From positions 1,441,921-1,505,920 of the forward strand of contig NC_008942.1 of NCBI RefSeq assembly GCF_000015765.1: a stretch of 64,000 nt of DNA. The letters run 5' to 3'. Shown piece after piece: positions 1 to 64,000 of this stretch. The notes beneath the pieces are model-generated. The model had not been told where the DNA came from and did not search any database. It worked only from the letters and a program-made list of their open reading frames with translations. The position numbers and the translations under genes are program-made. The DNA is from Methanocorpusculum labreanum Z (lineage in GTDB: Archaea; Halobacteriota; Methanomicrobia; Methanomicrobiales; Methanocorpusculaceae). Numbering within the stretch: the stretch's first letter is position 1; each line of letters starts with the position of its first letter.

Positions 1-87
1 TTTATTATCGATCAGCGCATCGATGACCCCGGCCGTATAGGCGCCGCGCATCCCGCCCCCTTCGAAGATCAAACCAGCAGAATACAT
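1..87 (-). CDS. Patatin-like phospholipase, N-terminal fragment
   Basis: Only the first 29 codons lie in the window; the rest continues beyond position 1. The minus-strand reading starts at ATG 87 and gives the signature FEGGGMRGAYTAGV, the glycine-rich oxyanion loop at the start of bacterial and archaeal patatin-like (RssA/YjjU) serine acyl hydrolases. The catalytic GXSXG and DGG motifs would be outside the window. It is divergent from the homocysteine hydrolase gene, with about 95 bp between the two start codons. The call rests on the loop motif alone, but that motif at the extreme N-terminus is distinctive. Confidence 0.72.
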   Translation of the reverse strand, partial: MYSAGLIFEGGGMRGAYTAGVIDALIDNK

Positions 88-183
88 GTGGTTAGTAGTT
101 TGCTCTCTGATGAATTGTATATTTTCCGCAGAAATCAGAGCCGCAGGCAATGAATAATAGTCATGCAGACCAACAGATAAGGC

Positions 184-1410
184 ATGACAAGCTCGGGCGA
201 ACTGAAAATACAGTGGGCTTCCCAGTATATGCCGGTCTTATCGGCGATCAAAAAACGCTTTGAAGAGGAGAAACCTCTCAAAGGTCAAAGGATAGGAATG
301 GCTCTGCATGTTGAGGCAAAGACGGCATGTCTTGTCAGAACGCTTCAGGCAGGCGGGGCCGAGGTGTATATTACCGGCTGCAATCCGCTTTCCACACAGG
401 ATGACGTGGCTGAGGCTCTTTCAGCAGGCGGCATCGCCTGTTATGCGAAGAGAGGCTGCAATACCGAGGAGTATTATGCGGCGATCGATAAAGTGCTGGA
501 TGCAAAACCAACCCTGACCATCGATGACGGTATGGATCTGATCAACAGAGTTCATCTTGACAGAAGAGACGCGCTCCCGCAGATCATCGGGGCATGCGAA
601 GAAACAACAACGGGTATCCACCGGCTGAAGGCAATGCAGGCTGAAGGAAAACTCGAGTTTCCGGTTTTATCGGTGAACGACACACCGATGAAGCATTACT
701 TCGACAATGTTCACGGAACCGGCGAAAGTGCTCTCGCCTCGATCATGCTGACGACAAACGTCCTGATTGCCGGAAAACACGTTGTTGTTGCCGGATACGG
801 ATACTGCGGGAGAGGCGTCGCCACCAAAGCACGCGCTCTTGGAGCACGGGTCATCGTCACGGAAGTCGATCCTCGCCGGGCCCTTCAGGCACACTTCGAC
901 GGTTTTGACGTGATGAGTATGAATGACGCGGCAAAAGTCGGCGATCTCTTCATCACGACGACCGGAAACTGCGATATCATTACTGACCATCACTTCCCTC
1001 TGTTAAAATCCGGAGCGATCCTCGCAAATGCCGGCCATTTCAACAATGAGATCTCCATTCCCTGGCTCGAAACTCATGCATCGTCGGTTGAACACCGCGA
1101 CGGAATCGACACCTACCTCATTGGAGACAAAAAGATCCACCTCCTAGCAGAAGGAAGACTGGTCAATCTCGCGACGCCGAAAGGAATGGGACACCCGATC
1201 GAAGTCATGGACCTGAGTTTTGCAGTCCAGGCGCTTGGCGTCGAATACATGGCAAAGAACGGCAAAAATTTGTCAGCGGGCGTTCACGACATCCCTTCAG
1301 AGATTGATGAATATATTGCCCGGCTAAAACTGGCGGCTGTAGGCGCAACGATCGATGAGCTCTCCTGCGGTCAAAAAGAGTATATGTGCTCGTGGAACCA
1401 CGGCACATAA
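184..1410 (+). CDS. ahcY: Adenosylhomocysteinase / S-inosylhomocysteine hydrolase
   Basis: A 408-residue NAD-dependent hydrolase that splits S-adenosyl- or S-inosyl-homocysteine, recycling the product of methyl transfers. Family landmarks are present: D115 in IDDG, EETTTG at 139-144, NDTPMKHYFDN at 165-175 with the substrate lysine K170, the Rossmann motif GYGYCGRG at 204-211, and the AGHFNNE segment near 283. The C-terminus is short and lacks the KxxHYRY tail of eukaryotic enzymes, as is usual in archaea. In methanogens this family has been shown to prefer S-inosylhomocysteine (Methanocaldococcus MJ1388), so that substrate is likely but not readable from sequence. It is monocistronic and converges on the next gene with a 4-bp gap. 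Confidence 0.93.
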   Translation: MTSSGELKIQWASQYMPVLSAIKKRFEEEKPLKGQRIGMALHVEAKTACLVRTLQAGGAEVYITGCNPLSTQDDVAEALSAGGIACYAKRGCNTEEYYAAIDKVLDAKPTLTIDDGMDLINRVHLDRRDALPQIIGACEETTTGIHRLKAMQAEGKLEFPVLSVNDTPMKHYFDNVHGTGESALASIMLTTNVLIAGKHVVVAGYGYCGRGVATKARALGARVIVTEVDPRRALQAHFDGFDVMSMNDAAKVGDLFITTTGNCDIITDHHFPLLKSGAILANAGHFNNEISIPWLETHASSVEHRDGIDTYLIGDKKIHLLAEGRLVNLATPKGMGHPIEVMDLSFAVQALGVEYMAKNGKNLSAGVHDIPSEIDEYIARLKLAAVGATIDELSCGQKEYMCSWNHGT

Positions 1411-1414
1411 TATT

Positions 1415-2134
1415 TTATTCAGCTTTTTCTTTTTTCCAGACCAGCCGCTTCTCTATGACCTCTTCAGCAAAAATCAGGAACGCATACGATGCATACGAAA
1501 AGACATTCGTTGTCAGCAGATAGGTGTCGGGAATTTTTCTTGCATTGGTATTTCCGACGATCCTGACAAAATCCAGCGCATATAATGCATCATCACTCAA
1601 AAGACCAGTCCTGCCGATCACCCCGCAAAGAGTTCCGAACTTTGTGTTGTCGGCACGGATTTTCTGTTGTTTACAGATGAGTTCAGCGATACTCATCGTG
1701 ATATCGCAGAGTTTTCTGGTGGCGGTCTCTGATTTTTTCTGGCGGGAGATGGGATCGAGATCACGAAATACCGGATGGACCGCCGCGATTTCAATAAACC
1801 GTTTCATGCGCATCTCGTACCCCGAGAGAACGGCAGAGCGTTCATAGATGCTGAGTTCCAGATTAAGCCCTTTTTCCCTTGGAAGAGAGTACCTGATCAG
1901 GAGAGATGAACCAACGCCGCCGGACGGGACGGAGAGGATAACGTCGCCAATGTTCTGCATATCGTAGAGCGCGTTGCTGCACATCGAAAGCCTGTTGGAT
2001 GCTTTGAGTGTTTTGTGCAGTTCTCCAGCCGTAACTTCGATATGCGAGGAGCCGCGCTCCGTTGCCGCATCAAATCTGCGGTACAGTTCGTGATGAAAAT
2101 CGGCCGCAGTAAGGTTTCCGTTTTTTTCGGTCAT
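1415..2134 (-). CDS. Conserved hypothetical protein, DUF4145-like C-terminus
   Basis: A 239-residue soluble protein with no signal peptide or membrane segment. The N-terminal part (about 30-90: SHIEVTAGELHKTL ... MCSNALYDM) resembles a short domain found at the front of restriction-associated and other uncharacterised prokaryotic proteins. The C-terminal part (about 140-220), with the pattern KFGTLCGVIGRTGLLS followed by ALDFVRIVGNTNAR, resembles the DUF4145 helical domain. Function is unknown. It lies 3 bp from the J-domain gene upstream on the same strand and is probably co-transcribed with it. Confidence 0.7.
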   Translation of the reverse strand: MTEKNGNLTAADFHHELYRRFDAATERGSSHIEVTAGELHKTLKASNRLSMCSNALYDMQNIGDVILSVPSGGVGSSLLIRYSLPREKGLNLELSIYERSAVLSGYEMRMKRFIEIAAVHPVFRDLDPISRQKKSETATRKLCDITMSIAELICKQQKIRADNTKFGTLCGVIGRTGLLSDDALYALDFVRIVGNTNARKIPDTYLLTTNVFSYASYAFLIFAEEVIEKRLVWKKEKAE

Positions 2135-2137
2135 GAT

Positions 2138-2902
2138 TCATCCAAAAAGGCCAAAGAGACCTTTTTTCTTTGCAACTTCAACCTCGATGATGATATTGCC
2201 TTTCTTCTTCGGAGACAAAACGCCAAGTCCTTTTCCTTCCGGCGGTGCAAAACGGTCTCCGGTTTTTACACCCGCAGGAACAGTGATCTTAATGGTTTTA
2301 TTAAACAGCAGGGTAAGAGGGATCACGCCGCCCTGTTCTGCGATTTTCGGAGGGATCTGCAGACGGCAGATCAGATCGTTTGTTGCATCATCGATCTCCC
2401 AGTTATCTTCAGGAATAACTTTGAGATTCACATACAGATCCCCCCGGGGTTTTCCTTCGACAGGCACCCCTTTGTTAGCAATTCTGTATCGTCTGACCCC
2501 GGGATAGACTTTGATGACGACCTTTTCACCCGCGACCTTCATCGGGATCTTGCCTTTTCCATATGCGGCGATCGTCATGGATATCGGATAATCCGTTTCG
2601 ATATCGCCGCTTTTTGTCGGCATTCCCGACATTTTTTTGCCACGGGGCTGAGTGGAGAAAATGGGAACATCGGCACGTTCGGCGTCGTAGGCGGCCTTGG
2701 TTTCCGGATTGCCGAGAACCTCATATGCGGCCATTATTTCGAGCAGGCGCTCGTTGTACTCCTGCTGTTTATCCTCGCTTTCACCCGCGTGATCTGGATG
2801 GAACTCTTTTACGAGAGCAACATAGGCTTTTTTTATCATTTCCGGCGTTGCATTTTCTGCTACGCCGAGCGTATCATAGTGGGAATCGCCCATTCTACTC
2901 AT
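2138..2902 (-). CDS. DnaJ-type co-chaperone (class B / CbpA-like)
   Basis: A 254-residue protein with an N-terminal J domain (about 8-75) carrying the HPD tripeptide at 35-37, which stimulates Hsp70 ATPase activity. The C-terminal peptide-binding region of DnaJ follows (about 115-245: KVYPGVRRYRIANKGVP, GDLYVNLKV, GVKTGDRF). The CXXCXGXG zinc fingers of classical DnaJ are absent, and the short linker is not very Gly/Phe-rich, so this is a class B-like co-chaperone and not the dnaK-operon DnaJ. It ends in KKKGLFGLFG. Start could be ATG 2902 or ATG 2893. Divergent from the methanogenesis marker 12 gene, with 55 bp between the starts. Confidence 0.85.
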   Translation of the reverse strand: MSRMGDSHYDTLGVAENATPEMIKKAYVALVKEFHPDHAGESEDKQQEYNERLLEIMAAYEVLGNPETKAAYDAERADVPIFSTQPRGKKMSGMPTKSGDIETDYPISMTIAAYGKGKIPMKVAGEKVVIKVYPGVRRYRIANKGVPVEGKPRGDLYVNLKVIPEDNWEIDDATNDLICRLQIPPKIAEQGGVIPLTLLFNKTIKITVPAGVKTGDRFAPPEGKGLGVLSPKKKGNIIIEVEVAKKKGLFGLFG

Positions 2903-2957
2903 CTATTGGTGTTATAAAGGATAGAACTTATCTCATATTCGAGCAATACATTCCTGT

Positions 2958-3842
2958 ATGTATATCGGAGTCGACCACGGGACAACGTCTCTTCGGTTCG
3001 CAACAGAAACCGGAAAACATCTGAAAATATCCCGGGAGGCGGCTAAAAGTTTTGAACTTTCGGCTCTGGAAAAGATCTGCCCTGTCAACGAGATAGAAGG
3101 ATTCGCTGTATGCTATTCAATGGGAGATAATTTTTCCAAAATAACACCTATTGCTCAGCTGAAAAACCGGGGAGTCATCACGCGTGACGGTGCCGGAGAA
3201 CATATAGGCGGAGGGACGCGGGTTTTCGATGTCATAAAAGAATCGGGAATTCCCGCAATGGTCATTCCGGGCATTCACCGCGGATCCGATACCGACCCCA
3301 GATTCAAAGTGTATTCCCATCAGACAAGTCCGGAAAAACTCGGGATAGCCTACCTTGCAAAACAGACGCTTCACGACACGTTTATCGTGTCGGATATCAG
3401 TTCCAACACCGTGTCTCTTCTCGTTGCGAACGGAAAAATTGTCGGGGCATTCGACGCATGCGTCTTCGCACCGGGAACCCAGCACGGAGCACTCGATGTT
3501 GATGCAATCAGAAAAATCGATGAGGGAGAGTGTACCGCAAATGAAGCGTTTACGACGGCGGGCGTCTCATATCATCTCGAGGAAAAATATCAAAAGCCGG
3601 CGATCGCCATGTGGGCCGCGATGGAATGCGCCTCGCTTCTTCTTCTTTCACGCGAGGCTCCAATTGCCTTGGCAGGCAGTCTCGCACCGGAATTGGCCGA
3701 AGAAATATCCGCATTGCTGCAAAAACCAGTCATCGTGTACAACGAATGGGCAGCATCCGAAGGACTTGCGCTTATGGCACGGGATATCTTTAACGGGGCA
3801 AAACAGATTCTTGGAATTTCAGTGATACAGACCCCCAAATAA
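2958..3842 (+). CDS. Methanogenesis marker protein 12
   Basis: A 294-residue protein opening with YIGVDHGTTSLRFA, an ASKHA-type phosphate-binding loop, and continuing with GAGEHIGGGTRVFDV and VSDISSNTVSLLV, the pattern of the methanogenesis marker 12 family (TIGR03281). That family is restricted to methanogens; its biochemical role is not established, although the fold resembles acetate/butyrate kinases. This gene is the most direct evidence that the host is a methanogen. It is monocistronic and is followed by a T-rich stretch at about 3866-3890 that could terminate transcription before porC. Confidence 0.87.
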   Translation: MYIGVDHGTTSLRFATETGKHLKISREAAKSFELSALEKICPVNEIEGFAVCYSMGDNFSKITPIAQLKNRGVITRDGAGEHIGGGTRVFDVIKESGIPAMVIPGIHRGSDTDPRFKVYSHQTSPEKLGIAYLAKQTLHDTFIVSDISSNTVSLLVANGKIVGAFDACVFAPGTQHGALDVDAIRKIDEGECTANEAFTTAGVSYHLEEKYQKPAIAMWAAMECASLLLLSREAPIALAGSLAPELAEEISALLQKPVIVYNEWAASEGLALMARDIFNGAKQILGISVIQTPK

Positions 3843-3946
3843 TAATTCACCCCCACGCTGCACCTTTTTTTACATTGTGCGGTCTTTTTTCAGGAAATTT
3901 GCAAACAGTAAATTCATATTGATTAATCGTGATAAATATAAGTGTT

Positions 3947-4495
3947 ATGAGAGAACTACGCATCCACGGAAGAGGTGGACAGGGCTCGGTGACGGCTGCA
4001 GAATTAATAGCGACGGCAGCATTCACCGCAGGCGTCTATTCACAGGCATTCCCGGCATTTGGCGTTGAACGCCGCGGAGCCCCCGTGCAGGCATTTGTGC
4101 GGTTCAGCGATGAAAAAATCCGCCTCAGAAGTCAGATTTATGAACCGGACTACATCATCGTTCAGGACAGCACGCTGATCCGCGATGTGAATGTATTTGC
4201 AGGCATGTCGGAAGGCGGAATTGCCATTATCAACACAGAAAAAGATGGGGCAGGATACGATCTTCCAAAAGGAGTAAAACTGATCACCATTGATGCAACA
4301 AAGGTTGCCCTTGAAGAAATAGGACTTCCCATCACCAATACTACCCTGATGGGAGCATTTGCTGCCGCAAGCGGCGAGATCACCCTCGAAGCTCTTGAAG
4401 GAGCAATCAAAGAGCGATTCGACGCGAAACTTGCAGACAGCAATATCGCCGCAGCAAAACGTGCATATGCGATGGTAAAGGAGGGACGCGTATAA
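3947..4495 (+). CDS. porC: Pyruvate synthase (pyruvate:ferredoxin oxidoreductase) gamma subunit
   Basis: Gamma subunit (182 residues) of the oxygen-sensitive enzyme that makes pyruvate from acetyl-CoA, CO2 and reduced ferredoxin, the entry to biosynthesis in autotrophic or acetate-assimilating methanogens. The hallmark MRELRIHGRGGQG is at the N-terminus and FPAFGVERRGAPV follows. ATG 3947 was chosen because this motif begins the family; ATG 3929, six codons upstream, would add only MINISV. No clear Shine-Dalgarno sequence is seen, so translation may be leaderless or nearly so. First gene of a porCDAB operon; its TAA overlaps the porD ATG by one base. Confidence 0.94.
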   Translation: MRELRIHGRGGQGSVTAAELIATAAFTAGVYSQAFPAFGVERRGAPVQAFVRFSDEKIRLRSQIYEPDYIIVQDSTLIRDVNVFAGMSEGGIAIINTEKDGAGYDLPKGVKLITIDATKVALEEIGLPITNTTLMGAFAAASGEITLEALEGAIKERFDAKLADSNIAAAKRAYAMVKEGRV

Positions 4496-4761
4496 TGGCT
4501 CTTGGAATTGGATGCACGGCACGCCCGGGCAACAGCAGAAACAACAAAACCGGTTCATGGAGAGTATTCTACCCAGTAATGGACACGGAAAAATGTACAA
4601 AATGTGGAACATGTCAGCTGATCTGTCCAGAAGGTTGTATCAATCAGAATCCTGACAAAACCTATTCTATCGATCTTGACTTCTGTAAAGGATGCGGCAT
4701 GTGCGCCGAGGAATGTCCTGACAAAGCTAAGGCTATCCACATGGTTAAGGAGGAAAAATAA
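4495..4761 (+). CDS. porD: Pyruvate synthase delta subunit (2[4Fe-4S] ferredoxin)
   Basis: An 88-residue ferredoxin-type subunit that passes electrons between the TPP-bound intermediate and external ferredoxin. Two complete cluster motifs are visible: CTKCGTCQLICPEGC (about 35-49) and CKGCGMCAEECP (about 64-75). A short basic N-terminal extension (TARPGNSRNNKTGSWR) is typical of PorD. The ATG overlaps the porC stop as TAATG, indicating translational coupling. A GGAGG sequence at 4749-4753, just before the next start codon, is a good ribosome binding site for porA. Confidence 0.95.
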   Translation: MALGIGCTARPGNSRNNKTGSWRVFYPVMDTEKCTKCGTCQLICPEGCINQNPDKTYSIDLDFCKGCGMCAEECPDKAKAIHMVKEEK

Positions 4762-5919
4762 ATGACGATGGAAATTATGGAGGGTTCGATCGCGATCGCA
4801 GAAACCGTACGTCTCTGCAGACCACAGGTTATCTCCGCATATCCGATCACCCCGCAGACCCACATCGTCGAAGGACTGGCGTCGATCGTGGCTGATGGAA
4901 GACTTGACGCAGAATACATCTGTGTGGAGTCTGAGTTTTCCGCTCTCTCGGCATGCATCGGTGCCTCGGCAGCCGGAAGCAGAGTCTATTCGGCAACGAC
5001 ATCCCAGGGTCTCGCACTGATGGGAGAGGTCGTGTTCAACGCAGCAGGAATGAGACTGCCGATCGTTATGGGTATCGCAAACCGCGCGATTTCCGCACCG
5101 CTCTCGATCTGGAACGACCAGCAGGATTCAATCATGATGAGAGACTCCGGATGGATCCAGCTCTATGCAGAAGACAACCAGGAGGCAATCGACATGCACA
5201 TCCTCGCATACAAAGTCTGCGAAGACCACAACATTCTGCTCCCGGCTTTCGTTTGTTTCGACGGATTTATTCTGTCCCATGTATATGAGCCGATCGACCT
5301 CCCCTCGCAGGAACTCGTTGACTCATTCCTCGGACCGTTCAACCCCTATCAGAAACTGGATGCAAAGGATCCGATCTCCTTTGGTATGTATGCAACACCG
5401 GAATACTATCTGGAGTTCAGATACGAACATGATCAGGCGGTCAAACGTGCGGCCGAAGCCATTAAAAAATACGGAAAAGAGTTCGGCGAAGTTTTCGGCC
5501 GCGACTACTCGGAGCTAGTCGTCGGTTACAAACTTGAAGATGCCGAAACCGCAATAGTTGCAATGGGTTCCATCTGCGGTACCGTCAAAGACGCGATCGA
5601 TGAGATGCGTGCAGAAGGAAAGAAAGTCGGACTCTTGAATCTCCGCTGCTTCCGTCCGTTCCCGTCAACCGATGTTGCAAAGGCTCTCGCCCATGTCAAC
5701 ACCATCGCAGTTCTCGATAAAAACGTCAGTCTGGGTGCAAAAGGGGCAGTCGCAATCGAAATCAAGGAAGCCTGCTACGGATCGAACATACCGATCTACG
5801 ATTATATCCTTGGTCTCGGCGGCCGCGACGTACGAAAGAGAGACATCAAAAAGATCGTCGAACTCGCAGAAAAAGGCGAGGGCGATATGTTCTATGGATT
5901 ACGCGAGGAGGTGCTCTGA
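4762..5919 (+). CDS. porA: Pyruvate synthase alpha subunit
   Basis: A 385-residue subunit carrying the pyrimidine-binding half of the TPP site and the CoA-side domain. Landmarks include [13 protein letters not shown] (about 25-37), [28 protein letters not shown], the conserved [13 protein letters not shown] segment and a C-terminal transketolase-like domain ([17 protein letters not shown] ... NLRCFRPFP). The SAPLSIW(N)D motif favours pyruvate over 2-oxoglutarate or branched-chain substrates. Third gene of porCDAB, one base before porB. Confidence 0.95.
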
Positions 5920-5920
5920 A

Positions 5921-6811
5921 ATGGTAGACAGATCTATTGAAAACTTTGAATGCGGGCACAGAGCCTGCGGAGGCTGCGGAGCATCATCTGCAGTCCGTAT
6001 GATCCTGAAAGGCTACGGCGAAAACACGATCGTAGTCAACTCAACCGGATGCCTGGAGGTTTTCTCAACACCGTATCCGGAAACCGCATGGAAAACTCCC
6101 TGGATTCACTCGCTGTTCGAAAACGCATCGGCAGTCGCATCGGGTATCGAAGCATCCCTCAAAAAGCAGGGACGTCTTGACACGGAAAAGATCCTCGTCT
6201 TCGGCGGGGATGGTGCCACGGTTGATATCGGAACGCTCTGTATCTCCGGCGCTTTTGAACGCGGACATGACTTCACATACATCTGCTATGACAATGAAGC
6301 ATACATGAACACGGGAATCCAGCGGTCCGGGGCAACACCCTACGACGCAGATACAACAACATCTCCCGCAGGCGTCTGCTCAACCGGAAACAACCTTCCA
6401 AAGAAAGATTACCCGCAGATCCTTGTCGCTCACGGTTCGCCTTACGTTGCCACCGCTTCCATGGCCTACCCTGCAGATCTGATGAAAAAAGTCGAAAAAG
6501 CACGAAACATCAAAGGTCCCTGCTATATCCAGGTACACACACCCTGCTGTACCGGATGGGGATTCGACGGTGCCAAGACAATGGAAATCGGCAGAATGGC
6601 AGTCGAATGCGGCCTCTGGGTCAATTACGAAATCATTGACGGCGAACTTACAACCGTGAAAAAAGTGAAAAGAGTTCCGGTCGATGATTACCTCAAAGCA
6701 CAGAAACGCTTCCGTCACCTCTTCAAACCGCTAAGGAATGATGCCGAGATCGCAAAGATCCAGGCAATTGCCGACAAAAATGCCAAGAAGTACGGCATCG
6801 ATATTGAATAG
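5921..6811 (+). CDS. porB: Pyruvate synthase beta subunit
   Basis: A 296-residue TPP- and [4Fe-4S]-binding subunit. ATG 5921 was chosen because it sits one base after the porA stop, is preceded by GAGGAGGTG, and starts a normal family N-terminus; the frame stays open further upstream only inside porA. Cluster cysteines C11, C16, C19 and C44 are visible, and the TPP motif runs from [10 protein letters not shown] to [11 protein letters not shown] later CC pair (HTPCCTGWG) is also conserved in the family. Last gene of porCDAB; a T-rich stretch follows. Confidence 0.95.
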
Positions 6812-6831
6812 AATCAGTATCCAAAACTCAT

Positions 6832-6848
6832 TCAATTCTTTTTTTTAA
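6832..6848 (+). terminator. T-rich transcription terminator after porCDAB
   Basis: Just after the porB stop there is an eight-T run within a pyrimidine-rich stretch (ATTCTTTTTTTTAACTTT). Archaeal RNA polymerase terminates at such oligo-T tracts without needing a hairpin. The next gene on this strand is far downstream, which fits an operon end. Confidence 0.5.
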
Positions 6849-6948
6849 CTTTACATAGGCGAACCACTTGTACTGATCAACACCCAAATCAAATCAGGAC
6901 AAGAAAAAAAGCAAAAATAAAAAAATGATATCGGAGAAATATCGCCGT

Positions 6949-7593
6949 TTAGAAATCCTTCATCGGTTTTCGTTTCAGTCTGAGATACCTTATGCCCGCT
7001 ATAATAAACACAACGCCCCAGATCCCTAAGAAAATGTAGAGAAGCGGTTCACGCACGTCATCGTAAAACGTGAACGAGGCAGTCGTTGTATTCTCAAAGG
7101 TGACCATCGAACCATAGGATGAATTGTCCGAAGAAGATACAACACCCCCGGTCCCAACCGTACCTAAGATCAGATGCCCTGTCTGAAACCGTTCAGGGAG
7201 ATAAACCGAGACATTGTACGGCTCGGGATATTTCAGATAAACCAATCCGTTCTCGATTTTCGCAGAGTAGTTCAGCGTGTAATTCCCCGCAGGAAACGAA
7301 ACGGTTTTTCCATTTTGGGTATACTCGACAACGCCGCTCTCGTTTTGGATCGTCAGATTGTCGACCGAAAGGGCAACCTCCTCACCTAAGAAACCGGGTT
7401 TCACCAGGAGAAATGTACTCTGATTAATCAGAGTAGCATTCGCCGTCAGAACGGTCCCGTCATCCGATACAAAATACACTGCAGAGTTTGCAGCCGCAGG
7501 GACTGCAAACAAAGCAAGCAGGACCACAAGGATGCTTACAATACAGCAAGCAGTGCTTCGATGGTTGGGTCGATCTCGATTGGCGGGGCGCAT
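6949..7593 (-). CDS. Membrane-anchored exported protein of unknown function
   Basis: A protein of up to 214 residues with an N-terminal hydrophobic segment ending AVPAAANS (a likely signal peptide), an extracytoplasmic beta-rich region (about 40-180) with many N-X-S/T sites that could be N-glycosylated, a C-terminal membrane helix (LLYIFLGIWGVVFIIAGI) and a basic tail RLKRKP. The family was not recognised. It follows thrC on the same strand. With the first ATG (7593) it would overlap thrC by 58 bp and start with a very polar MRPANRDRPNH; a downstream GTG in the hydrophobic stretch (about 7530) would avoid most of the overlap, so the start is uncertain. Confidence 0.72.
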   Translation of the reverse strand: MRPANRDRPNHRSTACCIVSILVVLLALFAVPAAANSAVYFVSDDGTVLTANATLINQSTFLLVKPGFLGEEVALSVDNLTIQNESGVVEYTQNGKTVSFPAGNYTLNYSAKIENGLVYLKYPEPYNVSVYLPERFQTGHLILGTVGTGGVVSSSDNSSYGSMVTFENTTTASFTFYDDVREPLLYIFLGIWGVVFIIAGIRYLRLKRKPMKDF

Positions 7594-8735
7594 TGTTTAA
7601 TTACAGTTTCAGGGTCTTTCAGCAGGTGGCCGGTCACGACACATACGATCTTTTCATCCTTGTCGAGAAGTCCCATCTCCGCCATCTTGCGGATACCTGC
7701 AACTGAGGCTGCAGATGCAGGTTCAACACCGATACCTTCGTATCTGGCGAGATCGCGCTGCATAGCAAGAATCTCGGCATCGGTCACTGACTCTGCAGTT
7801 CCGCCGGTCTCGCGAATTGCACGCAGAGCTTTTTCTGCATTCACCGGAGCTCCGATACGAATTGCGGAGGCAACCGTTTCAGGGTTCTGCTCAACAACAA
7901 CTTCCGGAAGCTGACCTTTGATTGCGGCTACGACTGGAGCCGCGCCCTCGGCCTGAATTGCTGTCATTTTTGGAAGGCGGTCAATGTATCCGATCTCTTT
8001 CCACTCGCATAATCCTTTGTAGACGGCAGATATGTTTCCGGCATTTCCTACCGGCAGAACAATTCTGTCCGGAACGCAGCCAAGCTGATCGACTACTTCG
8101 AACCCAATCGTTTTCTGTCCTTCAAGACGATATGGGTTGATGGAGTTTAAGAGATAAATTCCATGGGAAATACAGAGTTCATGCACCATCTCAAGGGCGC
8201 GGTCAAAGTTACCCCGAATCGAAATGACCTTTGCTCCATGCATAAGTGCCTGGGCAACTTTGCCAAGAGCAACATGGCCGGCGGGCAGTAAAACAACTGC
8301 CGGCATATTTGCTTTTGCTGCATAAACCGCCATCGATGCCGAGGTATTTCCAGTGGACGCGCAGGCAACGATATTTTTGCCGAGCTGTTTTGCCATAGAA
8401 ACACCAAGGGTCATACCGCGGTCTTTGAATGATCCTGACGGGTTCATACCCTCGTGCTTTGCATACAGATTGGTCAGACCCAGCTCTTCCCCAAGTCTTT
8501 TCAGGTGATACAAAGGCGTACCTCCTTCCTGAAGGGTGACCGGCTCAATCTGGACTGGAAGGAACTCTTTGTAGCGCCAGAGGGAGATAGGACGCTGTAA
8601 TATTTCTTCGTGAGTAATCGTGATCTTGCTCAGATCATACTTAACTGCAAGCAGGTGGCCGCATTTCTCACAATTATACACAATGGCGTCAGGCGGATAC
8701 TCAGCGCCGCAGTGTACACAGACGAGTTTATACAT
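7536..8735 (-). CDS. thrC: Threonine synthase
   Basis: A 399-residue PLP enzyme converting O-phosphohomoserine to threonine. An N-terminal zinc-ribbon-like module has C6/C9 and C22/C25. The PLP lysine is K104 in PSGSFKDRGM, CASTGNTSASMA binds substrate phosphate, and PVGNAGNISA binds the cofactor phosphate. Length and order match the archaeal class II threonine synthases. It is followed on the same strand by an overlapping membrane protein gene. A zinc-ribbon at the N-terminus is common in archaeal homologues. Confidence 0.93.
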   Translation of the reverse strand: MYKLVCVHCGAEYPPDAIVYNCEKCGHLLAVKYDLSKITITHEEILQRPISLWRYKEFLPVQIEPVTLQEGGTPLYHLKRLGEELGLTNLYAKHEGMNPSGSFKDRGMTLGVSMAKQLGKNIVACASTGNTSASMAVYAAKANMPAVVLLPAGHVALGKVAQALMHGAKVISIRGNFDRALEMVHELCISHGIYLLNSINPYRLEGQKTIGFEVVDQLGCVPDRIVLPVGNAGNISAVYKGLCEWKEIGYIDRLPKMTAIQAEGAAPVVAAIKGQLPEVVVEQNPETVASAIRIGAPVNAEKALRAIRETGGTAESVTDAEILAMQRDLARYEGIGVEPASAASVAGIRKMAEMGLLDKDEKIVCVVTGHLLKDPETVIKQCAPPIEIDPTIEALLAVL

Positions 8736-8767
8736 GGTTATGTATTTGACTCTTCAGGATTAGAAGC

Positions 8768-9538
8768 TTATTCCCGAACCTCTTTTCTTGCCGGTACACC
8801 TGATGCTTTCAGGAAGATGACCCATAGAACAATTGGAACCATGAGCGTTGTCGGATAAGACCATATTGCGGGTATTAATCCAGATATGAACAGAACCCCA
8901 AGAATGAAAGCGGCTATTAGCAGGACAACGGCAAATATTTTTGGACGCGGATCGGTACCGTCTCCCTTGACTTTTCCACGCAGGCGACTAAAACAGAAGG
9001 GATAGAAATAATGGATCCCGGAATTATCGCAGGTATCTTCAAGTAAATGCAGGAAACAACCCAGAAGAAAACCCGAGCCGAACACAAATATGAGGGAGTT
9101 GTTGTATAAAGGAGAGAGATATGGAACAAATGAAAGTGCTAAGCATATGAGCCAAAGGTAAACTGTAACGAGAATTGAGATTAATAAAATACCAATCGGT
9201 GAGTGAGGGAGTTCACGATGTCCATTAATAGCATATATTTTTTTACCGAGAATTATCCGGAAAAGAAATTGAAGCGGTTTGTAGCAGGTATAATAGAGGG
9301 CATAGCCAAAAACCGGCGTGAGATGGAATTTTCTGCCGCGGGCACCTGGAATCTCAGAATGATATATTGCGGCTTCCTTTCCTTTATCGATATCCGGGGC
9401 GAGAGAACCAAAGAAAGCGCCTAATATGAGAATCAGCACTGCTGGGATGGATTCCAAGGTGAAGAGAGATGGAGTTAGGGGGGCAAGAACAACAAGCATT
9501 GTTGCCATGGTGAGAATGATATGGGTTATACCTTTCAT
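8768..9538 (-). CDS. Membrane-bound metal-dependent hydrolase (YdjM/DUF457 family)
   Basis: A 256-residue integral membrane protein with about six hydrophobic segments. Its conserved polar motifs are those of the YdjM/DUF457 family: GSLAPDIDKGK near 45-55, a paired-His motif NGHRELPHSPIG near 105-116, and LLHLLEDTCDNSGIHYFYPF near 160-180. These acidic and histidine residues are thought to bind metal; physiological substrates are unknown. It lies 32 bp upstream of thrC on the same strand. Confidence 0.8.
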   Translation of the reverse strand: MKGITHIILTMATMLVVLAPLTPSLFTLESIPAVLILILGAFFGSLAPDIDKGKEAAIYHSEIPGARGRKFHLTPVFGYALYYTCYKPLQFLFRIILGKKIYAINGHRELPHSPIGILLISILVTVYLWLICLALSFVPYLSPLYNNSLIFVFGSGFLLGCFLHLLEDTCDNSGIHYFYPFCFSRLRGKVKGDGTDPRPKIFAVVLLIAAFILGVLFISGLIPAIWSYPTTLMVPIVLWVIFLKASGVPARKEVRE

Positions 9539-9581
9539 TTATTGGTGAATTATTTATCTTATAGAGAGATAATACGAGAGG

Positions 9582-11054
9582 TTACAGCCATTTTGGCCAG
9601 GGGAGGCCGAAAGTTGTAACCATGCCGGCAATTTCATCACGGATGCCGCGATCTAGTTTGAAGAGAAGAAGGACGTAGATGAAGGCACCGATGAAGACCG
9701 GAACAAGGGTGACGATGATGTTGTCAAGAGGGACGAATTGTATGTAGATGAAGACAAAGAGAGCCATGACGAGAGACGCGATGATTATATGGGCTATTGG
9801 GATGAGCTCGATCCGGATGATGATGTAACGTTTGAGGAAGTGAGCCAGTAAGAAAGCATTCAGGAAGAAACTAATTACAGTGGAGACGGCTGCCCCATTA
9901 ATCCCAAAGATCGGAATTAGGGTTACATTCAGAGCAATGTTGAGGAGAGCAGCGATTCCGGCGGCATAGAATGCCTGACGGGCATGATCCGATGCGGTAA
10001 GCGCAACGCCGAGAAGCAGTGTGAACACTGAGATAATCTGCATAATAAAGAGAATCGAACATACTGTAGAACCAGCGGCGAAATCAGCCCCGTAGAAGAA
10101 ATATAGCAATCGTTCTGAAAGAAGGATTCCACCAAAAGCAACAGGAATGGCCAATAGTAGAGAGAAAGTTATTCCACGGGTGATTACTGGAGCAATTTTA
10201 TCCATATGATTATTTGCACTCCAGTGACTTATTTTCGGGGTGAGAGTCCCGGCGATAGCGGCACAAATAAAGGTGGATATTGAAGTGAATTGAAAGGCAG
10301 TCCGGTACACGCCGACATCACCGTTGGTCATAAAATAACCGATGAAAATCGTATCGGCATAGGCAAAAACGATGGATCCAGTCCCAATCAGGAAAATCCA
10401 GAATCCATAAGTTGCAAGACTACTGATATGATGAAAACTGAATTTTGCAGGTTTGAAGGTGAAATATTTCAGACAGAGAATGCCAGAAATAATGATGCAG
10501 ACGATGAATCCTCCACATAACCCATATATGGAAAATCCAAGAAGGACTGCAACGACCTGAATAAGAATGCGGAAAAAATCACTTATCCCGACGGCAACAT
10601 TATTTACTCCCACATGTCCCAGACCGTAGACACCATATGTTATTGTGTGTCCGAAAAATGAGGCAACAAGAGCAGCTATGATCCATGGGATAAGGTCATA
10701 TCCCTGAAGATCAACGAAAAATGGGCTGAGAACTAACAGAAGAAGCGTGGATACAATAATAAGAAGGGCACGAAGCGTGGCATAAGCAGTGAGATATTCA
10801 TTCTGCTCTTTTCCTTCAGATATTCGCTTAAGAGCTGCTTGTCCAAATCCTCCATCTCCGATCATGTTGAATATGCCGTAATAAGCGAGGAAAAGATAGT
10901 AGACTCCCATCAGATCTTTTCCAAGAAGGTGGGAGAAGAGCATGGTCGATATGAATCCAAAAAGGGTGATACCTATTGTCGATAATAAATAGAGAGTACT
11001 CTGACGTTGTATTGCAGGAACACGCATGATATTGGATATAAAAGGAATGGGCAT
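9582..11054 (-). CDS. Polysaccharide flippase (Wzx/MATE-like)
   Basis: A 490-residue protein with about 12-14 membrane segments, of the polysaccharide biosynthesis/oligosaccharide flippase type. The N-terminal region (TLYLLSTIGITLFGFISTMLFSHLLGKDLMGVYYLFLAY ... GDGGFGQAALKR) and the C-terminal half (AGIAALLNIALNVTLIPIFGINGAAVST) follow the family pattern. Expected role: flipping lipid-linked glycans across the membrane for S-layer or surface-glycan assembly. It is divergent from the deoxysugar operon, supporting a shared surface-glycan function. Start ATG 11054, or ATG 11027 (MRVPAIQRQ). Confidence 0.86.
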   Translation of the reverse strand: MPIPFISNIMRVPAIQRQSTLYLLSTIGITLFGFISTMLFSHLLGKDLMGVYYLFLAYYGIFNMIGDGGFGQAALKRISEGKEQNEYLTAYATLRALLIIVSTLLLLVLSPFFVDLQGYDLIPWIIAALVASFFGHTITYGVYGLGHVGVNNVAVGISDFFRILIQVVAVLLGFSIYGLCGGFIVCIIISGILCLKYFTFKPAKFSFHHISSLATYGFWIFLIGTGSIVFAYADTIFIGYFMTNGDVGVYRTAFQFTSISTFICAAIAGTLTPKISHWSANNHMDKIAPVITRGITFSLLLAIPVAFGGILLSERLLYFFYGADFAAGSTVCSILFIMQIISVFTLLLGVALTASDHARQAFYAAGIAALLNIALNVTLIPIFGINGAAVSTVISFFLNAFLLAHFLKRYIIIRIELIPIAHIIIASLVMALFVFIYIQFVPLDNIIVTLVPVFIGAFIYVLLLFKLDRGIRDEIAGMVTTFGLPWPKWL

Positions 11055-11175
11055 ATGGTAATGAGTGATTATTTTCTAATATATTTGCACATAAAGATGA
11101 AATAACTATACTATTGTATTTTATGGAGAGAAAATGAATCTGTCCAGTCTATGCCTGAAATTATTGCAGGCTCAT

Positions 11176-11214
11176 AAGTGTATCTATAAACCAGCAACTG
11201 TTATAATATAAAGA
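11176..11214 (+). promoter_or_regulatory. Candidate promoter of the rfb operon
   Basis: The 180-bp divergent intergenic region is AT-rich. Two TATA-like stretches lie upstream of rfbF: one at about 11181-11190 (TATCTATAAA) and one at 11201-11212 (TTATAATATAAA). The second is about 22-34 bp before ATG 11235, the spacing expected for a leaderless archaeal transcript. No strong Shine-Dalgarno sequence precedes the ATG, which fits. Which box is used cannot be told from sequence. Confidence 0.4.
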
Positions 11215-11234
11215 AACCAATTACACGTTCATCA

Positions 11235-12014
11235 ATGAAAGTCCTCATCCTAGCCGGCGGTATGGGCACACGCCTTGCCGAAGAAACCAGTATAATCCCA
11301 AAACCCATGGTCGAGATCGGCGGGCACCCGATCCTCTGGCACATCATGAAGATCTACTCTCACTACGGATATACTGACTTCATCATTCTTCTTGGATACA
11401 AAGGTTATATCATCAAAGAATTTTTTGCGAACTACTTCCTGCATAGAAGCGATGTCACCTTCGATTTGGAAAAAAATCAGATGACCATACATGAACAGCA
11501 CTGCGAACCCTGGAGGGTAACCTTGATTGATACAGGCTTGAATACCATGACAGGAGGACGTGTTCTTCGCGCCAAAAAATATGTCGGAAACGAACCATTC
11601 ATGCTTACCTATGGCGACGGGGTCTCTGATGTGAATATCAAAAAACTCGTCGAGTTCCATAATGCTCACGGCAAACTTGCCACCATGACCTCTGTCCAGC
11701 CGGAAGGACGATTCGGCGCTCTCGTCTCCAAACCCGACGGGCAGATCACATCCTTCATGGAAAAACCGGCAGGCGATGGAGCATGGATCAACGCAGGATT
11801 CTTTGTCCTTCAACCTGAAGTCTTTGATTACATCAAAGAGGGAGACGCTACGATATTTGAACGTTCTCCCCTTGAAAAGCTCGCAAAAGACGGAGAATTA
11901 TACACCTACAAACACAACAGCTTCTGGAAATGCATGGATACGCTCCGTGACAAACAGCAGCTGCAGGAAGTCTGGGACGAAGGACACGCACCTTGGAAAG
12001 GCTGGGATGAATGA
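11235..12014 (+). CDS. rfbF: Glucose-1-phosphate cytidylyltransferase
   Basis: A 259-residue nucleotidyltransferase making CDP-glucose from CTP and glucose-1-phosphate, the first step to CDP-deoxysugars. The N-terminal motif LAGGMGTRLAEET (7-19) with K23 in IPKPM is the nucleotide-binding signature. LTYGDGVSDVNI carries the metal aspartate, and the C-terminal WKCMDTLRDKQ is characteristic of RfbF as opposed to RmlA. Its stop overlaps the rfbG start by 4 bp (ATGA), indicating coupling. Confidence 0.94.
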   Translation: MKVLILAGGMGTRLAEETSIIPKPMVEIGGHPILWHIMKIYSHYGYTDFIILLGYKGYIIKEFFANYFLHRSDVTFDLEKNQMTIHEQHCEPWRVTLIDTGLNTMTGGRVLRAKKYVGNEPFMLTYGDGVSDVNIKKLVEFHNAHGKLATMTSVQPEGRFGALVSKPDGQITSFMEKPAGDGAWINAGFFVLQPEVFDYIKEGDATIFERSPLEKLAKDGELYTYKHNSFWKCMDTLRDKQQLQEVWDEGHAPWKGWDE

Positions 12015-13096
12015 TTTTTGACGCATTTAACGGGAAAACTGTCCTCGTAACAGGTCACACTGGATTCAAAGGCTCATGGCTGTGTCTCTGGCTCGCACAA
12101 CTGGGCGCAGAAGTGCATGGCTTCTCTCTCCCGCCAAACACAGAACCAAACCATTACACTGCGGCCCACATCTCCGAACTCCTGAAATCGGAACAGTTGG
12201 GTGACATCAGAGACCAAAGCACGCTAACGAAGTACATCCAAAGCGTACAGCCGGACTGCATATTCCATCTGGCAGCGCAGCCGCTCGTCAGAAAATCATA
12301 TGCCAACCCCGTAGATACATTCGATACAAACGTTATGGGCAGCATCTATCTGATGGATGCGGTGCGAAGTCTGGGTAAACCATGTTCGGTAGTGATGATC
12401 ACAAGCGACAAATGCTATGAGAACGTGGGAAAAGCCGAGGGCTATGTCGAGACCGATCCGATGGGCGGTCATGATCCCTACAGCGCAAGCAAAGGCTGCG
12501 CCGAACTCGCCGTTGCTTCATACCGCCGCTCCTTTTTCCCGCCTGCAGATGTCGCAAAGCATGGAGTGATGATCGCCTCGGTTCGGGCAGGTAATGTTGT
12601 CGGCGGCGGAGACTGGGCAGAGGACAGGATTATTCCTGACGCCGTGCGTGCAGTTACCACGGAAAAATCTCTGGAGATCAGGAGTCCTAACGCCGTCCGC
12701 CCCTGGCAGCACGTGCTGGAGCCGCTCTCCGGATATATGCTTCTTGCGGCAAAGATGATGGAGACGAATGCAGCTGTTTATGCTGACGGCTGGAACTTTG
12801 GCCCGAAAGAGAACAGCCCCGCAGTCACGGTCGCCGAAATCATCGACAGCTTCTATAATGTATGGCGAAAAGGAAAAGCAGAATATGATACAGAGACGAA
12901 GCATCTGCATGAAGCTGCGTTCCTGACGCTCTCCTCAAAGAAAGCTGAGAGCGTTCTTGGCTGGAAACAGCAGTGGGACGTCAATGAGACGATGAAGAAA
13001 ACTGCCGAATGGTATAAGAATTTTTATGCCGGAGCAGATGCCAGAGAACTCAGTCTGGCAGATATCACCGCCTATATGAATCACCTGGAGTATTGA
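12011..13096 (+). CDS. rfbG: CDP-glucose 4,6-dehydratase
   Basis: A 361-residue extended short-chain dehydrogenase. The Rossmann motif TGHTGFKG is at 14-21 and the catalytic Y157-x3-K161 is in DPYSASKGCAE. TSDKCYEN and VRAGNVVGGGDWAEDRIIPD are typical of RfbG. It converts CDP-glucose to CDP-4-keto-6-deoxyglucose. Coupled to rfbF by overlap and followed one base later by the epimerase gene. Confidence 0.94.
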   Translation: MIFDAFNGKTVLVTGHTGFKGSWLCLWLAQLGAEVHGFSLPPNTEPNHYTAAHISELLKSEQLGDIRDQSTLTKYIQSVQPDCIFHLAAQPLVRKSYANPVDTFDTNVMGSIYLMDAVRSLGKPCSVVMITSDKCYENVGKAEGYVETDPMGGHDPYSASKGCAELAVASYRRSFFPPADVAKHGVMIASVRAGNVVGGGDWAEDRIIPDAVRAVTTEKSLEIRSPNAVRPWQHVLEPLSGYMLLAAKMMETNAAVYADGWNFGPKENSPAVTVAEIIDSFYNVWRKGKAEYDTETKHLHEAAFLTLSSKKAESVLGWKQQWDVNETMKKTAEWYKNFYAGADARELSLADITAYMNHLEY

Positions 13097-13097
13097 G

Positions 13098-13679
13098 ATG
13101 GGAAAATTAACGATCATCGAAACACCGCTGAAAGGCTTATACATCGTAGAAACGAACGCGTTCATAGATCACCGGGGCGCATTTGCCCGCTGGTTCTGTG
13201 AAGAGGAACTGGCGGCAGTCCTCGGGAAGCGTCACATCAAAAACGTGAACTTTTCGAGAACGGTGAAGAAAGGTTCCATCAGAGGGATGCATTTCCAGAA
13301 GCCGCCACATGCGGAGATGAAACTTGTGCGGTGTATCCGGGGAAGGATTCTGGATGTGGTCGTGGACATCCGAGCGGGATCCCCGACATTTCTGCAGCAC
13401 TACTCTGTGGAGTTGTCAGCAGAGAATATGAAGATGTTTGCAGTTCCGGAAGGGTTTGCCCATGGTTTTCAGTCTCTTGAAGATGATTCTGAGATCATGT
13501 ATCTGGTGACGGAGTTTTATTCGCCGGAAAGCGAAGCCGGACTTCGGTTCAGTGATCCGGCGCTGAAGATCGAGTGGCCGCTTCCGGTCATGGATATTTC
13601 TGAAAAGGATGGAAAACATCCGCTGGTGAATGATAATTTTGTCGGCTTTGATGTTTCGATGTACGGGGAGCAGGTATGA
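13098..13679 (+). CDS. RfbC/RmlC-like 3,5-epimerase, probably acting on a CDP-sugar
   Basis: A 193-residue cupin-fold epimerase. It shows the RmlC pattern SxRGMHFQ with catalytic H65, DVVVDIRAGSPTF with D90, and VPEGFAHGFQ. In the usual dTDP-rhamnose pathway this enzyme acts on dTDP-4-keto-6-deoxyglucose; here it lies inside an rfbF-rfbG operon with no rmlA or rmlB in view, so a CDP-linked substrate is inferred. The stop overlaps the next ATG by 4 bp. Confidence 0.85.
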   Translation: MGKLTIIETPLKGLYIVETNAFIDHRGAFARWFCEEELAAVLGKRHIKNVNFSRTVKKGSIRGMHFQKPPHAEMKLVRCIRGRILDVVVDIRAGSPTFLQHYSVELSAENMKMFAVPEGFAHGFQSLEDDSEIMYLVTEFYSPESEAGLRFSDPALKIEWPLPVMDISEKDGKHPLVNDNFVGFDVSMYGEQV

Positions 13680-14524
13680 AAATCCTGGTAACCGGCTCCA
13701 CCGGATTCGTTGGACGCCACGTCGTTCAATGGCTTGTCGATCATGGATATGAGGATGTGGTTGCCACAGGAACATCTGTTGAAAAAGCAAAAGAGTTCCC
13801 GTGGTTTTCGAAAGTCAAGTTTATTCCCTGTGATTATTTCGCTGAAGATATCAATTATCACAAGTTCTTCGACCGCCCGGATCTTCTGATCCATCTTGCA
13901 TGGAAAAATCTTCCAAATTATATGGAACGCTTTCATATGGAAGAGAATCTTCCAGTCGAGATGCGGTTTCTGCGGTCATTTGCCGCATCAAATATGACAA
14001 AGATCGCAGCTATTGGAACCTGTTATGAGTATGGTGTCGTGAACGGCTGTATTTCTGAAGATCATCCAACGAACCCAAATACCATATACGCAGCCGCCAA
14101 GGACACACTTCGCAGATATCTTGCATTTCTGGGGGCAGAGTCAGGCATTTCCTGGAACTGGATCAGACTGTTTTTCCTGTATGGGGAGGGACAGAGCCCA
14201 AAATCGCTTCTTCCGCAACTGGATGCGGCGATCGCACGCGGAGATCCGGATTTTCCGATGTCAGGCGGGGAGCAGCTGAGAGATTATCTTCCTGTGGAAA
14301 AAGTGGCTGAGTATATCTGCAGGATCGCTTTGTCTAAAGAGAGCGGAGTCGTGAACTGCTGCTCGGGCGCGATGATTTCCGTGCGGCGTCTGGTCGAGGA
14401 ACGGGTTGCTGCAAGCGGCTCATCGATCCGGCTGAAGACTGGGGTGTATGGCTATCCTGCGTATGAAGGGATGGCATTTTGGGGGGATAATACCCAGCTC
14501 CGTGAGGTGATCGGTGATGCGTGA
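13676..14524 (+). CDS. NAD(P)-dependent sugar epimerase/reductase
   Basis: A 282-residue extended SDR with the nucleotide motif TGSTGFVGRH at 6-15, a tyrosine-lysine catalytic pair in YAAAKDTL and a GTCYEYG segment. It is the last core enzyme of the deoxysugar operon, overlapping the epimerase gene by 4 bp and the glycosyltransferase gene by 8 bp. The likely role is reduction of the 4-keto group to give a CDP-6-deoxyhexose. Whether it also epimerises is not readable from sequence. Confidence 0.82.
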   Translation: MKILVTGSTGFVGRHVVQWLVDHGYEDVVATGTSVEKAKEFPWFSKVKFIPCDYFAEDINYHKFFDRPDLLIHLAWKNLPNYMERFHMEENLPVEMRFLRSFAASNMTKIAAIGTCYEYGVVNGCISEDHPTNPNTIYAAAKDTLRRYLAFLGAESGISWNWIRLFFLYGEGQSPKSLLPQLDAAIARGDPDFPMSGGEQLRDYLPVEKVAEYICRIALSKESGVVNCCSGAMISVRRLVEERVAASGSSIRLKTGVYGYPAYEGMAFWGDNTQLREVIGDA

Positions 14525-15641
14525 GCCTGATTTTGTGGATGAATGTTATGCGGACAAGGATCTGAGTCTGCTGAAGAAGCTAACACTGGTGATCCCGACA
14601 TATAATCGCAATTATTATCTTTCGCGATGTCTTTGGTATCATGCTCACTTCCCCTTTGGGGAAATCATTGTCGCCGATTCTTCACCTGAGGAAAAAAAGG
14701 TGGTGAACCGGGAGACTGTGGCGAAAGTGCGGGAGATGTTCGGGGCTAATGTGAGGTATCTGGCGTATGAACCGGAGACTGAGAAGTATGGAGGGGATAT
14801 TTATAGAAAATGGGGAGATGCGGTGCAGCATGTGGAGACGGAATATTCACAAATTTGTACAGATAAGGAGTTCCAAATTGTAACTACCCTTTGTAAATGT
14901 ATACACTACCTCGAATCTCATTTGGATTACACGGTGGCAGGGGGAGGTCGTTATCATCTTGAATTCAGACAGAAGCGGTCTTATACCTTAACTTCGTTTG
15001 CTGGCACCATAGTGGATAAGGATGGATGGAAACGATTGCAACAGTTTATTTCATCATCTGGCTTCACCTTATTATCCATTCATCGATCTAAAAAACATAA
15101 AGAGATTTATTTGAATATGATTTGTAATAATCAAGATGATTTGCGATTTGGGGAGGTTTATCTTGATTTGTTGGATGTGATTTTCGGAAAAATTTATAAT
15201 ATATTAGATTTAGCAATTACTTATCGGGATCAATTAACTTTCAATCAGACAAACTCTTTTTCTCAAAAAAATCAGGAATCTTCCTCATTTCGTTATCAAG
15301 TCATTTGGGCATATCCAAATTCTGAATTTGATTCCAAATGGACAGATTTTAAGAATGGAATCAGAGAATCTCTCTTTCAAGAATTTCCAGACGATCTTTG
15401 TGACATTGAACATAATCTTGAACCATTACTTCAGCATTGGCTAAATATAAGACTCACCCGTCCAAATCCAATTCGTAAACCATTGAGAATAATCTACCAA
15501 ATATGTCCAGATTCATTGAAATTATTTTTCCAAAAAGTATTTATCCAGAGACTAAATCCAAAAAAATATTTCCCAATTGATGAAAATAATCCCGAAGTTA
15601 AATTAATCTGTCAAATAATTGAAACATTTCAGTGGGTTTGA
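14517..15641 (+). CDS. TIGR00180-type glycosyltransferase, compositionally mosaic
   Basis: A 374-residue GT-A-like glycosyltransferase. The N-terminal signature LTLVIPTYNRNYYLSRCLWY and EIIVADSS is followed by KYGGDIYRKWGDA and CTDKEF, which replaces the usual DxD. It starts at ATG 14517 inside the end of the preceding gene (GTG 14514 also possible). Base composition changes abruptly near 14850: the first 110 or so codons resemble the GC-rich operon, the remainder is strongly AT-rich like the island that follows. A paralogue lies at 20095-21249. Acceptor and donor are unknown. Confidence 0.85.
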   Translation: MREPDFVDECYADKDLSLLKKLTLVIPTYNRNYYLSRCLWYHAHFPFGEIIVADSSPEEKKVVNRETVAKVREMFGANVRYLAYEPETEKYGGDIYRKWGDAVQHVETEYSQICTDKEFQIVTTLCKCIHYLESHLDYTVAGGGRYHLEFRQKRSYTLTSFAGTIVDKDGWKRLQQFISSSGFTLLSIHRSKKHKEIYLNMICNNQDDLRFGEVYLDLLDVIFGKIYNILDLAITYRDQLTFNQTNSFSQKNQESSSFRYQVIWAYPNSEFDSKWTDFKNGIRESLFQEFPDDLCDIEHNLEPLLQHWLNIRLTRPNPIRKPLRIIYQICPDSLKLFFQKVFIQRLNPKKYFPIDENNPEVKLICQIIETFQWV

Positions 15642-15645
15642 TTGA

Positions 15646-16686
15646 ATGAACAGTGAAGTTCCATTAATCAGTGTAATTGTTCCGGTTTACAATGTTGAAC
15701 CCTATTTGAAAACATGTATTGACTCCATCTTGAAACAGACATATAGAAATCTGGAAATTATTCTAGTTGCTTCTACCTCAATAGATAATTCGGTAGTAAT
15801 TTGTGATTCATATCTTCAGGTAGATTCCCGTTTACAGGTACTCCATACTGAGCCACAAGGCCTATCTGCGGCCCGAAATATAGGTGTTAGCATGGCATCG
15901 GGAACGTATTTGTGTTTTGTCGATTCTGATGACTTCATCTCTCAAAATTTTGTAGAGACGCTTTATGGGCTTAGCCAAAAATATGATGCGGACATAGTGC
16001 AATGCAATTTCTTGGAGATATCGGAAAATGCAACATATAGTATCTGTGAATCGTGTACTTCTATATTTAATGATGCTCTAGAGATACATATCTACTCAAA
16101 TGTTGATATGTGTGCCAATTTATATAATGATTTGGCTGATTCATCAACTGCTTCGTGGACCAAGCTTTATCGGAAAGAGTTATTTATGAATGTCAAATAC
16201 CCAATTGGGAAAATTCATGAAGACGAAGGTACATCATATAAACTATTTTACCTTGCGAAGAGAGTGGCAGTTACTTCATTAAAATTGTATTACTATAGAT
16301 CTAACCCACTAAGTTTAACAAGAGCAACATATACTCTCAAAAAACAAGATAGCCTGCAATTTTCTGAGGAGCAAATGGATTTTTTTAGAGAGGGGGGATA
16401 TGATAAATTATATGCTCTTGCATTAAAAAAATATATGATATCTCTCTCTGAACATATACTTTTAACCAAGGTATACCTCTCTAAAAAGGAAAGAAATGAT
16501 ACTGAGCTCGAAATCAAATATAAAGCAATATATAAAATAGCAGCAAAGAATCTATATTTACCAATATATGACAAATGGAAGATTACGCTTATACATACAT
16601 TAGCAAAATTGGGGAGTATGACACCACAACTAACACAACATATCCTATTTCTAAGAAGATTATGCCTTCAAATAAAAATAAAATAG
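15646..16686 (+). CDS. Family 2 glycosyltransferase
   Basis: A 346-residue inverting GT-A glycosyltransferase. The family 2 landmarks ISVIVPVYNVEPYLKTCIDSILKQ, LSAARNIGVSMASG and the DxD-type FVDSDDF are present in order, and a later HEDEG motif fits the catalytic-base region. AT-rich composition matches the island. It follows the mosaic glycosyltransferase by 4 bp and is the last plus-strand gene before a block of opposite orientation; probably adds a sugar to the surface glycan. Confidence 0.88.
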   Translation: MNSEVPLISVIVPVYNVEPYLKTCIDSILKQTYRNLEIILVASTSIDNSVVICDSYLQVDSRLQVLHTEPQGLSAARNIGVSMASGTYLCFVDSDDFISQNFVETLYGLSQKYDADIVQCNFLEISENATYSICESCTSIFNDALEIHIYSNVDMCANLYNDLADSSTASWTKLYRKELFMNVKYPIGKIHEDEGTSYKLFYLAKRVAVTSLKLYYYRSNPLSLTRATYTLKKQDSLQFSEEQMDFFREGGYDKLYALALKKYMISLSEHILLTKVYLSKKERNDTELEIKYKAIYKIAAKNLYLPIYDKWKITLIHTLAKLGSMTPQLTQHILFLRRLCLQIKIK

Positions 16687-16741
16687 AAAATATTTCCATT
16701 TAATAAAGAGTAGCCATAAGATAGACAGAATATTATTTAAT

Positions 16742-17881
16742 CTACCCTATAACATATTTACTCCATGGAAATTTATGTAAAATATGTATAATAATAACAC
16801 TAAGCAAGAGGGTTAAGCTAAACATCAAAGGATAATAAAGGACATCCGTAGCCCCCAGGTTAAGTACCACACTGAAAGTTCGACCTAAGATACCCTGAAT
16901 TAATGGATGAATCAAGTAAATCCCAAATGAATACGTTCCAATTATTGAGAGAATATTACATGTTCCTGCATGAACAAGTACTGTACTAATAATAAATAAT
17001 ACAATAAATGTCAAAACATATGCAAAAGGTTGAATAATAGTATAGGGAATAAAATAATTTGGAGGTATTAAGAGATAAGTTCCATATTTTTTTAGACCTA
17101 ATATTAAGCCATAACTTGATAGGGCCGTAAGGAGAGATATGAGAGTCAATAATAACCCATACAATGATATCCGATGACTTGTTAGATTAGTAATCCATTT
17201 TTCCATAAAAAATAATTTTATTTGAACATAATGTTTGCACACAGACATTCCAAGTGCGAAATAAAATATCTGACAAAATAACACCTTATTCATCATATAC
17301 ATCTCATTGCCAAACAGCGATACTGTGAAAAATGAACTAACTATATTCCATCCTATCTGAAGAAAAAAGGCCACCAACAAAAATACCCATTCAAAATCAC
17401 GAGAAGCTAATACTGCATATATTTTCTCTAGTAATGGATAGAATAAATACAATTCAATTATTATTAAAAAGAACCATAGATGAAAATATCCACCTGCAAA
17501 AAGAAAAGCGGATACTATTTCCAATATGGATGGATAAACCGGTACATTTCCATAGACAAGGGCATACCCAAGAGGAAGATAAAATAAGTAAATTGTTGTA
17601 AATATTAAATATGGTGGGATTATTCGTAAAAATCGATTTTTATAAAAATGTTTCAATGAATACTTACCATTATACTTTAAATAGAGAACAAAACCAGAAA
17701 TAAATATAAACAGTGGTACAGCAAACTGCGAAAAAACATCGATTACTATATTCGTAATTACTAGCGAGTCAATATATGGGACATCGGTAAATGCAGCAGT
17801 AGTGTGAATGGCAATAACTGCTAATATTGCAAATCCACGTAAAAAATCGATTTCCAGAATATGCTTCCCACCACTAACCAT
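16742..17881 (-). CDS. Acyltransferase 3 family membrane protein (OafA-like)
   Basis: A 379-residue protein with about ten membrane segments. The N-terminal IDFLRGFAILAVIAIHTTAAF contains the conserved Arg and His of acyltransferase 3 proteins, and FISGFVLYLKY ... HFYKNRFLRIIPPYLI continues the family pattern. Such enzymes O-acetylate or otherwise acylate surface sugars. Very AT-rich, convergent with the glycosyltransferase at 15646-16686. Confidence 0.87.
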   Translation of the reverse strand: MVSGGKHILEIDFLRGFAILAVIAIHTTAAFTDVPYIDSLVITNIVIDVFSQFAVPLFIFISGFVLYLKYNGKYSLKHFYKNRFLRIIPPYLIFTTIYLFYLPLGYALVYGNVPVYPSILEIVSAFLFAGGYFHLWFFLIIIELYLFYPLLEKIYAVLASRDFEWVFLLVAFFLQIGWNIVSSFFTVSLFGNEMYMMNKVLFCQIFYFALGMSVCKHYVQIKLFFMEKWITNLTSHRISLYGLLLTLISLLTALSSYGLILGLKKYGTYLLIPPNYFIPYTIIQPFAYVLTFIVLFIISTVLVHAGTCNILSIIGTYSFGIYLIHPLIQGILGRTFSVVLNLGATDVLYYPLMFSLTLLLSVIIIHILHKFPWSKYVIG

Positions 17882-17974
17882 GATTATTCACAAAATTAAA
17901 GGATATCTTCATTAATAATTTTCCAATCTTATATCTCAAATATCCCTATAATATATTCATAATGTACAACTCTA

Positions 17975-18907
17975 TTAGTTCACACCTGAAATGTCCATAA
18001 GAATTTGAGAATTATAGGAGACATCCTGACACTCAACAATATTCTCCAGATCGACAATATCTGCATAGTGCTTGTTATTATTCATACGTTTTTTCCACTC
18101 AACATTATGTAGGTACCATTCATATTCAGAATCAATATGTCCAATATCCAAAACGTGATATCCTAATTTCCACATATCATAACCAAGAACCTTTGCGCAT
18201 GGCCCTAATGATAATAAAATTAATTTTTCTTTATTTATAGTTAATGCATTATCTAAGATTGTTTGATATTTATCGTAAGCATTTGAAGACGGACAAATAA
18301 TGCGCTCAATCATTTTTGCACCATCGAATAAATCATTTCCAACCCCCATACGGGTATATTTACCCTCAATTATAACAATTTCTTTGTTATACCACAAAGA
18401 TTTTATTTGTTCAAAATAACTTCCAACATATTTTCTTTCCTTTTTATTAAAACAAATATATGGTCGAAACACAAGTGCATCGCCATACAGATACTCTGAA
18501 TCTATATATGAATTATATAAATCATAATATTCTTCACGATGAGTGATCCAATAATATTCCGCCTCAATATCAAAAGATTTTAAACTACCAAATATATTCG
18601 GGATAGAGATTAATAGGGTTGCGTCTCTTGTATTCAACACCACCTTCATTTTTTCCGAGAGGGAGAGAGATTCACTTTGAAATCCAATATCATTTCTAGC
18701 AATAATATTCATCTCCCCATCACCAAAACGTATAATGGAGGTATTATTTCCTTTTTTTAATATATCTAATGTTTCAGATATAGTCATGATATTGATATTA
18801 TGATATATACGGAGTTGTTTACCTATAATAAACAAAAAAACTACATATAGTAAATATCTGAAATAAAAAAAAGGTTTTCGGATATAATTTGGAGCTTCAT
18901 TAATCAT
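17975..18907 (-). CDS. GT-D fold glycosyltransferase (SP_1767/DUF1792 type)
   Basis: A 310-residue protein with the motif SIIRFGDGEMNII near residues 58-70, the DxE signature of GT-D glycosyltransferases, followed by IEGKYTRMGVGNDLFDGA and LLSLGPCAKVLGYDMWKLGYHVLDIGHID, which match the conserved C-terminal half. A hydrophobic stretch at about 15-30 could be a membrane anchor or a start extended too far upstream. AT-rich; part of the minus-strand block of the glycan island. Confidence 0.82.
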   Translation of the reverse strand: MINEAPNYIRKPFFYFRYLLYVVFLFIIGKQLRIYHNINIMTISETLDILKKGNNTSIIRFGDGEMNIIARNDIGFQSESLSLSEKMKVVLNTRDATLLISIPNIFGSLKSFDIEAEYYWITHREEYYDLYNSYIDSEYLYGDALVFRPYICFNKKERKYVGSYFEQIKSLWYNKEIVIIEGKYTRMGVGNDLFDGAKMIERIICPSSNAYDKYQTILDNALTINKEKLILLSLGPCAKVLGYDMWKLGYHVLDIGHIDSEYEWYLHNVEWKKRMNNNKHYADIVDLENIVECQDVSYNSQILMDISGVN

Positions 18908-19123
18908 ATTTTATAATCTGACTTCAATCTATTTATATTTCATATAATTATTTGTATATTGATTATTTTTATATATGACGCCGCACTATTAACCATCCTC
19001 ATTACAAAACACCCATGATTCCAATTTAACTTAATTCATTATTTATACCGACATATTAAAGATAATGAAGAGAATATGTAAGAAGTTATACAATATAATC
19101 ATGATCTACAATTAAATTTAATC

Positions 19124-19905
19124 TTATTTATGATTAATACGACAATAAATTTCTGAAATTTTATCTGTTAAAGAGTTTCTAGGAACTAATATATAGTCCT
19201 TTCTGACTCGATTCCTACAAAGACTTTCCATCATAAATGGGAGAGGCGAATAATCATCTTCATATTCACTAGGATTTATATTATAATCTATCATTTTTGA
19301 TTGTTCAAGGTATAATATTGCATTGTTTGCATACCAAGGTTCTATACCATTTAGTTCATTGGTTGTTTGAACATTTTTAAATAAGGTACGAATGCAACTT
19401 ACTGGAAGATATCCTTCATTCTTAAATAGATTAATCCAATATAGAATTTTCTTTTCATTAATATGATTGACTCCACCCTGAAATGGGATTGCTGCAGAAA
19501 ATAAAATTGCATCAGAAAGACAGGTAAGATCGTGTACAAAACTCTCACTACGTGCTTCTGTTAGATGTTCCGCAACTTCCAAAGAAATAGCTAAATCAAA
19601 TTTTTCTCTCATCCCAAATACATCAATTGTAATCCGATCTTCAAGATTAAATGGAATAAATTCATTTTCATTTATATATAAACTTTTTTTATCAACATAA
19701 TATCCATCAATCCCGAGAACATCACAATTATACATATTTTTGAAGACAGATAGCCAGGTTCCTAAACCACACCCTACGTCAACCACACTTTGTGGATAAA
19801 ATATCCCAAATAATATTGGATTAGAGCCTGCGCACTTTTAAGAGAACCATTTCTCTGATTATTATAAAATGCGTGCGTGTAATACTTAGTTTTGAATTTA
19901 AACAT
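19124..19905 (-). pseudogene. SAM-dependent methyltransferase interrupted by a -1 frameshift
   Basis: The intact-looking part (from about 19786 down to 19124) contains VDVGCGLGTWL, the SAM motif I, and ISLEVAEHL. Its real N-terminus is in another frame: ATG 19905 starts MFKFKTKYYTHAFYNN and continues QRNGSLKSAQ, a sequence expected immediately before motif I in this family. The two frames join at the A4 run 19798-19801 (T4 on the coding strand): one additional T would give a continuous GYFYPQSVVDVGCG. The gene is therefore broken by loss of one base, or the base is missing from the assembly. A glycan-modifying O-methyltransferase is likely from context. Confidence 0.82.
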
Positions 19906-20094
19906 TACTATTACTATAATCATGGGTGAGATAAATTAGTTATTGTTATCAGAGTATACCCACTATTTCAGAAAATTAAAATAGAAACTATTATCAAGAT
20001 CATACATCAGCAACTAATATTTATAAAACAATATCATTGAATCATCATACCGATATTGATAATATATAATAAGATTAGAATGTAAGATGAAACG

Positions 20095-21249
20095 ATGAGT
20101 ATTACACATCATAGATACCCTCTCAAAAACAATAGACAATTAAATCAATTATCCCTTATAATACCAACATATAATAGACCCTTCTATTTGAGCAGATGCT
20201 TATGGTATCTATCTCAGTCTCCATATAATGAAATCATCGTTGCAGATTCATCAGATGAAAAAATAAATATTAAAAATAAAAAAACCATAAATACACTTCA
20301 AAATAAATATGATGTTAATATAACTTATCTATCATATCCCCCCGAAATAGAACCATATGGCGGCGATATCTATCGTAAATGGGCTGATTCTTTGAAACAT
20401 GTTAATACCAAATACAGTGTGTTTTGTACGGACAAAGAATTCCTCATCCCATCGACATTATGCAAATGTATTGAATACCTAGAGACGCACAAAGATTGCG
20501 ATGTTGCTGAAGGAAATTACTATTACATTGAATCCCCATCTGCAGGAAAATACCGTACACGTGCAATGTATCCAACCAAATGCTCACTTCTGCAAACGGA
20601 TGCAGTAGCCAGACTGAATGCAGCAAAGACCGGAAAGAACATCTCAAGTAATCAGATGGCATTACGGAGGAGCGATTTCCATAAAAAATTGTATAAAACG
20701 CTAACCGATGAAAAAATTAATGACATCCGGTTTGGCGAGTTTAGCTTGGAATTTTTATCGATAATCCGATCCAAATCAATATACCTAGATTTGCCATTCC
20801 GGTATCGGGATATTTGTAATCTAACGCCATCCGGAATATTGCAGAAACAAGAGTCAAGTTCTCTACGATATCCTACTCTTGACACCTATATTTCCGAAGG
20901 GATATATGATTACTATTACGCACGTTTTTTGAACAGTATGTCCAATGAGATCGCAAAAAACAGTTCATATGACAGAGAACAATCCAGAACCTTTGCAAAT
21001 GAGATATTGCCTCAGATAATCCGAATGAGGGGATTTTATGGAAATACCAAACTTACTGAAGCTCCACTTTGGTACCTTTGGCGTCACACTCCAACTTGTA
21101 TTAAGGATTTTGCAGGACGTATTGTTCCAAAACAATATCTGGATTACTCATCAGATTTCCCAGACGAAGCAAAACCAATACTATCGCTGATTGAAACAAC
21201 AAAGCATCTCTATGCTACGGATACACCAGTTTGTAATGGAGATATGTGA
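20095..21249 (+). CDS. TIGR00180-type glycosyltransferase, second copy
   Basis: A 384-residue paralogue of the glycosyltransferase at 14517-15641: LSLIIPTYNRPFYLSRCLWY, EIIVADSS, PYGGDIYRKWADS and CTDKEFLIPSTLCKCIEYLETH align closely with it. The first third is very AT-rich; the C-terminal two thirds are closer to the background. It closes the AT-rich island on the right and converges with the nitrilase gene. The upstream 190 bp are AT-rich and hold TATA-like sequences but no gene. Confidence 0.86.
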   Translation: MSITHHRYPLKNNRQLNQLSLIIPTYNRPFYLSRCLWYLSQSPYNEIIVADSSDEKINIKNKKTINTLQNKYDVNITYLSYPPEIEPYGGDIYRKWADSLKHVNTKYSVFCTDKEFLIPSTLCKCIEYLETHKDCDVAEGNYYYIESPSAGKYRTRAMYPTKCSLLQTDAVARLNAAKTGKNISSNQMALRRSDFHKKLYKTLTDEKINDIRFGEFSLEFLSIIRSKSIYLDLPFRYRDICNLTPSGILQKQESSSLRYPTLDTYISEGIYDYYYARFLNSMSNEIAKNSSYDREQSRTFANEILPQIIRMRGFYGNTKLTEAPLWYLWRHTPTCIKDFAGRIVPKQYLDYSSDFPDEAKPILSLIETTKHLYATDTPVCNGDM

Positions 21250-21252
21250 TTT

Positions 21253-21999
21253 TTACACCCTCATCCCCCACTCCCTCCTCATCTCCCGCACCCCATCCAC
21301 ATCTACCTCGCCCGAGCATCCCCCTTCAAACACCCCACCATCACAAATAACCCTCCCCTCATAATCACACACCATGCTCCGCCCACAGTAATCCGTTCCC
21401 GACGCGGGATCATATCCCATACACGCAGCCCCGAAAACAAATCCCCTGTTCTCCAATGCCCGGGCCCGAAGTAAAAGCTCCCAATCCGCGACCCGTGCCG
21501 CAGGCCAGGCTGCCTGAACCAGAACGCACTCGCACCCCAACTTCAGATACGCGCGGAATAACTCGGGAAACCGCAGATCAAAACAGATCGCACACCCAAA
21601 CTTCACCCCGCCATACTCAAACGTCACCGGCCGGGCACCCGGTGAAAAACACCGATCCTCCTTACCCGGCACAAACAGATACATCTTGGAATACTCGGCA
21701 ATGACCTCGCCTGACGGACCGCACACGAGCATAGTATTCTGCGGCAACCCGCCAGCTTCCACTTTCTGATAGGAACCAACAACGCAGACATTATGCTTCG
21801 CTGCGAGGGCAAGCCACCGGCATTTCACATCCTCAGCCGAGACCGGAGCGGGGGCGGGTCGCCATCCGGTCGCAAACTGCTCGGAAAACACCACTATATC
21901 TGCTGTCCCGGAATATTCTTTAAGAAAAACATCTGCTTTCGCAAAAGCAGCATCAACATCATCCCACACCTGAATCAGCTGGGCACAACAGACTCGCAT
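21253..21999 (-). CDS. Carbon-nitrogen hydrolase (nitrilase superfamily, omega-amidase-like)
   Basis: A 248-residue cytoplasmic amidase. The catalytic triad is visible as E40 (VVFSEQF), K105 (EYSKMYLF) and C139 (GCAICFDLRFPE). The compact length and the C-terminal GRSMVCDYEGRV resemble the omega-amidase/YafV group, which hydrolyse 2-oxoacid amides, but substrate cannot be fixed. Return of GC-rich codons here marks the right edge of the glycan island. Confidence 0.87.
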   Translation of the reverse strand: MRVCCAQLIQVWDDVDAAFAKADVFLKEYSGTADIVVFSEQFATGWRPAPAPVSAEDVKCRWLALAAKHNVCVVGSYQKVEAGGLPQNTMLVCGPSGEVIAEYSKMYLFVPGKEDRCFSPGARPVTFEYGGVKFGCAICFDLRFPELFRAYLKLGCECVLVQAAWPAARVADWELLLRARALENRGFVFGAACMGYDPASGTDYCGRSMVCDYEGRVICDGGVFEGGCSGEVDVDGVREMRREWGMRV

Positions 22000-22042
22000 A
22001 TTAACTATTAAAGCGTGTCCGGAAAAAAAGATTTGGATGGAA

Positions 22043-22315
22043 TCACTCCTTCTTATTTTGAAAGACCTTTCCTTTAACTTTGTCGACTTTTTCCTTTGTC
22101 TTACCTGAGACGTATCCTATCCACACCGTAAAGACAACGGCGATAATCGTCACAAAAGCGGCATAACCAAGCATCGCAGGGATATCACTCTGACTTCCAA
22201 AAATCTCCTTAAATATCGCCTGAATCGCGGAGTTCCATGCAAGAGCCGCAACCAGACCGAACGCTGCGGTGATAAGCGCAGCGAGTTTGTCTATAACATC
22301 AACAGATAATGACAT
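22043..22315 (-). CDS. DUF5654 family small membrane protein
   Basis: A 90-residue protein with two hydrophobic helices (about 12-32 and 48-68) and a charged C-terminal tail rich in lysine (GKTKEKVDKVKGKV). The arrangement VDVIDKLAALITAAFGLVAALAWN is typical of the archaeal DUF5654 family, whose function is not known. It lies between the nitrilase and ABC permease genes on the same strand and could be part of either unit. Confidence 0.75.
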   Translation of the reverse strand: MSLSVDVIDKLAALITAAFGLVAALAWNSAIQAIFKEIFGSQSDIPAMLGYAAFVTIIAVVFTVWIGYVSGKTKEKVDKVKGKVFQNKKE

Positions 22316-22361
22316 GATAGAGAATAGGAAAACAGAATATTTAAAAGATTTCTAAAAGGAT

Positions 22362-23129
22362 TTAGTGTTCTTTGGTGACTTTTCCAACAACGCCCGAGAC
22401 GCCGGGGATCGCATACTTCTTCTCAAGCCAGTGGACACCGATCGTTGTGATCGTCACGAGAATCAGATAGAAAACTCCTACTGCCGCAAATGCCTCGAAG
22501 TACATGAAGTACTTGCTTGCAATAATTTTTGCCGCACCGGTAAGTTCGATTACCGCAACCACATAGGCCAGCGACGAGTATTTTATCAGATAAATAAACT
22601 CGTTTGAAACACCCGGAAGAGCACGGCGAAGTGCCTGCGGGACAACCACATACATAACTCCCTGTGCTTTCGTCATGCCAAGTGATCTGGCCGCAAGCAG
22701 CTGACCGCGTTTTATCGACTGGAGTCCCCCACGGAGATACTCGGAGTTATATGCCGAGTTACACAAAATAAACCCGACAAGAGCAGAGAAATAGGATCCG
22801 AGAACGATCCCGATCGACGGCAGACCAAAGTACAGAATAAACAGCAGAACAAGAAGCGGACATCCACGGAAAAAGATGACATACAGTTTTGCAAGCCATT
22901 TGACCGGCGTGGGCCCGTAAACTCTGGATACAGCCACAAGAAGACCAAGAAGGAGACCGAGTGGTGCCGTCATGAGCACAAGCTGGATCGTCACCACTAA
23001 CCCATCCCAGAGAGCTGGGAGCAGAATATCCTGCCAGAAGGGTATTTGGGAAACGAACGAGTCTATGGCGTTCTGGAAAAATCCGCTTATCCCGTCTGCA
23101 GGCACAGATGTACTGGTCAGATTATCCAT
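22362..23129 (-). CDS. Polar amino acid ABC transporter permease
   Basis: A 255-residue inner-membrane permease of the HisM/GlnP type, with about five membrane helices. TIQLVLMTAPLGLLLGLLVAVSRV starts the transport domain, and the EAA-type loop AARSLGMTKAQGVMYVVVPQALRRALPG contacts the ATPase. ATG 23129 was chosen because it lies one base after the ATPase stop; the frame extends 11 codons upstream inside the ATPase gene. Last gene of a permease-ATPase-permease operon. Confidence 0.9.
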   Translation of the reverse strand: MDNLTSTSVPADGISGFFQNAIDSFVSQIPFWQDILLPALWDGLVVTIQLVLMTAPLGLLLGLLVAVSRVYGPTPVKWLAKLYVIFFRGCPLLVLLFILYFGLPSIGIVLGSYFSALVGFILCNSAYNSEYLRGGLQSIKRGQLLAARSLGMTKAQGVMYVVVPQALRRALPGVSNEFIYLIKYSSLAYVVAVIELTGAAKIIASKYFMYFEAFAAVGVFYLILVTITTIGVHWLEKKYAIPGVSGVVGKVTKEH

Positions 23130-23130
23130 A

Positions 23131-23874
23131 TCACTCGTCTGCGTAACTGCCCATAAACGCACGTGTTTTCACAAAATTCGGACTTGTCGGGATCTCTGAC
23201 GGCGGACCGTGTTCAACGATCTCTCCCTTCTCCATCAGATAAATCTCAGTCGCAAATGAGGTGGCGAATTTCATTTCATGCGTAACGACGATACAGGTCA
23301 TCCCCTGAGCCGCAAGGGTCCGCATGACCTCCATCACCTCGCGTTTCAGTTCTGGATCGAGAGCTGAGGTTGGTTCATCGAAAAGCATGACCTCGGGATC
23401 CATCGCAAGAGCCCTCGCAATAGAAACACGCTGGGCCTGACCACCCGATAACTGCGCCGGATAAAAGTCCGCACGGTCGGCCATACCAACCTGCTCAAGT
23501 TCATGCATCGCCTTTTCATGTGCAGATTTTTTATCCATCTTTTTTACTTTCAGCAGGGCGAGCTCGACGTTTTTGACTGCAGTCAGATGATCGAAGAGGT
23601 TGAAGTTCTGGAAGACCATGCCCATCTTCTGCCGATACTCATTGATTTTCTTGCCGGAATGAACGATCTCTTCTCCGTTGAGATAGACAAACCCGCTGTC
23701 GGGGATTGTCAGCTGATTTATGCACCGAAGAAGCGTCGATTTTCCGGTACCTGACGGACCGACAAACACCTTCTTCTCTCCTTTGCGCACTTCGAAGGAT
23801 ACGGATTTCAAAACCTCGAGATCTCCATACGATTTGCAGAGGTTCTCGACTTTGAGAATGGGGACATCACTCAT
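23131..23874 (-). CDS. Polar amino acid ABC transporter ATP-binding protein
   Basis: A 247-residue ATPase of the GlnQ/HisP group. Walker A GPSGTGKST, the Q-loop FQNFNLF, signature LSGGQAQR, Walker B VMLFDEPTSALD and the H-loop VTHEM are all present. ATG 23874 overlaps the upstream permease stop as ATGA; a GTG two codons earlier is also possible. It energises uptake with the two flanking permeases. No substrate-binding protein gene is present in the window. Confidence 0.94.
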   Translation of the reverse strand: MSDVPILKVENLCKSYGDLEVLKSVSFEVRKGEKKVFVGPSGTGKSTLLRCINQLTIPDSGFVYLNGEEIVHSGKKINEYRQKMGMVFQNFNLFDHLTAVKNVELALLKVKKMDKKSAHEKAMHELEQVGMADRADFYPAQLSGGQAQRVSIARALAMDPEVMLFDEPTSALDPELKREVMEVMRTLAAQGMTCIVVTHEMKFATSFATEIYLMEKGEIVEHGPPSEIPTSPNFVKTRAFMGSYADE

Positions 23875-24557
23875 AAACACTCAGCCTCGTTATTGCCGAA
23901 TCCCGGGATCCGGACTTTCTTTTCTATATATTGGATAATCATCATACCTCCGTAATTCAACAATATGAATATCACAGCGCAGGTGAGATACAGGAGCATG
24001 GGTTCGCCGGTCCGGGAAATCACCTGACTCGTTCTGGTCAGCAGCTCGGCAACGCCGATCACATAGGCAACAGCTGAGTCGGTGAGAAGAACCGGGTATT
24101 CATTCGACCAGCCGGGAAGAGAAAGACGAAGCGACTGGGGGAGAATGATCGAGCGGATTGCCTGCCATTTTGTCATTCCAAGAGAACGTGCTGCAAGCAT
24201 CTGACCTTCCGACAAAGACTGGATAGCTCCACGGAAGATCTGTGACTGGTAGGCTGCACTCCTAAGTCCGAGCACGGTCACGGCAACGCCGAACACCGGC
24301 ATATCCCATGACATGAACGGGAAGAGCGCGAAGTAAAACAAAAACAGTAATACGATATTGGGGAGTCCGCGGAAGAACCAGACATAAACACCGACGAACC
24401 AGCGGACCGGGCGCGGACCATAGACTTGGCCGAGAGTCAAAATGATTCCGCAGATAAATCCGATTAAGAGGGAAAAACCAACTAAAAGAAGGGTTACACC
24501 CACACCTCCCAGGAGATACCCGGCGGAGTTCGTTACTGCGGAAATCGACTCAAACAT
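23871..24557 (-). CDS. Polar amino acid ABC transporter permease
   Basis: A 228-residue permease of the same family as the one at 22362-23129 but clearly divergent. GVGVTLLLVGFSLLIGFICGIILTLGQVYGP is followed by the cytoplasmic loop AARSLGMTKWQAIRSIILPQSLRLSLPG. Two dissimilar permeases around a single ATPase indicate a heterodimeric channel, as in HisQM. First gene of the transporter operon; separated by 70 bp from the large helicase gene upstream. Confidence 0.91.
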   Translation of the reverse strand: MFESISAVTNSAGYLLGGVGVTLLLVGFSLLIGFICGIILTLGQVYGPRPVRWFVGVYVWFFRGLPNIVLLFLFYFALFPFMSWDMPVFGVAVTVLGLRSAAYQSQIFRGAIQSLSEGQMLAARSLGMTKWQAIRSIILPQSLRLSLPGWSNEYPVLLTDSAVAYVIGVAELLTRTSQVISRTGEPMLLYLTCAVIFILLNYGGMMIIQYIEKKVRIPGFGNNEAECL

Positions 24558-24627
24558 ATTATCTAAAAACCCGAAAGACTGTTGCTCACTTTATTGGACC
24601 TGCCATCTGAAAAAAGGTGTGGAAATA

Positions 24628-27600
24628 CTATTCAGCGTTACGAAGGAGTTTGTCGCCTTCGGTGGCAATACTCCCGGAAGAAATCGCAGCATCGATACCC
24701 ATTTCCATCCGTTCCTTGACCGGGGCAGTGAGCTTGAACCCAAGGACAAGCGCTGTCTGCCGGACAAGATCCGATTTCGGCGTGGAAAACTGTTTGCCGA
24801 GAATAATCTCGGCGGCAAGACCGATCTCCAAAAGCGACACGTCATTACAGGACCATTTTGCAGGACGTTCGCGTGCTGCCAATTCCTTATTTGGAACCGA
24901 GTAGAATCCCTCGTCATCCACAGTCAAACGATCGGCGTTCACTTCATCCTCCGCGAGTGAAGCAATCTTCTTCTTGATTGCGGGCGTCATCTTCGAAACG
25001 CTTCCAAGTTCCTTTATCCGGGCATGCAGCACGCTCAAAGAGATCGGACCTTCGACTGAGATGATCTGAAGCATCGCCGTAGTAAGTACGGAATCGGGCA
25101 CGGATGAGAACTGGTGATACTTATTCAGATCGCACTCGGTGCAGAAAACATACGGTTCGACCTTTACCTTGGCATAAGCGGGCTGTTTTATCACAGGGGT
25201 TTCTTCTATGATCAGTTCCGGAGACGCCGAGGTCGGCTCTATCTTTGGAGGCTCCTCGACAATCTCCGCGGCAGGCTCGATCGGCTTTTGTATGTCTGCA
25301 AGGAAGTCCAGAAGAATCTTCGTGCAGGAAACCGGATGCTGGAACCACTCGGCAGACCATATCCGGATGAGGTGCCACCCGAGTCCTTCAAGGACCTGGC
25401 TACGCAGACGGTCACGATCACGCGCTACGTCAGATGACCAGTAATTCGATCCATCGCAGAGAATCCCCGCCATATACACGCCTGGATCTTTCGGATCGGA
25501 AACAGCGATATCGATCCTGAATCCGACACATCCGACATTACGGGAAACCGTATACCCATAATCCTCAAGCATTACTGCCACGGATTCAGGGAAGTATTCC
25601 GTATCATCCACGCCTCTGATATCGGAGCCGCTCATCATCGAAGAGCGGTCTTCCGCATAGGTCAGGAAACGCGAGAGGGCGGCAACACCGGATGAAGAAT
25701 CCGGATCGATCTGCAGATCTGCCCCGCGGAAGTTGGAAAACACCACGCACCGTTCCCGTGCACGGGTAATAAGGACGTTAAGCCTCCGCTCGCCGCCGGC
25801 CTGATTCAACGGTCCGAAGTTCCGGGAAAGCCGGTGGTTCTCATCGAATCCGTATCCGATACTGATAAGCATCGTGTCGCGTTCATCGCCCTGAACAGTT
25901 TCCAGATTCTTTACAAAGAAATGTTCGCCGTTTGCCGGCCGCATCAGCATCTCGACTTCAGGGTGGGTTCGGAGAAGAACATCCACCTCATGGCGGATGG
26001 CTTCCTGCTGACGGGTGGAAAACGTGGCAACACCAAGCGTCTTATCAGGATACTTCAGATAATATTCGATCACGGATTCAGCAACCACTTGGGCTTCACC
26101 TTTGTTCACGCCGGATTTTCCGCGTTCATATATCGTATTCGGCAGGTGAACAAAGGAGAGGCCAAGATCGGGAGTTTCGTGCCGCGGCGAGGGGAAGACC
26201 ATCAGGCTTCCGTCATAGAACTCCTCATTCGACAGGGCAATAAGCGATTCATGCCTTGATCGGTAATGCCAGCGAAGCCTCCGTGTCGGGTACGACTGCT
26301 TACAAACATGCAGAAGGCTTTCCATATCCCCGATCCCGGCAACAGACTCCTCATCATCCTCATCCGGGCCGGCGATCTGATCAAAGAACGTCGTCGGCGG
26401 GAGCTGACGGGAATCACCCATCACCACAAGCTGACGGCCGCGCATCAAAGCACCCAAAGCATCCTCCGGTCTGACCTGACTCGCCTCATCAAAAATAATG
26501 ATGTCGAACTGAACGGAATGGGGATCCAGATACTGAGCAACGGAAAGAGGGCTCATCATAAAGCAGGGTTTGATCTGCTGAATAAGTCCTCCAGCCTTTG
26601 TCATCAGGGTTCGAATCGACATATGGCCGCGTTTTCTGTTGAACTCGCCGGTCAGAACACCCATCTCCGAATCACGGGAGGCACCCACATAGATTTCAGG
26701 AATCGTTTGATCCAGTTTCTGAATGATTCTGGCCGCATTTGCGGAAATCGCTGCACGGTCATACTCGGCAAAGGTCTTGATCTTCAGTTCATGAGGCGCC
26801 TGGGCAAACCTCGCAAGAAGAGGACGAACACGATATGCTTCTTTCAAAAGAGCATCCGCATAGCCGGTAAGATATGCCGGGATGAGAGCCTCGGCTGAGA
26901 TCTTGTCGGTAAAGAGCAGAGGCAGCACAGGGGCCGCCGTTGTCTTTTCGCAGGTTTCCGCATACGTAAGGAACGTACTCCATTCACTCAGCCGGTCGAT
27001 CTCCGTGATCCAGAGATCGGTAAGCTTGCGCATTGAAGCAAACGTCTGATCCGTTTCAAATTCTTGTATCCCTAGGCGGGTAAACAGAACATCGCGTGAT
27101 TCGCTGTGGGCAATCACCGCATCTTCGAGCTGTTCAAACAGCGGTGAGAGGGACTGCGGGGTAATCTGCCCTGAACAGAGCAGTTCGATGGTGTGCGGCG
27201 TGATCAGCTCTTCCTGCACCATCGTCAGGACCGCAAGAACCCATTCGGTAAAGCTGCGAAGGGAAGCAGGATCGGTCTCTTCATCCTTCCAGACTGGAGC
27301 AAACAAAGATAGATACGCAGCTTTATCCTGAGCCCATACATCACGCGCAGTCAGATAGTTCCGTGCATCTTTCAGATCCGAAAGGATTTTGGAATCATCA
27401 GGCACGGGACCGACATAATACCTGGCGATATCGGCCTTAAGTTTCTTGTATCCACCGGAAAAGAGTTTGCCAAACGCGCCTTTTTCCGAATAAGCAAGGA
27501 ACTCAGAGTAGAGACGGGCGGGATTGCGAAGATAGATCTCCGGGGTAAAGTTTGTCTGAATCCGGGAATTATGATCATGCAGATCCTGCATATTGGCAAT

Positions 27601-29352
27601 AAGCCGGTTCAGTTCAGCCTGTTTTCCCCACAAAGGATTATTCAGTATTTCGAGCGTCACCGAATATCCCTTCAGCAGATACCGGCAGGTCTCGATCAGG
27701 CGGGACACCTCGGTCTCGCTTCGGGGGACCGGGATGTCCGTCAGATCGAAAACGGCACGCATAACGGTCTGAAGATCCTGGATTTTTTCCTGATAGGTTA
27801 TTACCAGATCACGGATATCATCCATATCGCGTGGAAGGATCATACCGGGCCTGGTCATAGCCCACGGATGATTCGAAAGAGACTCGCCGTCTTTAAGCAA
27901 AATCGGCAGGTATGATGCGATCTCCTGCAAAGAAGAGACCGCAGCCTTGTACTCATCCGGGGTTATTTCAACGGCATTCTCGATGGGAATCTTTTGGAGC
28001 CGATAATTTTTCCGGTGCGGACTGCTTTCAAACTCATACCGATACTGCTCCCTGATGCCGAACAGATCATATGGTGTAAATCCGCAGGCACCGATCGGTG
28101 TCTTGAGTTCATGACAGTACCCGCTCAACTCGGTTTTCAGCGAATCGATCTGACCCGGATCATAGGCTGAGCCGGCTGTTTCTGGTGAAGGATGCTGGAG
28201 ACTTTTCTCAAGTTCGCGAATGAGCTCGGTCTTCTTTGCTTTCTGACTGTGAAGTTCCAGACAATACGGAGAAAGACCGGCTACGTCCAAGCGGCGTTTC
28301 ACGACTTCGAGAGCAGCCATCTTTTCACTGACGAACAATACCGTCTTACCGACAGCCAGCATCTCGGCAATCATGTTTGCGATCGTCTGGCTTTTGCCCG
28401 TACCCGGCGGCCCTTCGACCACAAGATTTCGGCCGGCCTTTGCCTCCTCGATCACGGCGATCTGGGAGGAGTCGGCATCCAGAATGCTGAAGCTGCGTTC
28501 GCTTGGGAGCCGGAGATCCGCCTCTTTTTCCGGGAAGGGCGGGGCAGGATTGGCCTCGGCTTCCGGATGGAATAGCCTTTTGATCAAAGGATTTGCCTCA
28601 AGCGGGGAACTTCCTTCCCAGCCGGCAGGATCCAGATCCTTGAACATCACAAATTTACGGAAACTAAAAAGATCAAGTGAGATACCGGGGATGAATTTCC
28701 AATCTTTTTCGGCAACCGTTTCCTGAATGGTGGTGAAATAAGCTGATATCTCCTCGACCGTCTCCGGATGTCCAAGATCCGGAAGAACGACGCCCTGTTC
28801 GGCAAGTTTTGCAACCAGTGACAGGGAAAGGGTTGGATCTTCTCCGGTCCACCTAAGCGTATAGTTTTCTTTGATCTTCTGACGTTCCAGATCGACCGGG
28901 ATAAGAAGAAGCGGAGCGGTGAAGGGTTTTGCCGGGCAGTCGCGTTCGGTCCATTCGACAAACCCGAGAGCAAGATAGAGAACCGGATATCCCTGCTCTT
29001 CAAAAACAGTCCGGCTTTTGTTCTGAAGACTGTAGAGTTTTTTGCGGAGCTCGATGTCGGTATAGGAGGTATGGAGGATAAGATCGGCATACTTTGCGGT
29101 CTTGGAGAAGGTAGGATACTTCCAGATGCGTTTGTCCTCAGACTCGGTTTGTGAAGCTTTGCCGGACGGATAAAACTTCATCCCCTTCTCATCAAGAACA
29201 AGGAGCCGATAGATATCCGCTGGATCACCGTCGATGACCTCGATCGATCTGCCGGGAGACGGTTTATAGTTCAGCAGATTGCTGCGGACCGTCAGATCCA
29301 GTAATCTGCTGCGTAGTTCTTCCAGTTCCACGATTCCCTGTTCCATGTACAC
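24628..29352 (-). CDS. Large SF1 helicase-nuclease (DUF4011/DUF3320 type)
   Basis: A 1574-residue multidomain protein. An N-terminal DUF4011-like region (1-290) is followed by a split SF1 helicase: Walker A GPPGTGKSQT at 314-323, FDEASQVRPEDA as motif II, GDSRQLPPT as motif III, and late motifs including TVQGDERDTMLISIGYG and LNVLITRAR. Residues about 1245-1345 (LEDYGYTV ... DIAVSDPKDPGVYMAGILCDG ... GWHLIRIW) look like a Vsr-like PD-(D/E)XK endonuclease domain, and a DUF3320-like C-terminus follows. Proteins of this build have been linked to phage defence in bacteria, but a repair role is equally open here. It sits alone, with no recognisable defence partner. Confidence 0.85.
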   Translation of the reverse strand: MYMEQGIVELEELRSRLLDLTVRSNLLNYKPSPGRSIEVIDGDPADIYRLLVLDEKGMKFYPSGKASQTESEDKRIWKYPTFSKTAKYADLILHTSYTDIELRKKLYSLQNKSRTVFEEQGYPVLYLALGFVEWTERDCPAKPFTAPLLLIPVDLERQKIKENYTLRWTGEDPTLSLSLVAKLAEQGVVLPDLGHPETVEEISAYFTTIQETVAEKDWKFIPGISLDLFSFRKFVMFKDLDPAGWEGSSPLEANPLIKRLFHPEAEANPAPPFPEKEADLRLPSERSFSILDADSSQIAVIEEAKAGRNLVVEGPPGTGKSQTIANMIAEMLAVGKTVLFVSEKMAALEVVKRRLDVAGLSPYCLELHSQKAKKTELIRELEKSLQHPSPETAGSAYDPGQIDSLKTELSGYCHELKTPIGACGFTPYDLFGIREQYRYEFESSPHRKNYRLQKIPIENAVEITPDEYKAAVSSLQEIASYLPILLKDGESLSNHPWAMTRPGMILPRDMDDIRDLVITYQEKIQDLQTVMRAVFDLTDIPVPRSETEVSRLIETCRYLLKGYSVTLEILNNPLWGKQAELNRLIANMQDLHDHNSRIQTNFTPEIYLRNPARLYSEFLAYSEKGAFGKLFSGGYKKLKADIARYYVGPVPDDSKILSDLKDARNYLTARDVWAQDKAAYLSLFAPVWKDEETDPASLRSFTEWVLAVLTMVQEELITPHTIELLCSGQITPQSLSPLFEQLEDAVIAHSESRDVLFTRLGIQEFETDQTFASMRKLTDLWITEIDRLSEWSTFLTYAETCEKTTAAPVLPLLFTDKISAEALIPAYLTGYADALLKEAYRVRPLLARFAQAPHELKIKTFAEYDRAAISANAARIIQKLDQTIPEIYVGASRDSEMGVLTGEFNRKRGHMSIRTLMTKAGGLIQQIKPCFMMSPLSVAQYLDPHSVQFDIIIFDEASQVRPEDALGALMRGRQLVVMGDSRQLPPTTFFDQIAGPDEDDEESVAGIGDMESLLHVCKQSYPTRRLRWHYRSRHESLIALSNEEFYDGSLMVFPSPRHETPDLGLSFVHLPNTIYERGKSGVNKGEAQVVAESVIEYYLKYPDKTLGVATFSTRQQEAIRHEVDVLLRTHPEVEMLMRPANGEHFFVKNLETVQGDERDTMLISIGYGFDENHRLSRNFGPLNQAGGERRLNVLITRARERCVVFSNFRGADLQIDPDSSSGVAALSRFLTYAEDRSSMMSGSDIRGVDDTEYFPESVAVMLEDYGYTVSRNVGCVGFRIDIAVSDPKDPGVYMAGILCDGSNYWSSDVARDRDRLRSQVLEGLGWHLIRIWSAEWFQHPVSCTKILLDFLADIQKPIEPAAEIVEEPPKIEPTSASPELIIEETPVIKQPAYAKVKVEPYVFCTECDLNKYHQFSSVPDSVLTTAMLQIISVEGPISLSVLHARIKELGSVSKMTPAIKKKIASLAEDEVNADRLTVDDEGFYSVPNKELAARERPAKWSCNDVSLLEIGLAAEIILGKQFSTPKSDLVRQTALVLGFKLTAPVKERMEMGIDAAISSGSIATEGDKLLRNAE

Positions 29353-29395
29353 ATCCCTATAGATGTACCTATATTGGCGGGCAGACTCTTAGTAG

Positions 29396-31018
29396 TTATG
29401 TGATCTGAGTCGTGCGGGTAAACACATCGAAGTTGTAACTGCCGATTTTACCAGCACGGGTGAAGAAGTATGCGATCCAGCCAGGATCCTCCCCGGTACC
29501 TGGACAGTCGATCCAGTAGTTCAGCCGGATCGTTTCTTTTGTGTACCCGTCAAGCGAGTCGTAACTCTCGTCATCATGGGTGATGATGATATCATAGTCT
29601 CCCGAAAGAAGCGTGGACGAATCCTTCAGTCCTCCATAATAGGTAAATCTGTCCCAGGCATCACCGCGGTAATACCACATAAAGGGCCAGGCCTGATCGG
29701 TCGCAAGAGCAACTCTGTCAGAGGCATCGATCGCTGCCATCAGGGGAACAAGATCCTCCGAGTTCTGGACCTGAATGATCGGCTCGGCGATATCCGTCGG
29801 CGTGTATGCCACATAACAGGTTGTGGCAAACAAAAGGACGGCACATACAACAAGAAGGATCTTCCAGTATTTTCCGGTAAAGGTGAGAGCGAACGCTGCG
29901 ACGAAGATCATCGGCACCAGCTGATGGAGAGAAAGCCAGGGAACTTTTTCCCCGATGTAGGCATAGGTAAGGCAGGCGATCAATGTCCAGTAAACGGCAA
30001 ACCGGATAAACTCCTTTTTTCTGTCAACAAAGACGGGAGCTTCCGGCCGGCGAAACAAGGCCGCAAAGGAGAACTTCTTTTTTGGTTCAGTTTGTTCTTG
30101 TTCCTCCGGATTTTCCAACTCATCTTCTTTTTCAGATGACCGTTTTTTGCCGGTCACTAGGAAAATGACGATGCCTGCTGCTGCCAGAATAAGGATCGGC
30201 AGTTCATACAAGATGAACATCAGGAGATAGAACACCGGCGGCCCGGCGATCCGCTGTTCGTTGTGCATCGCAATCCAGTGTTCGATGGCCATAGGACCTG
30301 CCTGCAGGATCATTTCGGGATGGGCCCAGAATGAGGAATACAGCGTGCAGATGATTCCAGCGAAGATAATGACCGCGATAATGAGATCACGGATCCATTT
30401 TTCCGGAAGAGTGATCTTTCTGGTCCAAAGAAGATAGAGGAAGAATACGCCGAAGGTAACAAGGATCAGCGGCATATTTTCCTTGGAACACATGCCGAGA
30501 GCCGCCGCCACGGCCGCGAGGGCCAGATAATACCATTTGCCTTTATCCAGCCATGCAAGGAAGGCAACGACCAGAAGGAGTGAGAAGAAGGCCACGAAGA
30601 TATCGTTTCGTAAAAACCGGGAGAAGTAGACCAGTTCCGGAGCGATCGCAAGGAAAAGTGCCGCGATGACGGCGACTTTGCCGGTGAGATACCGCAGTCT
30701 GTACAGCCAGTAGACGAGAGGTATGAGAGCGCAGCCGGCAATACAGGGAAGGATTCTGCCGACTAGATCGGAGTCGCCGAATAGAGCGAACATGGATGCC
30801 GTGATGTAGTATAGGAAGGGTCCGTGATATACCGGATCATACAGGTAATTGCCGGTGGTCAGAAGCTGATAGGAAAACCAGGCATGAATCGCTTCATCGT
30901 GATGAAAGAGCTTGAGATCCAGAAAAGCGAATCTGAGAATGATCGCCAGAATCAGAATGGCAAAGATCACGTGCTCGACACGGATACGATTTTTTATATT
31001 CTGTATAAACGGAAGCAT
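29396..31018 (-). CDS. Agl23-like membrane glycosyltransferase (TIGR03663 family)
   Basis: A 540-residue polytopic protein with about 11-12 membrane segments. The first loop has FHHDEAIHAWFSYQLL and YDPVYHGPFLYYIT, the acidic motif of GT39/GT83-like lipid-linked glycosyltransferases; SRFLRNDIFVAFFSLLL and CSKENMPLIL continue the TIGR03663 pattern, whose haloarchaeal member Agl23 is associated with flippase activity in N-glycosylation. A charged cytoplasmic insertion (about 285-335, KKRSSEKEDELENPEEQEQTE) splits the protein. Likely role: glycan transfer or assembly at the membrane. Confidence 0.83.
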   Translation of the reverse strand: MLPFIQNIKNRIRVEHVIFAILILAIILRFAFLDLKLFHHDEAIHAWFSYQLLTTGNYLYDPVYHGPFLYYITASMFALFGDSDLVGRILPCIAGCALIPLVYWLYRLRYLTGKVAVIAALFLAIAPELVYFSRFLRNDIFVAFFSLLLVVAFLAWLDKGKWYYLALAAVAAALGMCSKENMPLILVTFGVFFLYLLWTRKITLPEKWIRDLIIAVIIFAGIICTLYSSFWAHPEMILQAGPMAIEHWIAMHNEQRIAGPPVFYLLMFILYELPILILAAAGIVIFLVTGKKRSSEKEDELENPEEQEQTEPKKKFSFAALFRRPEAPVFVDRKKEFIRFAVYWTLIACLTYAYIGEKVPWLSLHQLVPMIFVAAFALTFTGKYWKILLVVCAVLLFATTCYVAYTPTDIAEPIIQVQNSEDLVPLMAAIDASDRVALATDQAWPFMWYYRGDAWDRFTYYGGLKDSSTLLSGDYDIIITHDDESYDSLDGYTKETIRLNYWIDCPGTGEDPGWIAYFFTRAGKIGSYNFDVFTRTTQIT

Positions 31019-31261
31019 GGATGCGTAAAGTATGTTTGTCAGGATAGGATATGAATATCTGTGTCCGAACGATCATTTGTTAATAAACTTGGCTTACATT
31101 TTATCACAGGAGTGTGCCATAGTCATAAAGAAGTAAATCATGATCCAGATAGAAAGTATTACTCAAAATAATCGATTCAAGCATTCCGATTCCGTCTTGA
31201 TACAACGTAAAATAGGAAATATCAAACGCGATACAATGCTAAAAACAGAAAAATATATTCA

Positions 31262-31286
31262 AAGAAAAAAACGGGGGGATCCCGTT
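31262..31286 (-). terminator. Hairpin-T terminator of the tuf-rpsJ unit
   Basis: On the minus strand, directly after the rpsJ stop, AACGGG pairs with CCCGTT (plus positions 31270-31275 and 31281-31286), followed by a run of seven T and then CTTTG. The short GC-rich stem plus T tract looks like an efficient terminator for the elongation factor/S10 transcript. Confidence 0.6.
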
Positions 31287-31594
31287 CAGTTCTCTAAAAC
31301 GATCTCGATGCTGATATCTTTTGGAACCTGGATTCGCATAAGCTGCCTGAGTGCACGTTCATCGGCGTCAAGGTCGATGAGGCGTTTGTGCACACGCATC
31401 TGCCAGCGATCCCACGTTGCCGTACCTTCTCCATCAGGGGACTTCCGGATTGGGACGATAAGTCTCTTGGTCGGCAGGGGGATAGGTCCAGCCATATTTA
31501 CACCGGTACGTTCTGCAATCTCACGGATACGGGTACATACCGTCTCCACTTTCTCATAATCAGTCCCTGTCAGGCGTATTCTGGCTTTTTGCAT
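31286..31594 (-). CDS. rpsJ: 30S ribosomal protein S10 (uS10)
   Basis: A 102-residue small-subunit ribosomal protein. [56 protein letters not shown] and the C-terminal [16 protein letters not shown] match archaeal S10 throughout. A good ribosome binding site (GGTGAC) lies about 7 nt before the ATG. It follows tuf by 39 bp on the same strand, the usual archaeal arrangement. Confidence 0.97.
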
Positions 31595-31633
31595 TTTCTA
31601 AGTCACCACAAAAAATTCGAGTGAGCGATGAGA

Positions 31634-32911
31634 TTATCTCATCTGCTTTGCTTTAACGCTCAGAACAAGACCTGCTGCAACGGTCATACCCATATCACGG
31701 ACAGCGAATCTGCCGAGCTGCGGGAGTTCCTTTGCAGTCTCAATGACGAGCGGGCGGGTCGGAGTGATGGTACAGATTGCTGCATCGCCGGCCTTGAGGA
31801 ATGCCGGGTTCTCTTCCTTAACCTGTCCGGAGCGTGGGTCCAGCTTCTTGTTAAGTTCGGTGAACATACATGCAGTCTGTGAGGTGTGGCAGTGGAACAC
31901 CGGGGTGTATCCTACGGAAAGGACGGACGGGTGCTGGAGAACGACGACCTGTGCGGTGAATTCCTCTGCAACGGTCGGCGGGTTCTCGATCGGACCACAG
32001 ACATCGCCGCGGCGAACATCGTTCTTTGCGATACCACGGACGTTGAAACCAACGTTGTCTCCCGGAAGTGCTTCGGGGAATTCTTCGTGGTGCATCTCAA
32101 TGGACTTAACTTCACCGGTAACGTTTGCCGGCATGAAGGAGATCTTCTGTCCTTTCTTGAGGATACCGGTCTCAACACGGCCTACTGGGACGGTTCCAAC
32201 ACCGGAGATGGTGTAGACATCCTGAATCGGGAGTCTGAGCGGCTTGTCGGTCGGCATGTCGGGCATCTTGAAGAGATCAAGTGCTGCAAGAAGTGTCGGG
32301 CCCTTGTACCAGGGGGTGTTTGCCGATGCTTCCTTAATGTTGTCACCGCAGAATGCGCTGATTGGGATGAAGGGGGTCTCGGCCGGTTTGAATCCAACGG
32401 ACATGATGAGCTTGGTCATCTTGTCTTTTGCTTCGTTGTACTTCTCTTCGGAGTAGTTGACTGCATCCATCTTGTTGATGGCGACGATGATCTGGTTGAT
32501 ACCAAGAGTCTTGGACAGGAAAACGTGTTCCTTGGTCTGTTCCATCGGGCCTTCGGTTCCGGATACGACAATGATTGCTGCATCAGCCTGGGATGCACCG
32601 GTGATCATGTTCTTAACGAAGTCACGGTGACCTGGACAGTCGACAACGGTAAAATTGTATTTCGGGGTTTCGAATTTCTTGTGAGCGATATCGATGGTAA
32701 TACCACGTTCACGCTCTTCCTTGAGGGAGTCCATTACCCAGGCGAACTCGAAAGTTGCTTTTCCTTTTGATTCTGCTTCTTTCTTGTATCCATCAAGAAT
32801 GTGCTGCTGTACGACACCGGTCTCGAAGAGAATCCGGCCAACGGTTGTTGACTTACCGTGGTCAATGTGACCGATAACGGCAAGATTCATGTGGGGCTTT
32901 GCTGCTGCCAT
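31634..32911 (-). CDS. tuf: Translation elongation factor EF-1 alpha
   Basis: A 425-residue GTPase that delivers aminoacyl-tRNA to the ribosome. G1 GHIDHGKST at 14-22, G3 [10 protein letters not shown]4 NKMD and the switch region [11 protein letters not shown] are all present, with the two C-terminal beta-barrel domains. Heads a transcript with rpsJ; a strong TATA box lies about 90 bp upstream of the start codon. Confidence 0.97.
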
Positions 32912-32994
32912 GATAATGTATCTCCACTTTGACTCATTGATCGGATGTACAAAAGAGTATGATCCAAATCAACACGAGTGTAAACAGATAGGTC

Positions 32995-33015
32995 TTACAA
33001 CCATATAAAATAATT
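32995..33015 (-). promoter_or_regulatory. Promoter of tuf-rpsJ
   Basis: Read on the minus strand, GAATTATTTTATATGGTTG holds a canonical archaeal TATA box (TTTTATATGG, plus positions 33001-33010) preceded by a purine-rich stretch as a possible BRE. Initiation about 25 bp downstream would give a leader of some 65-70 nt for this highly expressed gene. The divergent small gene at 33075 may share the region. Confidence 0.5.
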
Positions 33016-33074
33016 CCTCGGGCAAACGAACAGAACCGACAGACTAATAGGAAAATAATCCCGTATTCTCTGTA

Positions 33075-33383
33075 ATGAAATCATTACCTCTTGAGAGAAA
33101 ACCGAGCGGTAAATCGACCGTGATGTGCGGGGATAAGGAAGTTTCCGTACACAGTACCTGTGTTTTTTGCGCGAACTGCGCGGGAATACGGGTAAACCGG
33201 AGAGTTACCCCGAATCCATACGCCCAGGCAATGCGCGGGTCAAAGGGAGGATTATCCCTCGATGAACAGTTAATGGAAGGAATGACCCTTTTCAACACCG
33301 TGATCGAAGACAAGAATGCCACCGATATCGAGTGTTCGGATGACGCAGGGTCCGGATACCAGCCGCTCTCACGCAGACGTTAG
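33075..33383 (+). CDS. Small cysteine-motif protein of unknown function
   Basis: A 102-residue soluble protein with a probable metal-binding knuckle: C18, then C29-x2-C32-x2-C35 in STCVFCANCAG. The C-terminus is basic (PLSRRR). The family was not recognised. Coding is supported by sensible composition and by its position in an otherwise empty gap between divergent tuf and convergent cobS; its last 15 bp overlap the 3' end of cobS. Possibly a small RNA- or DNA-binding protein, but that is only suggested by the cysteine knuckle. Confidence 0.65.
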   Translation: MKSLPLERKPSGKSTVMCGDKEVSVHSTCVFCANCAGIRVNRRVTPNPYAQAMRGSKGGLSLDEQLMEGMTLFNTVIEDKNATDIECSDDAGSGYQPLSRRR

Positions 33384-34109
33384 TATTACCGCTACGACCA
33401 GAAGAACGGCCATCCGGGTGATTTCGTTGCCCGCACCGGTCACATCCCCGTTCGTTCCGCCGAAGAGTTTTCGCGCGAGGAAATGGAGGCACAGGAATGT
33501 GACAAGAGCCGCAGCGAGTCCTGCCCCGACATACATTTTTCCAGGCAAAAGGAAGAGCGGGAGAGTTAAGAGTACGGCATAGAGGCAGAACCGCTTTTTT
33601 GAACGATCGTAGATATATTTCTGAATCCCGTCGTGAAATGGTTTTCCAAGCGCTGATGAGAAAGCCATACTCAGTTTCCCAAAAATTTCTGCTATGAACA
33701 CGGCGAAAGCGATTTGCAGGACGGTCATGGATGAGAGAGCGGCGTAGGAAATCAGAACAACCATGATTCCAAGAGCGAGTGCCCCGGCACCTGTCGTTCG
33801 GTCGGTCATGGCACGTATCCGTTTTTCCCTGCTTCCATGCGCCATGAGTCCGTCGCCGAAGTCGAGAAGTCCGTCGAAGTGGTTGCCGCCGGAAATGAAG
33901 ACCGCCAAGGCAAGGGTGAGGGCGGCGATTATCGAAGAGTTTTCAAATCCGAGATACCAGGCGATCAGCCCGGGAAGTGCCGCGATACCGCCGGTGACGT
34001 ATCCTGCTATCGGATAGAGCCAGCTTCGCTTCGCAAAACATTCATAATCCGCCGGTTTCCCCAGAGGGAGGATCGTGGTGAACTGTAAGAGTGCGCGAAG
34101 TGACTGCAT
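33369..34109 (-). CDS. cobS: Adenosylcobinamide-GDP ribazoletransferase (cobalamin synthase)
   Basis: A 246-residue polytopic membrane enzyme joining the nucleotide loop to adenosylcobinamide-GDP in the last steps of cobamide synthesis. The metal-binding motif GGNHFDGLLDFGDGLMAHG is at about 74-92 and AMTDRTTGAGALALG follows, as in all CobS proteins; five to six hydrophobic segments surround them. It is divergent from cobT with a 38-bp gap. Cobamides are essential for methanogen methyltransferases. Confidence 0.95.
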   Translation of the reverse strand: MQSLRALLQFTTILPLGKPADYECFAKRSWLYPIAGYVTGGIAALPGLIAWYLGFENSSIIAALTLALAVFISGGNHFDGLLDFGDGLMAHGSREKRIRAMTDRTTGAGALALGIMVVLISYAALSSMTVLQIAFAVFIAEIFGKLSMAFSSALGKPFHDGIQKYIYDRSKKRFCLYAVLLTLPLFLLPGKMYVGAGLAAALVTFLCLHFLARKLFGGTNGDVTGAGNEITRMAVLLVVAVILTSA

Positions 34110-34111
34110 TT

Positions 34112-34146
34112 ATATTATATCTTGTCAGTCCTAAATGATATAATAT
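34112..34146. promoter_or_regulatory. Symmetrical divergent cobS/cobT promoter
   Basis: The 38 bp between the two start codons contain a perfect 10-bp inverted repeat: ATATTATATC at 34112-34121 and GATATAATAT at 34137-34146. Each arm is TATA-like and lies 27-37 bp upstream of the start codon of the gene on its far side, the distance for a leaderless archaeal transcript. The two promoters would therefore interlock, each TATA box sitting at the other gene's start. The same repeat could instead be an operator. Confidence 0.55.
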
Positions 34147-34147
34147 C

Positions 34148-35158
34148 ATGTCATTTGTTTCAACGAGAGCGGATTTCTCTGCAGAGTCTCCGATGTTCGC
34201 CCTGATTCTGTCAAACTCCCTCGTCTCCACAATAGAGGGAGTATCCGGAGCTGGGGAAAGCCCGGCAAAAAGTCTGATGGTCCCCCCGTTAGACGCCGAA
34301 CTTATTATAAACGGCGAGATAACCTCCGTTGACATGACACCAAACACGCCGACCGGCTGCCCGACGCCGGCGGTCCTGACTCTCGCGATGATGGATCTTA
34401 TCGGCATGAAACCTCTCATGATCGCGGCTGGTCTGGATCATGAGGTCACTGTCCCCCATATACAGTTCGGTGAAAAAGCCGGAGGCGACCCTCGGGAAGG
34501 AAGGGCCGTTCCCAATGCGAAGGAACTTTTTGAAAAAGGCAGATGGCTCGGGGAGTATCTCTCCCAGACCCACGACCTCCTTGTTCTCGGTGAGTGTCTT
34601 CCGGGCGGGACGACGACCGCACTCTGTGTTCTTCGCGCTCTTGGCTACCAGGCAAAGGTCAGCAGCTGCCTCGTGGATAACCCGGTCTGTATCAAAGAGA
34701 AAATCGCAGCCGAAGCAGTGAAAAAAGTACAGAAAGCTGGCGTGACCGATCCGCTCGAGATCGTTTCGATGGTCGGGGACCCCATGATCCCGGTCGCCGC
34801 AGGAATCGCCGAAGGATATCGGGGGAAACTGTTCCTTGCTGGAGGCACGCAGATGCTTGCAGCCGCTGCAGTGATTCGGGCACTTGGAAACACAGTTCCT
34901 GATATTGTAACGACAGTATATGTCTACGATGACAAGACGGCCTCGTTCAAGGAAACGGCCGCCGCAGTCGGAGCAGATGCCTATTATGTGGATCCGGAAT
35001 TCGGATCGATCGGCCATGACGGCCTTGCCCGATACGCAGAAGGCGAGATCAAAGAGGGGTCGGGCGCCGGAGGAGCGATGTTTCTTGCAAGCATTCTCGG
35101 CTTCCCTCCCGAGGTTATCAGGAACACGATCCGCGAACAGGTCATCAGATACGCATAG
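34148..35158 (+). CDS. cobT: Nicotinate-nucleotide-dimethylbenzimidazole phosphoribosyltransferase, archaeal CobT
   Basis: A 336-residue enzyme of the archaeal CobT family (TIGR00303) that activates the lower-ligand base for cobamides. Characteristic segments are SVDMTPNTPTGCPTPAVLT, ECLPGGTTTALCVLRALG (phosphoribosyl binding), SMVGDPMIPVAAGIAEGY, and the C-terminal GEIKEGSGAGGAMFLA. It is followed directly (next base) by the cysteine-cluster gene. Divergent with cobS, forming a compact nucleotide-loop locus. Confidence 0.92.
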   Translation: MSFVSTRADFSAESPMFALILSNSLVSTIEGVSGAGESPAKSLMVPPLDAELIINGEITSVDMTPNTPTGCPTPAVLTLAMMDLIGMKPLMIAAGLDHEVTVPHIQFGEKAGGDPREGRAVPNAKELFEKGRWLGEYLSQTHDLLVLGECLPGGTTTALCVLRALGYQAKVSSCLVDNPVCIKEKIAAEAVKKVQKAGVTDPLEIVSMVGDPMIPVAAGIAEGYRGKLFLAGGTQMLAAAAVIRALGNTVPDIVTTVYVYDDKTASFKETAAAVGADAYYVDPEFGSIGHDGLARYAEGEIKEGSGAGGAMFLASILGFPPEVIRNTIREQVIRYA

Positions 35159-35677
35159 ATGGAACTGGAAATACAGATCCTCAACGCGGAATTCGCCTGC
35201 AGATGCTGCGGAGAATGCTGCAGCGGAAATGATAACGAGGTCATGGTCTCGCCCGATGAAATCGATCTGCTCTGTGAAGCGACAAACCTTACCCTGGATC
35301 AGATCGCCGAGCCGTATCCGGAATGGATCAATGATCAGGGAGCGACCTTCACCTTCGGCCGCGTTTTACGGCGGGGAGAGGATGGAAACTGTATGTTTCT
35401 GAAAAACAACCGGTGCACCGTCTATGAACACCGACCGCATATCTGCCGGACCTATCCTTTCATGCTTGACGGGGACCGGCTACTCGTTTTTGAATGCTCG
35501 GGATGTAAATCAGGCGAGCCAACGCCGGACGCGGAATTGATCGCACGGGATCTCCTTGCCCGCCGCGAGGCGGAGGATAAGGAATTTCTTTTAACAAAAG
35601 AGCAGTACCAAAAGCATAGTATGGTTATGGGGTCAACAATCATCTTCGACAGCAGGGGAGCTCATCAGCACAAATAA
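35159..35677 (+). CDS. YkgJ-family cysteine-cluster protein
   Basis: A 172-residue protein with the CxxCxxCC-type metal motif (FACRCCGECCSGN, about 13-25) and downstream cysteines in GNCMFLKNNRCTVYEHRPHICRTYPF and ECSGCKSG, the pattern of the YkgJ/Fe-S-oxidoreductase-like cysteine cluster family. It may bind zinc or an iron-sulfur cluster; no reaction is assigned. Starts at the base after the cobT stop and ends 2 bp before the TraB gene, so all three are probably one transcript. Confidence 0.85.
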   Translation: MELEIQILNAEFACRCCGECCSGNDNEVMVSPDEIDLLCEATNLTLDQIAEPYPEWINDQGATFTFGRVLRRGEDGNCMFLKNNRCTVYEHRPHICRTYPFMLDGDRLLVFECSGCKSGEPTPDAELIARDLLARREAEDKEFLLTKEQYQKHSMVMGSTIIFDSRGAHQHK

Positions 35678-35679
35678 CA

Positions 35680-36951
35680 ATGACGGAAATACACATCGTT
35701 GGAACAGCCCATGTTTCACAAAAAAGCATCGATGAAGTCCATGAAGTCGTGGACGCAGTGAACCCCGATGTGATCGCGATAGAACTTGACCCCGGGCGTT
35801 TTGCCGCATTGAAACAGCAGATGAAGGAGGCAGAGGATCGGGAAAATGGGATTCTGCCAAAAGAAGAAGGCAAAACAGAAGCCCCCGAGGTGAAGAGTCT
35901 CTTAAAGGGAAACTTTACTCTGATGCTCGTTCAGTGGATCCTCGCCTATGTTCAGCGAAAAGTCGGTATGAACGTCGGTGTCGAGCCGGGAGCCGAGATG
36001 AAAGAGGCGATAAAAATCGCCGAAGAGAGAAATATCAGGATACTTCTCATCGACCGGAACATCAACATAACCCTCGCCAGGTTCTGGGGAAACATGAAAT
36101 TCCTCGAGAAGATAAAACTCGTCTGGGTCCTTATCCGTTCGATGGTCGGAACGGATGACGAAACAGAGAGTATCGACACCGAAATGGTCGAGTCTCTGAC
36201 AAATCCCGACATGATCGAACTTGCCCTTGCCGAGTTCCAGAAGTTTTCCCCAACCGGCGCAAATGCGCTGATCACGGAAAGGGATGCCTATCTTGCTCAC
36301 GGCATCATCAATCTGGAGCACAGTTCGTTCGAACGGGCAGTGGTCGTGGTAGGTGCCGGACACCTTCCGGGAATCAGCAAATTCCGGGAACATCCTGAAA
36401 CACTGCCCTCCATGAAAAACCTGAATGAAATGCCGAAAAAATATCCGTGGGGGAAGATCATCGGCAGTGTATTCATTGCGATGTTTGCGGTTATTATTCT
36501 CGCGATCGCCTTTTCCGGGGCAACCGATCTTCTTATCTGGGCGATCATCTACTGGGTGGTTCTGAACGGACTGTTCGCCGGCATTGCGACATTACTTGTG
36601 AGAGGCCACCCGCTTTCCGCGGCGACCGCTGCGGGACTCGCGTGGATGACTTCGTTAAACCCGTTCCTTGCCTGCGGATGGTTTGCGGCGATCGTGGAGG
36701 CCAGAATGCGGCCGCCGACGGCAGGCGACTTCAAGGCGATCGCAAAAGCCGAATCGATTCACGATATGTTTTCGGTTCCGCTGTTTAAGATCCTCCTTGT
36801 CGCAGCGGCAGCAAATATCGGCAGCACGATCGCAACATTTGCCTTCTTTATCTTCCTGACCCCGCTCTTAGGGGTGGACCTTGATATGATGAAGGATATT
36901 CTAATAACCGGATTTGCCAATCTCTGGTCGTTTTTGACCGGCTGGATCTAA
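35680..36951 (+). CDS. TraB family membrane protein
   Basis: A 423-residue protein with an N-terminal TraB/GumN domain (EIHIVGTAHVSQKS at 3-16, PDVIAIELDPGRFAAL, and VVVVGAGHLPGI near 225) and a C-terminal membrane domain of about five helices from residue 260. The family shares a fold with erythromycin esterase/ChaN proteins; plasmid TraB inhibits pheromone. The archaeal function is unknown. Part of the cobT transcript by spacing. Confidence 0.87.
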   Translation: MTEIHIVGTAHVSQKSIDEVHEVVDAVNPDVIAIELDPGRFAALKQQMKEAEDRENGILPKEEGKTEAPEVKSLLKGNFTLMLVQWILAYVQRKVGMNVGVEPGAEMKEAIKIAEERNIRILLIDRNINITLARFWGNMKFLEKIKLVWVLIRSMVGTDDETESIDTEMVESLTNPDMIELALAEFQKFSPTGANALITERDAYLAHGIINLEHSSFERAVVVVGAGHLPGISKFREHPETLPSMKNLNEMPKKYPWGKIIGSVFIAMFAVIILAIAFSGATDLLIWAIIYWVVLNGLFAGIATLLVRGHPLSAATAAGLAWMTSLNPFLACGWFAAIVEARMRPPTAGDFKAIAKAESIHDMFSVPLFKILLVAAAANIGSTIATFAFFIFLTPLLGVDLDMMKDILITGFANLWSFLTGWI

Positions 36952-36974
36952 AATCTGTTTTATTTTTCAAAAAA

Positions 36975-37817
36975 TTATTTTTCCCACCAGATGTGGGCGG
37001 TCTTTGACGTTCCGGGGAGGATATATCCCTTATCGGTTTTGAGGAGGCGCTGATCCAAATACTGATCCACGATACGTTTCTGGTCATCGGTGTTTGCCAG
37101 AAGACGGGTATAATAGTCCTGCCGCATCTCTGCAGCAGACGTGTATGCCTGCCCGGTATTTCGTGATTCTACGGTAAGATTTGCATAGATCCCCAGCTGA
37201 CACAACACATTCCAGAGAATATCGGCAGTTGGTTCGTAGTTGTACGGTTCACCGTGCAGCATCGGCCAAAGATCGCTGTTTCCCCGCGAAAGTGAGGGAG
37301 GGAGGAGGAACCAGAAGAGATGGACCGCAGATTCTGCACAGTCATCCATTTTTTTCATGCAGGAACCAATGTCAGCCATCATGAGTGAGAGGGAAGCGAT
37401 CACCACATCATGTTTGCCTATCTCATCAGGCGAAGCCTCTTCCCATGTCTTTTGGATAGTTCGAATTGGCGGAGCGTTCGTGAGTGAACGATATGCTTCC
37501 ATCCCCCGGATCATGGGGGAGGAAGGCTCGACAACGGTCACAGAACAACCCGATGCCGCAAGCGGCACAGAAAGTGTACCTGGTCCTGCCCCGACATCGA
37601 GAACCGAAGATCCAGGCAGGATATTCATAGAGTCAAGCTGCTTTTTGACTCTTCCCCGGTCATCATTCTGCAGTCTTCTGACATACCTCTCCACATTGAC
37701 CGGATTGTCCCAGAAACTTCCGTTGTCTTCACCCGCCTTTCTCTTCTGTTCGAACGCACGTGCGATCTGTTCATCCCACATCCGGATAAAATCCGGTTTT
37801 TCGGCACACATATACAA
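36975..37817 (-). CDS. Class I SAM-dependent methyltransferase
   Basis: A 280-residue enzyme. SAM-binding motif I is VLDVGAGPGTLSVPLAASG (about 74-92), with motif II VTVVEPSSPMI and VVIASLSLMMADI as the later core strand. An N-terminal helical extension (FIRMWDEQIARAFEQKRKAGEDNGSFWDN) is shared with a group of methanogen methyltransferases found near cobamide or methyltransferase genes, but the substrate is unknown. Converges with the TraB gene. Confidence 0.85.
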   Translation of the reverse strand: MYMCAEKPDFIRMWDEQIARAFEQKRKAGEDNGSFWDNPVNVERYVRRLQNDDRGRVKKQLDSMNILPGSSVLDVGAGPGTLSVPLAASGCSVTVVEPSSPMIRGMEAYRSLTNAPPIRTIQKTWEEASPDEIGKHDVVIASLSLMMADIGSCMKKMDDCAESAVHLFWFLLPPSLSRGNSDLWPMLHGEPYNYEPTADILWNVLCQLGIYANLTVESRNTGQAYTSAAEMRQDYYTRLLANTDDQKRIVDQYLDQRLLKTDKGYILPGTSKTAHIWWEK

Positions 37818-37893
37818 TAATGTCAGGCGGACGGTAATAAACTGTGCGGACCTGAGAGAAAGACTATTTTACCTGTCAGACATAAGGTTAATC

Positions 37894-38424
37894 ATGAATA
37901 CCAGAAATCCGGGTATTGCAAACTTCGGTGTGACGATCATTCAGTCAAGACACAGTGTCCGAAAATTTAAAGACGCTGAGATCCCGCAGGAGTTCATTAG
38001 AAAAGCACTCGAGTGTGCCTCTAAAGCGCCGACTGCACGAAATATCCAGCCGTGGATTTTTGTTGTAGTGAAGAACAAAGAGACCCTGGCAAAGATTGCC
38101 GGTCTCGCACCAAATGGAAAATTCATCGAGGGAGCTGCAGTTGGATTCCTCGTATTCGGGAAAGCCGACTGGCAGTATGTTATCGAAGACTGCTCGGCAG
38201 CAACCGAAAACCTGCTTCTGGCCCTCCATGCCTATGGATACGGCGGATGCTGGATAGCCGGCGACAAAAAAGAGTACGCGGAGGATGTGCGTAAACTCGT
38301 CAATGTCCCGGAAGAATTCAAGCTTGTTTCAATCGTAGCAGCCGGCGTTCCGGATGTGGGCGGCATCACGCTCGCAGAAAAGCTGCCGCTGGACAGGCTG
38401 GTCTTCGAAGAGAAATACCAGTAA
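37894..38424 (+). CDS. Nitroreductase family flavoprotein
   Basis: A 176-residue FMN-dependent oxidoreductase of the nitroreductase fold. The N-terminal SRHSVRKFKDAEIP contains the FMN-phosphate arginines, APTARNIQPWIFVVV is the second flavin contact, and GGCWIAGDKK lies near the C-terminus. ATG 37894 was chosen because it begins the family's normal N-terminus; the frame is open upstream but there runs antisense through the methyltransferase gene. Physiological substrate unknown. Confidence 0.9.
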   Translation: MNTRNPGIANFGVTIIQSRHSVRKFKDAEIPQEFIRKALECASKAPTARNIQPWIFVVVKNKETLAKIAGLAPNGKFIEGAAVGFLVFGKADWQYVIEDCSAATENLLLALHAYGYGGCWIAGDKKEYAEDVRKLVNVPEEFKLVSIVAAGVPDVGGITLAEKLPLDRLVFEEKYQ

Positions 38425-38489
38425 TTCGTGGAAATATCCACAAAACCAATTTTTGAGCTGAAGAAAACGCCGGATCTTATGCAGAAGAT

Positions 38490-39437
38490 ATGCTGATTTT
38501 TCATCATCTATTTCTCGGTCTGGCCGCAGGAATAATCCTCGCCGTGCTTCTTTCGAATAAATGGGCCGTGCTTTACGCAGGGGTCGGAGCGATTATACCG
38601 GATCTTCTAGACAAACCGCTAGGACAGATCCTTCTTTCCGACAGTATAAACTATGGACGGATCTATGCCCATACACTGACATTGGCAGTGATTTTGATCA
38701 TCATCGGACTGCTGATCTGGTACAAATACCGGAAAAATATCCTGCTTCTCTGCATAGGAGCGGGCGTTCTTATCCATCAGCTCGGAGATGTCATGTGGGA
38801 AACACCCGTAAACTGGTTCTGGCCGTTTCTCGGACCTTTCCCGCCGTCATCAGAGGTCTATCCTCCGATACCCGATGGGTATCTTCCCTATCTGTATCTC
38901 GCATCATGGATACTGGCAGTGATCGCAGGAACGGCAGTGATAGTCGTTTTATACCGTTATCTGGGTCAGTATCTCGCCAAGGGGAAGATGGTTAAACGGA
39001 TCCTGACAGGAACGGGGATGATTCTGATGGGAGCCGGAACCATACTTCTCGTAAAATATCTCATCTGGGATCTGTTTCTTACCGGGCCATGGGCGAATTA
39101 TTTTGGGACCATGTATCTTCACGAGCTCTTATCGATTTCAGAATGGATCTACGGTCTTTCATCCCTGATGCTGATTCTGCTGATTCTGGATTATCCGGTA
39201 CGCTTTTCAGAAACGACAAAAAAACGGATCATCAGCATCTGCGGGGCAGGAATCCTGACCGTATCTCTGCTTCTTTTGCTGTTTATCGGCCTTGGATTTC
39301 CCGTGGATGAGGTGTACGGCGAGAATATGTGGAGACTGGCGGCAGTAGCCGGATTATTTTTTGGAGGGATCGTTTTCCTTTTTCTTGGAAACAGGATCTG
39401 GGAACTGCCGGATGACAGAATCCATACCAAAAAATGA
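38490..39437 (+). CDS. Polytopic membrane protein, metal-dependent hydrolase-like
   Basis: A 315-residue protein with about eight membrane segments. LIFHHLFLGLAAG, AGVGAIIPDLLDKPLG and the histidine-rich VLIHQLGDVMWETP resemble the metal-binding positions of the YdjM/DUF457 group but with a longer C-terminal membrane region. No function known. Monocistronic; 84 bp before the phosphatase gene. Confidence 0.7.
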   Translation: MLIFHHLFLGLAAGIILAVLLSNKWAVLYAGVGAIIPDLLDKPLGQILLSDSINYGRIYAHTLTLAVILIIIGLLIWYKYRKNILLLCIGAGVLIHQLGDVMWETPVNWFWPFLGPFPPSSEVYPPIPDGYLPYLYLASWILAVIAGTAVIVVLYRYLGQYLAKGKMVKRILTGTGMILMGAGTILLVKYLIWDLFLTGPWANYFGTMYLHELLSISEWIYGLSSLMLILLILDYPVRFSETTKKRIISICGAGILTVSLLLLLFIGLGFPVDEVYGENMWRLAAVAGLFFGGIVFLFLGNRIWELPDDRIHTKK

Positions 39438-39521
39438 CGAGTCCTCTGATGGATTTTTCTCTAAAAATATGGAGGTAAAATATTATGTGTTAACCATACC
39501 TATTGTATATTCTGATAGCGT

Positions 39522-40973
39522 ATGAATGATTTCCTCCTGAACTGGGTAAGCTCCATGTGCATGATTGCCCTCGTCTGGATTTTTTGTGCGGTCATGGTGA
39601 ATCTGACCCTGACACGAAAATACTCCGGTCTGCACACAGCATTACTCTGGATTGGAGGATTCCTGACGCTGGTCGTTCTCACCTCTTTTGTGGATGTTGT
39701 CTACGAGGCGTGTGTCTTTCTTATACCAAGCGGATATGATTTTATTTCTTTACTTGCCGACTGTCTGTTTGTGACCGTCGTCGGTGTCTGGTTTGTTTTT
39801 GTATCCTGGAAGATGTACCGGGGAACCTCATCTTCCAAGCTCTTTATAGCATCTTATATTCTTTTTATCGGCTTAAGCATCTGTGACCTTTCTTTTAGCA
39901 TCATTCACATGATGTTCCCATGGGATCTCTATCAGCTGAAGTTTGCAGCCTGCATTCTGATTTTGATCGCTCTGACCATTGGTCTGATGCTGGTGAGTCG
40001 TTTCCAGATCAAAACAATCCAGGAAACAAACAGAGACCTGCAGGGGGATTTTCGAGATGTTCTCTTCATTCCTATCGCGGTCTATCTGGCCTATGCCGTA
40101 CTATCCTGTCTGTGGAATAGTCAGGAAGGAACCGTATTTTTCATTCCGGAGATCACCACCAGAATCATTTTCATCATCATGGTTATCCTGCTCTATATGC
40201 AGGTTTTTTACGGGATACATAAGGCCATCAAGCAGATCCATATCGATGAAGAGATGCGCCTTGCAAAGGATGTACAGTCCAGCATACTTCCGGATCCGGA
40301 TTTATTCGAAAACATCACCGGTGTAACAATACACGCAGCCATCTCTGAATCAGAACTGGTCGGCGGAGACTTCTATGATATTATCAGAATCGGGGACTAT
40401 CATCTTGCGATTGTCATCGCCGATGTATCGGGCAAGGGGATTTCCGCAGCACTCATGATGATGCGTGTCAAAACCATGATCAAAATATCAGTGCGGACAT
40501 TATTCACGCAGCCCGGCAGAATGCTGACGATCGTTAATCGAGAAATCATGAAAAATAATGACGCATGCAGGTTCGTCACGGTTTTTCTCGGGATACTCAA
40601 CATAAAAAGTGGTCGTTTTACCTACGCATGTGCCGGACACAATCCGCCGATACTTTGCAGAGCAGGAATCTGCACCCTGGTTGTATGCGAGAAAGCACCC
40701 GGACTTGGAATCATGGACCACGAATATATCGATCAGCGAACTGTTCTGAAGCGAAATGATACGCTATGTATGTACACCGACGGAGTAACGGAGGCGCAAA
40801 ACAAACATGGCGAAATGTATGGAGTGTACCGGCTCCTTTCGATCGTTGAAAAATCAGACGATCCAAAAACTATGATTAATTCAGTAATCGATGATGTAAA
40901 CGTTTTCACCGGGAACCGTGGACAGACGGACGATATGACGATGCTCGCTGTCAGATACACCCAAGAAGAATAA
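39522..40973 (+). CDS. Membrane-anchored PP2C phosphatase of the SpoIIE/RsbU type
   Basis: A 483-residue protein. The first 230 or so residues form seven or so membrane helices; a linker (MRLAKDVQSSILPDP) typical of RsbU follows, then a PP2C-type domain from about 260 to 483. Mn-binding aspartates are visible in GGDFYDI, IADVSGKG and GQTDDMTML. Such phosphatases dephosphorylate STAS antagonists to release partner-switch signalling. A STAS protein and an RsbW-like kinase lie immediately downstream on the opposite strand, so the three probably act together, with the membrane part as sensor. Confidence 0.9.
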   Translation: MNDFLLNWVSSMCMIALVWIFCAVMVNLTLTRKYSGLHTALLWIGGFLTLVVLTSFVDVVYEACVFLIPSGYDFISLLADCLFVTVVGVWFVFVSWKMYRGTSSSKLFIASYILFIGLSICDLSFSIIHMMFPWDLYQLKFAACILILIALTIGLMLVSRFQIKTIQETNRDLQGDFRDVLFIPIAVYLAYAVLSCLWNSQEGTVFFIPEITTRIIFIIMVILLYMQVFYGIHKAIKQIHIDEEMRLAKDVQSSILPDPDLFENITGVTIHAAISESELVGGDFYDIIRIGDYHLAIVIADVSGKGISAALMMMRVKTMIKISVRTLFTQPGRMLTIVNREIMKNNDACRFVTVFLGILNIKSGRFTYACAGHNPPILCRAGICTLVVCEKAPGLGIMDHEYIDQRTVLKRNDTLCMYTDGVTEAQNKHGEMYGVYRLLSIVEKSDDPKTMINSVIDDVNVFTGNRGQTDDMTMLAVRYTQEE

Positions 40974-41011
40974 AGATGGGAATGAAATCCCAAAACACAG
41001 TTTTTTTCTCT

Positions 41012-41335
41012 TTACTCTTTTACCAGAAGATCGTCAAACCCCGAGATCTCAAAAACTTCGCGGACCAGACCGCGTGCGTTGATTATCTGCAGGGTCCCTT
41101 TCGGACCAAGCTTCTTTTTCAAGGTCAGGATGATCGAAAGACCAACGCTGGACATGTAGGTGAGTTTTGCAAAATTGAGCGTAATGGTAGTTATCCCGTC
41201 AAGGGACGACTCTGCGCACCTCCGAAACTCAGGAGCGTTTCGGGCATCCAGTTTCCCATCCAGCTCAAGGATCAGGTTGGATTCATTAACAGTTTTTATG
41301 ATTTTCATAGATGTAGTTCCCCCATTTTTAGACAC
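41012..41335 (-). CDS. STAS-domain antagonist (RsbV/SpoIIAA-like)
   Basis: A 107-residue single STAS domain: LILELDGKLDARNAPEFR, ITTITLNFAKLTYMSSVGLSIIL and NARGLVREVFEISGFDDLL. The SS pair before VGL is at the site phosphorylated by RsbW-type kinases. GTG 41335 overlaps the stop of the upstream kinase gene (TAGTG), favouring translational coupling; ATG 41308 would give a protein closer to usual family length. Expected to bind the kinase in its dephosphorylated form. Confidence 0.9.
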   Translation of the reverse strand: MSKNGGTTSMKIIKTVNESNLILELDGKLDARNAPEFRRCAESSLDGITTITLNFAKLTYMSSVGLSIILTLKKKLGPKGTLQIINARGLVREVFEISGFDDLLVKE

Positions 41336-43743
41336 TAAGAGTAGATTTTTTTGTATACAGTCAGAACATTCGTCCCGTTCACACGTTCATACGTGATTCT
41401 GTCGGTCAGTTTTCTGGACAGGAAAATACCCCAGCCGCCGACGTTTCGGTCATCGATCGGCAGCGTAACATCCGGCTCTGCATACTCAAGCGGGTTAAAC
41501 GGCACCCCCAGATCAGTAATGATCAGTTTCAGGCAAGGGCCGATATGCATCATAAAGGTCACTGAACCGGTTTCATTCGGGTAGGCATAATTGACGATGT
41601 TGACAAACAATTCTTCGATCACCAGCGTCATCTTTGAGATGAAGGGTTCGGCAACACCGTTTGGACGAAGAGCAGTATCCACCCATTCGACGATTTGCTC
41701 CAGACTTTCGACCGTTGCCGGGATGATGAGCCGCGCAAAATGCCTCGGATAGAGGTGAACATACTTCTGATCGGTATACGGGCAGGGTTCGGCACCACCC
41801 ATGGATTTACCACAGGTGACAATCGTATCTTTTTCACCGAGCGTCGTGGCATCTTCCAGAGAGAGAGCGGCTTTTTTACCATAGGCGGTAAGATTGCACC
41901 CCGTGAATGAAAGACGCTTTACGGCAATCCCGTAGATAGCCCCTTCGGCATCAAGACCGGAATTCGCGACCGTTACAGTACTTTGTTCGCCTTTCACCCC
42001 GTACATGCCGCCAACAATATCCAGATGAGTCCCGGAAACGATAAGATCGCCGCTTCCAAGACATATACCAGAGGAATTTTCTTCGATGTCGGTTGCTCTG
42101 ATCTGAAGAGATCCCCCTTTTGCATAGATCGAACCCGAGGTGATCAGTATCCCGTAGATATCTGCAGAAATGTCATGCATGCCGCTGTGGATCTGAATGT
42201 CGCCGCTGCAGGAGAAAATGCCTGCGTAACGACCTGAAATCTGAACCGCTCCGCCGGAAATGTTGACGGTATTCCCGGCATACAATGCAACATCCCCGGC
42301 AATATCAACGACGGCATCATTAAAACTGGCGGCACCGTTGGAAACGTACAGACCAAATTCATCACCAAAGACGGTAAGATACCCCCCGAGATCTTCGATG
42401 GATCCGTCTATCTTCAGCCCGGTCTTTCCAGAAGCGGTCAGCAGGCCCGACGTAAGCCTGAGATCATCATGAACATAAAGACCGGTCGTATAGCCGGTTG
42501 CCTCGATCTTCCCGCCGTACACAGTCATTTTTTTTGCGACGCATATTCCATCCCCGGCCATACCGGTGCCGCAGATCATGCCGGAGTTTTGGATATATGT
42601 CCCTTTGACATCGATCCCGGTGCCTTCATTGATCGATGTGAGGGTTCCGTTCGAAACCTCGAGATTTCCGTTAACGACAAGGCCGGTTCGACCACGTATC
42701 TCCAGACTCCTGCCGGAAAAGTGCATATCTGTTCCGACACGAACGCCGATCTCTTTTCCGCTGATGACGGAAACGGAACTGTCTTCCAAACAAAAGCCCG
42801 CACCGATCAAGATCCCGGTGATTTCTCCTTCGACCGTGACATTCATCTGCGTAAATACAGCGTCATGTGAAAAGGATAATGCCGAATTGCCAAAAACCGC
42901 ACAACTCCCATCAAAGAGACGGCAGATTTCCCCTTCAACGAGAATCCCGGCATCCTCACCGTTGATGAAGAGATGAAGATCCGTTCCGATAAGGGATCCA
43001 CCAACTGAAATGCCGGTTCCGGCACCGATCTCTGCGGTGACAGAAGAGAGATGAAGATCTCCCTTTTCAGAGATGATCCCGATTTTTCGGGAAGCTGCCC
43101 GCAGGAAACAGTTTTTGAGGGTACATGAACCATCACGCACATGTATCCCCATTCCGTCCGGCGCCTCAATGAGATGAGTGCCCCCATCCAGTTCGAGGCC
43201 GCCAAAACACTCTATACCCGTGCCGGCCGCAATAATCTTTAGAGAAGATGTATCCGCAGTTATGCCGGCACCGGATCTGATACCGGTATCTTTAGAGAGT
43301 ATACTGATGGTCGAGCCGGAGATCGCGATGCCTTTTTTGGCATGGATCCCGCAGGCCACCCCGGTGATGCCCACATATACCGACGTTATAGATAATGTTC
43401 CAAAATCAACACATATGCCGGTTTCACTTTCGGAAAGGATAAGCGATCCTTCACCCGAAATAGTCAGACCACCATTTCGCACACGTATCCCCGGACGATG
43501 TTTCCCAATGATGGTATTTTCTGCACCCGAGGCAATGATAGAGATATCCCCATAACAGTCGATCCCGGATCCATGATATGAATTCAGTGAAAGAACACGA
43601 GACCCCGCATCCCAGTTCCAGCCGTTCCCGTAACAATTCTCTTCAGAATTGTAGATTTTCCCGTTCATGACAAGTTGGGTATCGGAATAGATTTGCGGGG
43701 TCATATCCTCAAGTACGATGTATAGTTTGTTTTTAATATTCAT
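41335..43743 (-). CDS. Beta-helix protein fused to an RsbW-type serine kinase domain
   Basis: An 802-residue fusion. Residues about 20-640 are a long series of short repeats alternating IS/IT-G-GSL strands with turns such as GIRSGAG and GICVDFG, consistent with a right-handed beta-solenoid; the opening GNGWNWDAGSRVLSLNSY resembles carbohydrate-binding repeat domains of anaerobe surface proteins. Residues 667-802 are a GHKL ATPase of the RsbW/SpoIIAB type: N-box EELFVNIVNYAY, G1 DLGVPFNP, G2 NVGGWGIFL. No signal peptide is seen, so it should be cytoplasmic. Upstream of and overlapping the STAS gene. Confidence 0.85.
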   Translation of the reverse strand: MNIKNKLYIVLEDMTPQIYSDTQLVMNGKIYNSEENCYGNGWNWDAGSRVLSLNSYHGSGIDCYGDISIIASGAENTIIGKHRPGIRVRNGGLTISGEGSLILSESETGICVDFGTLSITSVYVGITGVACGIHAKKGIAISGSTISILSKDTGIRSGAGITADTSSLKIIAAGTGIECFGGLELDGGTHLIEAPDGMGIHVRDGSCTLKNCFLRAASRKIGIISEKGDLHLSSVTAEIGAGTGISVGGSLIGTDLHLFINGEDAGILVEGEICRLFDGSCAVFGNSALSFSHDAVFTQMNVTVEGEITGILIGAGFCLEDSSVSVISGKEIGVRVGTDMHFSGRSLEIRGRTGLVVNGNLEVSNGTLTSINEGTGIDVKGTYIQNSGMICGTGMAGDGICVAKKMTVYGGKIEATGYTTGLYVHDDLRLTSGLLTASGKTGLKIDGSIEDLGGYLTVFGDEFGLYVSNGAASFNDAVVDIAGDVALYAGNTVNISGGAVQISGRYAGIFSCSGDIQIHSGMHDISADIYGILITSGSIYAKGGSLQIRATDIEENSSGICLGSGDLIVSGTHLDIVGGMYGVKGEQSTVTVANSGLDAEGAIYGIAVKRLSFTGCNLTAYGKKAALSLEDATTLGEKDTIVTCGKSMGGAEPCPYTDQKYVHLYPRHFARLIIPATVESLEQIVEWVDTALRPNGVAEPFISKMTLVIEELFVNIVNYAYPNETGSVTFMMHIGPCLKLIITDLGVPFNPLEYAEPDVTLPIDDRNVGGWGIFLSRKLTDRITYERVNGTNVLTVYKKIYS

Positions 43744-44043
43744 AACAGTATGTCAGGGACATTTTTTGTTCAATTAACATGAGTTGTCAGACTATTTTTG
43801 GAAGATTCTGAAGAGACGAGATACATATCCATGACGAGCAAAACGCGCCGGAAAGACGCAGCCCGGCATCGGAGCAGTGAACCTAAATTATCCTATTTTT
43901 CATCCAAAAACGCTAATTAATAATAAAGTATAAATATAACATAATTTTTTAAAAAAGAATATTTTAAATATAATAACATATATATTACCTATTGTCTCTG
44001 AACTCAGGACTCAGGGGCTTAATGACACTGGGATGTATGAAAA
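43744..44043. other. AT-rich intergenic region, no gene
   Basis: No convincing gene. A GC-richer patch (43833-43880) contains GCGCCGGAAAGACGCAGCC and may fold. From 43910 to 43995 the sequence is almost entirely A/T with several TATA-like stretches (TATAAATATAAC, ATATATATTACC), then CTGAACTCAGGACTCAGG, a short direct repeat, before the small gene at 44044. It probably carries promoters for genes on both sides. Confidence 0.5.
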
Positions 44044-44274
44044 ATGACAAATGTAATCGCCGAACTAAAGCGGACAAGTTTTACCAGGGAAAATCATATC
44101 CCTTATCACTATCCGGAACGCCCGACGTGTAATGCCGACACGGCAGAGCTCTACGAGGGAGGGTGTGAGATACCTGTGGCGTCACTACTTTCAAAATTAT
44201 TAACAGTACAAGAATCGTGTTCTCCCGAAACTTCCAATGCACGGTGTTTCCTTCTTGAAAAAAGATACCGTTAA
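44044..44274 (+). CDS. Small hypothetical protein (uncertain)
   Basis: A possible 76-residue soluble protein with four cysteines spread along it. It follows the strongest TATA-like stretch of the preceding intergenic region and ends before a small hairpin (GTGAC CCT GTCAC at 44300-44312) with a T run that could be its terminator. No family recognised and no clear Shine-Dalgarno sequence. It could be a chance open frame in an RNA-producing region. Confidence 0.35.
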   Translation: MTNVIAELKRTSFTRENHIPYHYPERPTCNADTAELYEGGCEIPVASLLSKLLTVQESCSPETSNARCFLLEKRYR

Positions 44275-44299
44275 ATAGGAAAATTCTGCTGTAATACCT

Positions 44300-44334
44300 G
44301 TGACCCTGTCACATTTCTTCCTCCTTTTTTAAAA
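44300..44334 (+). terminator. Candidate hairpin plus T-run terminator
   Basis: GTGAC and GTCAC form a 5-bp stem around CCT at 44300-44312, followed by a pyrimidine-rich stretch ending in six T. The position fits termination after the small open frame at 44044-44274 and before the HPS-RraA gene. Confidence 0.35.
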
Positions 44335-44359
44335 TGATGATTCGATAAAACAGAACCCT

Positions 44360-44404
44360 CTCAGGATATGACGGGAATTCTGCGCCGCTGAAACCTCAGG
44401 ATAT
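44360..44404 (+). promoter_or_regulatory. Direct repeat upstream of the HPS-RraA gene
   Basis: CTCAGGATAT occurs twice, at 44360-44369 and 44395-44404, 35 bp apart and 51-95 bp before the ATG. Spacing near three and a half helical turns and exact identity suggest a possible operator, but no regulator is identified. Confidence 0.3.
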
Positions 44405-44454
44405 CTTTTACTCACCCACCAGCCTTATCCCCTTCTCCTTCCAAACTATTCTCC

Positions 44455-45738
44455 ATGCAAAGCCCTATCCTCCAGGTGGCCCTTGACGTAACCGAGCTTA
44501 CCCGGGCCCAAAAAATAGCAGAAGAGGCATTGGCAGGCGGTGCCGACTGGATAGAAATAGGCACCCCCCTGGTAAAAAGCGAAGGAATGCAGGCAGTTCG
44601 CGCCCTTAGGGCGCAGTTTCCGACCACAACACTCGTCGCCGACCTGAAAACAGCCGATACCGGCGGCATGGAAGTCGAGATGGCAGCAAAGGCCGGAGCA
44701 AATATCGTCTGCGTCCTTGCAAATACGGATAACGCGGTCATCATCGACGCCCTTCGCGGGGCATCCCTTTACGGAGTGCAGATCATGGCAGACATGATGA
44801 ATGTCGAGGACGTGGTTACACGTGCGAAAGAGCTCGCCGACCTTGGAGTCCAGATCATCAATGCCCATGTAGGTATCGACCAGCAGATGGAGGGGAAAGA
44901 TCCGCTGGATATTCTGGATAAACTCGGGGATCTTCCGCTCGAAATAGCCGTAGCCGGCGGACTGAATGCAGAAACTGCATCCAAGGCTGCGGCAAGGGGA
45001 GCAGACATCGTGATCGTTGGCGGGTCGATCATCAAAGCAGCCGACGTCACCAAAGCTGCCCGAAATGTTCGGGATGCGATTGATCATCCTGCAGAAGGAA
45101 CGACCGTGAAAACCAGTCTGGATGACACGATCCGCGAACTTCTCGAACAGGTCTCGGCCCCGAACGTTACGGATGCCCTCTACCGAAAAGGAGCGATGAG
45201 CGGTCTTACCGTTCAGTATGTTCCAAAGAAGATGATCGGAAAAGCGGTCACCGTACAGACATTCGGCGGCGACTGGTCCAAACCGGTCCAGGCGATCGAT
45301 GAATGCATACCGGGAGATGTTCTCGTCATCAGCAATGACAAAAGAACCGACATAGCGCCGTGGGGCGAACTTGCCACGCGTTCGGCTGAGAACAAAGGGG
45401 TCGCGGGGATCATTATCGACGGGGCCGTACGTGACTGGGATGATATCGTCACGCTTGAAACTCCCGTCTATGCAACGGGTATCCAGCCAAATGCAGGCGA
45501 ACCCAAAGGATTCGGCGAGATCAACGCCGACATCTCCTGCTGCGGTCAAACCGTTCGGCCGGGAGACTGGCTGATCGGCGATCAGTCCGGTGTCGTCGTT
45601 ATTCCACGGGAACGGGCATACGAGGTCGCACGGCGTGCGGTCGAAGTCCAAAAAACCGAGGTCAGGATCCGTGAAGAGATTCGGAGAGGCGGGACGCTCG
45701 GCAGTCTCTCGCAGCTTCTCCGGTGGGAGAAAAAGTGA
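44455..45738 (+). CDS. Bifunctional 3-hexulose-6-phosphate synthase / RraA-like protein
   Basis: A 427-residue fusion. Residues 1-215 are an OMPDC-superfamily barrel of the HPS type, with D63-K65-D68 in ADLKTADTGGMEVE and ADMMNVED, INAHVGID and AVAGGLNAETA at the other strand ends. Residues about 225-415 are an RraA-like domain (APNVTDALYR, PGDVLVISND, GIIIDGAVRDWDDI, DWLIGDQSGVVVIP). In archaea HPS runs in reverse to supply ribulose-5-phosphate for nucleotide and aromatic synthesis, or fixes formaldehyde. The RraA half may be an aldolase-like enzyme. The stop overlaps the start of the TPR gene. Confidence 0.92.
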   Translation: MQSPILQVALDVTELTRAQKIAEEALAGGADWIEIGTPLVKSEGMQAVRALRAQFPTTTLVADLKTADTGGMEVEMAAKAGANIVCVLANTDNAVIIDALRGASLYGVQIMADMMNVEDVVTRAKELADLGVQIINAHVGIDQQMEGKDPLDILDKLGDLPLEIAVAGGLNAETASKAAARGADIVIVGGSIIKAADVTKAARNVRDAIDHPAEGTTVKTSLDDTIRELLEQVSAPNVTDALYRKGAMSGLTVQYVPKKMIGKAVTVQTFGGDWSKPVQAIDECIPGDVLVISNDKRTDIAPWGELATRSAENKGVAGIIIDGAVRDWDDIVTLETPVYATGIQPNAGEPKGFGEINADISCCGQTVRPGDWLIGDQSGVVVIPRERAYEVARRAVEVQKTEVRIREEIRRGGTLGSLSQLLRWEKK

Positions 45739-46526
45739 GCAGAAAACCTAGTGTCACTAACCCATCTGACCCGGTTCTTTGGTGTAAGGAAGCAGCCCAA
45801 CGGATGATCTCCGGCGATGAGAAAGGAGCCATATTCTGCTATCAGGAATCGGTCAAACTTCGGCCGGGTATTCCTGATGTCTGGTATAATCTTGCCCGGC
45901 TCTTTGAAAAGACCGGCGAAAGAAAAGAAGCACTGGCAACACACATCACGGCCGGAAAACTGTTTCCCGCAGATTACCGGTTTTCCGCAGAGCGTGCCAG
46001 ACTTCTTGCCGAATCCGGGAAATACACCGAGGCAGTGAATGCGGCATCTGATGCTTTAGCGAGTGCCCCATACTCCCCGACCCTCTTAGCAAACAAAGCA
46101 GGTTACCTCATCTTTGCAGGTAACCCAGACGAAGCCCGGCAGACGGCAGAACAGGCCCTCGCGATCGATCCGGGTTGTGCGCTTGCCTATCTGCACAAAG
46201 CTCACGCAGAATCCCTACTCGGGAATGCGGCAAAGGCGAAAGAAACCATGGAAACCGGGCTTTCATCAGTGCCGGATGACGGCCGCCTGCTGAAACTGCA
46301 GGCAAATCTCCTGATCAGAAGCGAAGATTTTGAAGCAGGTCTTGCATCAATAGAAAAAGTCCTTCTGCTCGATCCAAACGATGCCGAAAGCTGGAGCCTG
46401 AAAGGCGCGGCTTCTGCGTATCTTGGCCGGAAAGAAGATGCAATCTCTGCATTCGAGCAGGCAATGAAACTTGATCCAAAAGAGAAAGCCTACCGGCAGA
46501 ACCGCGATGCGGTGCGGAAAGGATAG
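45735..46526 (+). CDS. Tetratricopeptide-repeat protein
   Basis: A 263-residue soluble protein of about seven TPR units; examples are PDVWYNLARLFEKTGERKEA, ALAYLHKAHAESLLGNAAKA and AESWSLKGAASAYLGRKEDA. TPRs mediate protein-protein contact; no partner is known. GTG 45735 overlaps the HPS-RraA stop as GTGA and is preferred; an in-frame GTG at 45723 is an alternative. Transcribed with the HPS-RraA gene. The 3' end lies just before the inverted-repeat element at 46549. Confidence 0.85.
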   Translation: MSRKPSVTNPSDPVLWCKEAAQRMISGDEKGAIFCYQESVKLRPGIPDVWYNLARLFEKTGERKEALATHITAGKLFPADYRFSAERARLLAESGKYTEAVNAASDALASAPYSPTLLANKAGYLIFAGNPDEARQTAEQALAIDPGCALAYLHKAHAESLLGNAAKAKETMETGLSSVPDDGRLLKLQANLLIRSEDFEAGLASIEKVLLLDPNDAESWSLKGAASAYLGRKEDAISAFEQAMKLDPKEKAYRQNRDAVRKG

Positions 46527-46548
46527 AACCCTTCATTCTTTTTTTTAG

Positions 46549-47179
46549 TAGGATTTACGCGGTGTTCTCCTTAATCCAATTCAGGAAGGGTATTACTGGG
46601 TGTGGACACATGAGAAAAAACCAACCGCGAATCGGCGCGAACCGCAAAGCTTTGCTTTGCTCTCCGCTTCGGGTCTTCGCCCCTCGCTTGAATCCCGCAA
46701 GCCGTTGGCTTGCTCCCAAAATCGGATTTACTGTGCCTCACTTTCACAATCCAACTTCGCTGTCTTTCTCATCCCTCATCGGGAACGTTCGGGCAAATCC
46801 TGTCGGCGCCCCAGCGCCTCCTGAGGGAAATATTCAGGGAGTTTTTTTAATGAAAAAGAGGGGGAAAAATTACTATCGGGAGCCGCTGGGGCGGCGACAG
46901 GATTTGCCCGAACGTTCCCGATAAAGGGACGAGCCGTTGGGTCGAGCGGGTTGGCGACGAAGTCGACGACCTTAGCGGAGCAAGGCTTTGCCTTGCGACT
47001 AGACCCAACGAGCGAGAGTGAGGATCAGCAAATCCGATTCGCCTCGCCCGAAGGGCGGATTCGCGCCGATTCGCGGTTGATTTTTCTCTTGTGTCAAAAC
47101 GAATACCGTACACGAAATCGAAGTACATCTCATAAGAACTATTGTTTTTTCCGGTTAAGATCGCATCGCGTAAGTCCTA
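46549..47179. mobile_element. 631-bp imperfect giant inverted repeat, non-coding element
   Basis: Almost the entire segment is an inverted repeat about its centre. Ends: TAGGATTTACGCGGTG at 46549 against the complement of GCGTAAGTCCTA ending 47179. Next arms: 46605-46645 with 47056-47096 (both containing CAACCGCGAATCGGCGCGAA). Inner arms: 46778-46821 with 46879-46922, about 44 bp with few mismatches and a 57-bp loop. It encodes no recognisable protein; short open frames in it are by-products of the symmetry. It looks like a MITE-type element or a source of a long structured RNA. Related sequence occurs at 57085-57120, 57511-57660 and 61585-61667. No target duplication could be identified with certainty. 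Confidence 0.72.
46644..46713. repeat. Two members of the GCAARNC hairpin family
   Basis: Perfect 7-bp stems with 3-nt loops: GCAAAGC-TTT-GCTTTGC at 46644-46660 and GCAAGCC-GTT-GGCTTGC at 46697-46713. A further member, GCAAGGC-TTT-GCCTTGC, lies at 46980-46996 in the other arm of the element. Flanks (CTCCGCTTCGGGTCTTCG) match those of copies near 57.6 and 61.5 kb. Confidence 0.75.
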
Positions 47180-47213
47180 TTTCTGAATAAAAAATAGAGA
47201 ATAAGTATTCAGA

Positions 47214-47648
47214 TCAGAAGTTGTAGTCTTTCGCCGGAAGCAGCTCGATGCCGGCTTCCACGATTTTTAATGCGGCTTCACGCGGATTTGTCACTTTCAC
47301 GATCAATGCGCCGTAGTCTCCGGAACGGAATGCATACGCATACTCGATGTTGATGCCTAGACCGCCGAGAAGATTTGCCACTTCATAGAGGCCGCCCGGC
47401 ACATCCTTCATTTTGATTGCGAGGACATCCGTGTACTGCAAAGCGTAATTCTGCTTGGCAAACTCATTGAACGCGATCTCCGGCTTGTCCACGATCGCCC
47501 GGACGACACCGAAGTTATTTGCTTCGGCAATATTGAAAGCCTGGATGGATACGCCCGTGTCAAGAAAGATCTTCGCGATCGCGGCAAGTTTTCCAGCCTT
47601 ATTCTCTGAAAATATCGACAACTGTTTGATGATGTATTTTTCCGTCAT
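47214..47648 (-). CDS. ACT-domain protein
   Basis: A 144-residue protein made of two ACT domains (about 4-70 and 72-140): IIKQLSIFSENKAGKLAAIAKIFLDTGVSIQAFNIAE and VLAIKMKDVPGGLYEVANLLGGLGINIEYAYAF. ACT domains bind amino acids or related ligands and regulate enzymes. Its stop-start spacing (1 bp after the CoA-ligase gene upstream) makes it the third gene of an operon with two phenylacetate-CoA ligases, a grouping common in anaerobic archaea and thought to serve arylacetate uptake for aromatic amino acids. Confidence 0.92.
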   Translation of the reverse strand: MTEKYIIKQLSIFSENKAGKLAAIAKIFLDTGVSIQAFNIAEANNFGVVRAIVDKPEIAFNEFAKQNYALQYTDVLAIKMKDVPGGLYEVANLLGGLGINIEYAYAFRSGDYGALIVKVTNPREAALKIVEAGIELLPAKDYNF

Positions 47649-48950
47649 TTAGATCACCCGATGATCGATTACACGTTTTGCTTTACCCTCAAAACGCGGG
47701 AGGGAGTTCGGCGGACAGAGCTCGATCTTGGCAGAGACATTCAAAGCATCCCGAAGAGCACGCTCGGTACGCATCTGCATCTCCATGAGACCGTTAATAC
47801 TATCTGTCATCGCATCAGGCTTTAATTCTACCTTTACGAGCATATCATCAAGAGGGCCCGTTCTGAACACTTCGATCATGAAATGGCTCGTGAGATACGG
47901 GTTTTTCAAGAGGGCATGCTCGATAGCCGACGGGAAGACATTAATCCCGCGGATGATCAGCATATCGTCGACCCTGCCCTGCAGACGGTCGATCCGCGGG
48001 GAAGTTCTGCCGCAGGCACAATCTCCTTCAATAATAGATGTAATATCCCCGATCCGATACCGGATCATCGGGATCGCCTCCTTTTTCAGGACCGTGATAG
48101 TCAGTTCTCCCTTCTCTCCGGGGGGAAGCTGCTCGCCGGTCTTCGGGTCGATGATCTCGGTGTATGCGATATCTCCACAGATATGCATACCGTTCAGTTC
48201 GCTGCAGTCCGTAAACATCGGGCCGGAAATCTCGGACGTACCAAAGATGTTATGTGCCGTAACGCCGGACTCGGCATAGATATACCGGCGCATCGCATCC
48301 GTCCACGGCTCGGCGCCGAGAACTGCTGTTCGAAGAACCGTGTCTTTGCTGAAGTCGACACCCATTTTTTTGGCAACGTCGATCAGATGGATGAAGTAAG
48401 AAGGAGTACAGGCTATCGCCGTCGTTTTAAGATCCTGGATAAGCTCGATCTGCCGCTCGGAGTTTCCGGTGGATGCCGGGATCACCGTCGCACCGACTTT
48501 TTCTCCACCGTAATGCAGCCCGAGACCGCCGGTAAAAAGACCGTATCCGTAGCAGACCTGTAAAACGTCCTTTCTTCCGACCCCGCACGAAACAAGCGAG
48601 CGGGCAACACACTCGCTCCAGAGATCGATATCATTCTGCGTGTAGGCAACGACCGTCGGCTTGCCGGTCGTTCCGGATGAAACATGGTACCTGACCAGAT
48701 CTTCGTGCGGGACACAGACGAGTCCGTCCGGGTAATTATCACGGAGATCCGTCTTTTTCATGAAAGGCAGCTTCGTGATATCGGTAATGGAGGTGATGTC
48801 TGCGGGTTTCACACCCGTCTCGTCCATCTTCTTATGGTAAAAGGCCGATGAATCGTAGAGACGCGTGACCAGTTTTTTCAGTTCCTGATACTGGAGCTTC
48901 GAAAGCTCATCTTTGGGCATCGTTTCGATCTTTTCGTTATAATACGCCAT
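47649..48950 (-). CDS. Phenylacetate-CoA ligase family enzyme (copy 2)
   Basis: A 433-residue adenylate-forming ligase: HVSSGTTGKPTVVAYTQNDI is the phosphate-binding loop, AHNIFGTSEISGPMFTDC and MIRYRIGDITSIIEGDCACGRTSPRIDRLQGRVDDMLIIRGINVFPS carry the later core motifs. It activates phenylacetate or another aryl acid with ATP and CoA. About half the residues match the neighbouring copy at 48953-50239, so the pair arose by duplication and may differ in substrate. The stop codon is immediately before the ACT gene. Confidence 0.92.
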   Translation of the reverse strand: MAYYNEKIETMPKDELSKLQYQELKKLVTRLYDSSAFYHKKMDETGVKPADITSITDITKLPFMKKTDLRDNYPDGLVCVPHEDLVRYHVSSGTTGKPTVVAYTQNDIDLWSECVARSLVSCGVGRKDVLQVCYGYGLFTGGLGLHYGGEKVGATVIPASTGNSERQIELIQDLKTTAIACTPSYFIHLIDVAKKMGVDFSKDTVLRTAVLGAEPWTDAMRRYIYAESGVTAHNIFGTSEISGPMFTDCSELNGMHICGDIAYTEIIDPKTGEQLPPGEKGELTITVLKKEAIPMIRYRIGDITSIIEGDCACGRTSPRIDRLQGRVDDMLIIRGINVFPSAIEHALLKNPYLTSHFMIEVFRTGPLDDMLVKVELKPDAMTDSINGLMEMQMRTERALRDALNVSAKIELCPPNSLPRFEGKAKRVIDHRVI

Positions 48951-48952
48951 AC

Positions 48953-50239
48953 TTAAATGACCCTCCGGTCAACGACTCTCTTTGCTTTCCCTTCAAAGCG
49001 GGGGAGAGACCCCGGCTCTACAAGCTCGACTCTGGCACGCAGCGTAAGCGTGTCCTGCAGGGCCTTCATGATCTTCGTCTGCAGCTTCGAGAGATCCTGA
49101 AGTTCTCCCGAGAAGATGTTTTTATTCATCTCCACCTCGATCATCATCTCATCAAGATGGTTCACCCGATCGATGTAGACTATGAACTGATCGCCCACTT
49201 CGGGGATGTTTTTCAGTACATGCTCGATCTGACTCGGGAAAACATTGATCCCACGGACCGTCAGCATATCATCGCTTCTTCCAAGCAGTCTTGCGATCTT
49301 CTGACCACGGCCGCACGGACACTCATCCTCCATGAGCATCGTGATATCGCCGGTCCTGTATCTTAAGAGAGGCATGGCCTCCTTCACGATCGGGGTCACG
49401 ACCATTTCTCCCTTCTCTTCGGGACCGAGCACCTCGCCGGTCTTAGGATCGATGATCTCGACGATATAACAGTCGTGCCAGATATGCAGACCGTCCTGTT
49501 CGGGGCATTCAAAGGCAACGCCCGGACCGAAAAGTTCACTCATCCCGTAACTGTCGTAGGCCTTGAGACCGAGACGGTTCTCCAGATCGCGGCGCATATT
49601 CTCCGACCAGGCTTCCGCACCAAAACAGCCGATCTCAAGCGAAGCAAGATCCGCATGCATTTCCTCAGCCACCTCGGTCAGATGCATCGCATAGCTCGGC
49701 GTGCAGTGAAGACCCTTGACCTTGAAATCCTGGATCATCTCGATCTGCCGTTTTGTATTGCCGACGCCTGACGGCACAACAGCGCAGCCGATCTTCTCAG
49801 CCCCCATATGGATGCCGAGCCCGCCGGTAAAAAGAGAGTAGTTCGATGCATTCTGGAAAATATCGCCGGCTCTAAGCCCCACCATCGTCAGGTTCCGTGC
49901 GATAAGTTCCGACCACATATTGAGATCGTTTTTCGTATAGGCAACGACCGTCGGTTTCCCGGTCGTTCCGGATGTTGTATGAATACGGTTGACCTGATTC
50001 ATTGGCACCGCTAAAAAGCCAAACGGATATCCCCCACGGAGATCCGCTTTCTTCGTGAACGGAATCTTTGCCAGATCATCTAGTGATTTAATATCAGACG
50101 GGGTTATTCCCGCATCTTTGAACAGGGTATTGTAGAAACCGATATTCTGCGTCCGTGCAACCGTCTCCTTGAGACGTTTGAGCTGAAGCTCTTCAAGAGC
50201 CTGGCCGGACAGGGTTTCCATCTTCTCATTCCAGAACAT
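48953..50239 (-). CDS. Phenylacetate-CoA ligase family enzyme (copy 1)
   Basis: A 428-residue homologue: RIHTTSGTTGKPTVVAYTKNDL, AYDSYGMSELFGPGVAFEC, LLRYRTGDITMLMEDECPCGRGQKIARLLGRSDDMLTVRGINVFPS, and the C-terminal SLPRFEGKAKRVVDRRVI shared with copy 2. First gene of the ligase-ligase-ACT operon; 2 bp precede the next start. In methanogens such ligases are thought to feed arylacetyl-CoA into ferredoxin-dependent reductive carboxylation (IorAB), which is not in this window. Confidence 0.92.
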   Translation of the reverse strand: MFWNEKMETLSGQALEELQLKRLKETVARTQNIGFYNTLFKDAGITPSDIKSLDDLAKIPFTKKADLRGGYPFGFLAVPMNQVNRIHTTSGTTGKPTVVAYTKNDLNMWSELIARNLTMVGLRAGDIFQNASNYSLFTGGLGIHMGAEKIGCAVVPSGVGNTKRQIEMIQDFKVKGLHCTPSYAMHLTEVAEEMHADLASLEIGCFGAEAWSENMRRDLENRLGLKAYDSYGMSELFGPGVAFECPEQDGLHIWHDCYIVEIIDPKTGEVLGPEEKGEMVVTPIVKEAMPLLRYRTGDITMLMEDECPCGRGQKIARLLGRSDDMLTVRGINVFPSQIEHVLKNIPEVGDQFIVYIDRVNHLDEMMIEVEMNKNIFSGELQDLSKLQTKIMKALQDTLTLRARVELVEPGSLPRFEGKAKRVVDRRVI

Positions 50240-50349
50240 ATGGTTAAGTCCTCTGCAGATGGGGGCATGACACGGTGTGTCATGCTACACTTTAGCACCC
50301 TATTACATTGTTTTATACGAACATAATGGTTATTACTTGGACTCGGACC

Positions 50350-52227
50350 CTACATAACCATGCTAATAACGATAAATGCGATGGCTCCAAGAGCGAGCAT
50401 AATACACGAATACTGGATACCCCCTTTAATAGAGCCCGTACCCATCATACCGGCCACAAGCCCGGAACAGAATCCGTGAATAAGGATCGAATGATAAATG
50501 ATCATCTGATACGTCTGGGCGGGAAACCCGGCTCCCGAACTGGAGCTGAGATACGAGAGAGCTTCGGAATTTTCCATCATAATATTGAGAAAAACCTCCG
50601 ACATGATGACCTGAACGAACACAAATACCGCGAACGCCATGAAAACGATGACGACATACACGCCCATGTCGCTCTTTCTTTCCCTTTTCAGAGACTCGCG
50701 GGCCTTCGCTTCATGATACTGCAGGTCGATCGTAAGCGATAGATCATTTGTGAAATGCTCGGTCTGGGAGAGGAGAATGACCAGACGGTCGACGGACAGA
50801 TTTTTCATACGGTCCGCAAACCGCTTTAATGCGGAAGAAAGCTTCTCGCCCCACAGAAGATCACGGGAAAGAATGCGGATATCCTCTTGTATGTAACTTT
50901 TTCCTTCCTGTGCGGTGAGTTCAATGGCGTGGGTCAGCGTCATATTGTACTTTACCAGAGAACTCAGCTGCCTGCAGAAATCGGGAAGAGCGCCTTCCAC
51001 CTTATCTATTCTGCGGACGTAATTCCGGTAGCTTATTGCATACGGCATGAGAGCTACCAAAAGCATGACCACGACCACGTCATCGACGGCCATACCCCAT
51101 TGATAGATCATATACGGATTGAAGAATACCTTTACCGTGGAAACGTAAAGAACAACACCCGTTATCAGCGACAGAGGGATACTGAACACGAAAACAAGCG
51201 CCGGTTCCTCACGAATAGCCAGCCGCGGGTGACGAATGAACTCCATGTATTTCAGGCGTTTGTCGTATTTTTTCAGTTTTTCAAAGAGGGGTGTTTCATC
51301 CTCTTCTGCTTCCACTATTGTAAGCTGAGGATACAGAGGCACTGTTGACCTTGGCATCTGAACGCGTTTGATGATGTAGGTCTGGCCGAGAGCATCCAGA
51401 AGAAGGAGGAAAATCACCGTTCCAATCGGAAGCATCAGATAAACGACGATCGCAAGGATCATCGGGTCCGACCCCGAGATGAGCCCAATGACCATAATAA
51501 CGATCACCACGAACAGAGGACCCGCGACGAAAAGGGTGATATACATCTCGGCGATCGCCCCAAGCGAGGAGAGGTAGCTTCTCTGAGCTACCTCGCTCTC
51601 TTTTTGCATCTCCTGAAGTTTGCCGTGCAGAAACACTTCGGCATTACCGATCGACCGGTACGTTGAAGACAATTCCGACAGGAAGAACCGAAGTTTGTCG
51701 GAAGGCGTGGTATCGGCAAGCCGCTGGATGGCAGTGAACTGGTCATAGCCGCAGAAATCCATATCGGAAACTACCTGACGGAACTCTTTTGCTGCATCGC
51801 CGTAGAAATCCGCATACTTGGCAATGGAATGAACGGATGCATACAGGGTTGCCCCGCAGTGGTGCAGAGCATACATGAACGATACCATTTCATACATGGA
51901 TGCTTCGATGAACCGTTTCCGGCTCCGCATTTCCAGCTTCGGGTAGGAGATAATGGCATAATAGACGGCAACATTAGCAAGAACAGCGATCCCGGCCGTC
52001 AGAGGATACGTGAAGATGATATACTCCGGGTCCGTGAACAGATTTGCAACCGGAAAGAAGAAAACATCGATAACGATGAGGGCGAAAACAATGAGAATAC
52101 TGGCAATGAAACCAAATACCCGTGCATAACGAACGAGTCCCTTGACATCGATATCGATACGGGCCGAAAAGAGTTCCTTTTCAAGAGCTCGAATGCGTTC
52201 CGGAGATGGAGTTAAGGGATTTCTCAT
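50350..52227 (-). CDS. Type II secretion F-domain membrane platform (ArlJ/TadC-like)
   Basis: A 625-residue protein with two GspF-like halves, each with a cytoplasmic helical domain (ALHHCGATLYASVHSIAKY near 115-135; LVKYNMTLTHAIELTAQEGKSY near 415) followed by membrane helices. It is the inner-membrane platform that, with the ATPase encoded 3 bp upstream, assembles type IV pili or archaella. No archaellin genes are nearby and a pilin-like gene is divergent, so a pilus or surface-adhesion system is favoured. Confidence 0.9.
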   Translation of the reverse strand: MRNPLTPSPERIRALEKELFSARIDIDVKGLVRYARVFGFIASILIVFALIVIDVFFFPVANLFTDPEYIIFTYPLTAGIAVLANVAVYYAIISYPKLEMRSRKRFIEASMYEMVSFMYALHHCGATLYASVHSIAKYADFYGDAAKEFRQVVSDMDFCGYDQFTAIQRLADTTPSDKLRFFLSELSSTYRSIGNAEVFLHGKLQEMQKESEVAQRSYLSSLGAIAEMYITLFVAGPLFVVIVIMVIGLISGSDPMILAIVVYLMLPIGTVIFLLLLDALGQTYIIKRVQMPRSTVPLYPQLTIVEAEEDETPLFEKLKKYDKRLKYMEFIRHPRLAIREEPALVFVFSIPLSLITGVVLYVSTVKVFFNPYMIYQWGMAVDDVVVVMLLVALMPYAISYRNYVRRIDKVEGALPDFCRQLSSLVKYNMTLTHAIELTAQEGKSYIQEDIRILSRDLLWGEKLSSALKRFADRMKNLSVDRLVILLSQTEHFTNDLSLTIDLQYHEAKARESLKRERKSDMGVYVVIVFMAFAVFVFVQVIMSEVFLNIMMENSEALSYLSSSSGAGFPAQTYQMIIYHSILIHGFCSGLVAGMMGTGSIKGGIQYSCIMLALGAIAFIVISMVM

Positions 52228-52230
52228 GGC

Positions 52231-54543
52231 CTACTGCTGCTTCTTTTCCGGGGCTGACCCGGAGGTCTGTTCATCTGCATACAGATCAAAGGATGAGATA
52301 TCTTTGTCCGGGGCAACTTCGAAGAGCGGATCCGGTTCCGCCGGGCCAAATATCTCCTCTTCGGAGGGGGTGTCGACCGGGACGTCATAGAAAAGCCGCT
52401 CTTCTACAACTGGTTCTTCCTTTACTTCAGGCTCGGTTGATTCAGGAGCCGGCTCTGGGGGAAGATCGACTCCAGGCTCAGTGGATTCGGAAGTAGGTTC
52501 GGGAAGGTAGTCGACTCCCGGTTCGGTGGATTCGGTGGAAAGATCGGCCAGAGGTTCACCGGATTCATCTGCAGGCTTGGGGGGAAGAACGAATGCAGGC
52601 TCAGTGGATTCGGGAACGGGTTTGGGGGGGAGTGTGAAAGCAGGCTCCTTAGGTTCGGGGGTGGACTCTAACCCGGCAGCGCCGGAATCATCAATCGGCA
52701 CGGAACGAACGATCGGCGTCTGTTCGCCGGAAACGGGCACTGTTTTCGTGAGGGGCATAGTCTCTTTCGCAGGTTCGTCAGCCTGCCCCACGGGTTGCGG
52801 GATATAGCAGACACCGGATGGATCGACACTAGTCTCGCGATCGGAGACAGAGGAACCAACCCCGTATGCTGCATCGGACTCCGAAGGTCCATCCACCAGC
52901 TCCGGATACTCATCTTTCGGAATCGGGAGGTTGGCCAGAGACTCATGACGTTTGCACTTCCCTGGAAGAATCTGAACAAGATCGCCGACGTTCGCCATGA
53001 CATACTTGGGTCTTGAGAGAAACAGCCAGACGATCCGTGCAAAATCCCGGTAATCCCTGATATCCTGATCAAGCATCGCCTGTAAAACGGCAGTACGCTT
53101 ACGGAGTTCATCGCCCATCGTTGTCATATTCATGCCGGTCTTTTCAGCGATCGATGCATAGACCTGGGACGTGCCGGAGAAACTGGGGGTATCTCTCTGG
53201 AAGTTGTACAGAAACACCGTGTTGATCTCAAGCTCGCCTTTATCGGTCATACCCACGATCTCGGTGATCTCCTTACACCGGCGAACCTGCTTCTTGTTCC
53301 TAAACATACTTCCCTGACATAACACAATATCGAGGGTTTCGATCGTTGCTTTCGGCACATCCAGCGGGGGGTTCTCCAGACGGTGAATCGCCATTGCCAC
53401 GTCACCGCCGTGCAGAGTGGAATACGTCGTGTGTCCCGAGTTCATCGCCTGGAAAAGCGTCTGGGCCTCGATACCGCGGACCTCGCCAAGAAGGATGTAC
53501 TCGGGTCTCTGACGCATCGCAGCTTTTAACAGATCGAACATGGTGATGTCCCGCTGTGCGGCGCTGACAGCACCCGATGAAAGCGGCACGAGACTCGCGA
53601 TCCAGTTGTCATGCTCCAGCATGATCTCGCGGGTATCCTCGATGGACACCACTTTAGAAAGAGCGGGGATGAACTGGGAAATAGCATTCAGCGTAGTCGT
53701 CTTGCCGGAAGCCGTTCCTCCGACGATCAGAATGGAGTAGTTATACTGGACCGCCATCCAGAGATAGACCATCTCATCGATCGTAAACGTGTTGTTGACC
53801 AGAAGATCGATCGGCGAGAACGGATTCTTTCTGAACTTACGTATGGTAAAGGAAGACCCGCGCGTCGAGACCACCGTACTGTAGGTCAGCTGGATACGCG
53901 ATCCGTCGGACAAGGTAGCATCCACGATTGGATTGGAAAGGGAGATGTGTTTTCCTGCTTTCTGGGCAAACAGAACAACGAGACTGTCCAGTTCCCGCGG
54001 ATCGGTGAAGAAGATCGAGGTCTTGATATCCCGGTATTTACGGTGATACAGATAGACCGGCAGATCATACCCGGAACAGGAAATATCCTCGATGTCATGG
54101 TCCCCGCGAAGGATATCAACACGCCCCCACCCGAAAAACGTGCGTTTCAGATAATACCGCATCTTATATACGGTGGCATTGGTAATATTCAGATCATAGG
54201 AATCGAGAAGGAGGTCGATCGATTCATACAGGACCTCCATCATATCGTTCAGTTCGATATCCTTCATGATCAGCAGATCACGAACGGCAGGCTGAAGACG
54301 TTCGAGAAGTTCGGCTTCGAAATGCGTCAGAGCAGGTTCATGGGCGATATAGACATTTTCATACTCGGCGGTTCTGATGATGGTGACACGGGTAAGACCC
54401 GGCTCTATCCAGTAGGCTTCGAGAATTTCGTCCGTTTTACGGAGTTTGGGAGAGACTAAAGACCCGTCCCGTTCGAAATCATACTCCGGGAGGGTGTCAG
54501 GTATTTCCTCTTGTGCCTCTTCCTTGTTCTTTCTGCCAAACAT
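52231..54543 (-). CDS. Type IV pilus/secretion ATPase (ArlI/GspE-like)
   Basis: A 770-residue ATPase. The core (about 60-520) has Walker A GGTASGKTTTLNAI, the Asp/His boxes and LGEVRGIEAQTLFQAMNSGHTTYSTLHGG. The N-terminal region holds an EPGLTRVTII-type domain; the C-terminal 200 residues are Pro/Glu/Ser/Thr-rich with tandem STEPGVDLPPEP-like units, unusual for this enzyme class. Start ATG 54543 (MFGRKNKEEAQ) is preferred over ATG 54564. Drives polymerisation of the pilins encoded nearby. Confidence 0.9.
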   Translation of the reverse strand: MFGRKNKEEAQEEIPDTLPEYDFERDGSLVSPKLRKTDEILEAYWIEPGLTRVTIIRTAEYENVYIAHEPALTHFEAELLERLQPAVRDLLIMKDIELNDMMEVLYESIDLLLDSYDLNITNATVYKMRYYLKRTFFGWGRVDILRGDHDIEDISCSGYDLPVYLYHRKYRDIKTSIFFTDPRELDSLVVLFAQKAGKHISLSNPIVDATLSDGSRIQLTYSTVVSTRGSSFTIRKFRKNPFSPIDLLVNNTFTIDEMVYLWMAVQYNYSILIVGGTASGKTTTLNAISQFIPALSKVVSIEDTREIMLEHDNWIASLVPLSSGAVSAAQRDITMFDLLKAAMRQRPEYILLGEVRGIEAQTLFQAMNSGHTTYSTLHGGDVAMAIHRLENPPLDVPKATIETLDIVLCQGSMFRNKKQVRRCKEITEIVGMTDKGELEINTVFLYNFQRDTPSFSGTSQVYASIAEKTGMNMTTMGDELRKRTAVLQAMLDQDIRDYRDFARIVWLFLSRPKYVMANVGDLVQILPGKCKRHESLANLPIPKDEYPELVDGPSESDAAYGVGSSVSDRETSVDPSGVCYIPQPVGQADEPAKETMPLTKTVPVSGEQTPIVRSVPIDDSGAAGLESTPEPKEPAFTLPPKPVPESTEPAFVLPPKPADESGEPLADLSTESTEPGVDYLPEPTSESTEPGVDLPPEPAPESTEPEVKEEPVVEERLFYDVPVDTPSEEEIFGPAEPDPLFEVAPDKDISSFDLYADEQTSGSAPEKKQQ

Positions 54544-54663
54544 CAGCCATATTCCTGCATGCATCCCGGCAACACGTTGCTGCAGAGATAAAGATTAACA
54601 GTAATTTGTATGTTGCAGTTATATATTTTCCCGAGAAGAAAAGATTCCTTCACAAAGGAGTAT

Positions 54664-55965
54664 ATGATTCGGAGAGAAATACAGTGTGTTATGATTCGGC
54701 TATGCGGCATGAAAGACAACGGGGTATCTCCCGTTATCGCCGCACTATTGATTCTTGCGCTCACGATACTTCTCATTGGCATTTTTGCAGCCGGGATTTT
54801 TTCTCTGGGGAATGTAGATTCTGCGCCAATTGCCGGAATCACCATTTCAGAGAAGAACGGTATTATCACTCTGACCCATTTTTCGGGAGATACGCTTCCT
54901 GCCGGAGAATATGCAATTTTGGTAAACGTTGTTGACCAGACCCGGGAATTTCAGGGAGATGTTGTGGATTTTTCTCCGGGCACAACACTTGTCTGGGACA
55001 GAGGGACAACAGAGCCCCTTAATTTGGTGTCCGTCATATATACCGGGAGTGGAGGGGCTGTCGTTATTGCCGAAAAACAGTTTTACTCAATCAATACCTC
55101 CCGGATAAATGCAGCATTTACGGCCGAAGTAACGGAGGGAAAGAATGCGACAAGTCAGGTGAAGGTCGGCGTGTCGGGTGCAAAACCTCTCCCCGACGTG
55201 ATTGCGGATCTTGCCGATGTGTGGGTCGTTCTCGATCAAGATTCCGACCAAACGACGGTGGAGTTCACGGCCGAAGAAAGTTCGCCTGACCTGGAGTTTT
55301 CCTGGACCTGCGGAAATGGACAGACGGCCGATACGCAAGCGGCGTCGTTTGTGTATAATACCGCTGGAACATACACGGTTCGGCTGGATATCCGGAATGT
55401 TACTTCGGGAGAGGTTGGAACAAGCTCGATGATACTTGCAGTAAGAGATCCGGGGGTTACGGCGATGGCGTGGGTGAAGAGTAATGAAACCTATACAACT
55501 AATGTGTGGCCCATTGCAGGACGCGGGTATAGCGATGGTGTTGGCGGCACTGGATATACCGACAGAGTATGGAGACTGCAATTTTCAAACCCAACTACTC
55601 ATGGTTTTCAGATGGTCTTCTATTTTGAAAAAACAGGTGAAACTCCATCCACACAGGTTGAATACCATGTTTCGAGTCTTGAGAGAAAATGGTATCATAT
55701 AACAGGTGTGTATGACCAACGAGGCACATCTCCGCAGGAGCGATCCAAACTGTATATTTACGGCAGGAATAGCGGCACTATACGCGGGCCGATAAATGAG
55801 AATCTGCCTCTCAATACCCCTACACGATCACGTTACGATGTTACCCGCTGGAAGATTGAAAACGGCAATTTTACGACAGAAATGCAGCACGAGGTTGACT
55901 TCCCGCTGACCTCCGAGGAAATTACGGCAATCCACACTCTTGAAAGTGGAGGATATACAGAATAG
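54664..55965 (+). CDS. Large pilin-like adhesin with PKD and LamG-type domains
   Basis: A 433-residue exported protein. The class III signal DNGVSPVIA followed by a hydrophobic helix (LLILALTILLIGIFAAGIF) is the N-terminus of archaeal type IV pilins. A beta-rich region follows, then a PKD-like domain (FTAEESSPDLEFSWTCGNGQ ... TYTVRLDIRN, about 190-265) and a concanavalin/LamG-like C-terminus (WYHITGVYDQRG, FPLTSEEITAIH). ATG 54664 follows AAGGAG; ATG 54691 or 54709 (MKDNGVSP) are also possible. Divergent from the pilus ATPase operon. Similar to the protein at 62939-64000. Confidence 0.85.
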   Translation: MIRREIQCVMIRLCGMKDNGVSPVIAALLILALTILLIGIFAAGIFSLGNVDSAPIAGITISEKNGIITLTHFSGDTLPAGEYAILVNVVDQTREFQGDVVDFSPGTTLVWDRGTTEPLNLVSVIYTGSGGAVVIAEKQFYSINTSRINAAFTAEVTEGKNATSQVKVGVSGAKPLPDVIADLADVWVVLDQDSDQTTVEFTAEESSPDLEFSWTCGNGQTADTQAASFVYNTAGTYTVRLDIRNVTSGEVGTSSMILAVRDPGVTAMAWVKSNETYTTNVWPIAGRGYSDGVGGTGYTDRVWRLQFSNPTTHGFQMVFYFEKTGETPSTQVEYHVSSLERKWYHITGVYDQRGTSPQERSKLYIYGRNSGTIRGPINENLPLNTPTRSRYDVTRWKIENGNFTTEMQHEVDFPLTSEEITAIHTLESGGYTE

Positions 55966-56289
55966 CAGACATGAACTGGTCATGTATGGAATCTATCTCA
56001 TATTTCCAAAATGAGAGAGATACAATAACTATAGTTACTCATTTCTTCACAAAAATTAAGGTTAACTCTTTATGATAAGGGGATGAAAATCTTGACAAAA
56101 AAAAGGCATTTTCCTAATCAATTTGAAACCACATCACAATCTGAAACAGAGGCAAATATGTTCATAGGATTTAACTATCTGATGAGAAGACAATTATTTT
56201 TCGGACACATATCCTGATCAAAAAGAAATACACTCCCTTGTGAAGAAGATGCAGCATGTCAGGAAGAGATATCTTGCTTCAGCGAGTGC
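55966..56289. other. Intergenic AT-rich stretch, nothing recognised
   Basis: No open frame of note and no clear motif. The low GC content and the pilin remnant immediately downstream suggest decayed sequence. A TATA-like element is not obvious. Confidence 0.4.
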
Positions 56290-56403
56290 GACCATCATAA
56301 AAATCCGTCATTCAATGTGTCATCATACTCCGAAGTGCCGTTCCCATTGAATGGTGCTGAGATCGCCGCGGTCTATGCTGCCGAGATGGAAAATCCGCGG
56401 TAA
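56290..56403 (+). pseudogene. C-terminal remnant of a LamG-type pilin-like adhesin
   Basis: A short frame ends VPFPLNGAEIAAVYAAEMENPR at TAA 56401. It matches the ends of the two large adhesins in this window (VDFPLTSEEITAIHTLESGGY and IPFALTSAEIATVYDDEKSAYGW). The upstream part of the gene is missing, so this is a relic of a duplicated or replaced copy. Confidence 0.7.
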
Positions 56404-56644
56404 CGAGGGGGTTCTTGGCCGAAATACCTGATGTCAGGGTAAGATGGAGAGAATATCTGCAGTCCAAACACCCCCACATCCCCCTCCGCCTCCACTCGAA
56501 AACAATCATTTCGATTGGAAAATGACCCTCCTCCGATCAAAAACACCCATCTTTTGACCAGCAAAAAACCATCACCCAACAAAAAATACGCCGATGCTGC
56601 CGATTTCTCCGGCAAAACAGCAAAACTATATAAAGAAAACCCCA

Positions 56645-56878
56645 GGCGCCTGAAAAAAACGATGACCCCTGCCAGACTACCTACCTAGGTAGTGACCTAG
56701 AGCGGAAGAAAATCTCTCATCAATCACTTTTTTTTTAGGCGCCTAGAGGTATTATTATTTTATGTACAGTACAGAAGAGAGAGAGAGAGAGAAGAATCAA
56801 AATAAAAATTACTACTATTTAAAGTACTACCAACCTAGGTAGGTAGTTTTTCCAGGGGCATCGTTTTTTCCAGGCGCC
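56645..56878. repeat. 234-bp inverted repeat with AT-rich core
   Basis: Arms of 46 bp at 56645-56690 and 56833-56878, about 39 of 46 positions matching, each running from GGCGCCTG through AACGATG to CTACCTACCTAGGT. The 142-bp core is mostly A/T with a (GA) run at 56776-56792 and another AGGCGCCT palindrome at 56737-56744. CTACCTAGGTAG at 56681-56692 is itself a perfect palindrome. Resembles a small transposable element or a plasmid-type replication origin. Confidence 0.65.
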
Positions 56879-57251
56879 CCCCTATCAATTTATATATTAT
56901 GAACGAATGAAAACCAAAATACGCCGAATCCTGCCGATTTCATTTTTTACCCGCCGAAAATCATCATCGAAAATTCATCAAAAATGGTTCCCGGGAGGTC
57001 AAAATGGAATCGAAAAGCCTATTTGCGAGTGGAAAAATGATCGAAAATTGATCACGGGAGAGGGGTCTCAAAAAAGATATCGGAAACCTTCAATCCAATT
57101 CGGGAAGGGTAGGCTGGGTGTGGAACTCGACCGCCCTCAGCTGAGCTAGTTGACAGACTTGCTATCAGCGGCCCTCACACGAAATTCACGAAAACGTCCA
57201 CGAAAACACGAAAAAGAAAGATTCGGTTGGGCGGGATAGATGTAGTGCCCT

Positions 57252-57314
57252 CCCCTGTCCCCCAACACCGAATCGCACGAAAAGCAACTTAATTCACGAA
57301 AAGGGGGACAGGGG
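57252..57314. repeat. Stem-loop with perfect 12-bp stem
   Basis: CCCCTGTCCCCC at 57252-57263 pairs exactly with GGGGGACAGGGG at 57303-57314 around a 39-nt loop that contains CGCACGAAAAGC. Very stable. No adjacent gene explains it. Confidence 0.6.
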
Positions 57315-57413
57315 TGGAAAAACGGGAGATTTTTTTATGCGGGGTGTGGGGCCGCGACTCCGGCGTTGAGGCGGGGTGGCGAACAAGTGAGGGCTGTAGA
57401 CCCGAGTAGGAGA

Positions 57414-57472
57414 GCAAACCGAAGGTTTGTGAACAAGTCGACGACCTCAGCTGAGCAAATCGTTAGATTTGC
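57414..57472. repeat. Hairpin-family repeats, second cluster
   Basis: GCAAACC-GAA-GGTTTGT at 57414-57430 and GCAAATC-GTTA-GATTTGC at 57455-57472, separated by GTCGACGACCTCAGCTGA, a spacer also present (as GTCGACGACCTTAGCGGA) beside the copy at 46980. The upstream GGGCTGTAGACCC forms a second small stem seen in other copies. Confidence 0.7.
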
Positions 57473-57607
57473 GAGAATTGTACACTTCAAATAATCCCGT
57501 CAACTTTGAATAGGACTTACGCGGTGTTAATCTCAAACCAATTCGGGAAGGAGTTTGTTGGGTGTGAACACATGAGGATAAAAACCAACCGCGAATCGGC
57601 GCGAACC

Positions 57608-57691
57608 GCAAATCAGAGATTTGCTCTCCGCTTCGGGTCTTCGACCCTCGCAAGGCAAAGATTTACTCGCAAGTTTCCTTTGAAAACTTGC
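57608..57691. repeat. Hairpin-family repeats inside the left end of the element
   Basis: GCAAATC-AGA-GATTTGC at 57608-57624, followed by CTCCGCTTCGGGTCTTCGAC as in the 46.6-kb copy, and a variant with an 8-bp stem GCAAGTTT/AAACTTGC at 57669-57691. CCTCAGCTGAG palindromes accompany these copies. Confidence 0.7.
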
Positions 57692-57699
57692 TCAGCTAA

Positions 57700-58199
57700 G
57701 ATCGCCGGCTGCGCCGTCAATCCGCCTCAGCTGAGGGCGTCCGCTTTCAGCGTCCACCCCGCCTTCCCAACCTCATTTTTTGCATCGTAAAACCCTCTTC
57801 TCACTCACTGACCACCCCGTATCTGCAAAAATCCGGGGCATTATCGCACCGCGTGGTTGGAGGTATAAATACTCACAATCCAACAATAGATATATTTCGG
57901 AGACATCTCCCGAAAAACCAAAACCACCAAAAAAAGCGTGATACCAAGAAAAAAAATCAACAAACCGCCGACCATAATCCGACCGGCCAAAAGGACCATC
58001 TTTCCCCCAACTTCGACGTTACCTCAGCCCCCATAACTTCCCTAAATTATGTTGCAATTATTGAAATAATCTCTCGTTTTTCAAAAAAACATACACTAAT
58101 ATGCATAGAAAAATAATTATTTTGTATGCAGCCGAGGGGGAAATGACCCCGGTGAAACTGCTGGAAAAACCTCTGTAAAAGAGGGGATGTGATAAAAAA
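57700..58199. other. Intergenic region with possible promoter of the small-gene run
   Basis: No credible gene. From 58030 to 58125 the sequence is AT-rich (AAAAATAATTATTTTGTATG near 58110), which could hold the promoter for the genes starting at 58200. A GAGGGGATGTGAT stretch at 58181 precedes the first start codon. Confidence 0.4.
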
Positions 58200-58349
58200 T
58201 TGAAAAACCATTTCAACCTCACGATCAGCGACCCTGACAAAAAGATGTTCGCTGCATTCACGAAAAAGTATCCAAACCCGAGGACCTCGAAAGTTATCCT
58301 CGCTCTCATCAGAGAACACATGAAACGGGGAACACTGACAAATGCCTGA
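58200..58349 (+). CDS. Small ribbon-helix-helix-like protein
   Basis: A 49-residue frame from TTG 58200 (KNHFNLTISDPDKKMFAAF ... TSKVILALIREHMKRG). The short strand followed by two helices with a basic end resembles ribbon-helix-helix DNA-binding proteins of plasmids and phages. A GAGGGG sequence lies about 13 nt upstream. Its stop overlaps the next gene's ATG (ATGCCTGA), which supports coding. Possible regulator of the cargo genes. Confidence 0.55.
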   Translation: MKNHFNLTISDPDKKMFAAFTKKYPNPRTSKVILALIREHMKRGTLTNA

Positions 58350-58707
58350 ATTCAGAGTCTACGTCCCTGAATCCAAATCCGGGATCATCTATCAGTTCAA
58401 AGAACAGTTCGGCAAAGAAGGATCACCCATGATCGTAAACTTCATGGAAGAATCCCTGACTGGAAATGTGGCCGCTCCCGAAAACCTGAAAGCAAAAACC
58501 GCCCGCATCTACGACCTCTACTTCGGCGACATAACCAACGAACGTGAATTCGCCCGACTTCTCGGCGGAAGAAAAAGCGCGGAAGCCGCCGTCATCAACC
58601 GGTGTGCAGAACACAGCAGGAAATACCCGGACATCTCAGGTGATGTCATAGAAAAGTTCAAACAAAAACATCCAAACTTCGCGAAAATCACTGGAGTTGC
58701 TAAATGA
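58342..58707 (+). CDS. Hypothetical protein of the small-gene run
   Basis: A 121-residue soluble, charged protein with predicted helices (FARLLGGRKSAEAAVINRCAEHSRKY). No family recognised. It overlaps both neighbours by a few bases, as expected for translationally coupled genes in a phage- or plasmid-like module. GC-rich composition differs from the AT-rich spacer upstream. Confidence 0.65.
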   Translation: MPEFRVYVPESKSGIIYQFKEQFGKEGSPMIVNFMEESLTGNVAAPENLKAKTARIYDLYFGDITNEREFARLLGGRKSAEAAVINRCAEHSRKYPDISGDVIEKFKQKHPNFAKITGVAK

Positions 58708-58823
58708 TGAAAAAACAACATGCCTGCCCTATGACTGTCGGTAAACATAATCAGGGAACAGGCAATACACAATGTGCACTGCAAAGAGAAAAAACAACCG
58801 CCCCCACGACAGGTGGACCATGA
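58704..58823 (+). CDS. Very small hypothetical protein
   Basis: A 39-residue frame from ATG 58704 overlapping the previous stop (ATGA), ending TGA at 58821-58823 where it overlaps the next ATG in the same way (ATGA at 58820). The double coupling is the main evidence. Two cysteines; no known family. Confidence 0.4.
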   Translation: MMKKQHACPMTVGKHNQGTGNTQCALQREKTTAPTTGGP

Positions 58824-59074
58824 CCCGGGGGCCAAAAAACCAGATATGGAGCAGAGCCGATTACGACGCATCGCCCTATCTCGATTCGATCATCACCTCC
58901 TTCGATCCAAAAAGGAACAATCGTGCTGCTCGACTCATCAATGGAACGCACAACTACCTTGCGTCTCTCATCACTGATCAACTCAGAGATAATGGTATTC
59001 CCTTTGCCGCCATCAGCGGTGAAACATTTACCCTCACCATCAGATTTGCCAGCGAAGTCCCGGAGGAGGCATGA
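58820..59074 (+). CDS. Hypothetical protein of the small-gene run
   Basis: An 84-residue protein (MTRGPKNQIWSRADYD ...). The start at 58820 overlaps the preceding small frame; the frame is open 16 codons further upstream but the coupling favours 58820. Contains SPYLDSIITSFDPKRNN and TLTIRFASEVPEEA. Its stop overlaps the ATG of the HNH gene by 4 bp. Function unknown. Confidence 0.6.
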   Translation: MTRGPKNQIWSRADYDASPYLDSIITSFDPKRNNRAARLINGTHNYLASLITDQLRDNGIPFAAISGETFTLTIRFASEVPEEA

Positions 59075-59598
59075 TCCTGGAACATAAAACCTGCCTGGGT
59101 CTGCGGATCGCCGACCGGGTCATCCTCTCGAAGATCCTTGCCGGAACCTGGCGTGTCGATTCTGAAAACGGCGAGATCATTTCCCGGAGCACCGGAAAGC
59201 CTCTCTGTTTCCTCCCAAAAAACAACGGATATCTGTCCGCACAGGTCAGATACAAGGGATATGTAGTCAACGTCACCAAGCACCGGGCCGTCTACATCGC
59301 CGGAACCTGCAAAACGATGGACGATCTGCCGATCGATCTGAACCTCCAGATCGATCACATCAATGGGAACATCGAGGACTGCCGGCTTGCAAACCTCCGG
59401 CTCATCCCGTTCTGGGACAACAACCATCCGCTTTCGGGACGAAAAAAGCGAATCTTCACGGAGGAGCAGGTGGGGGAGATCCGACGAAGATACGCGGAAG
59501 GCGAACCCCCGCGGATCCTTGCGGCGGCGTTCGGTGTGAACAAGAGCACGATCCACAGAATCGTTTCCCGACGAACCTATTCGGAGGTGGGCCTGTGA
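59071..59598 (+). CDS. HNH endonuclease with C-terminal helix-turn-helix
   Basis: A 175-residue protein of the HNH_3/homing type found in phages and mobile introns. LQIDHINGNIEDCRLANLRL holds the catalytic His and Asn residues, with H in VTKHRAVYIA upstream. The C-terminal segment EEQVGEIRRRYAEGEPPRILAAAFGVNKSTIHRIVSRR is a helix-turn-helix DNA-binding unit. Free-standing HNH nucleases often promote spread of the DNA that carries them. Embedded by overlaps in the small-gene run. Confidence 0.88.
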   Translation: MILEHKTCLGLRIADRVILSKILAGTWRVDSENGEIISRSTGKPLCFLPKNNGYLSAQVRYKGYVVNVTKHRAVYIAGTCKTMDDLPIDLNLQIDHINGNIEDCRLANLRLIPFWDNNHPLSGRKKRIFTEEQVGEIRRRYAEGEPPRILAAAFGVNKSTIHRIVSRRTYSEVGL

Positions 59599-59855
59599 GC
59601 AAACCCGGAACGGAATACCTTCGGAGGATCAAGTTCTCCTGCCCGGTGTGCCTGAACTCGGTTACGGAAAAGGTCTGGGTCGAGGATACCAGCGATCTGA
59701 AACAAGCGATTGTGAACTGCCCGGTCTGTGGGTCGCCGACGCTGCGGATCGATTCTCCGGATGACGACATCCAGTTCTTCGCCTACCTCGATATGCGAAG
59801 GACAATCATTGAACGGATCAATGAACTGCAGGAGGATACCTATGACTATCTTTAA
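59595..59855 (+). CDS. Zinc-ribbon protein
   Basis: An 86-residue protein starting at GTG 59595 in overlap with the HNH stop. Two CPVC knuckles (FSCPVCLNS at 14-22 and NCPVCGSP near 43) form a zinc ribbon, followed by an acidic helical tail. Probably binds nucleic acid or a partner protein in the mobile module; no specific family was recognised. Confidence 0.65.
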   Translation: MSKPGTEYLRRIKFSCPVCLNSVTEKVWVEDTSDLKQAIVNCPVCGSPTLRIDSPDDDIQFFAYLDMRRTIIERINELQEDTYDYL

Positions 59856-60339
59856 TGCTGACGAGATCCGGGTGGCTCTGGAGACGGCGTTTCCCGTGCC
59901 AATGGACGAATACGAAGATGCGTTCTACTGTCAGCTGATGGCCGGTTCCTTAAATGATCTGGCGAAAGTCTACAAGCGCCGGTTTAACGAGACCGTTGAT
60001 GAGATCAAGGCAGGCGGTCTTCTTTCTGAGGATTTTGTTCTGGTGCTGGAGGAATCCCAGAAAAAGGAGGTCGATATCCCGGCGCTTCGAAGCGGTCTTC
60101 CGGATCTTTTTGCGGAGGTTGTGCATATCCCGGCTCCTGACGCAGTAAAACTTCTCTCGAACCGTTTCATCTATGAGGCGGTGAAGACGCAGATCGGGGA
60201 TCGGATCAAGAGGTATGAAGCGGTAAATGTGGATGATCTGGAGGCGAGACTGCCGGTGGCGGAGCGTCCGGAGTATATTACGATGAAGACGACCCCGAAA
60301 GGGTATATTGTGAAAAGAGTGATCCGAAGGAGGGGCTGA
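59842..60339 (+). CDS. Hypothetical protein of the small-gene run
   Basis: A 165-residue soluble, largely helical protein. ATG 59842 lies 7 nt after GGAGG, overlapping the zinc-ribbon gene by 14 bp; the frame also runs upstream within that gene but without a ribosome site. Contains YKRRFNETVDEIKAGGLLSEDFVLVLEESQKKEVD and a basic C-terminus (GYIVKRVIRRRG). Function unknown; the length and position suggest a conserved component of the module. Confidence 0.68.
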   Translation: MTIFNADEIRVALETAFPVPMDEYEDAFYCQLMAGSLNDLAKVYKRRFNETVDEIKAGGLLSEDFVLVLEESQKKEVDIPALRSGLPDLFAEVVHIPAPDAVKLLSNRFIYEAVKTQIGDRIKRYEAVNVDDLEARLPVAERPEYITMKTTPKGYIVKRVIRRRG

Positions 60340-60342
60340 CCG

Positions 60343-60543
60343 ATGAGGTACTGGTATAGTTATCCTGAGCTTCTGGATAAGGAGAAGCTGAAGGCTCTGC
60401 TCGCGAAGCATAAGAGGGTCTCTGCCGTGGCTCTTCAAATCGGATGCAGCCGGCATTCGGTGGAGACGGCCCTTCATCGTCACGGGATCAAGTATCCGTC
60501 TAGCTGTATGGCGGATAAGATTCTCGAACCATCAGAGTTGTGA
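60343..60543 (+). CDS. Small helix-turn-helix protein
   Basis: A 66-residue protein with a clear helix-turn-helix (LKALLAKHKRVSAVALQIGCSRHSVETALHRHGI), resembling recombinase-type or homeodomain-like DNA-binding segments. Starts 3 bp after the preceding stop. Likely binds DNA of the element or acts as a regulator. Confidence 0.7.
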   Translation: MRYWYSYPELLDKEKLKALLAKHKRVSAVALQIGCSRHSVETALHRHGIKYPSSCMADKILEPSEL

Positions 60544-60583
60544 GATCATCTCTCGTTTTTGTCGAAGCGAGAGCAAATTTCCT

Positions 60584-60736
60584 TTATTTTTTATTCTTTT
60601 CTGTCCAATAATCATATAGCATGTGTGAAACGGCACGTGAATTCCGATCAACGATCCCCTCCAAATAGGATAGAAAAATCACGTGTGTTCTGCATATGTA
60701 CGGCAAGTCTATCGACAAGCGCCTTGTCTTAGCCAT
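60584..60736 (-). CDS. Possible small ribbon-helix-helix protein
   Basis: A 50-residue frame from ATG 60736 (MAKTRRLSIDLP ... GIVDRNSRAVSHMLYDYWTEKNKK). A short strand and two helices in this order resemble CopG/Arc repressors. Opposite in direction to the adjacent genes and flanked by hairpin repeats. No Shine-Dalgarno sequence; moderate confidence only. Confidence 0.5.
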   Translation of the reverse strand: MAKTRRLSIDLPYICRTHVIFLSYLEGIVDRNSRAVSHMLYDYWTEKNKK

Positions 60737-60757
60737 CTTTGATGACCTCGACGGGTC

Positions 60758-60826
60758 GCAAATCAAAGATTTGCTTGGCTAAGGCCACCCCTTATGGGGT
60801 TGCCCGCTCGCAAATCATAGATTTGC
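60758..60826. repeat. Hairpin-family repeats, third cluster
   Basis: GCAAATC-AAA-GATTTGC at 60758-60774 and GCAAATC-ATA-GATTTGC at 60810-60826, both perfect 7-bp stems with 3-nt loops, just upstream of the 163-residue protein gene. A CCACCCCTTATGGGGTTG hairpin lies between them. Confidence 0.75.
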
Positions 60827-60872
60827 TCATCATCTCGGCCGCCTTCAGCGGCCTTGATGGATCCCCTCCACC

Positions 60873-61364
60873 ATGACAGCAGATTTCATTCAGACAGCAA
60901 TCTCGAAGTCCGCAAAGCGGACCTTCACCGCAGAGTTTACGAACGCCGCCGCGTATGATGCGATCGTCGCAGAAATTACCGGCGTGGATAACCCCCTCGG
61001 CCTTGCCGAAGTCGAACTCGGGAAGCAGACCTACAAGACCTATGTCGGCTACTTCGACCCGAACACCTCCGAAATGAACGGCAAGGTTCAGGTTACGGCA
61101 TACACGCGGGCCGAGTATGCCGCGGCAATCACCGCCCTCACCGGCAGTGCGGATCTCAAGACCGCATTCGGGAATGGCGGTACGGCAGAGACCTCCGAAA
61201 TCGGTACCGAAGCGACCTGGAACGTCCGCATTTCCGCAACGCTTGGGACCGACACCTTCCAGATCAGCCTCAACCGGGACTCCATGACCGTCTCCGGCTA
61301 TGCCGATGACGCCACCCTTGCAGCGGTCGACGCCTGGGCAGACACCAAGCCGGCCCTGAACTAA
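60873..61364 (+). CDS. Unrecognised 163-residue protein
   Basis: A soluble protein rich in Ala and Thr with alternating strands and helices (RTFTAEFTNAAAYDAIVAEITGV; KVQVTAYTRAEYAAAITALTG; TFQISLNRDSMTVSGYADDATLAAVDAWADTKPALN). The repeating pattern of a strand followed by Y-A-A helices suggests two related subdomains, as in small phage structural or plasmid proteins. No family recognised. Followed after 14 bp by a gene for a tiny membrane peptide with a good ribosome site, so the two form a unit. Confidence 0.75.
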   Translation: MTADFIQTAISKSAKRTFTAEFTNAAAYDAIVAEITGVDNPLGLAEVELGKQTYKTYVGYFDPNTSEMNGKVQVTAYTRAEYAAAITALTGSADLKTAFGNGGTAETSEIGTEATWNVRISATLGTDTFQISLNRDSMTVSGYADDATLAAVDAWADTKPALN

Positions 61365-61378
61365 CGTGAGGTGCGGAG

Positions 61379-61471
61379 ATGCAGATCTCCCGCCGGCTTA
61401 GGAAGCTCATCATGCTCTTCCTCGGGTTTCTCATAATGCTTTTTGGGAAACTTGTAGAAGGGGCGAGGTGA
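61379..61471 (+). CDS. 30-residue single-pass membrane peptide
   Basis: MQISRRLRKLI is followed by a hydrophobic stretch (MLFLGFLIMLFG) and a short KLVEGAR tail: a basic N-terminus, a 12-15-residue hydrophobic core and a polar end, as in small membrane-active peptides. GAGGTG lies about 7 nt before the ATG, and the gene directly follows the 163-residue protein gene. Could be a toxin-, holin- or anchor-like peptide; the role is not established. Confidence 0.55.
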   Translation: MQISRRLRKLIMLFLGFLIMLFGKLVEGAR

Positions 61472-61506
61472 GCCGACAAACGAGGGTCGTAGACCCGAGT
61501 CGGAGA

Positions 61507-61523
61507 GCAAACCAAAGGTTTGC
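61507..61523. repeat. Hairpin-family repeat
   Basis: GCAAACC-AAA-GGTTTGC, a perfect 7-bp stem with a 3-nt loop, preceded by GGGTCGTAGACCCGAGTCGGAGA, which contains the companion 5-bp stem GGGTC/GACCC. Confidence 0.75.
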
Positions 61524-61827
61524 GAGTTTTCTTGCAGGACAGAGGTGATTTCACCTCTTCCTGCGGGATATTTTTCTATTTTTCCACACTAATGCCGTAC
61601 ACAAAATTGAGATACATCTCATTACTGCTTCTGTTTTTTCGGCTAATATCACACCGTGTAACTCCCAAATAATAATCTCCGAAATGCCAAAAATGCAGTT
61701 TTTCAGTATTATTTATGGTTTGCACAGGATAAAATCCATAGATCGGAAAAACAGAGCTAAGAAAAGATGAGAAAAATAAAGGTGTGAAACCCCTTGCGGG
61801 ATTTCTGAATAATCTACGTTAGTAAGA
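61524..61827. other. Intergenic region with degenerate element end
   Basis: No gene. Holds the degenerate right-end copy of the 46.5-kb element (61585-61667), then AT-rich DNA and the terminator of the small pilin gene. Confidence 0.5.
61770..61804 (-). terminator. Terminator of the small pilin gene
   Basis: On the minus strand AAATCCC-GCAA-GGGGTTT (plus positions 61787-61804) forms a 7-bp stem with a GCAA tetraloop, followed by a T-rich stretch ending TTATTTTTC. Confidence 0.6.
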
Positions 61828-62244
61828 TTAGTAGTTCACAGTTGCAGTGTAGATGGTCTGGTTAGTACCGTCTGCAAAATTACCTACAACTGAAAGGGCA
61901 ACCTGACCAGTTCCAACATAATAGTTATACGGGATACCTACAACTGGTGTAGCATTCAGAGCCAAATTAGTTGCAGTAATCGGTGTGGAGGATGTCCCAT
62001 TGTAAACATACAGGGCTTTCAGATCGCCAGTATTCTGTCCACCAGTAATGGTGAGTAAGGCATAACCATCAGAAGTTGCATTTTGGGTTACTTTCACACC
62101 AACGACATAGCTTGAGCCAATGTCCCCGGTCATGCCCATTACGACAGCCGAGATGATTGCGACAAGCACAACGGTGATTGCCACAAGGAGAATCGTACCG
62201 ATAACCGGGGAAACTCCGTCATTTTTCTTTGTACTTACTTTCAT
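61828..62244 (-). CDS. Type IV pilin
   Basis: A 138-residue pilin. KNDGVSPVIGTILLVAITVVLVAIISAVVMGMTG is the prepilin peptidase site and hydrophobic polymerisation helix; the remaining 95 residues are a small beta-rich headgroup ending NQTIYTATVNY. ATG 62244 gives the normal short prepilin leader; the frame extends 44 codons upstream without a plausible signal. Likely substrate of the pilus ATPase and platform encoded at 50.3-54.5 kb. Confidence 0.9.
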   Translation of the reverse strand: MKVSTKKNDGVSPVIGTILLVAITVVLVAIISAVVMGMTGDIGSSYVVGVKVTQNATSDGYALLTITGGQNTGDLKALYVYNGTSSTPITATNLALNATPVVGIPYNYYVGTGQVALSVVGNFADGTNQTIYTATVNY

Positions 62245-62452
62245 AATATGCAATTTAGTTTTGTATCGAATTGATGATAAAGGTATCCCTCGTGTAACAT
62301 CCAGAATAACTGTAATATTATCATGATTTTTCGTGGAAATAACGGATTTGAACATCAATGATGAGAAGTTACCCATAATAGTTATGATGACCGGACCGCT
62401 AACCCTGAAAAAAAGAAGTCATCCAAGATATGGATGATACCCATTCGCGAAA

Positions 62453-62512
62453 TTACACGAGGTTAATCGTGCCGGTATAGATCGTCTGATCCCCATCGGA
62501 GAAGGTTCTAAC
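62453..62512 (-). pseudogene. C-terminal remnant of a small pilin
   Basis: The minus-strand frame reads VRTFSDGDQTIYTGTINLV and stops at TAA (plus 62453-62455). It matches the end of the intact pilin (VGNFADGTNQTIYTATVNY). A stop codon lies just upstream, so only the tail of a former neighbouring pilin gene survives. Confidence 0.72.
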
Positions 62513-62938
62513 AACTCAGATAACATCCTATCAAAAACTATGAGAAAAAGTGATAGTCAATCAAATCACATCAGGTGTACCTATCCACCAATACGTTTGA
62601 AGAGAGTTAATCTATGTAGTAATTATTCGGACCGGTTTTTAGACTGGGGTAACTACTAAACTGATTTTTTGTCCCTAGTATAGCATAGTACTGATCTCCC
62701 ATACCATTCGGGGAAGGAGCGGGGGCTTCATTGCCGGAAAGAGAGGGTCACGCGTTTCCAAGAATAATATGTTTGTTAGATGCACCTCCTGCCGTTCCCA
62801 GATTTCATAGGGTATCATTTTTTGTTCACAGCATTCAGCAAAAAGTCAAATATAGTCCACACTATTTCCCCTTAAAAAACAAACGCCCAAGTATCTTGGA
62901 AAATATGTTACATTACCCCGTAATACAGATAGCAGAAA
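62513..62938. other. Intergenic region with possible decayed coding sequence
   Basis: No intact gene. On the minus strand, plus positions about 62613-62740 keep an open stretch ending YPSLKTGPNNYYID before a stop, preceded by GNEAPAPSPNGMG; composition suggests the end of a decayed surface-protein gene. The rest is AT-rich. Confidence 0.35.
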
Positions 62939-64000
62939 CTACCACCCATAAGCAGATTTTTCATCATCATAAACTGTAGCGATCTCCGCTGATGTAAGTG
63001 CAAACGGGATTTCATACGAGGCATCACAGTAAAAGCGGTTGGTTTCACTCCATGTAGTTACTCCATTGACATCCAATAATGTACCGGAAGCACCCTCGCC
63101 CATTTCTTTCTCTCCATTAAAATAAATTATGAGATTATCCGACGCATCATTCTCTTCGTATGTTCCGGCAACGTGATACCAGGTATTTTTCTTTGGAATG
63201 CGAACATATGAATAGACGGTCTCAGAACCCCACCAATCATCCGTATATATCTGCATACTATATCCTTGTATGCTCGAGGGAATCAATAACCTCCATTGAT
63301 ACGAGCCCAAGCTCGCATTGCTTCCAAACACACCGGTACGAGAGGTTCTATCGCTTTTAACCCACGTCATCGCGGTAACTCCCGGATTTCTTACGCTGAA
63401 CGTCTTCGTAGAACTATTCGTGCCGGAACTATTTGTCACGGTCAGCGTGACGGGATACAATCCTGTATCGTCAAACCGCATTTCTGTAACCCTGTCATAA
63501 GGATCTGAAACATCAACTCCGATTGATGACCAGAAATAGGTAACATCGGCGCCATTCTCGACTGCAGTAAACTCAACATCAGTATACCGATCCCACCACC
63601 AAGGCCACCATATCCATCCCTCATCAGTAATGACATACGCATCAGCAGTGAGCCAGGACGGAAGACTTGAATGCGGGACCTCAGAACCAAAGTCTACCTC
63701 CCACGTAAATGTTGCATCGGGCAAACCGGACGGTGTCGGAGTGGGTGTGGGGGTTGGGGTTGGGGTCAGAGTAGGAGTGGGGGTCGGCGTTAGTGTGGGA
63801 GTGGGAGTTTCAGTAGGAGATTCAGTGGGAGTAGGGACCACGAGACCTGAACCCCGATACAACAACTGTTCTCGACCAAGAGTATCTAAGGACAAGATGG
63901 TTAGATTTGTAACAACACAATCCCAAGGTAGTGTAATCGCCTGACCTGTTCGCCACTCAGTCCACGTATCATCAGAATCTATTTGGATCGCATTGGTGAT
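62939..64000 (-). CDS. Large pilin-like PKD/LamG surface protein, partial
   Basis: At least 353 residues; the frame stays open to the window edge, so the true N-terminus (expected to carry a GVSPVI signal) is outside. Visible parts are a short beta region, a Thr-Pro linker, a PKD-like domain (ATFTWEVDFG ... GVDVSDPYDRVTEMRFDDTGLYPVTLTVTNSSGTNSSTKTF) and a LamG-type C-terminus (WYHVAGTYEENDAS, FALTSAEIATVYDD). Domain order matches the adhesin at 54664-55965, including RNPGVTAMTWVKSD against RDPGVTAMAWVKSN. Confidence 0.85.
   Translation of the reverse strand: MTNAIQIDSDDTWTEWRTGQAITLPWDCVVTNLTILSLDTLGREQLLYRGSGLVVPTPTESPTETPTPTLTPTPTPTLTPTPTPTPTPTPSGLPDATFTWEVDFGSEVPHSSLPSWLTADAYVITDEGWIWWPWWWDRYTDVEFTAVENGADVTYFWSSIGVDVSDPYDRVTEMRFDDTGLYPVTLTVTNSSGTNSSTKTFSVRNPGVTAMTWVKSDRTSRTGVFGSNASLGSYQWRLLIPSSIQGYSMQIYTDDWWGSETVYSYVRIPKKNTWYHVAGTYEENDASDNLIIYFNGEKEMGEGASGTLLDVNGVTTWSETNRFYCDASYEIPFALTSAEIATVYDDEKSAYGW
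63717..63834. repeat. Thr-Pro-coding low-complexity tract
   Basis: Tandem 6-bp units (GTKGGR on the plus strand) encode about 20 Thr-Pro pairs as a linker within the partial surface protein. Such tracts change length readily by slippage and are usual between a pilin stalk and its adhesin head. Confidence 0.8.

Follow-up and report, generated by a model that had tools for sequence, protein, structure and literature searches.

The locus analysed here lies in a 64,000-nucleotide stretch of DNA from Methanocorpusculum labreanum Z, referred to below as the window. It comprises a gene for a membrane SpoIIE/RsbU-type PPM phosphatase (39522..40973, + strand), a gene for a STAS protein of the anti-anti-sigma type (41012..41308, - strand), a gene in which a beta-solenoid is fused to an RsbW-type kinase (41335..43743, - strand) and, divergent from the fusion gene, a small conserved open reading frame (ORF) encoding 76 amino acids (44044..44274, + strand). 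That is, a kinase, a STAS protein with a target serine and a PPM phosphatase, by which a partner switch is recognized, are encoded together, and domain searches find HATPase_c_2, STAS and SpoIIE only once each in the M. labreanum Z genome. The three larger products are those of Mlab_1450-1452, a trio already noted in 2009 in a passage of PMC2686161, which also names the Memar_2467-2469 set and describes the 'anti-sigma' sets of Methanomicrobiales as having no known target. In that passage the solenoid, its relatives, the small ORF and the loss of the genes as a unit are all unmentioned; among the papers that were text-searched, no other contains the Mlab_1450-1452 locus tags. New relative to the 2009 note are the spread of the fusion and its single clade, the unfused relatives, the co-occurrence of the fusion with STAS and the small ORF, and the absence of the whole unit from the close relative G031 (surveyed genomes carry G numbers, M. 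labreanum Z being G000).

As listed, the fusion gene encodes 802 amino acids, and no internal stop interrupts the 802 codons of 41335-43743 on the minus strand. Its true start is probably the ATG at 43704, giving 789 amino acids, because the frame opened by the upstream ATG runs into a TAA in G017 and G018. The protein was modeled with AlphaFold2 as a monomer from an alignment of 19 relatives, a run that is uninformative on control between the domains; the model has a mean pLDDT of 88.5 and comprises an unbroken beta-solenoid at about residues 23-630, followed by a GHKL fold at 661-799. The solenoid (41854..43677, - strand) is delineated by the strands of the model, in which ten-residue blocks mostly have a pLDDT of 83-98, by glycines spaced about 22-23 residues apart, by Cthe_2159 repeats scoring 41.4 bits in Pfam against a cut-off of 25.8, and by the selection on its codons described below. 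It begins with a cap motif, GxGWxW...R.L.L..Y.G. A reading of this locus from the sequence alone had put the repeats at about 640 residues; the solenoid itself is confidently predicted, but it spans about 610 residues, with further end strands to about residue 666.

The C-terminal kinase domain (residues 661-802; 41338..41763, - strand) is of the RsbW/SpoIIAB type. Pfam assigns residues 674-798 to HATPase_c_2 (E 6e-19), and Foldseek aligns the domain with SpoIIAB (1l0o, target TM 0.74) and RsbW (6m37, target TM 0.84). The N box (E..N), G1 (DxGxxF) and G2 (GGxG), which the sequence-only reading had picked out, are invariant when aligned with free archaeal RsbWs, and they align with RsbW/SpoIIAB proteins of known structure, including B. 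subtilis RsbW. The GHKL fold, the three boxes and the catalytic Glu and Asn of the N box are all present, so that the kinase site is predicted to be intact. The RsbW equivalog model PRK04069, however, scores only 25.5 bits of the 145 needed, and by the NCBI standard the fused domain is classed from its sequence as a divergent relative, not an RsbW ortholog.

The STAS protein, of 98 amino acids from its conserved ATG, matches the STAS family at E 1e-15 and TIGR00377 above cut-off. Its predicted phosphorylated serine, Ser63 in the 107-aa frame and Ser54 in the 98-aa numbering, aligns with SpoIIAA Ser58 (Ala in 1tid). The gene had been described as overlapping the fusion gene, an arrangement that depends on a GTG start. 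In relatives the STAS protein begins at an ATG equivalent to 41308, except in G018, where it begins three codons further upstream; an overlap is therefore improbable, and the two genes are likely to lie up to about 26 nt apart. The phosphatase, by contrast, is placed as had been stated: it is convergent with the STAS gene at a distance of 38 bp, and coordinates and Pfam (SpoIIE, 157.6 bits) agree. About seven transmembrane segments precede its phosphatase domain, which carries the conserved PPM motifs GGDF, DVSGKG, TDG and DDMT.

Of 25 Methanocorpusculum genomes, five carry the fusion; three of the four besides M. labreanum are its close kin, so that the phyletic counts are non-independent. 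Among the 33 genomes of the family that were searched, the fused proteins of G028, G017, G018 and G026 are 82 %, 81 %, 58 % and about 35 % identical to that of the window. No solenoid-RsbW fusion was found outside the genus among 232 genomes of the order or 393 drawn from the phylum; long RsbW-containing frames elsewhere (e.g. in G498, G333 and G447) match over the ATPase only. Several of the surveyed genomes are incomplete MAGs, and the informative points are the distant G026, which has the fusion, and the close G031, from which all of it is missing. Comparison with the three closest relatives (G028, G017 and G018) gives a dN/dS of 0.10-0.16 in the ATPase and of 0.16-0.23 in the solenoid, where it varies little from one end to the other. 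Because the fusion recurs in four more genomes, and with low dN/dS in these three, errors of sequencing or assembly do not account for it; a stop or frameshift between solenoid and ATPase was looked for, and the frame is open in all five genomes. Misassembly and frameshift are ruled out by this open frame and by the purifying selection. From the frame, Pfam, the structural model and these relatives, we conclude that M. labreanum Z does encode an RsbW-type kinase fused to a long, rod-shaped, cytosolic-looking solenoid, the fusion being as the sequence-only reading had proposed.

In a tree of the ATPase, the five fused domains form one clade (support 100/100), which 2.0 substitutions per site separate from the free RsbWs; so long a branch suggests changed constraints. 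The solenoid tree does not settle the monophyly of the fused proteins, since G026 and G032 lie on long branches (AU p 0.32); the question of a single origin is therefore decided by the ATPase tree, which indicates that the fusion arose once and was then conserved.

The solenoid is also found without the kinase. About 15 of the 232 genomes of the order, across Methanomicrobiales, encode an ATPase-less relative of 860-880 residues, and these unfused proteins terminate where the ATPase begins in the fused ones. Judged from these alignments, the solenoid protein predates the fusion, and the ATPase was joined to its native C-terminus. The unfused relatives and the fused protein of G026 open with a module of four invariant cysteines followed by a TPR-like helical stretch; in G026 it matches DUF2225 (PF09986) above cut-off, so that this module, solenoid and ATPase occur there together, whereas it is missing from the window protein and from the three proteins nearest to it. 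In three papers that name DUF2225, no function for the family was found. The module also exists stand-alone: four loci (L097, L098, L099 and L101, in G003, G052, G079 and G045) encode lone DUF2225-like four-cysteine/TPR proteins of about 220 amino acids, and at three of the four an ABC-2 type permease-like gene, judged by eye, lies adjacent. At six loci with an unfused solenoid gene, in several genera (L021, L023, L024, L048, L049 and L054), the adjoining gene encodes a protein that crosses the membrane several times and that, in G032, weakly resembles DUF308. The unfused solenoid occurs without a detected SpoIIE in G032 and G049 and also without STAS in G032. Thus the solenoid protein serves some purpose independently of this switch, which is the added part.

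The sequence-only reading had likened the solenoid to extracellular carbohydrate-binding repeats while finding no signal peptide. The likeness extends only to the repeat type, which is that of Cthe_2159 (PF14262; structures 4peu and 4phb), the Pfam repeat being named after a carbohydrate-binding protein; of the family traits, however, repeats above the Pfam cut-off are present and secretion is not indicated. The 4peu chain has 313 residues; the window solenoid is about double that length and apparently intracellular. A secreted Cthe_2159-like protein encoded in the same genome provides a comparison: the N-terminus here is not hydrophobic (maximum 0.72, versus 2.63 in the secreted protein), and there are 17 cysteines in 636 residues, versus 4 in 654. 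Because of the missing signal peptide, the cysteine content and the DUF2225-like Zn/TPR module of the relatives, the family looks cytosolic. No close structural match for the solenoid was found (phmmer E 0.16), and Foldseek gave only weak matches, mostly to extracellular or phage tail proteins. These matches and the name of the repeat are what speak for a contrary view, in which the solenoid would be exported, as an adhesin or to bind carbohydrate, and the fusion would be due to misassembly or belong to a dead gene. Against it stand the frame that is open in five genomes, a dN/dS well below 1, and the evidence on location just given, and we regard this view as barely credible; for an exported adhesin in particular, composition, the missing signal sequence and the DUF2225 module of the relatives lead us to reject it. 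A viral origin of the solenoid was also considered and rejected, there being no BFVD match at E <= 0.001, as was a role in anti-phage defence, there being no PADLOC match for any protein of the locus.

The small ORF, which the sequence-only reading had missed, is a candidate fourth component of the same gained-or-lost block. Its dN/dS of 0.15-0.27, with changes mostly at third positions, indicates purifying selection. The protein opens with MTNVIAExKR, closes with RCFLLEKRYR and matches no known domain. Among the 33 genomes of the family, the ORF is present only in the five with the fusion, including the distant G026, and is missing from those with the solenoid alone or a free RsbW alone. It is intact in four of the five (81 residues in G026, where it lies on a different contig from the fusion). 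In G018, where all three genes of the trio are intact, frameshifts and a stop have broken it; the 76-aa protein is therefore not indispensable. Pairs of Zn-ribbon genes of similar look occur on the small-ORF contig of G026 (L120, G026:C207) and beside the unfused solenoid in G032 (L024), a weak hint of a shared neighbourhood.

Within the genus, STAS is found in 5 of 5 fusion genomes and 0 of 20 others (Fisher p 2e-5, kinship ignored), and SpoIIE in 5 of 5 and, over cut-off, in 1 of 20 others (Fisher p 1e-4, kinship again ignored). G026 encodes additional membrane phosphatases of the SpoIIE type, including a tandem pair, and one more STAS gene that stands alone (L107, L108 and L110). The phosphatase, STAS, fusion and small-ORF genes lie in a block of about 5 kb (39438..44401) that is absent as one unit from G031, where only about 103 bp separate the YdjM and hps genes. 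The flanks are kept in G031, with 90.5 % identity over 31240-39417 and 87 % over 44402-46641, and no repeat longer than 6 bp, as a sign of a mobile element, was found at the borders. In a midpoint-rooted tree of nearby genes, G031 groups with G000, G028 and G017, and G018 ends the longest branch. Because G031 groups with carriers of the block, and because the block of G018 lies at the same side of hps as in the window, loss in G031 is the simpler reading. By this distribution, the switch genes are present or absent together as one unit.

Elsewhere in the window, about 2.4 kb at 55966-58340 have low coding capacity, and parts of 56300-61460 match several sites in the G031 genome and may belong to a multi-copy element. 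A 1574-aa protein with DUF4011, AAA helicase, MTES_1575 nuclease and DUF3320 is encoded at 24628-29352 (- strand), in a stretch conserved in G031.

What might this switch control? In bacteria, kinases of this type restrain transcription factors, which in the classical systems are sigma factors. The locus shares with the Bacillus RsbW/SpoIIAB, RsbV/SpoIIAA and RsbU/SpoIIE systems the kinase fold and boxes, the target serine of the STAS protein and the PPM phosphatase, whose N-terminal region is in this case a membrane region. It differs in that a beta-solenoid of about 610 residues is attached to the kinase and that each domain has its sole genomic copy in this locus. According to the passage in PMC2686161, no bona fide sigma factor is known from archaea; a classical sigma factor is unlikely as the switched partner here, in line with what the sequence-only reading had argued. 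Bacterial partner switches with non-sigma outputs are known: SypE/SypA and BtrW/BtrV (PMC8256260) are kinase-STAS pairs of the kind proposed here, although they are bacterial, have other outputs and are not fused to a solenoid.

The reading we favor, at about even confidence, is that a complete partner switch was grafted onto a pre-existing cytosolic solenoid protein, the solenoid being its probable output in cis. Switch kinases of the model systems are dimers. By analogy with the biochemistry of SpoIIAB/SpoIIAA/SpoIIE and RsbW/V/U, the fused kinase would, while the signal is absent, phosphorylate the STAS protein and release it. With STAS gone, the kinase domains, if dimeric as in the model systems, would be free to keep the solenoids in one state. 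The membrane phosphatase would sense the signal and dephosphorylate STAS, consistent with the phosphatase control described in PMC11418112 and PMC12143880; dephosphorylated STAS would then bind the kinase domain, so altering how the solenoid is assembled or exposed or which partner it has. Given the short tether and the dimeric kinases of the model systems, the simplest output would be the state of the solenoid itself.

Among the points that weigh against an output in cis are two facts. The first is that free RsbW, STAS and SpoIIE systems are common in the order, so a separate partner is conceivable. On that basis, kinase, STAS and phosphatase could cycle on an unlinked archaeal transcription or signalling protein, presumably as in the unfused systems of Methanomicrobiales, with the solenoid as a passive tether; non-sigma outputs such as SypA and BtrV would provide precedents. 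Yet a passive tether would hardly seem to require about 610 solenoid residues under even purifying selection, and we consider this reading improbable. The second is that the 76-aa ORF, which travels with the switch, offers a ready-made partner in trans. The kinase domain might sequester a separate protein, most obviously this one, which would be freed when STAS binds, the solenoid serving as anchor or scaffold. The selection on the ORF, its restriction to the five fusion genomes, its association with the switch and not with either part alone, and its absence from G031 in one block with the trio make this the strongest rival to an output in cis; its decay in G018, its separate contig in G026 and its lack of a known domain count against it, and we judge it rather unlikely. 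Overall, the proposal of the sequence-only reading that the solenoid may be the scaffold or output is the better supported of the candidates.

Taken together, these results lead us to suggest, tentatively, that an archaeal switch directly controls a cytosolic beta-solenoid effector instead of a transcription factor and that the 76-aa protein may be its dedicated partner. Such a switch would have arisen when the kinase was joined C-terminally to a DUF2225-solenoid protein, of which versions without a switch are found across Methanomicrobiales; this would also provide a pointer to the target of the 'anti-sigma' systems noted in 2009. The results also identify a family of large beta-solenoids, apparently intracellular, that consist of a repeat type known from secreted proteins. 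The RsbW/STAS/SpoIIE switches of Methanomicrobiales have lacked a known target ever since the first genomes, and two candidates, the solenoid and the 76-aa protein, can now be named. With a switch that is fused, single-copy and contained in a 5-kb unit, what an archaeal partner switch controls becomes a question testable with a few purified proteins.
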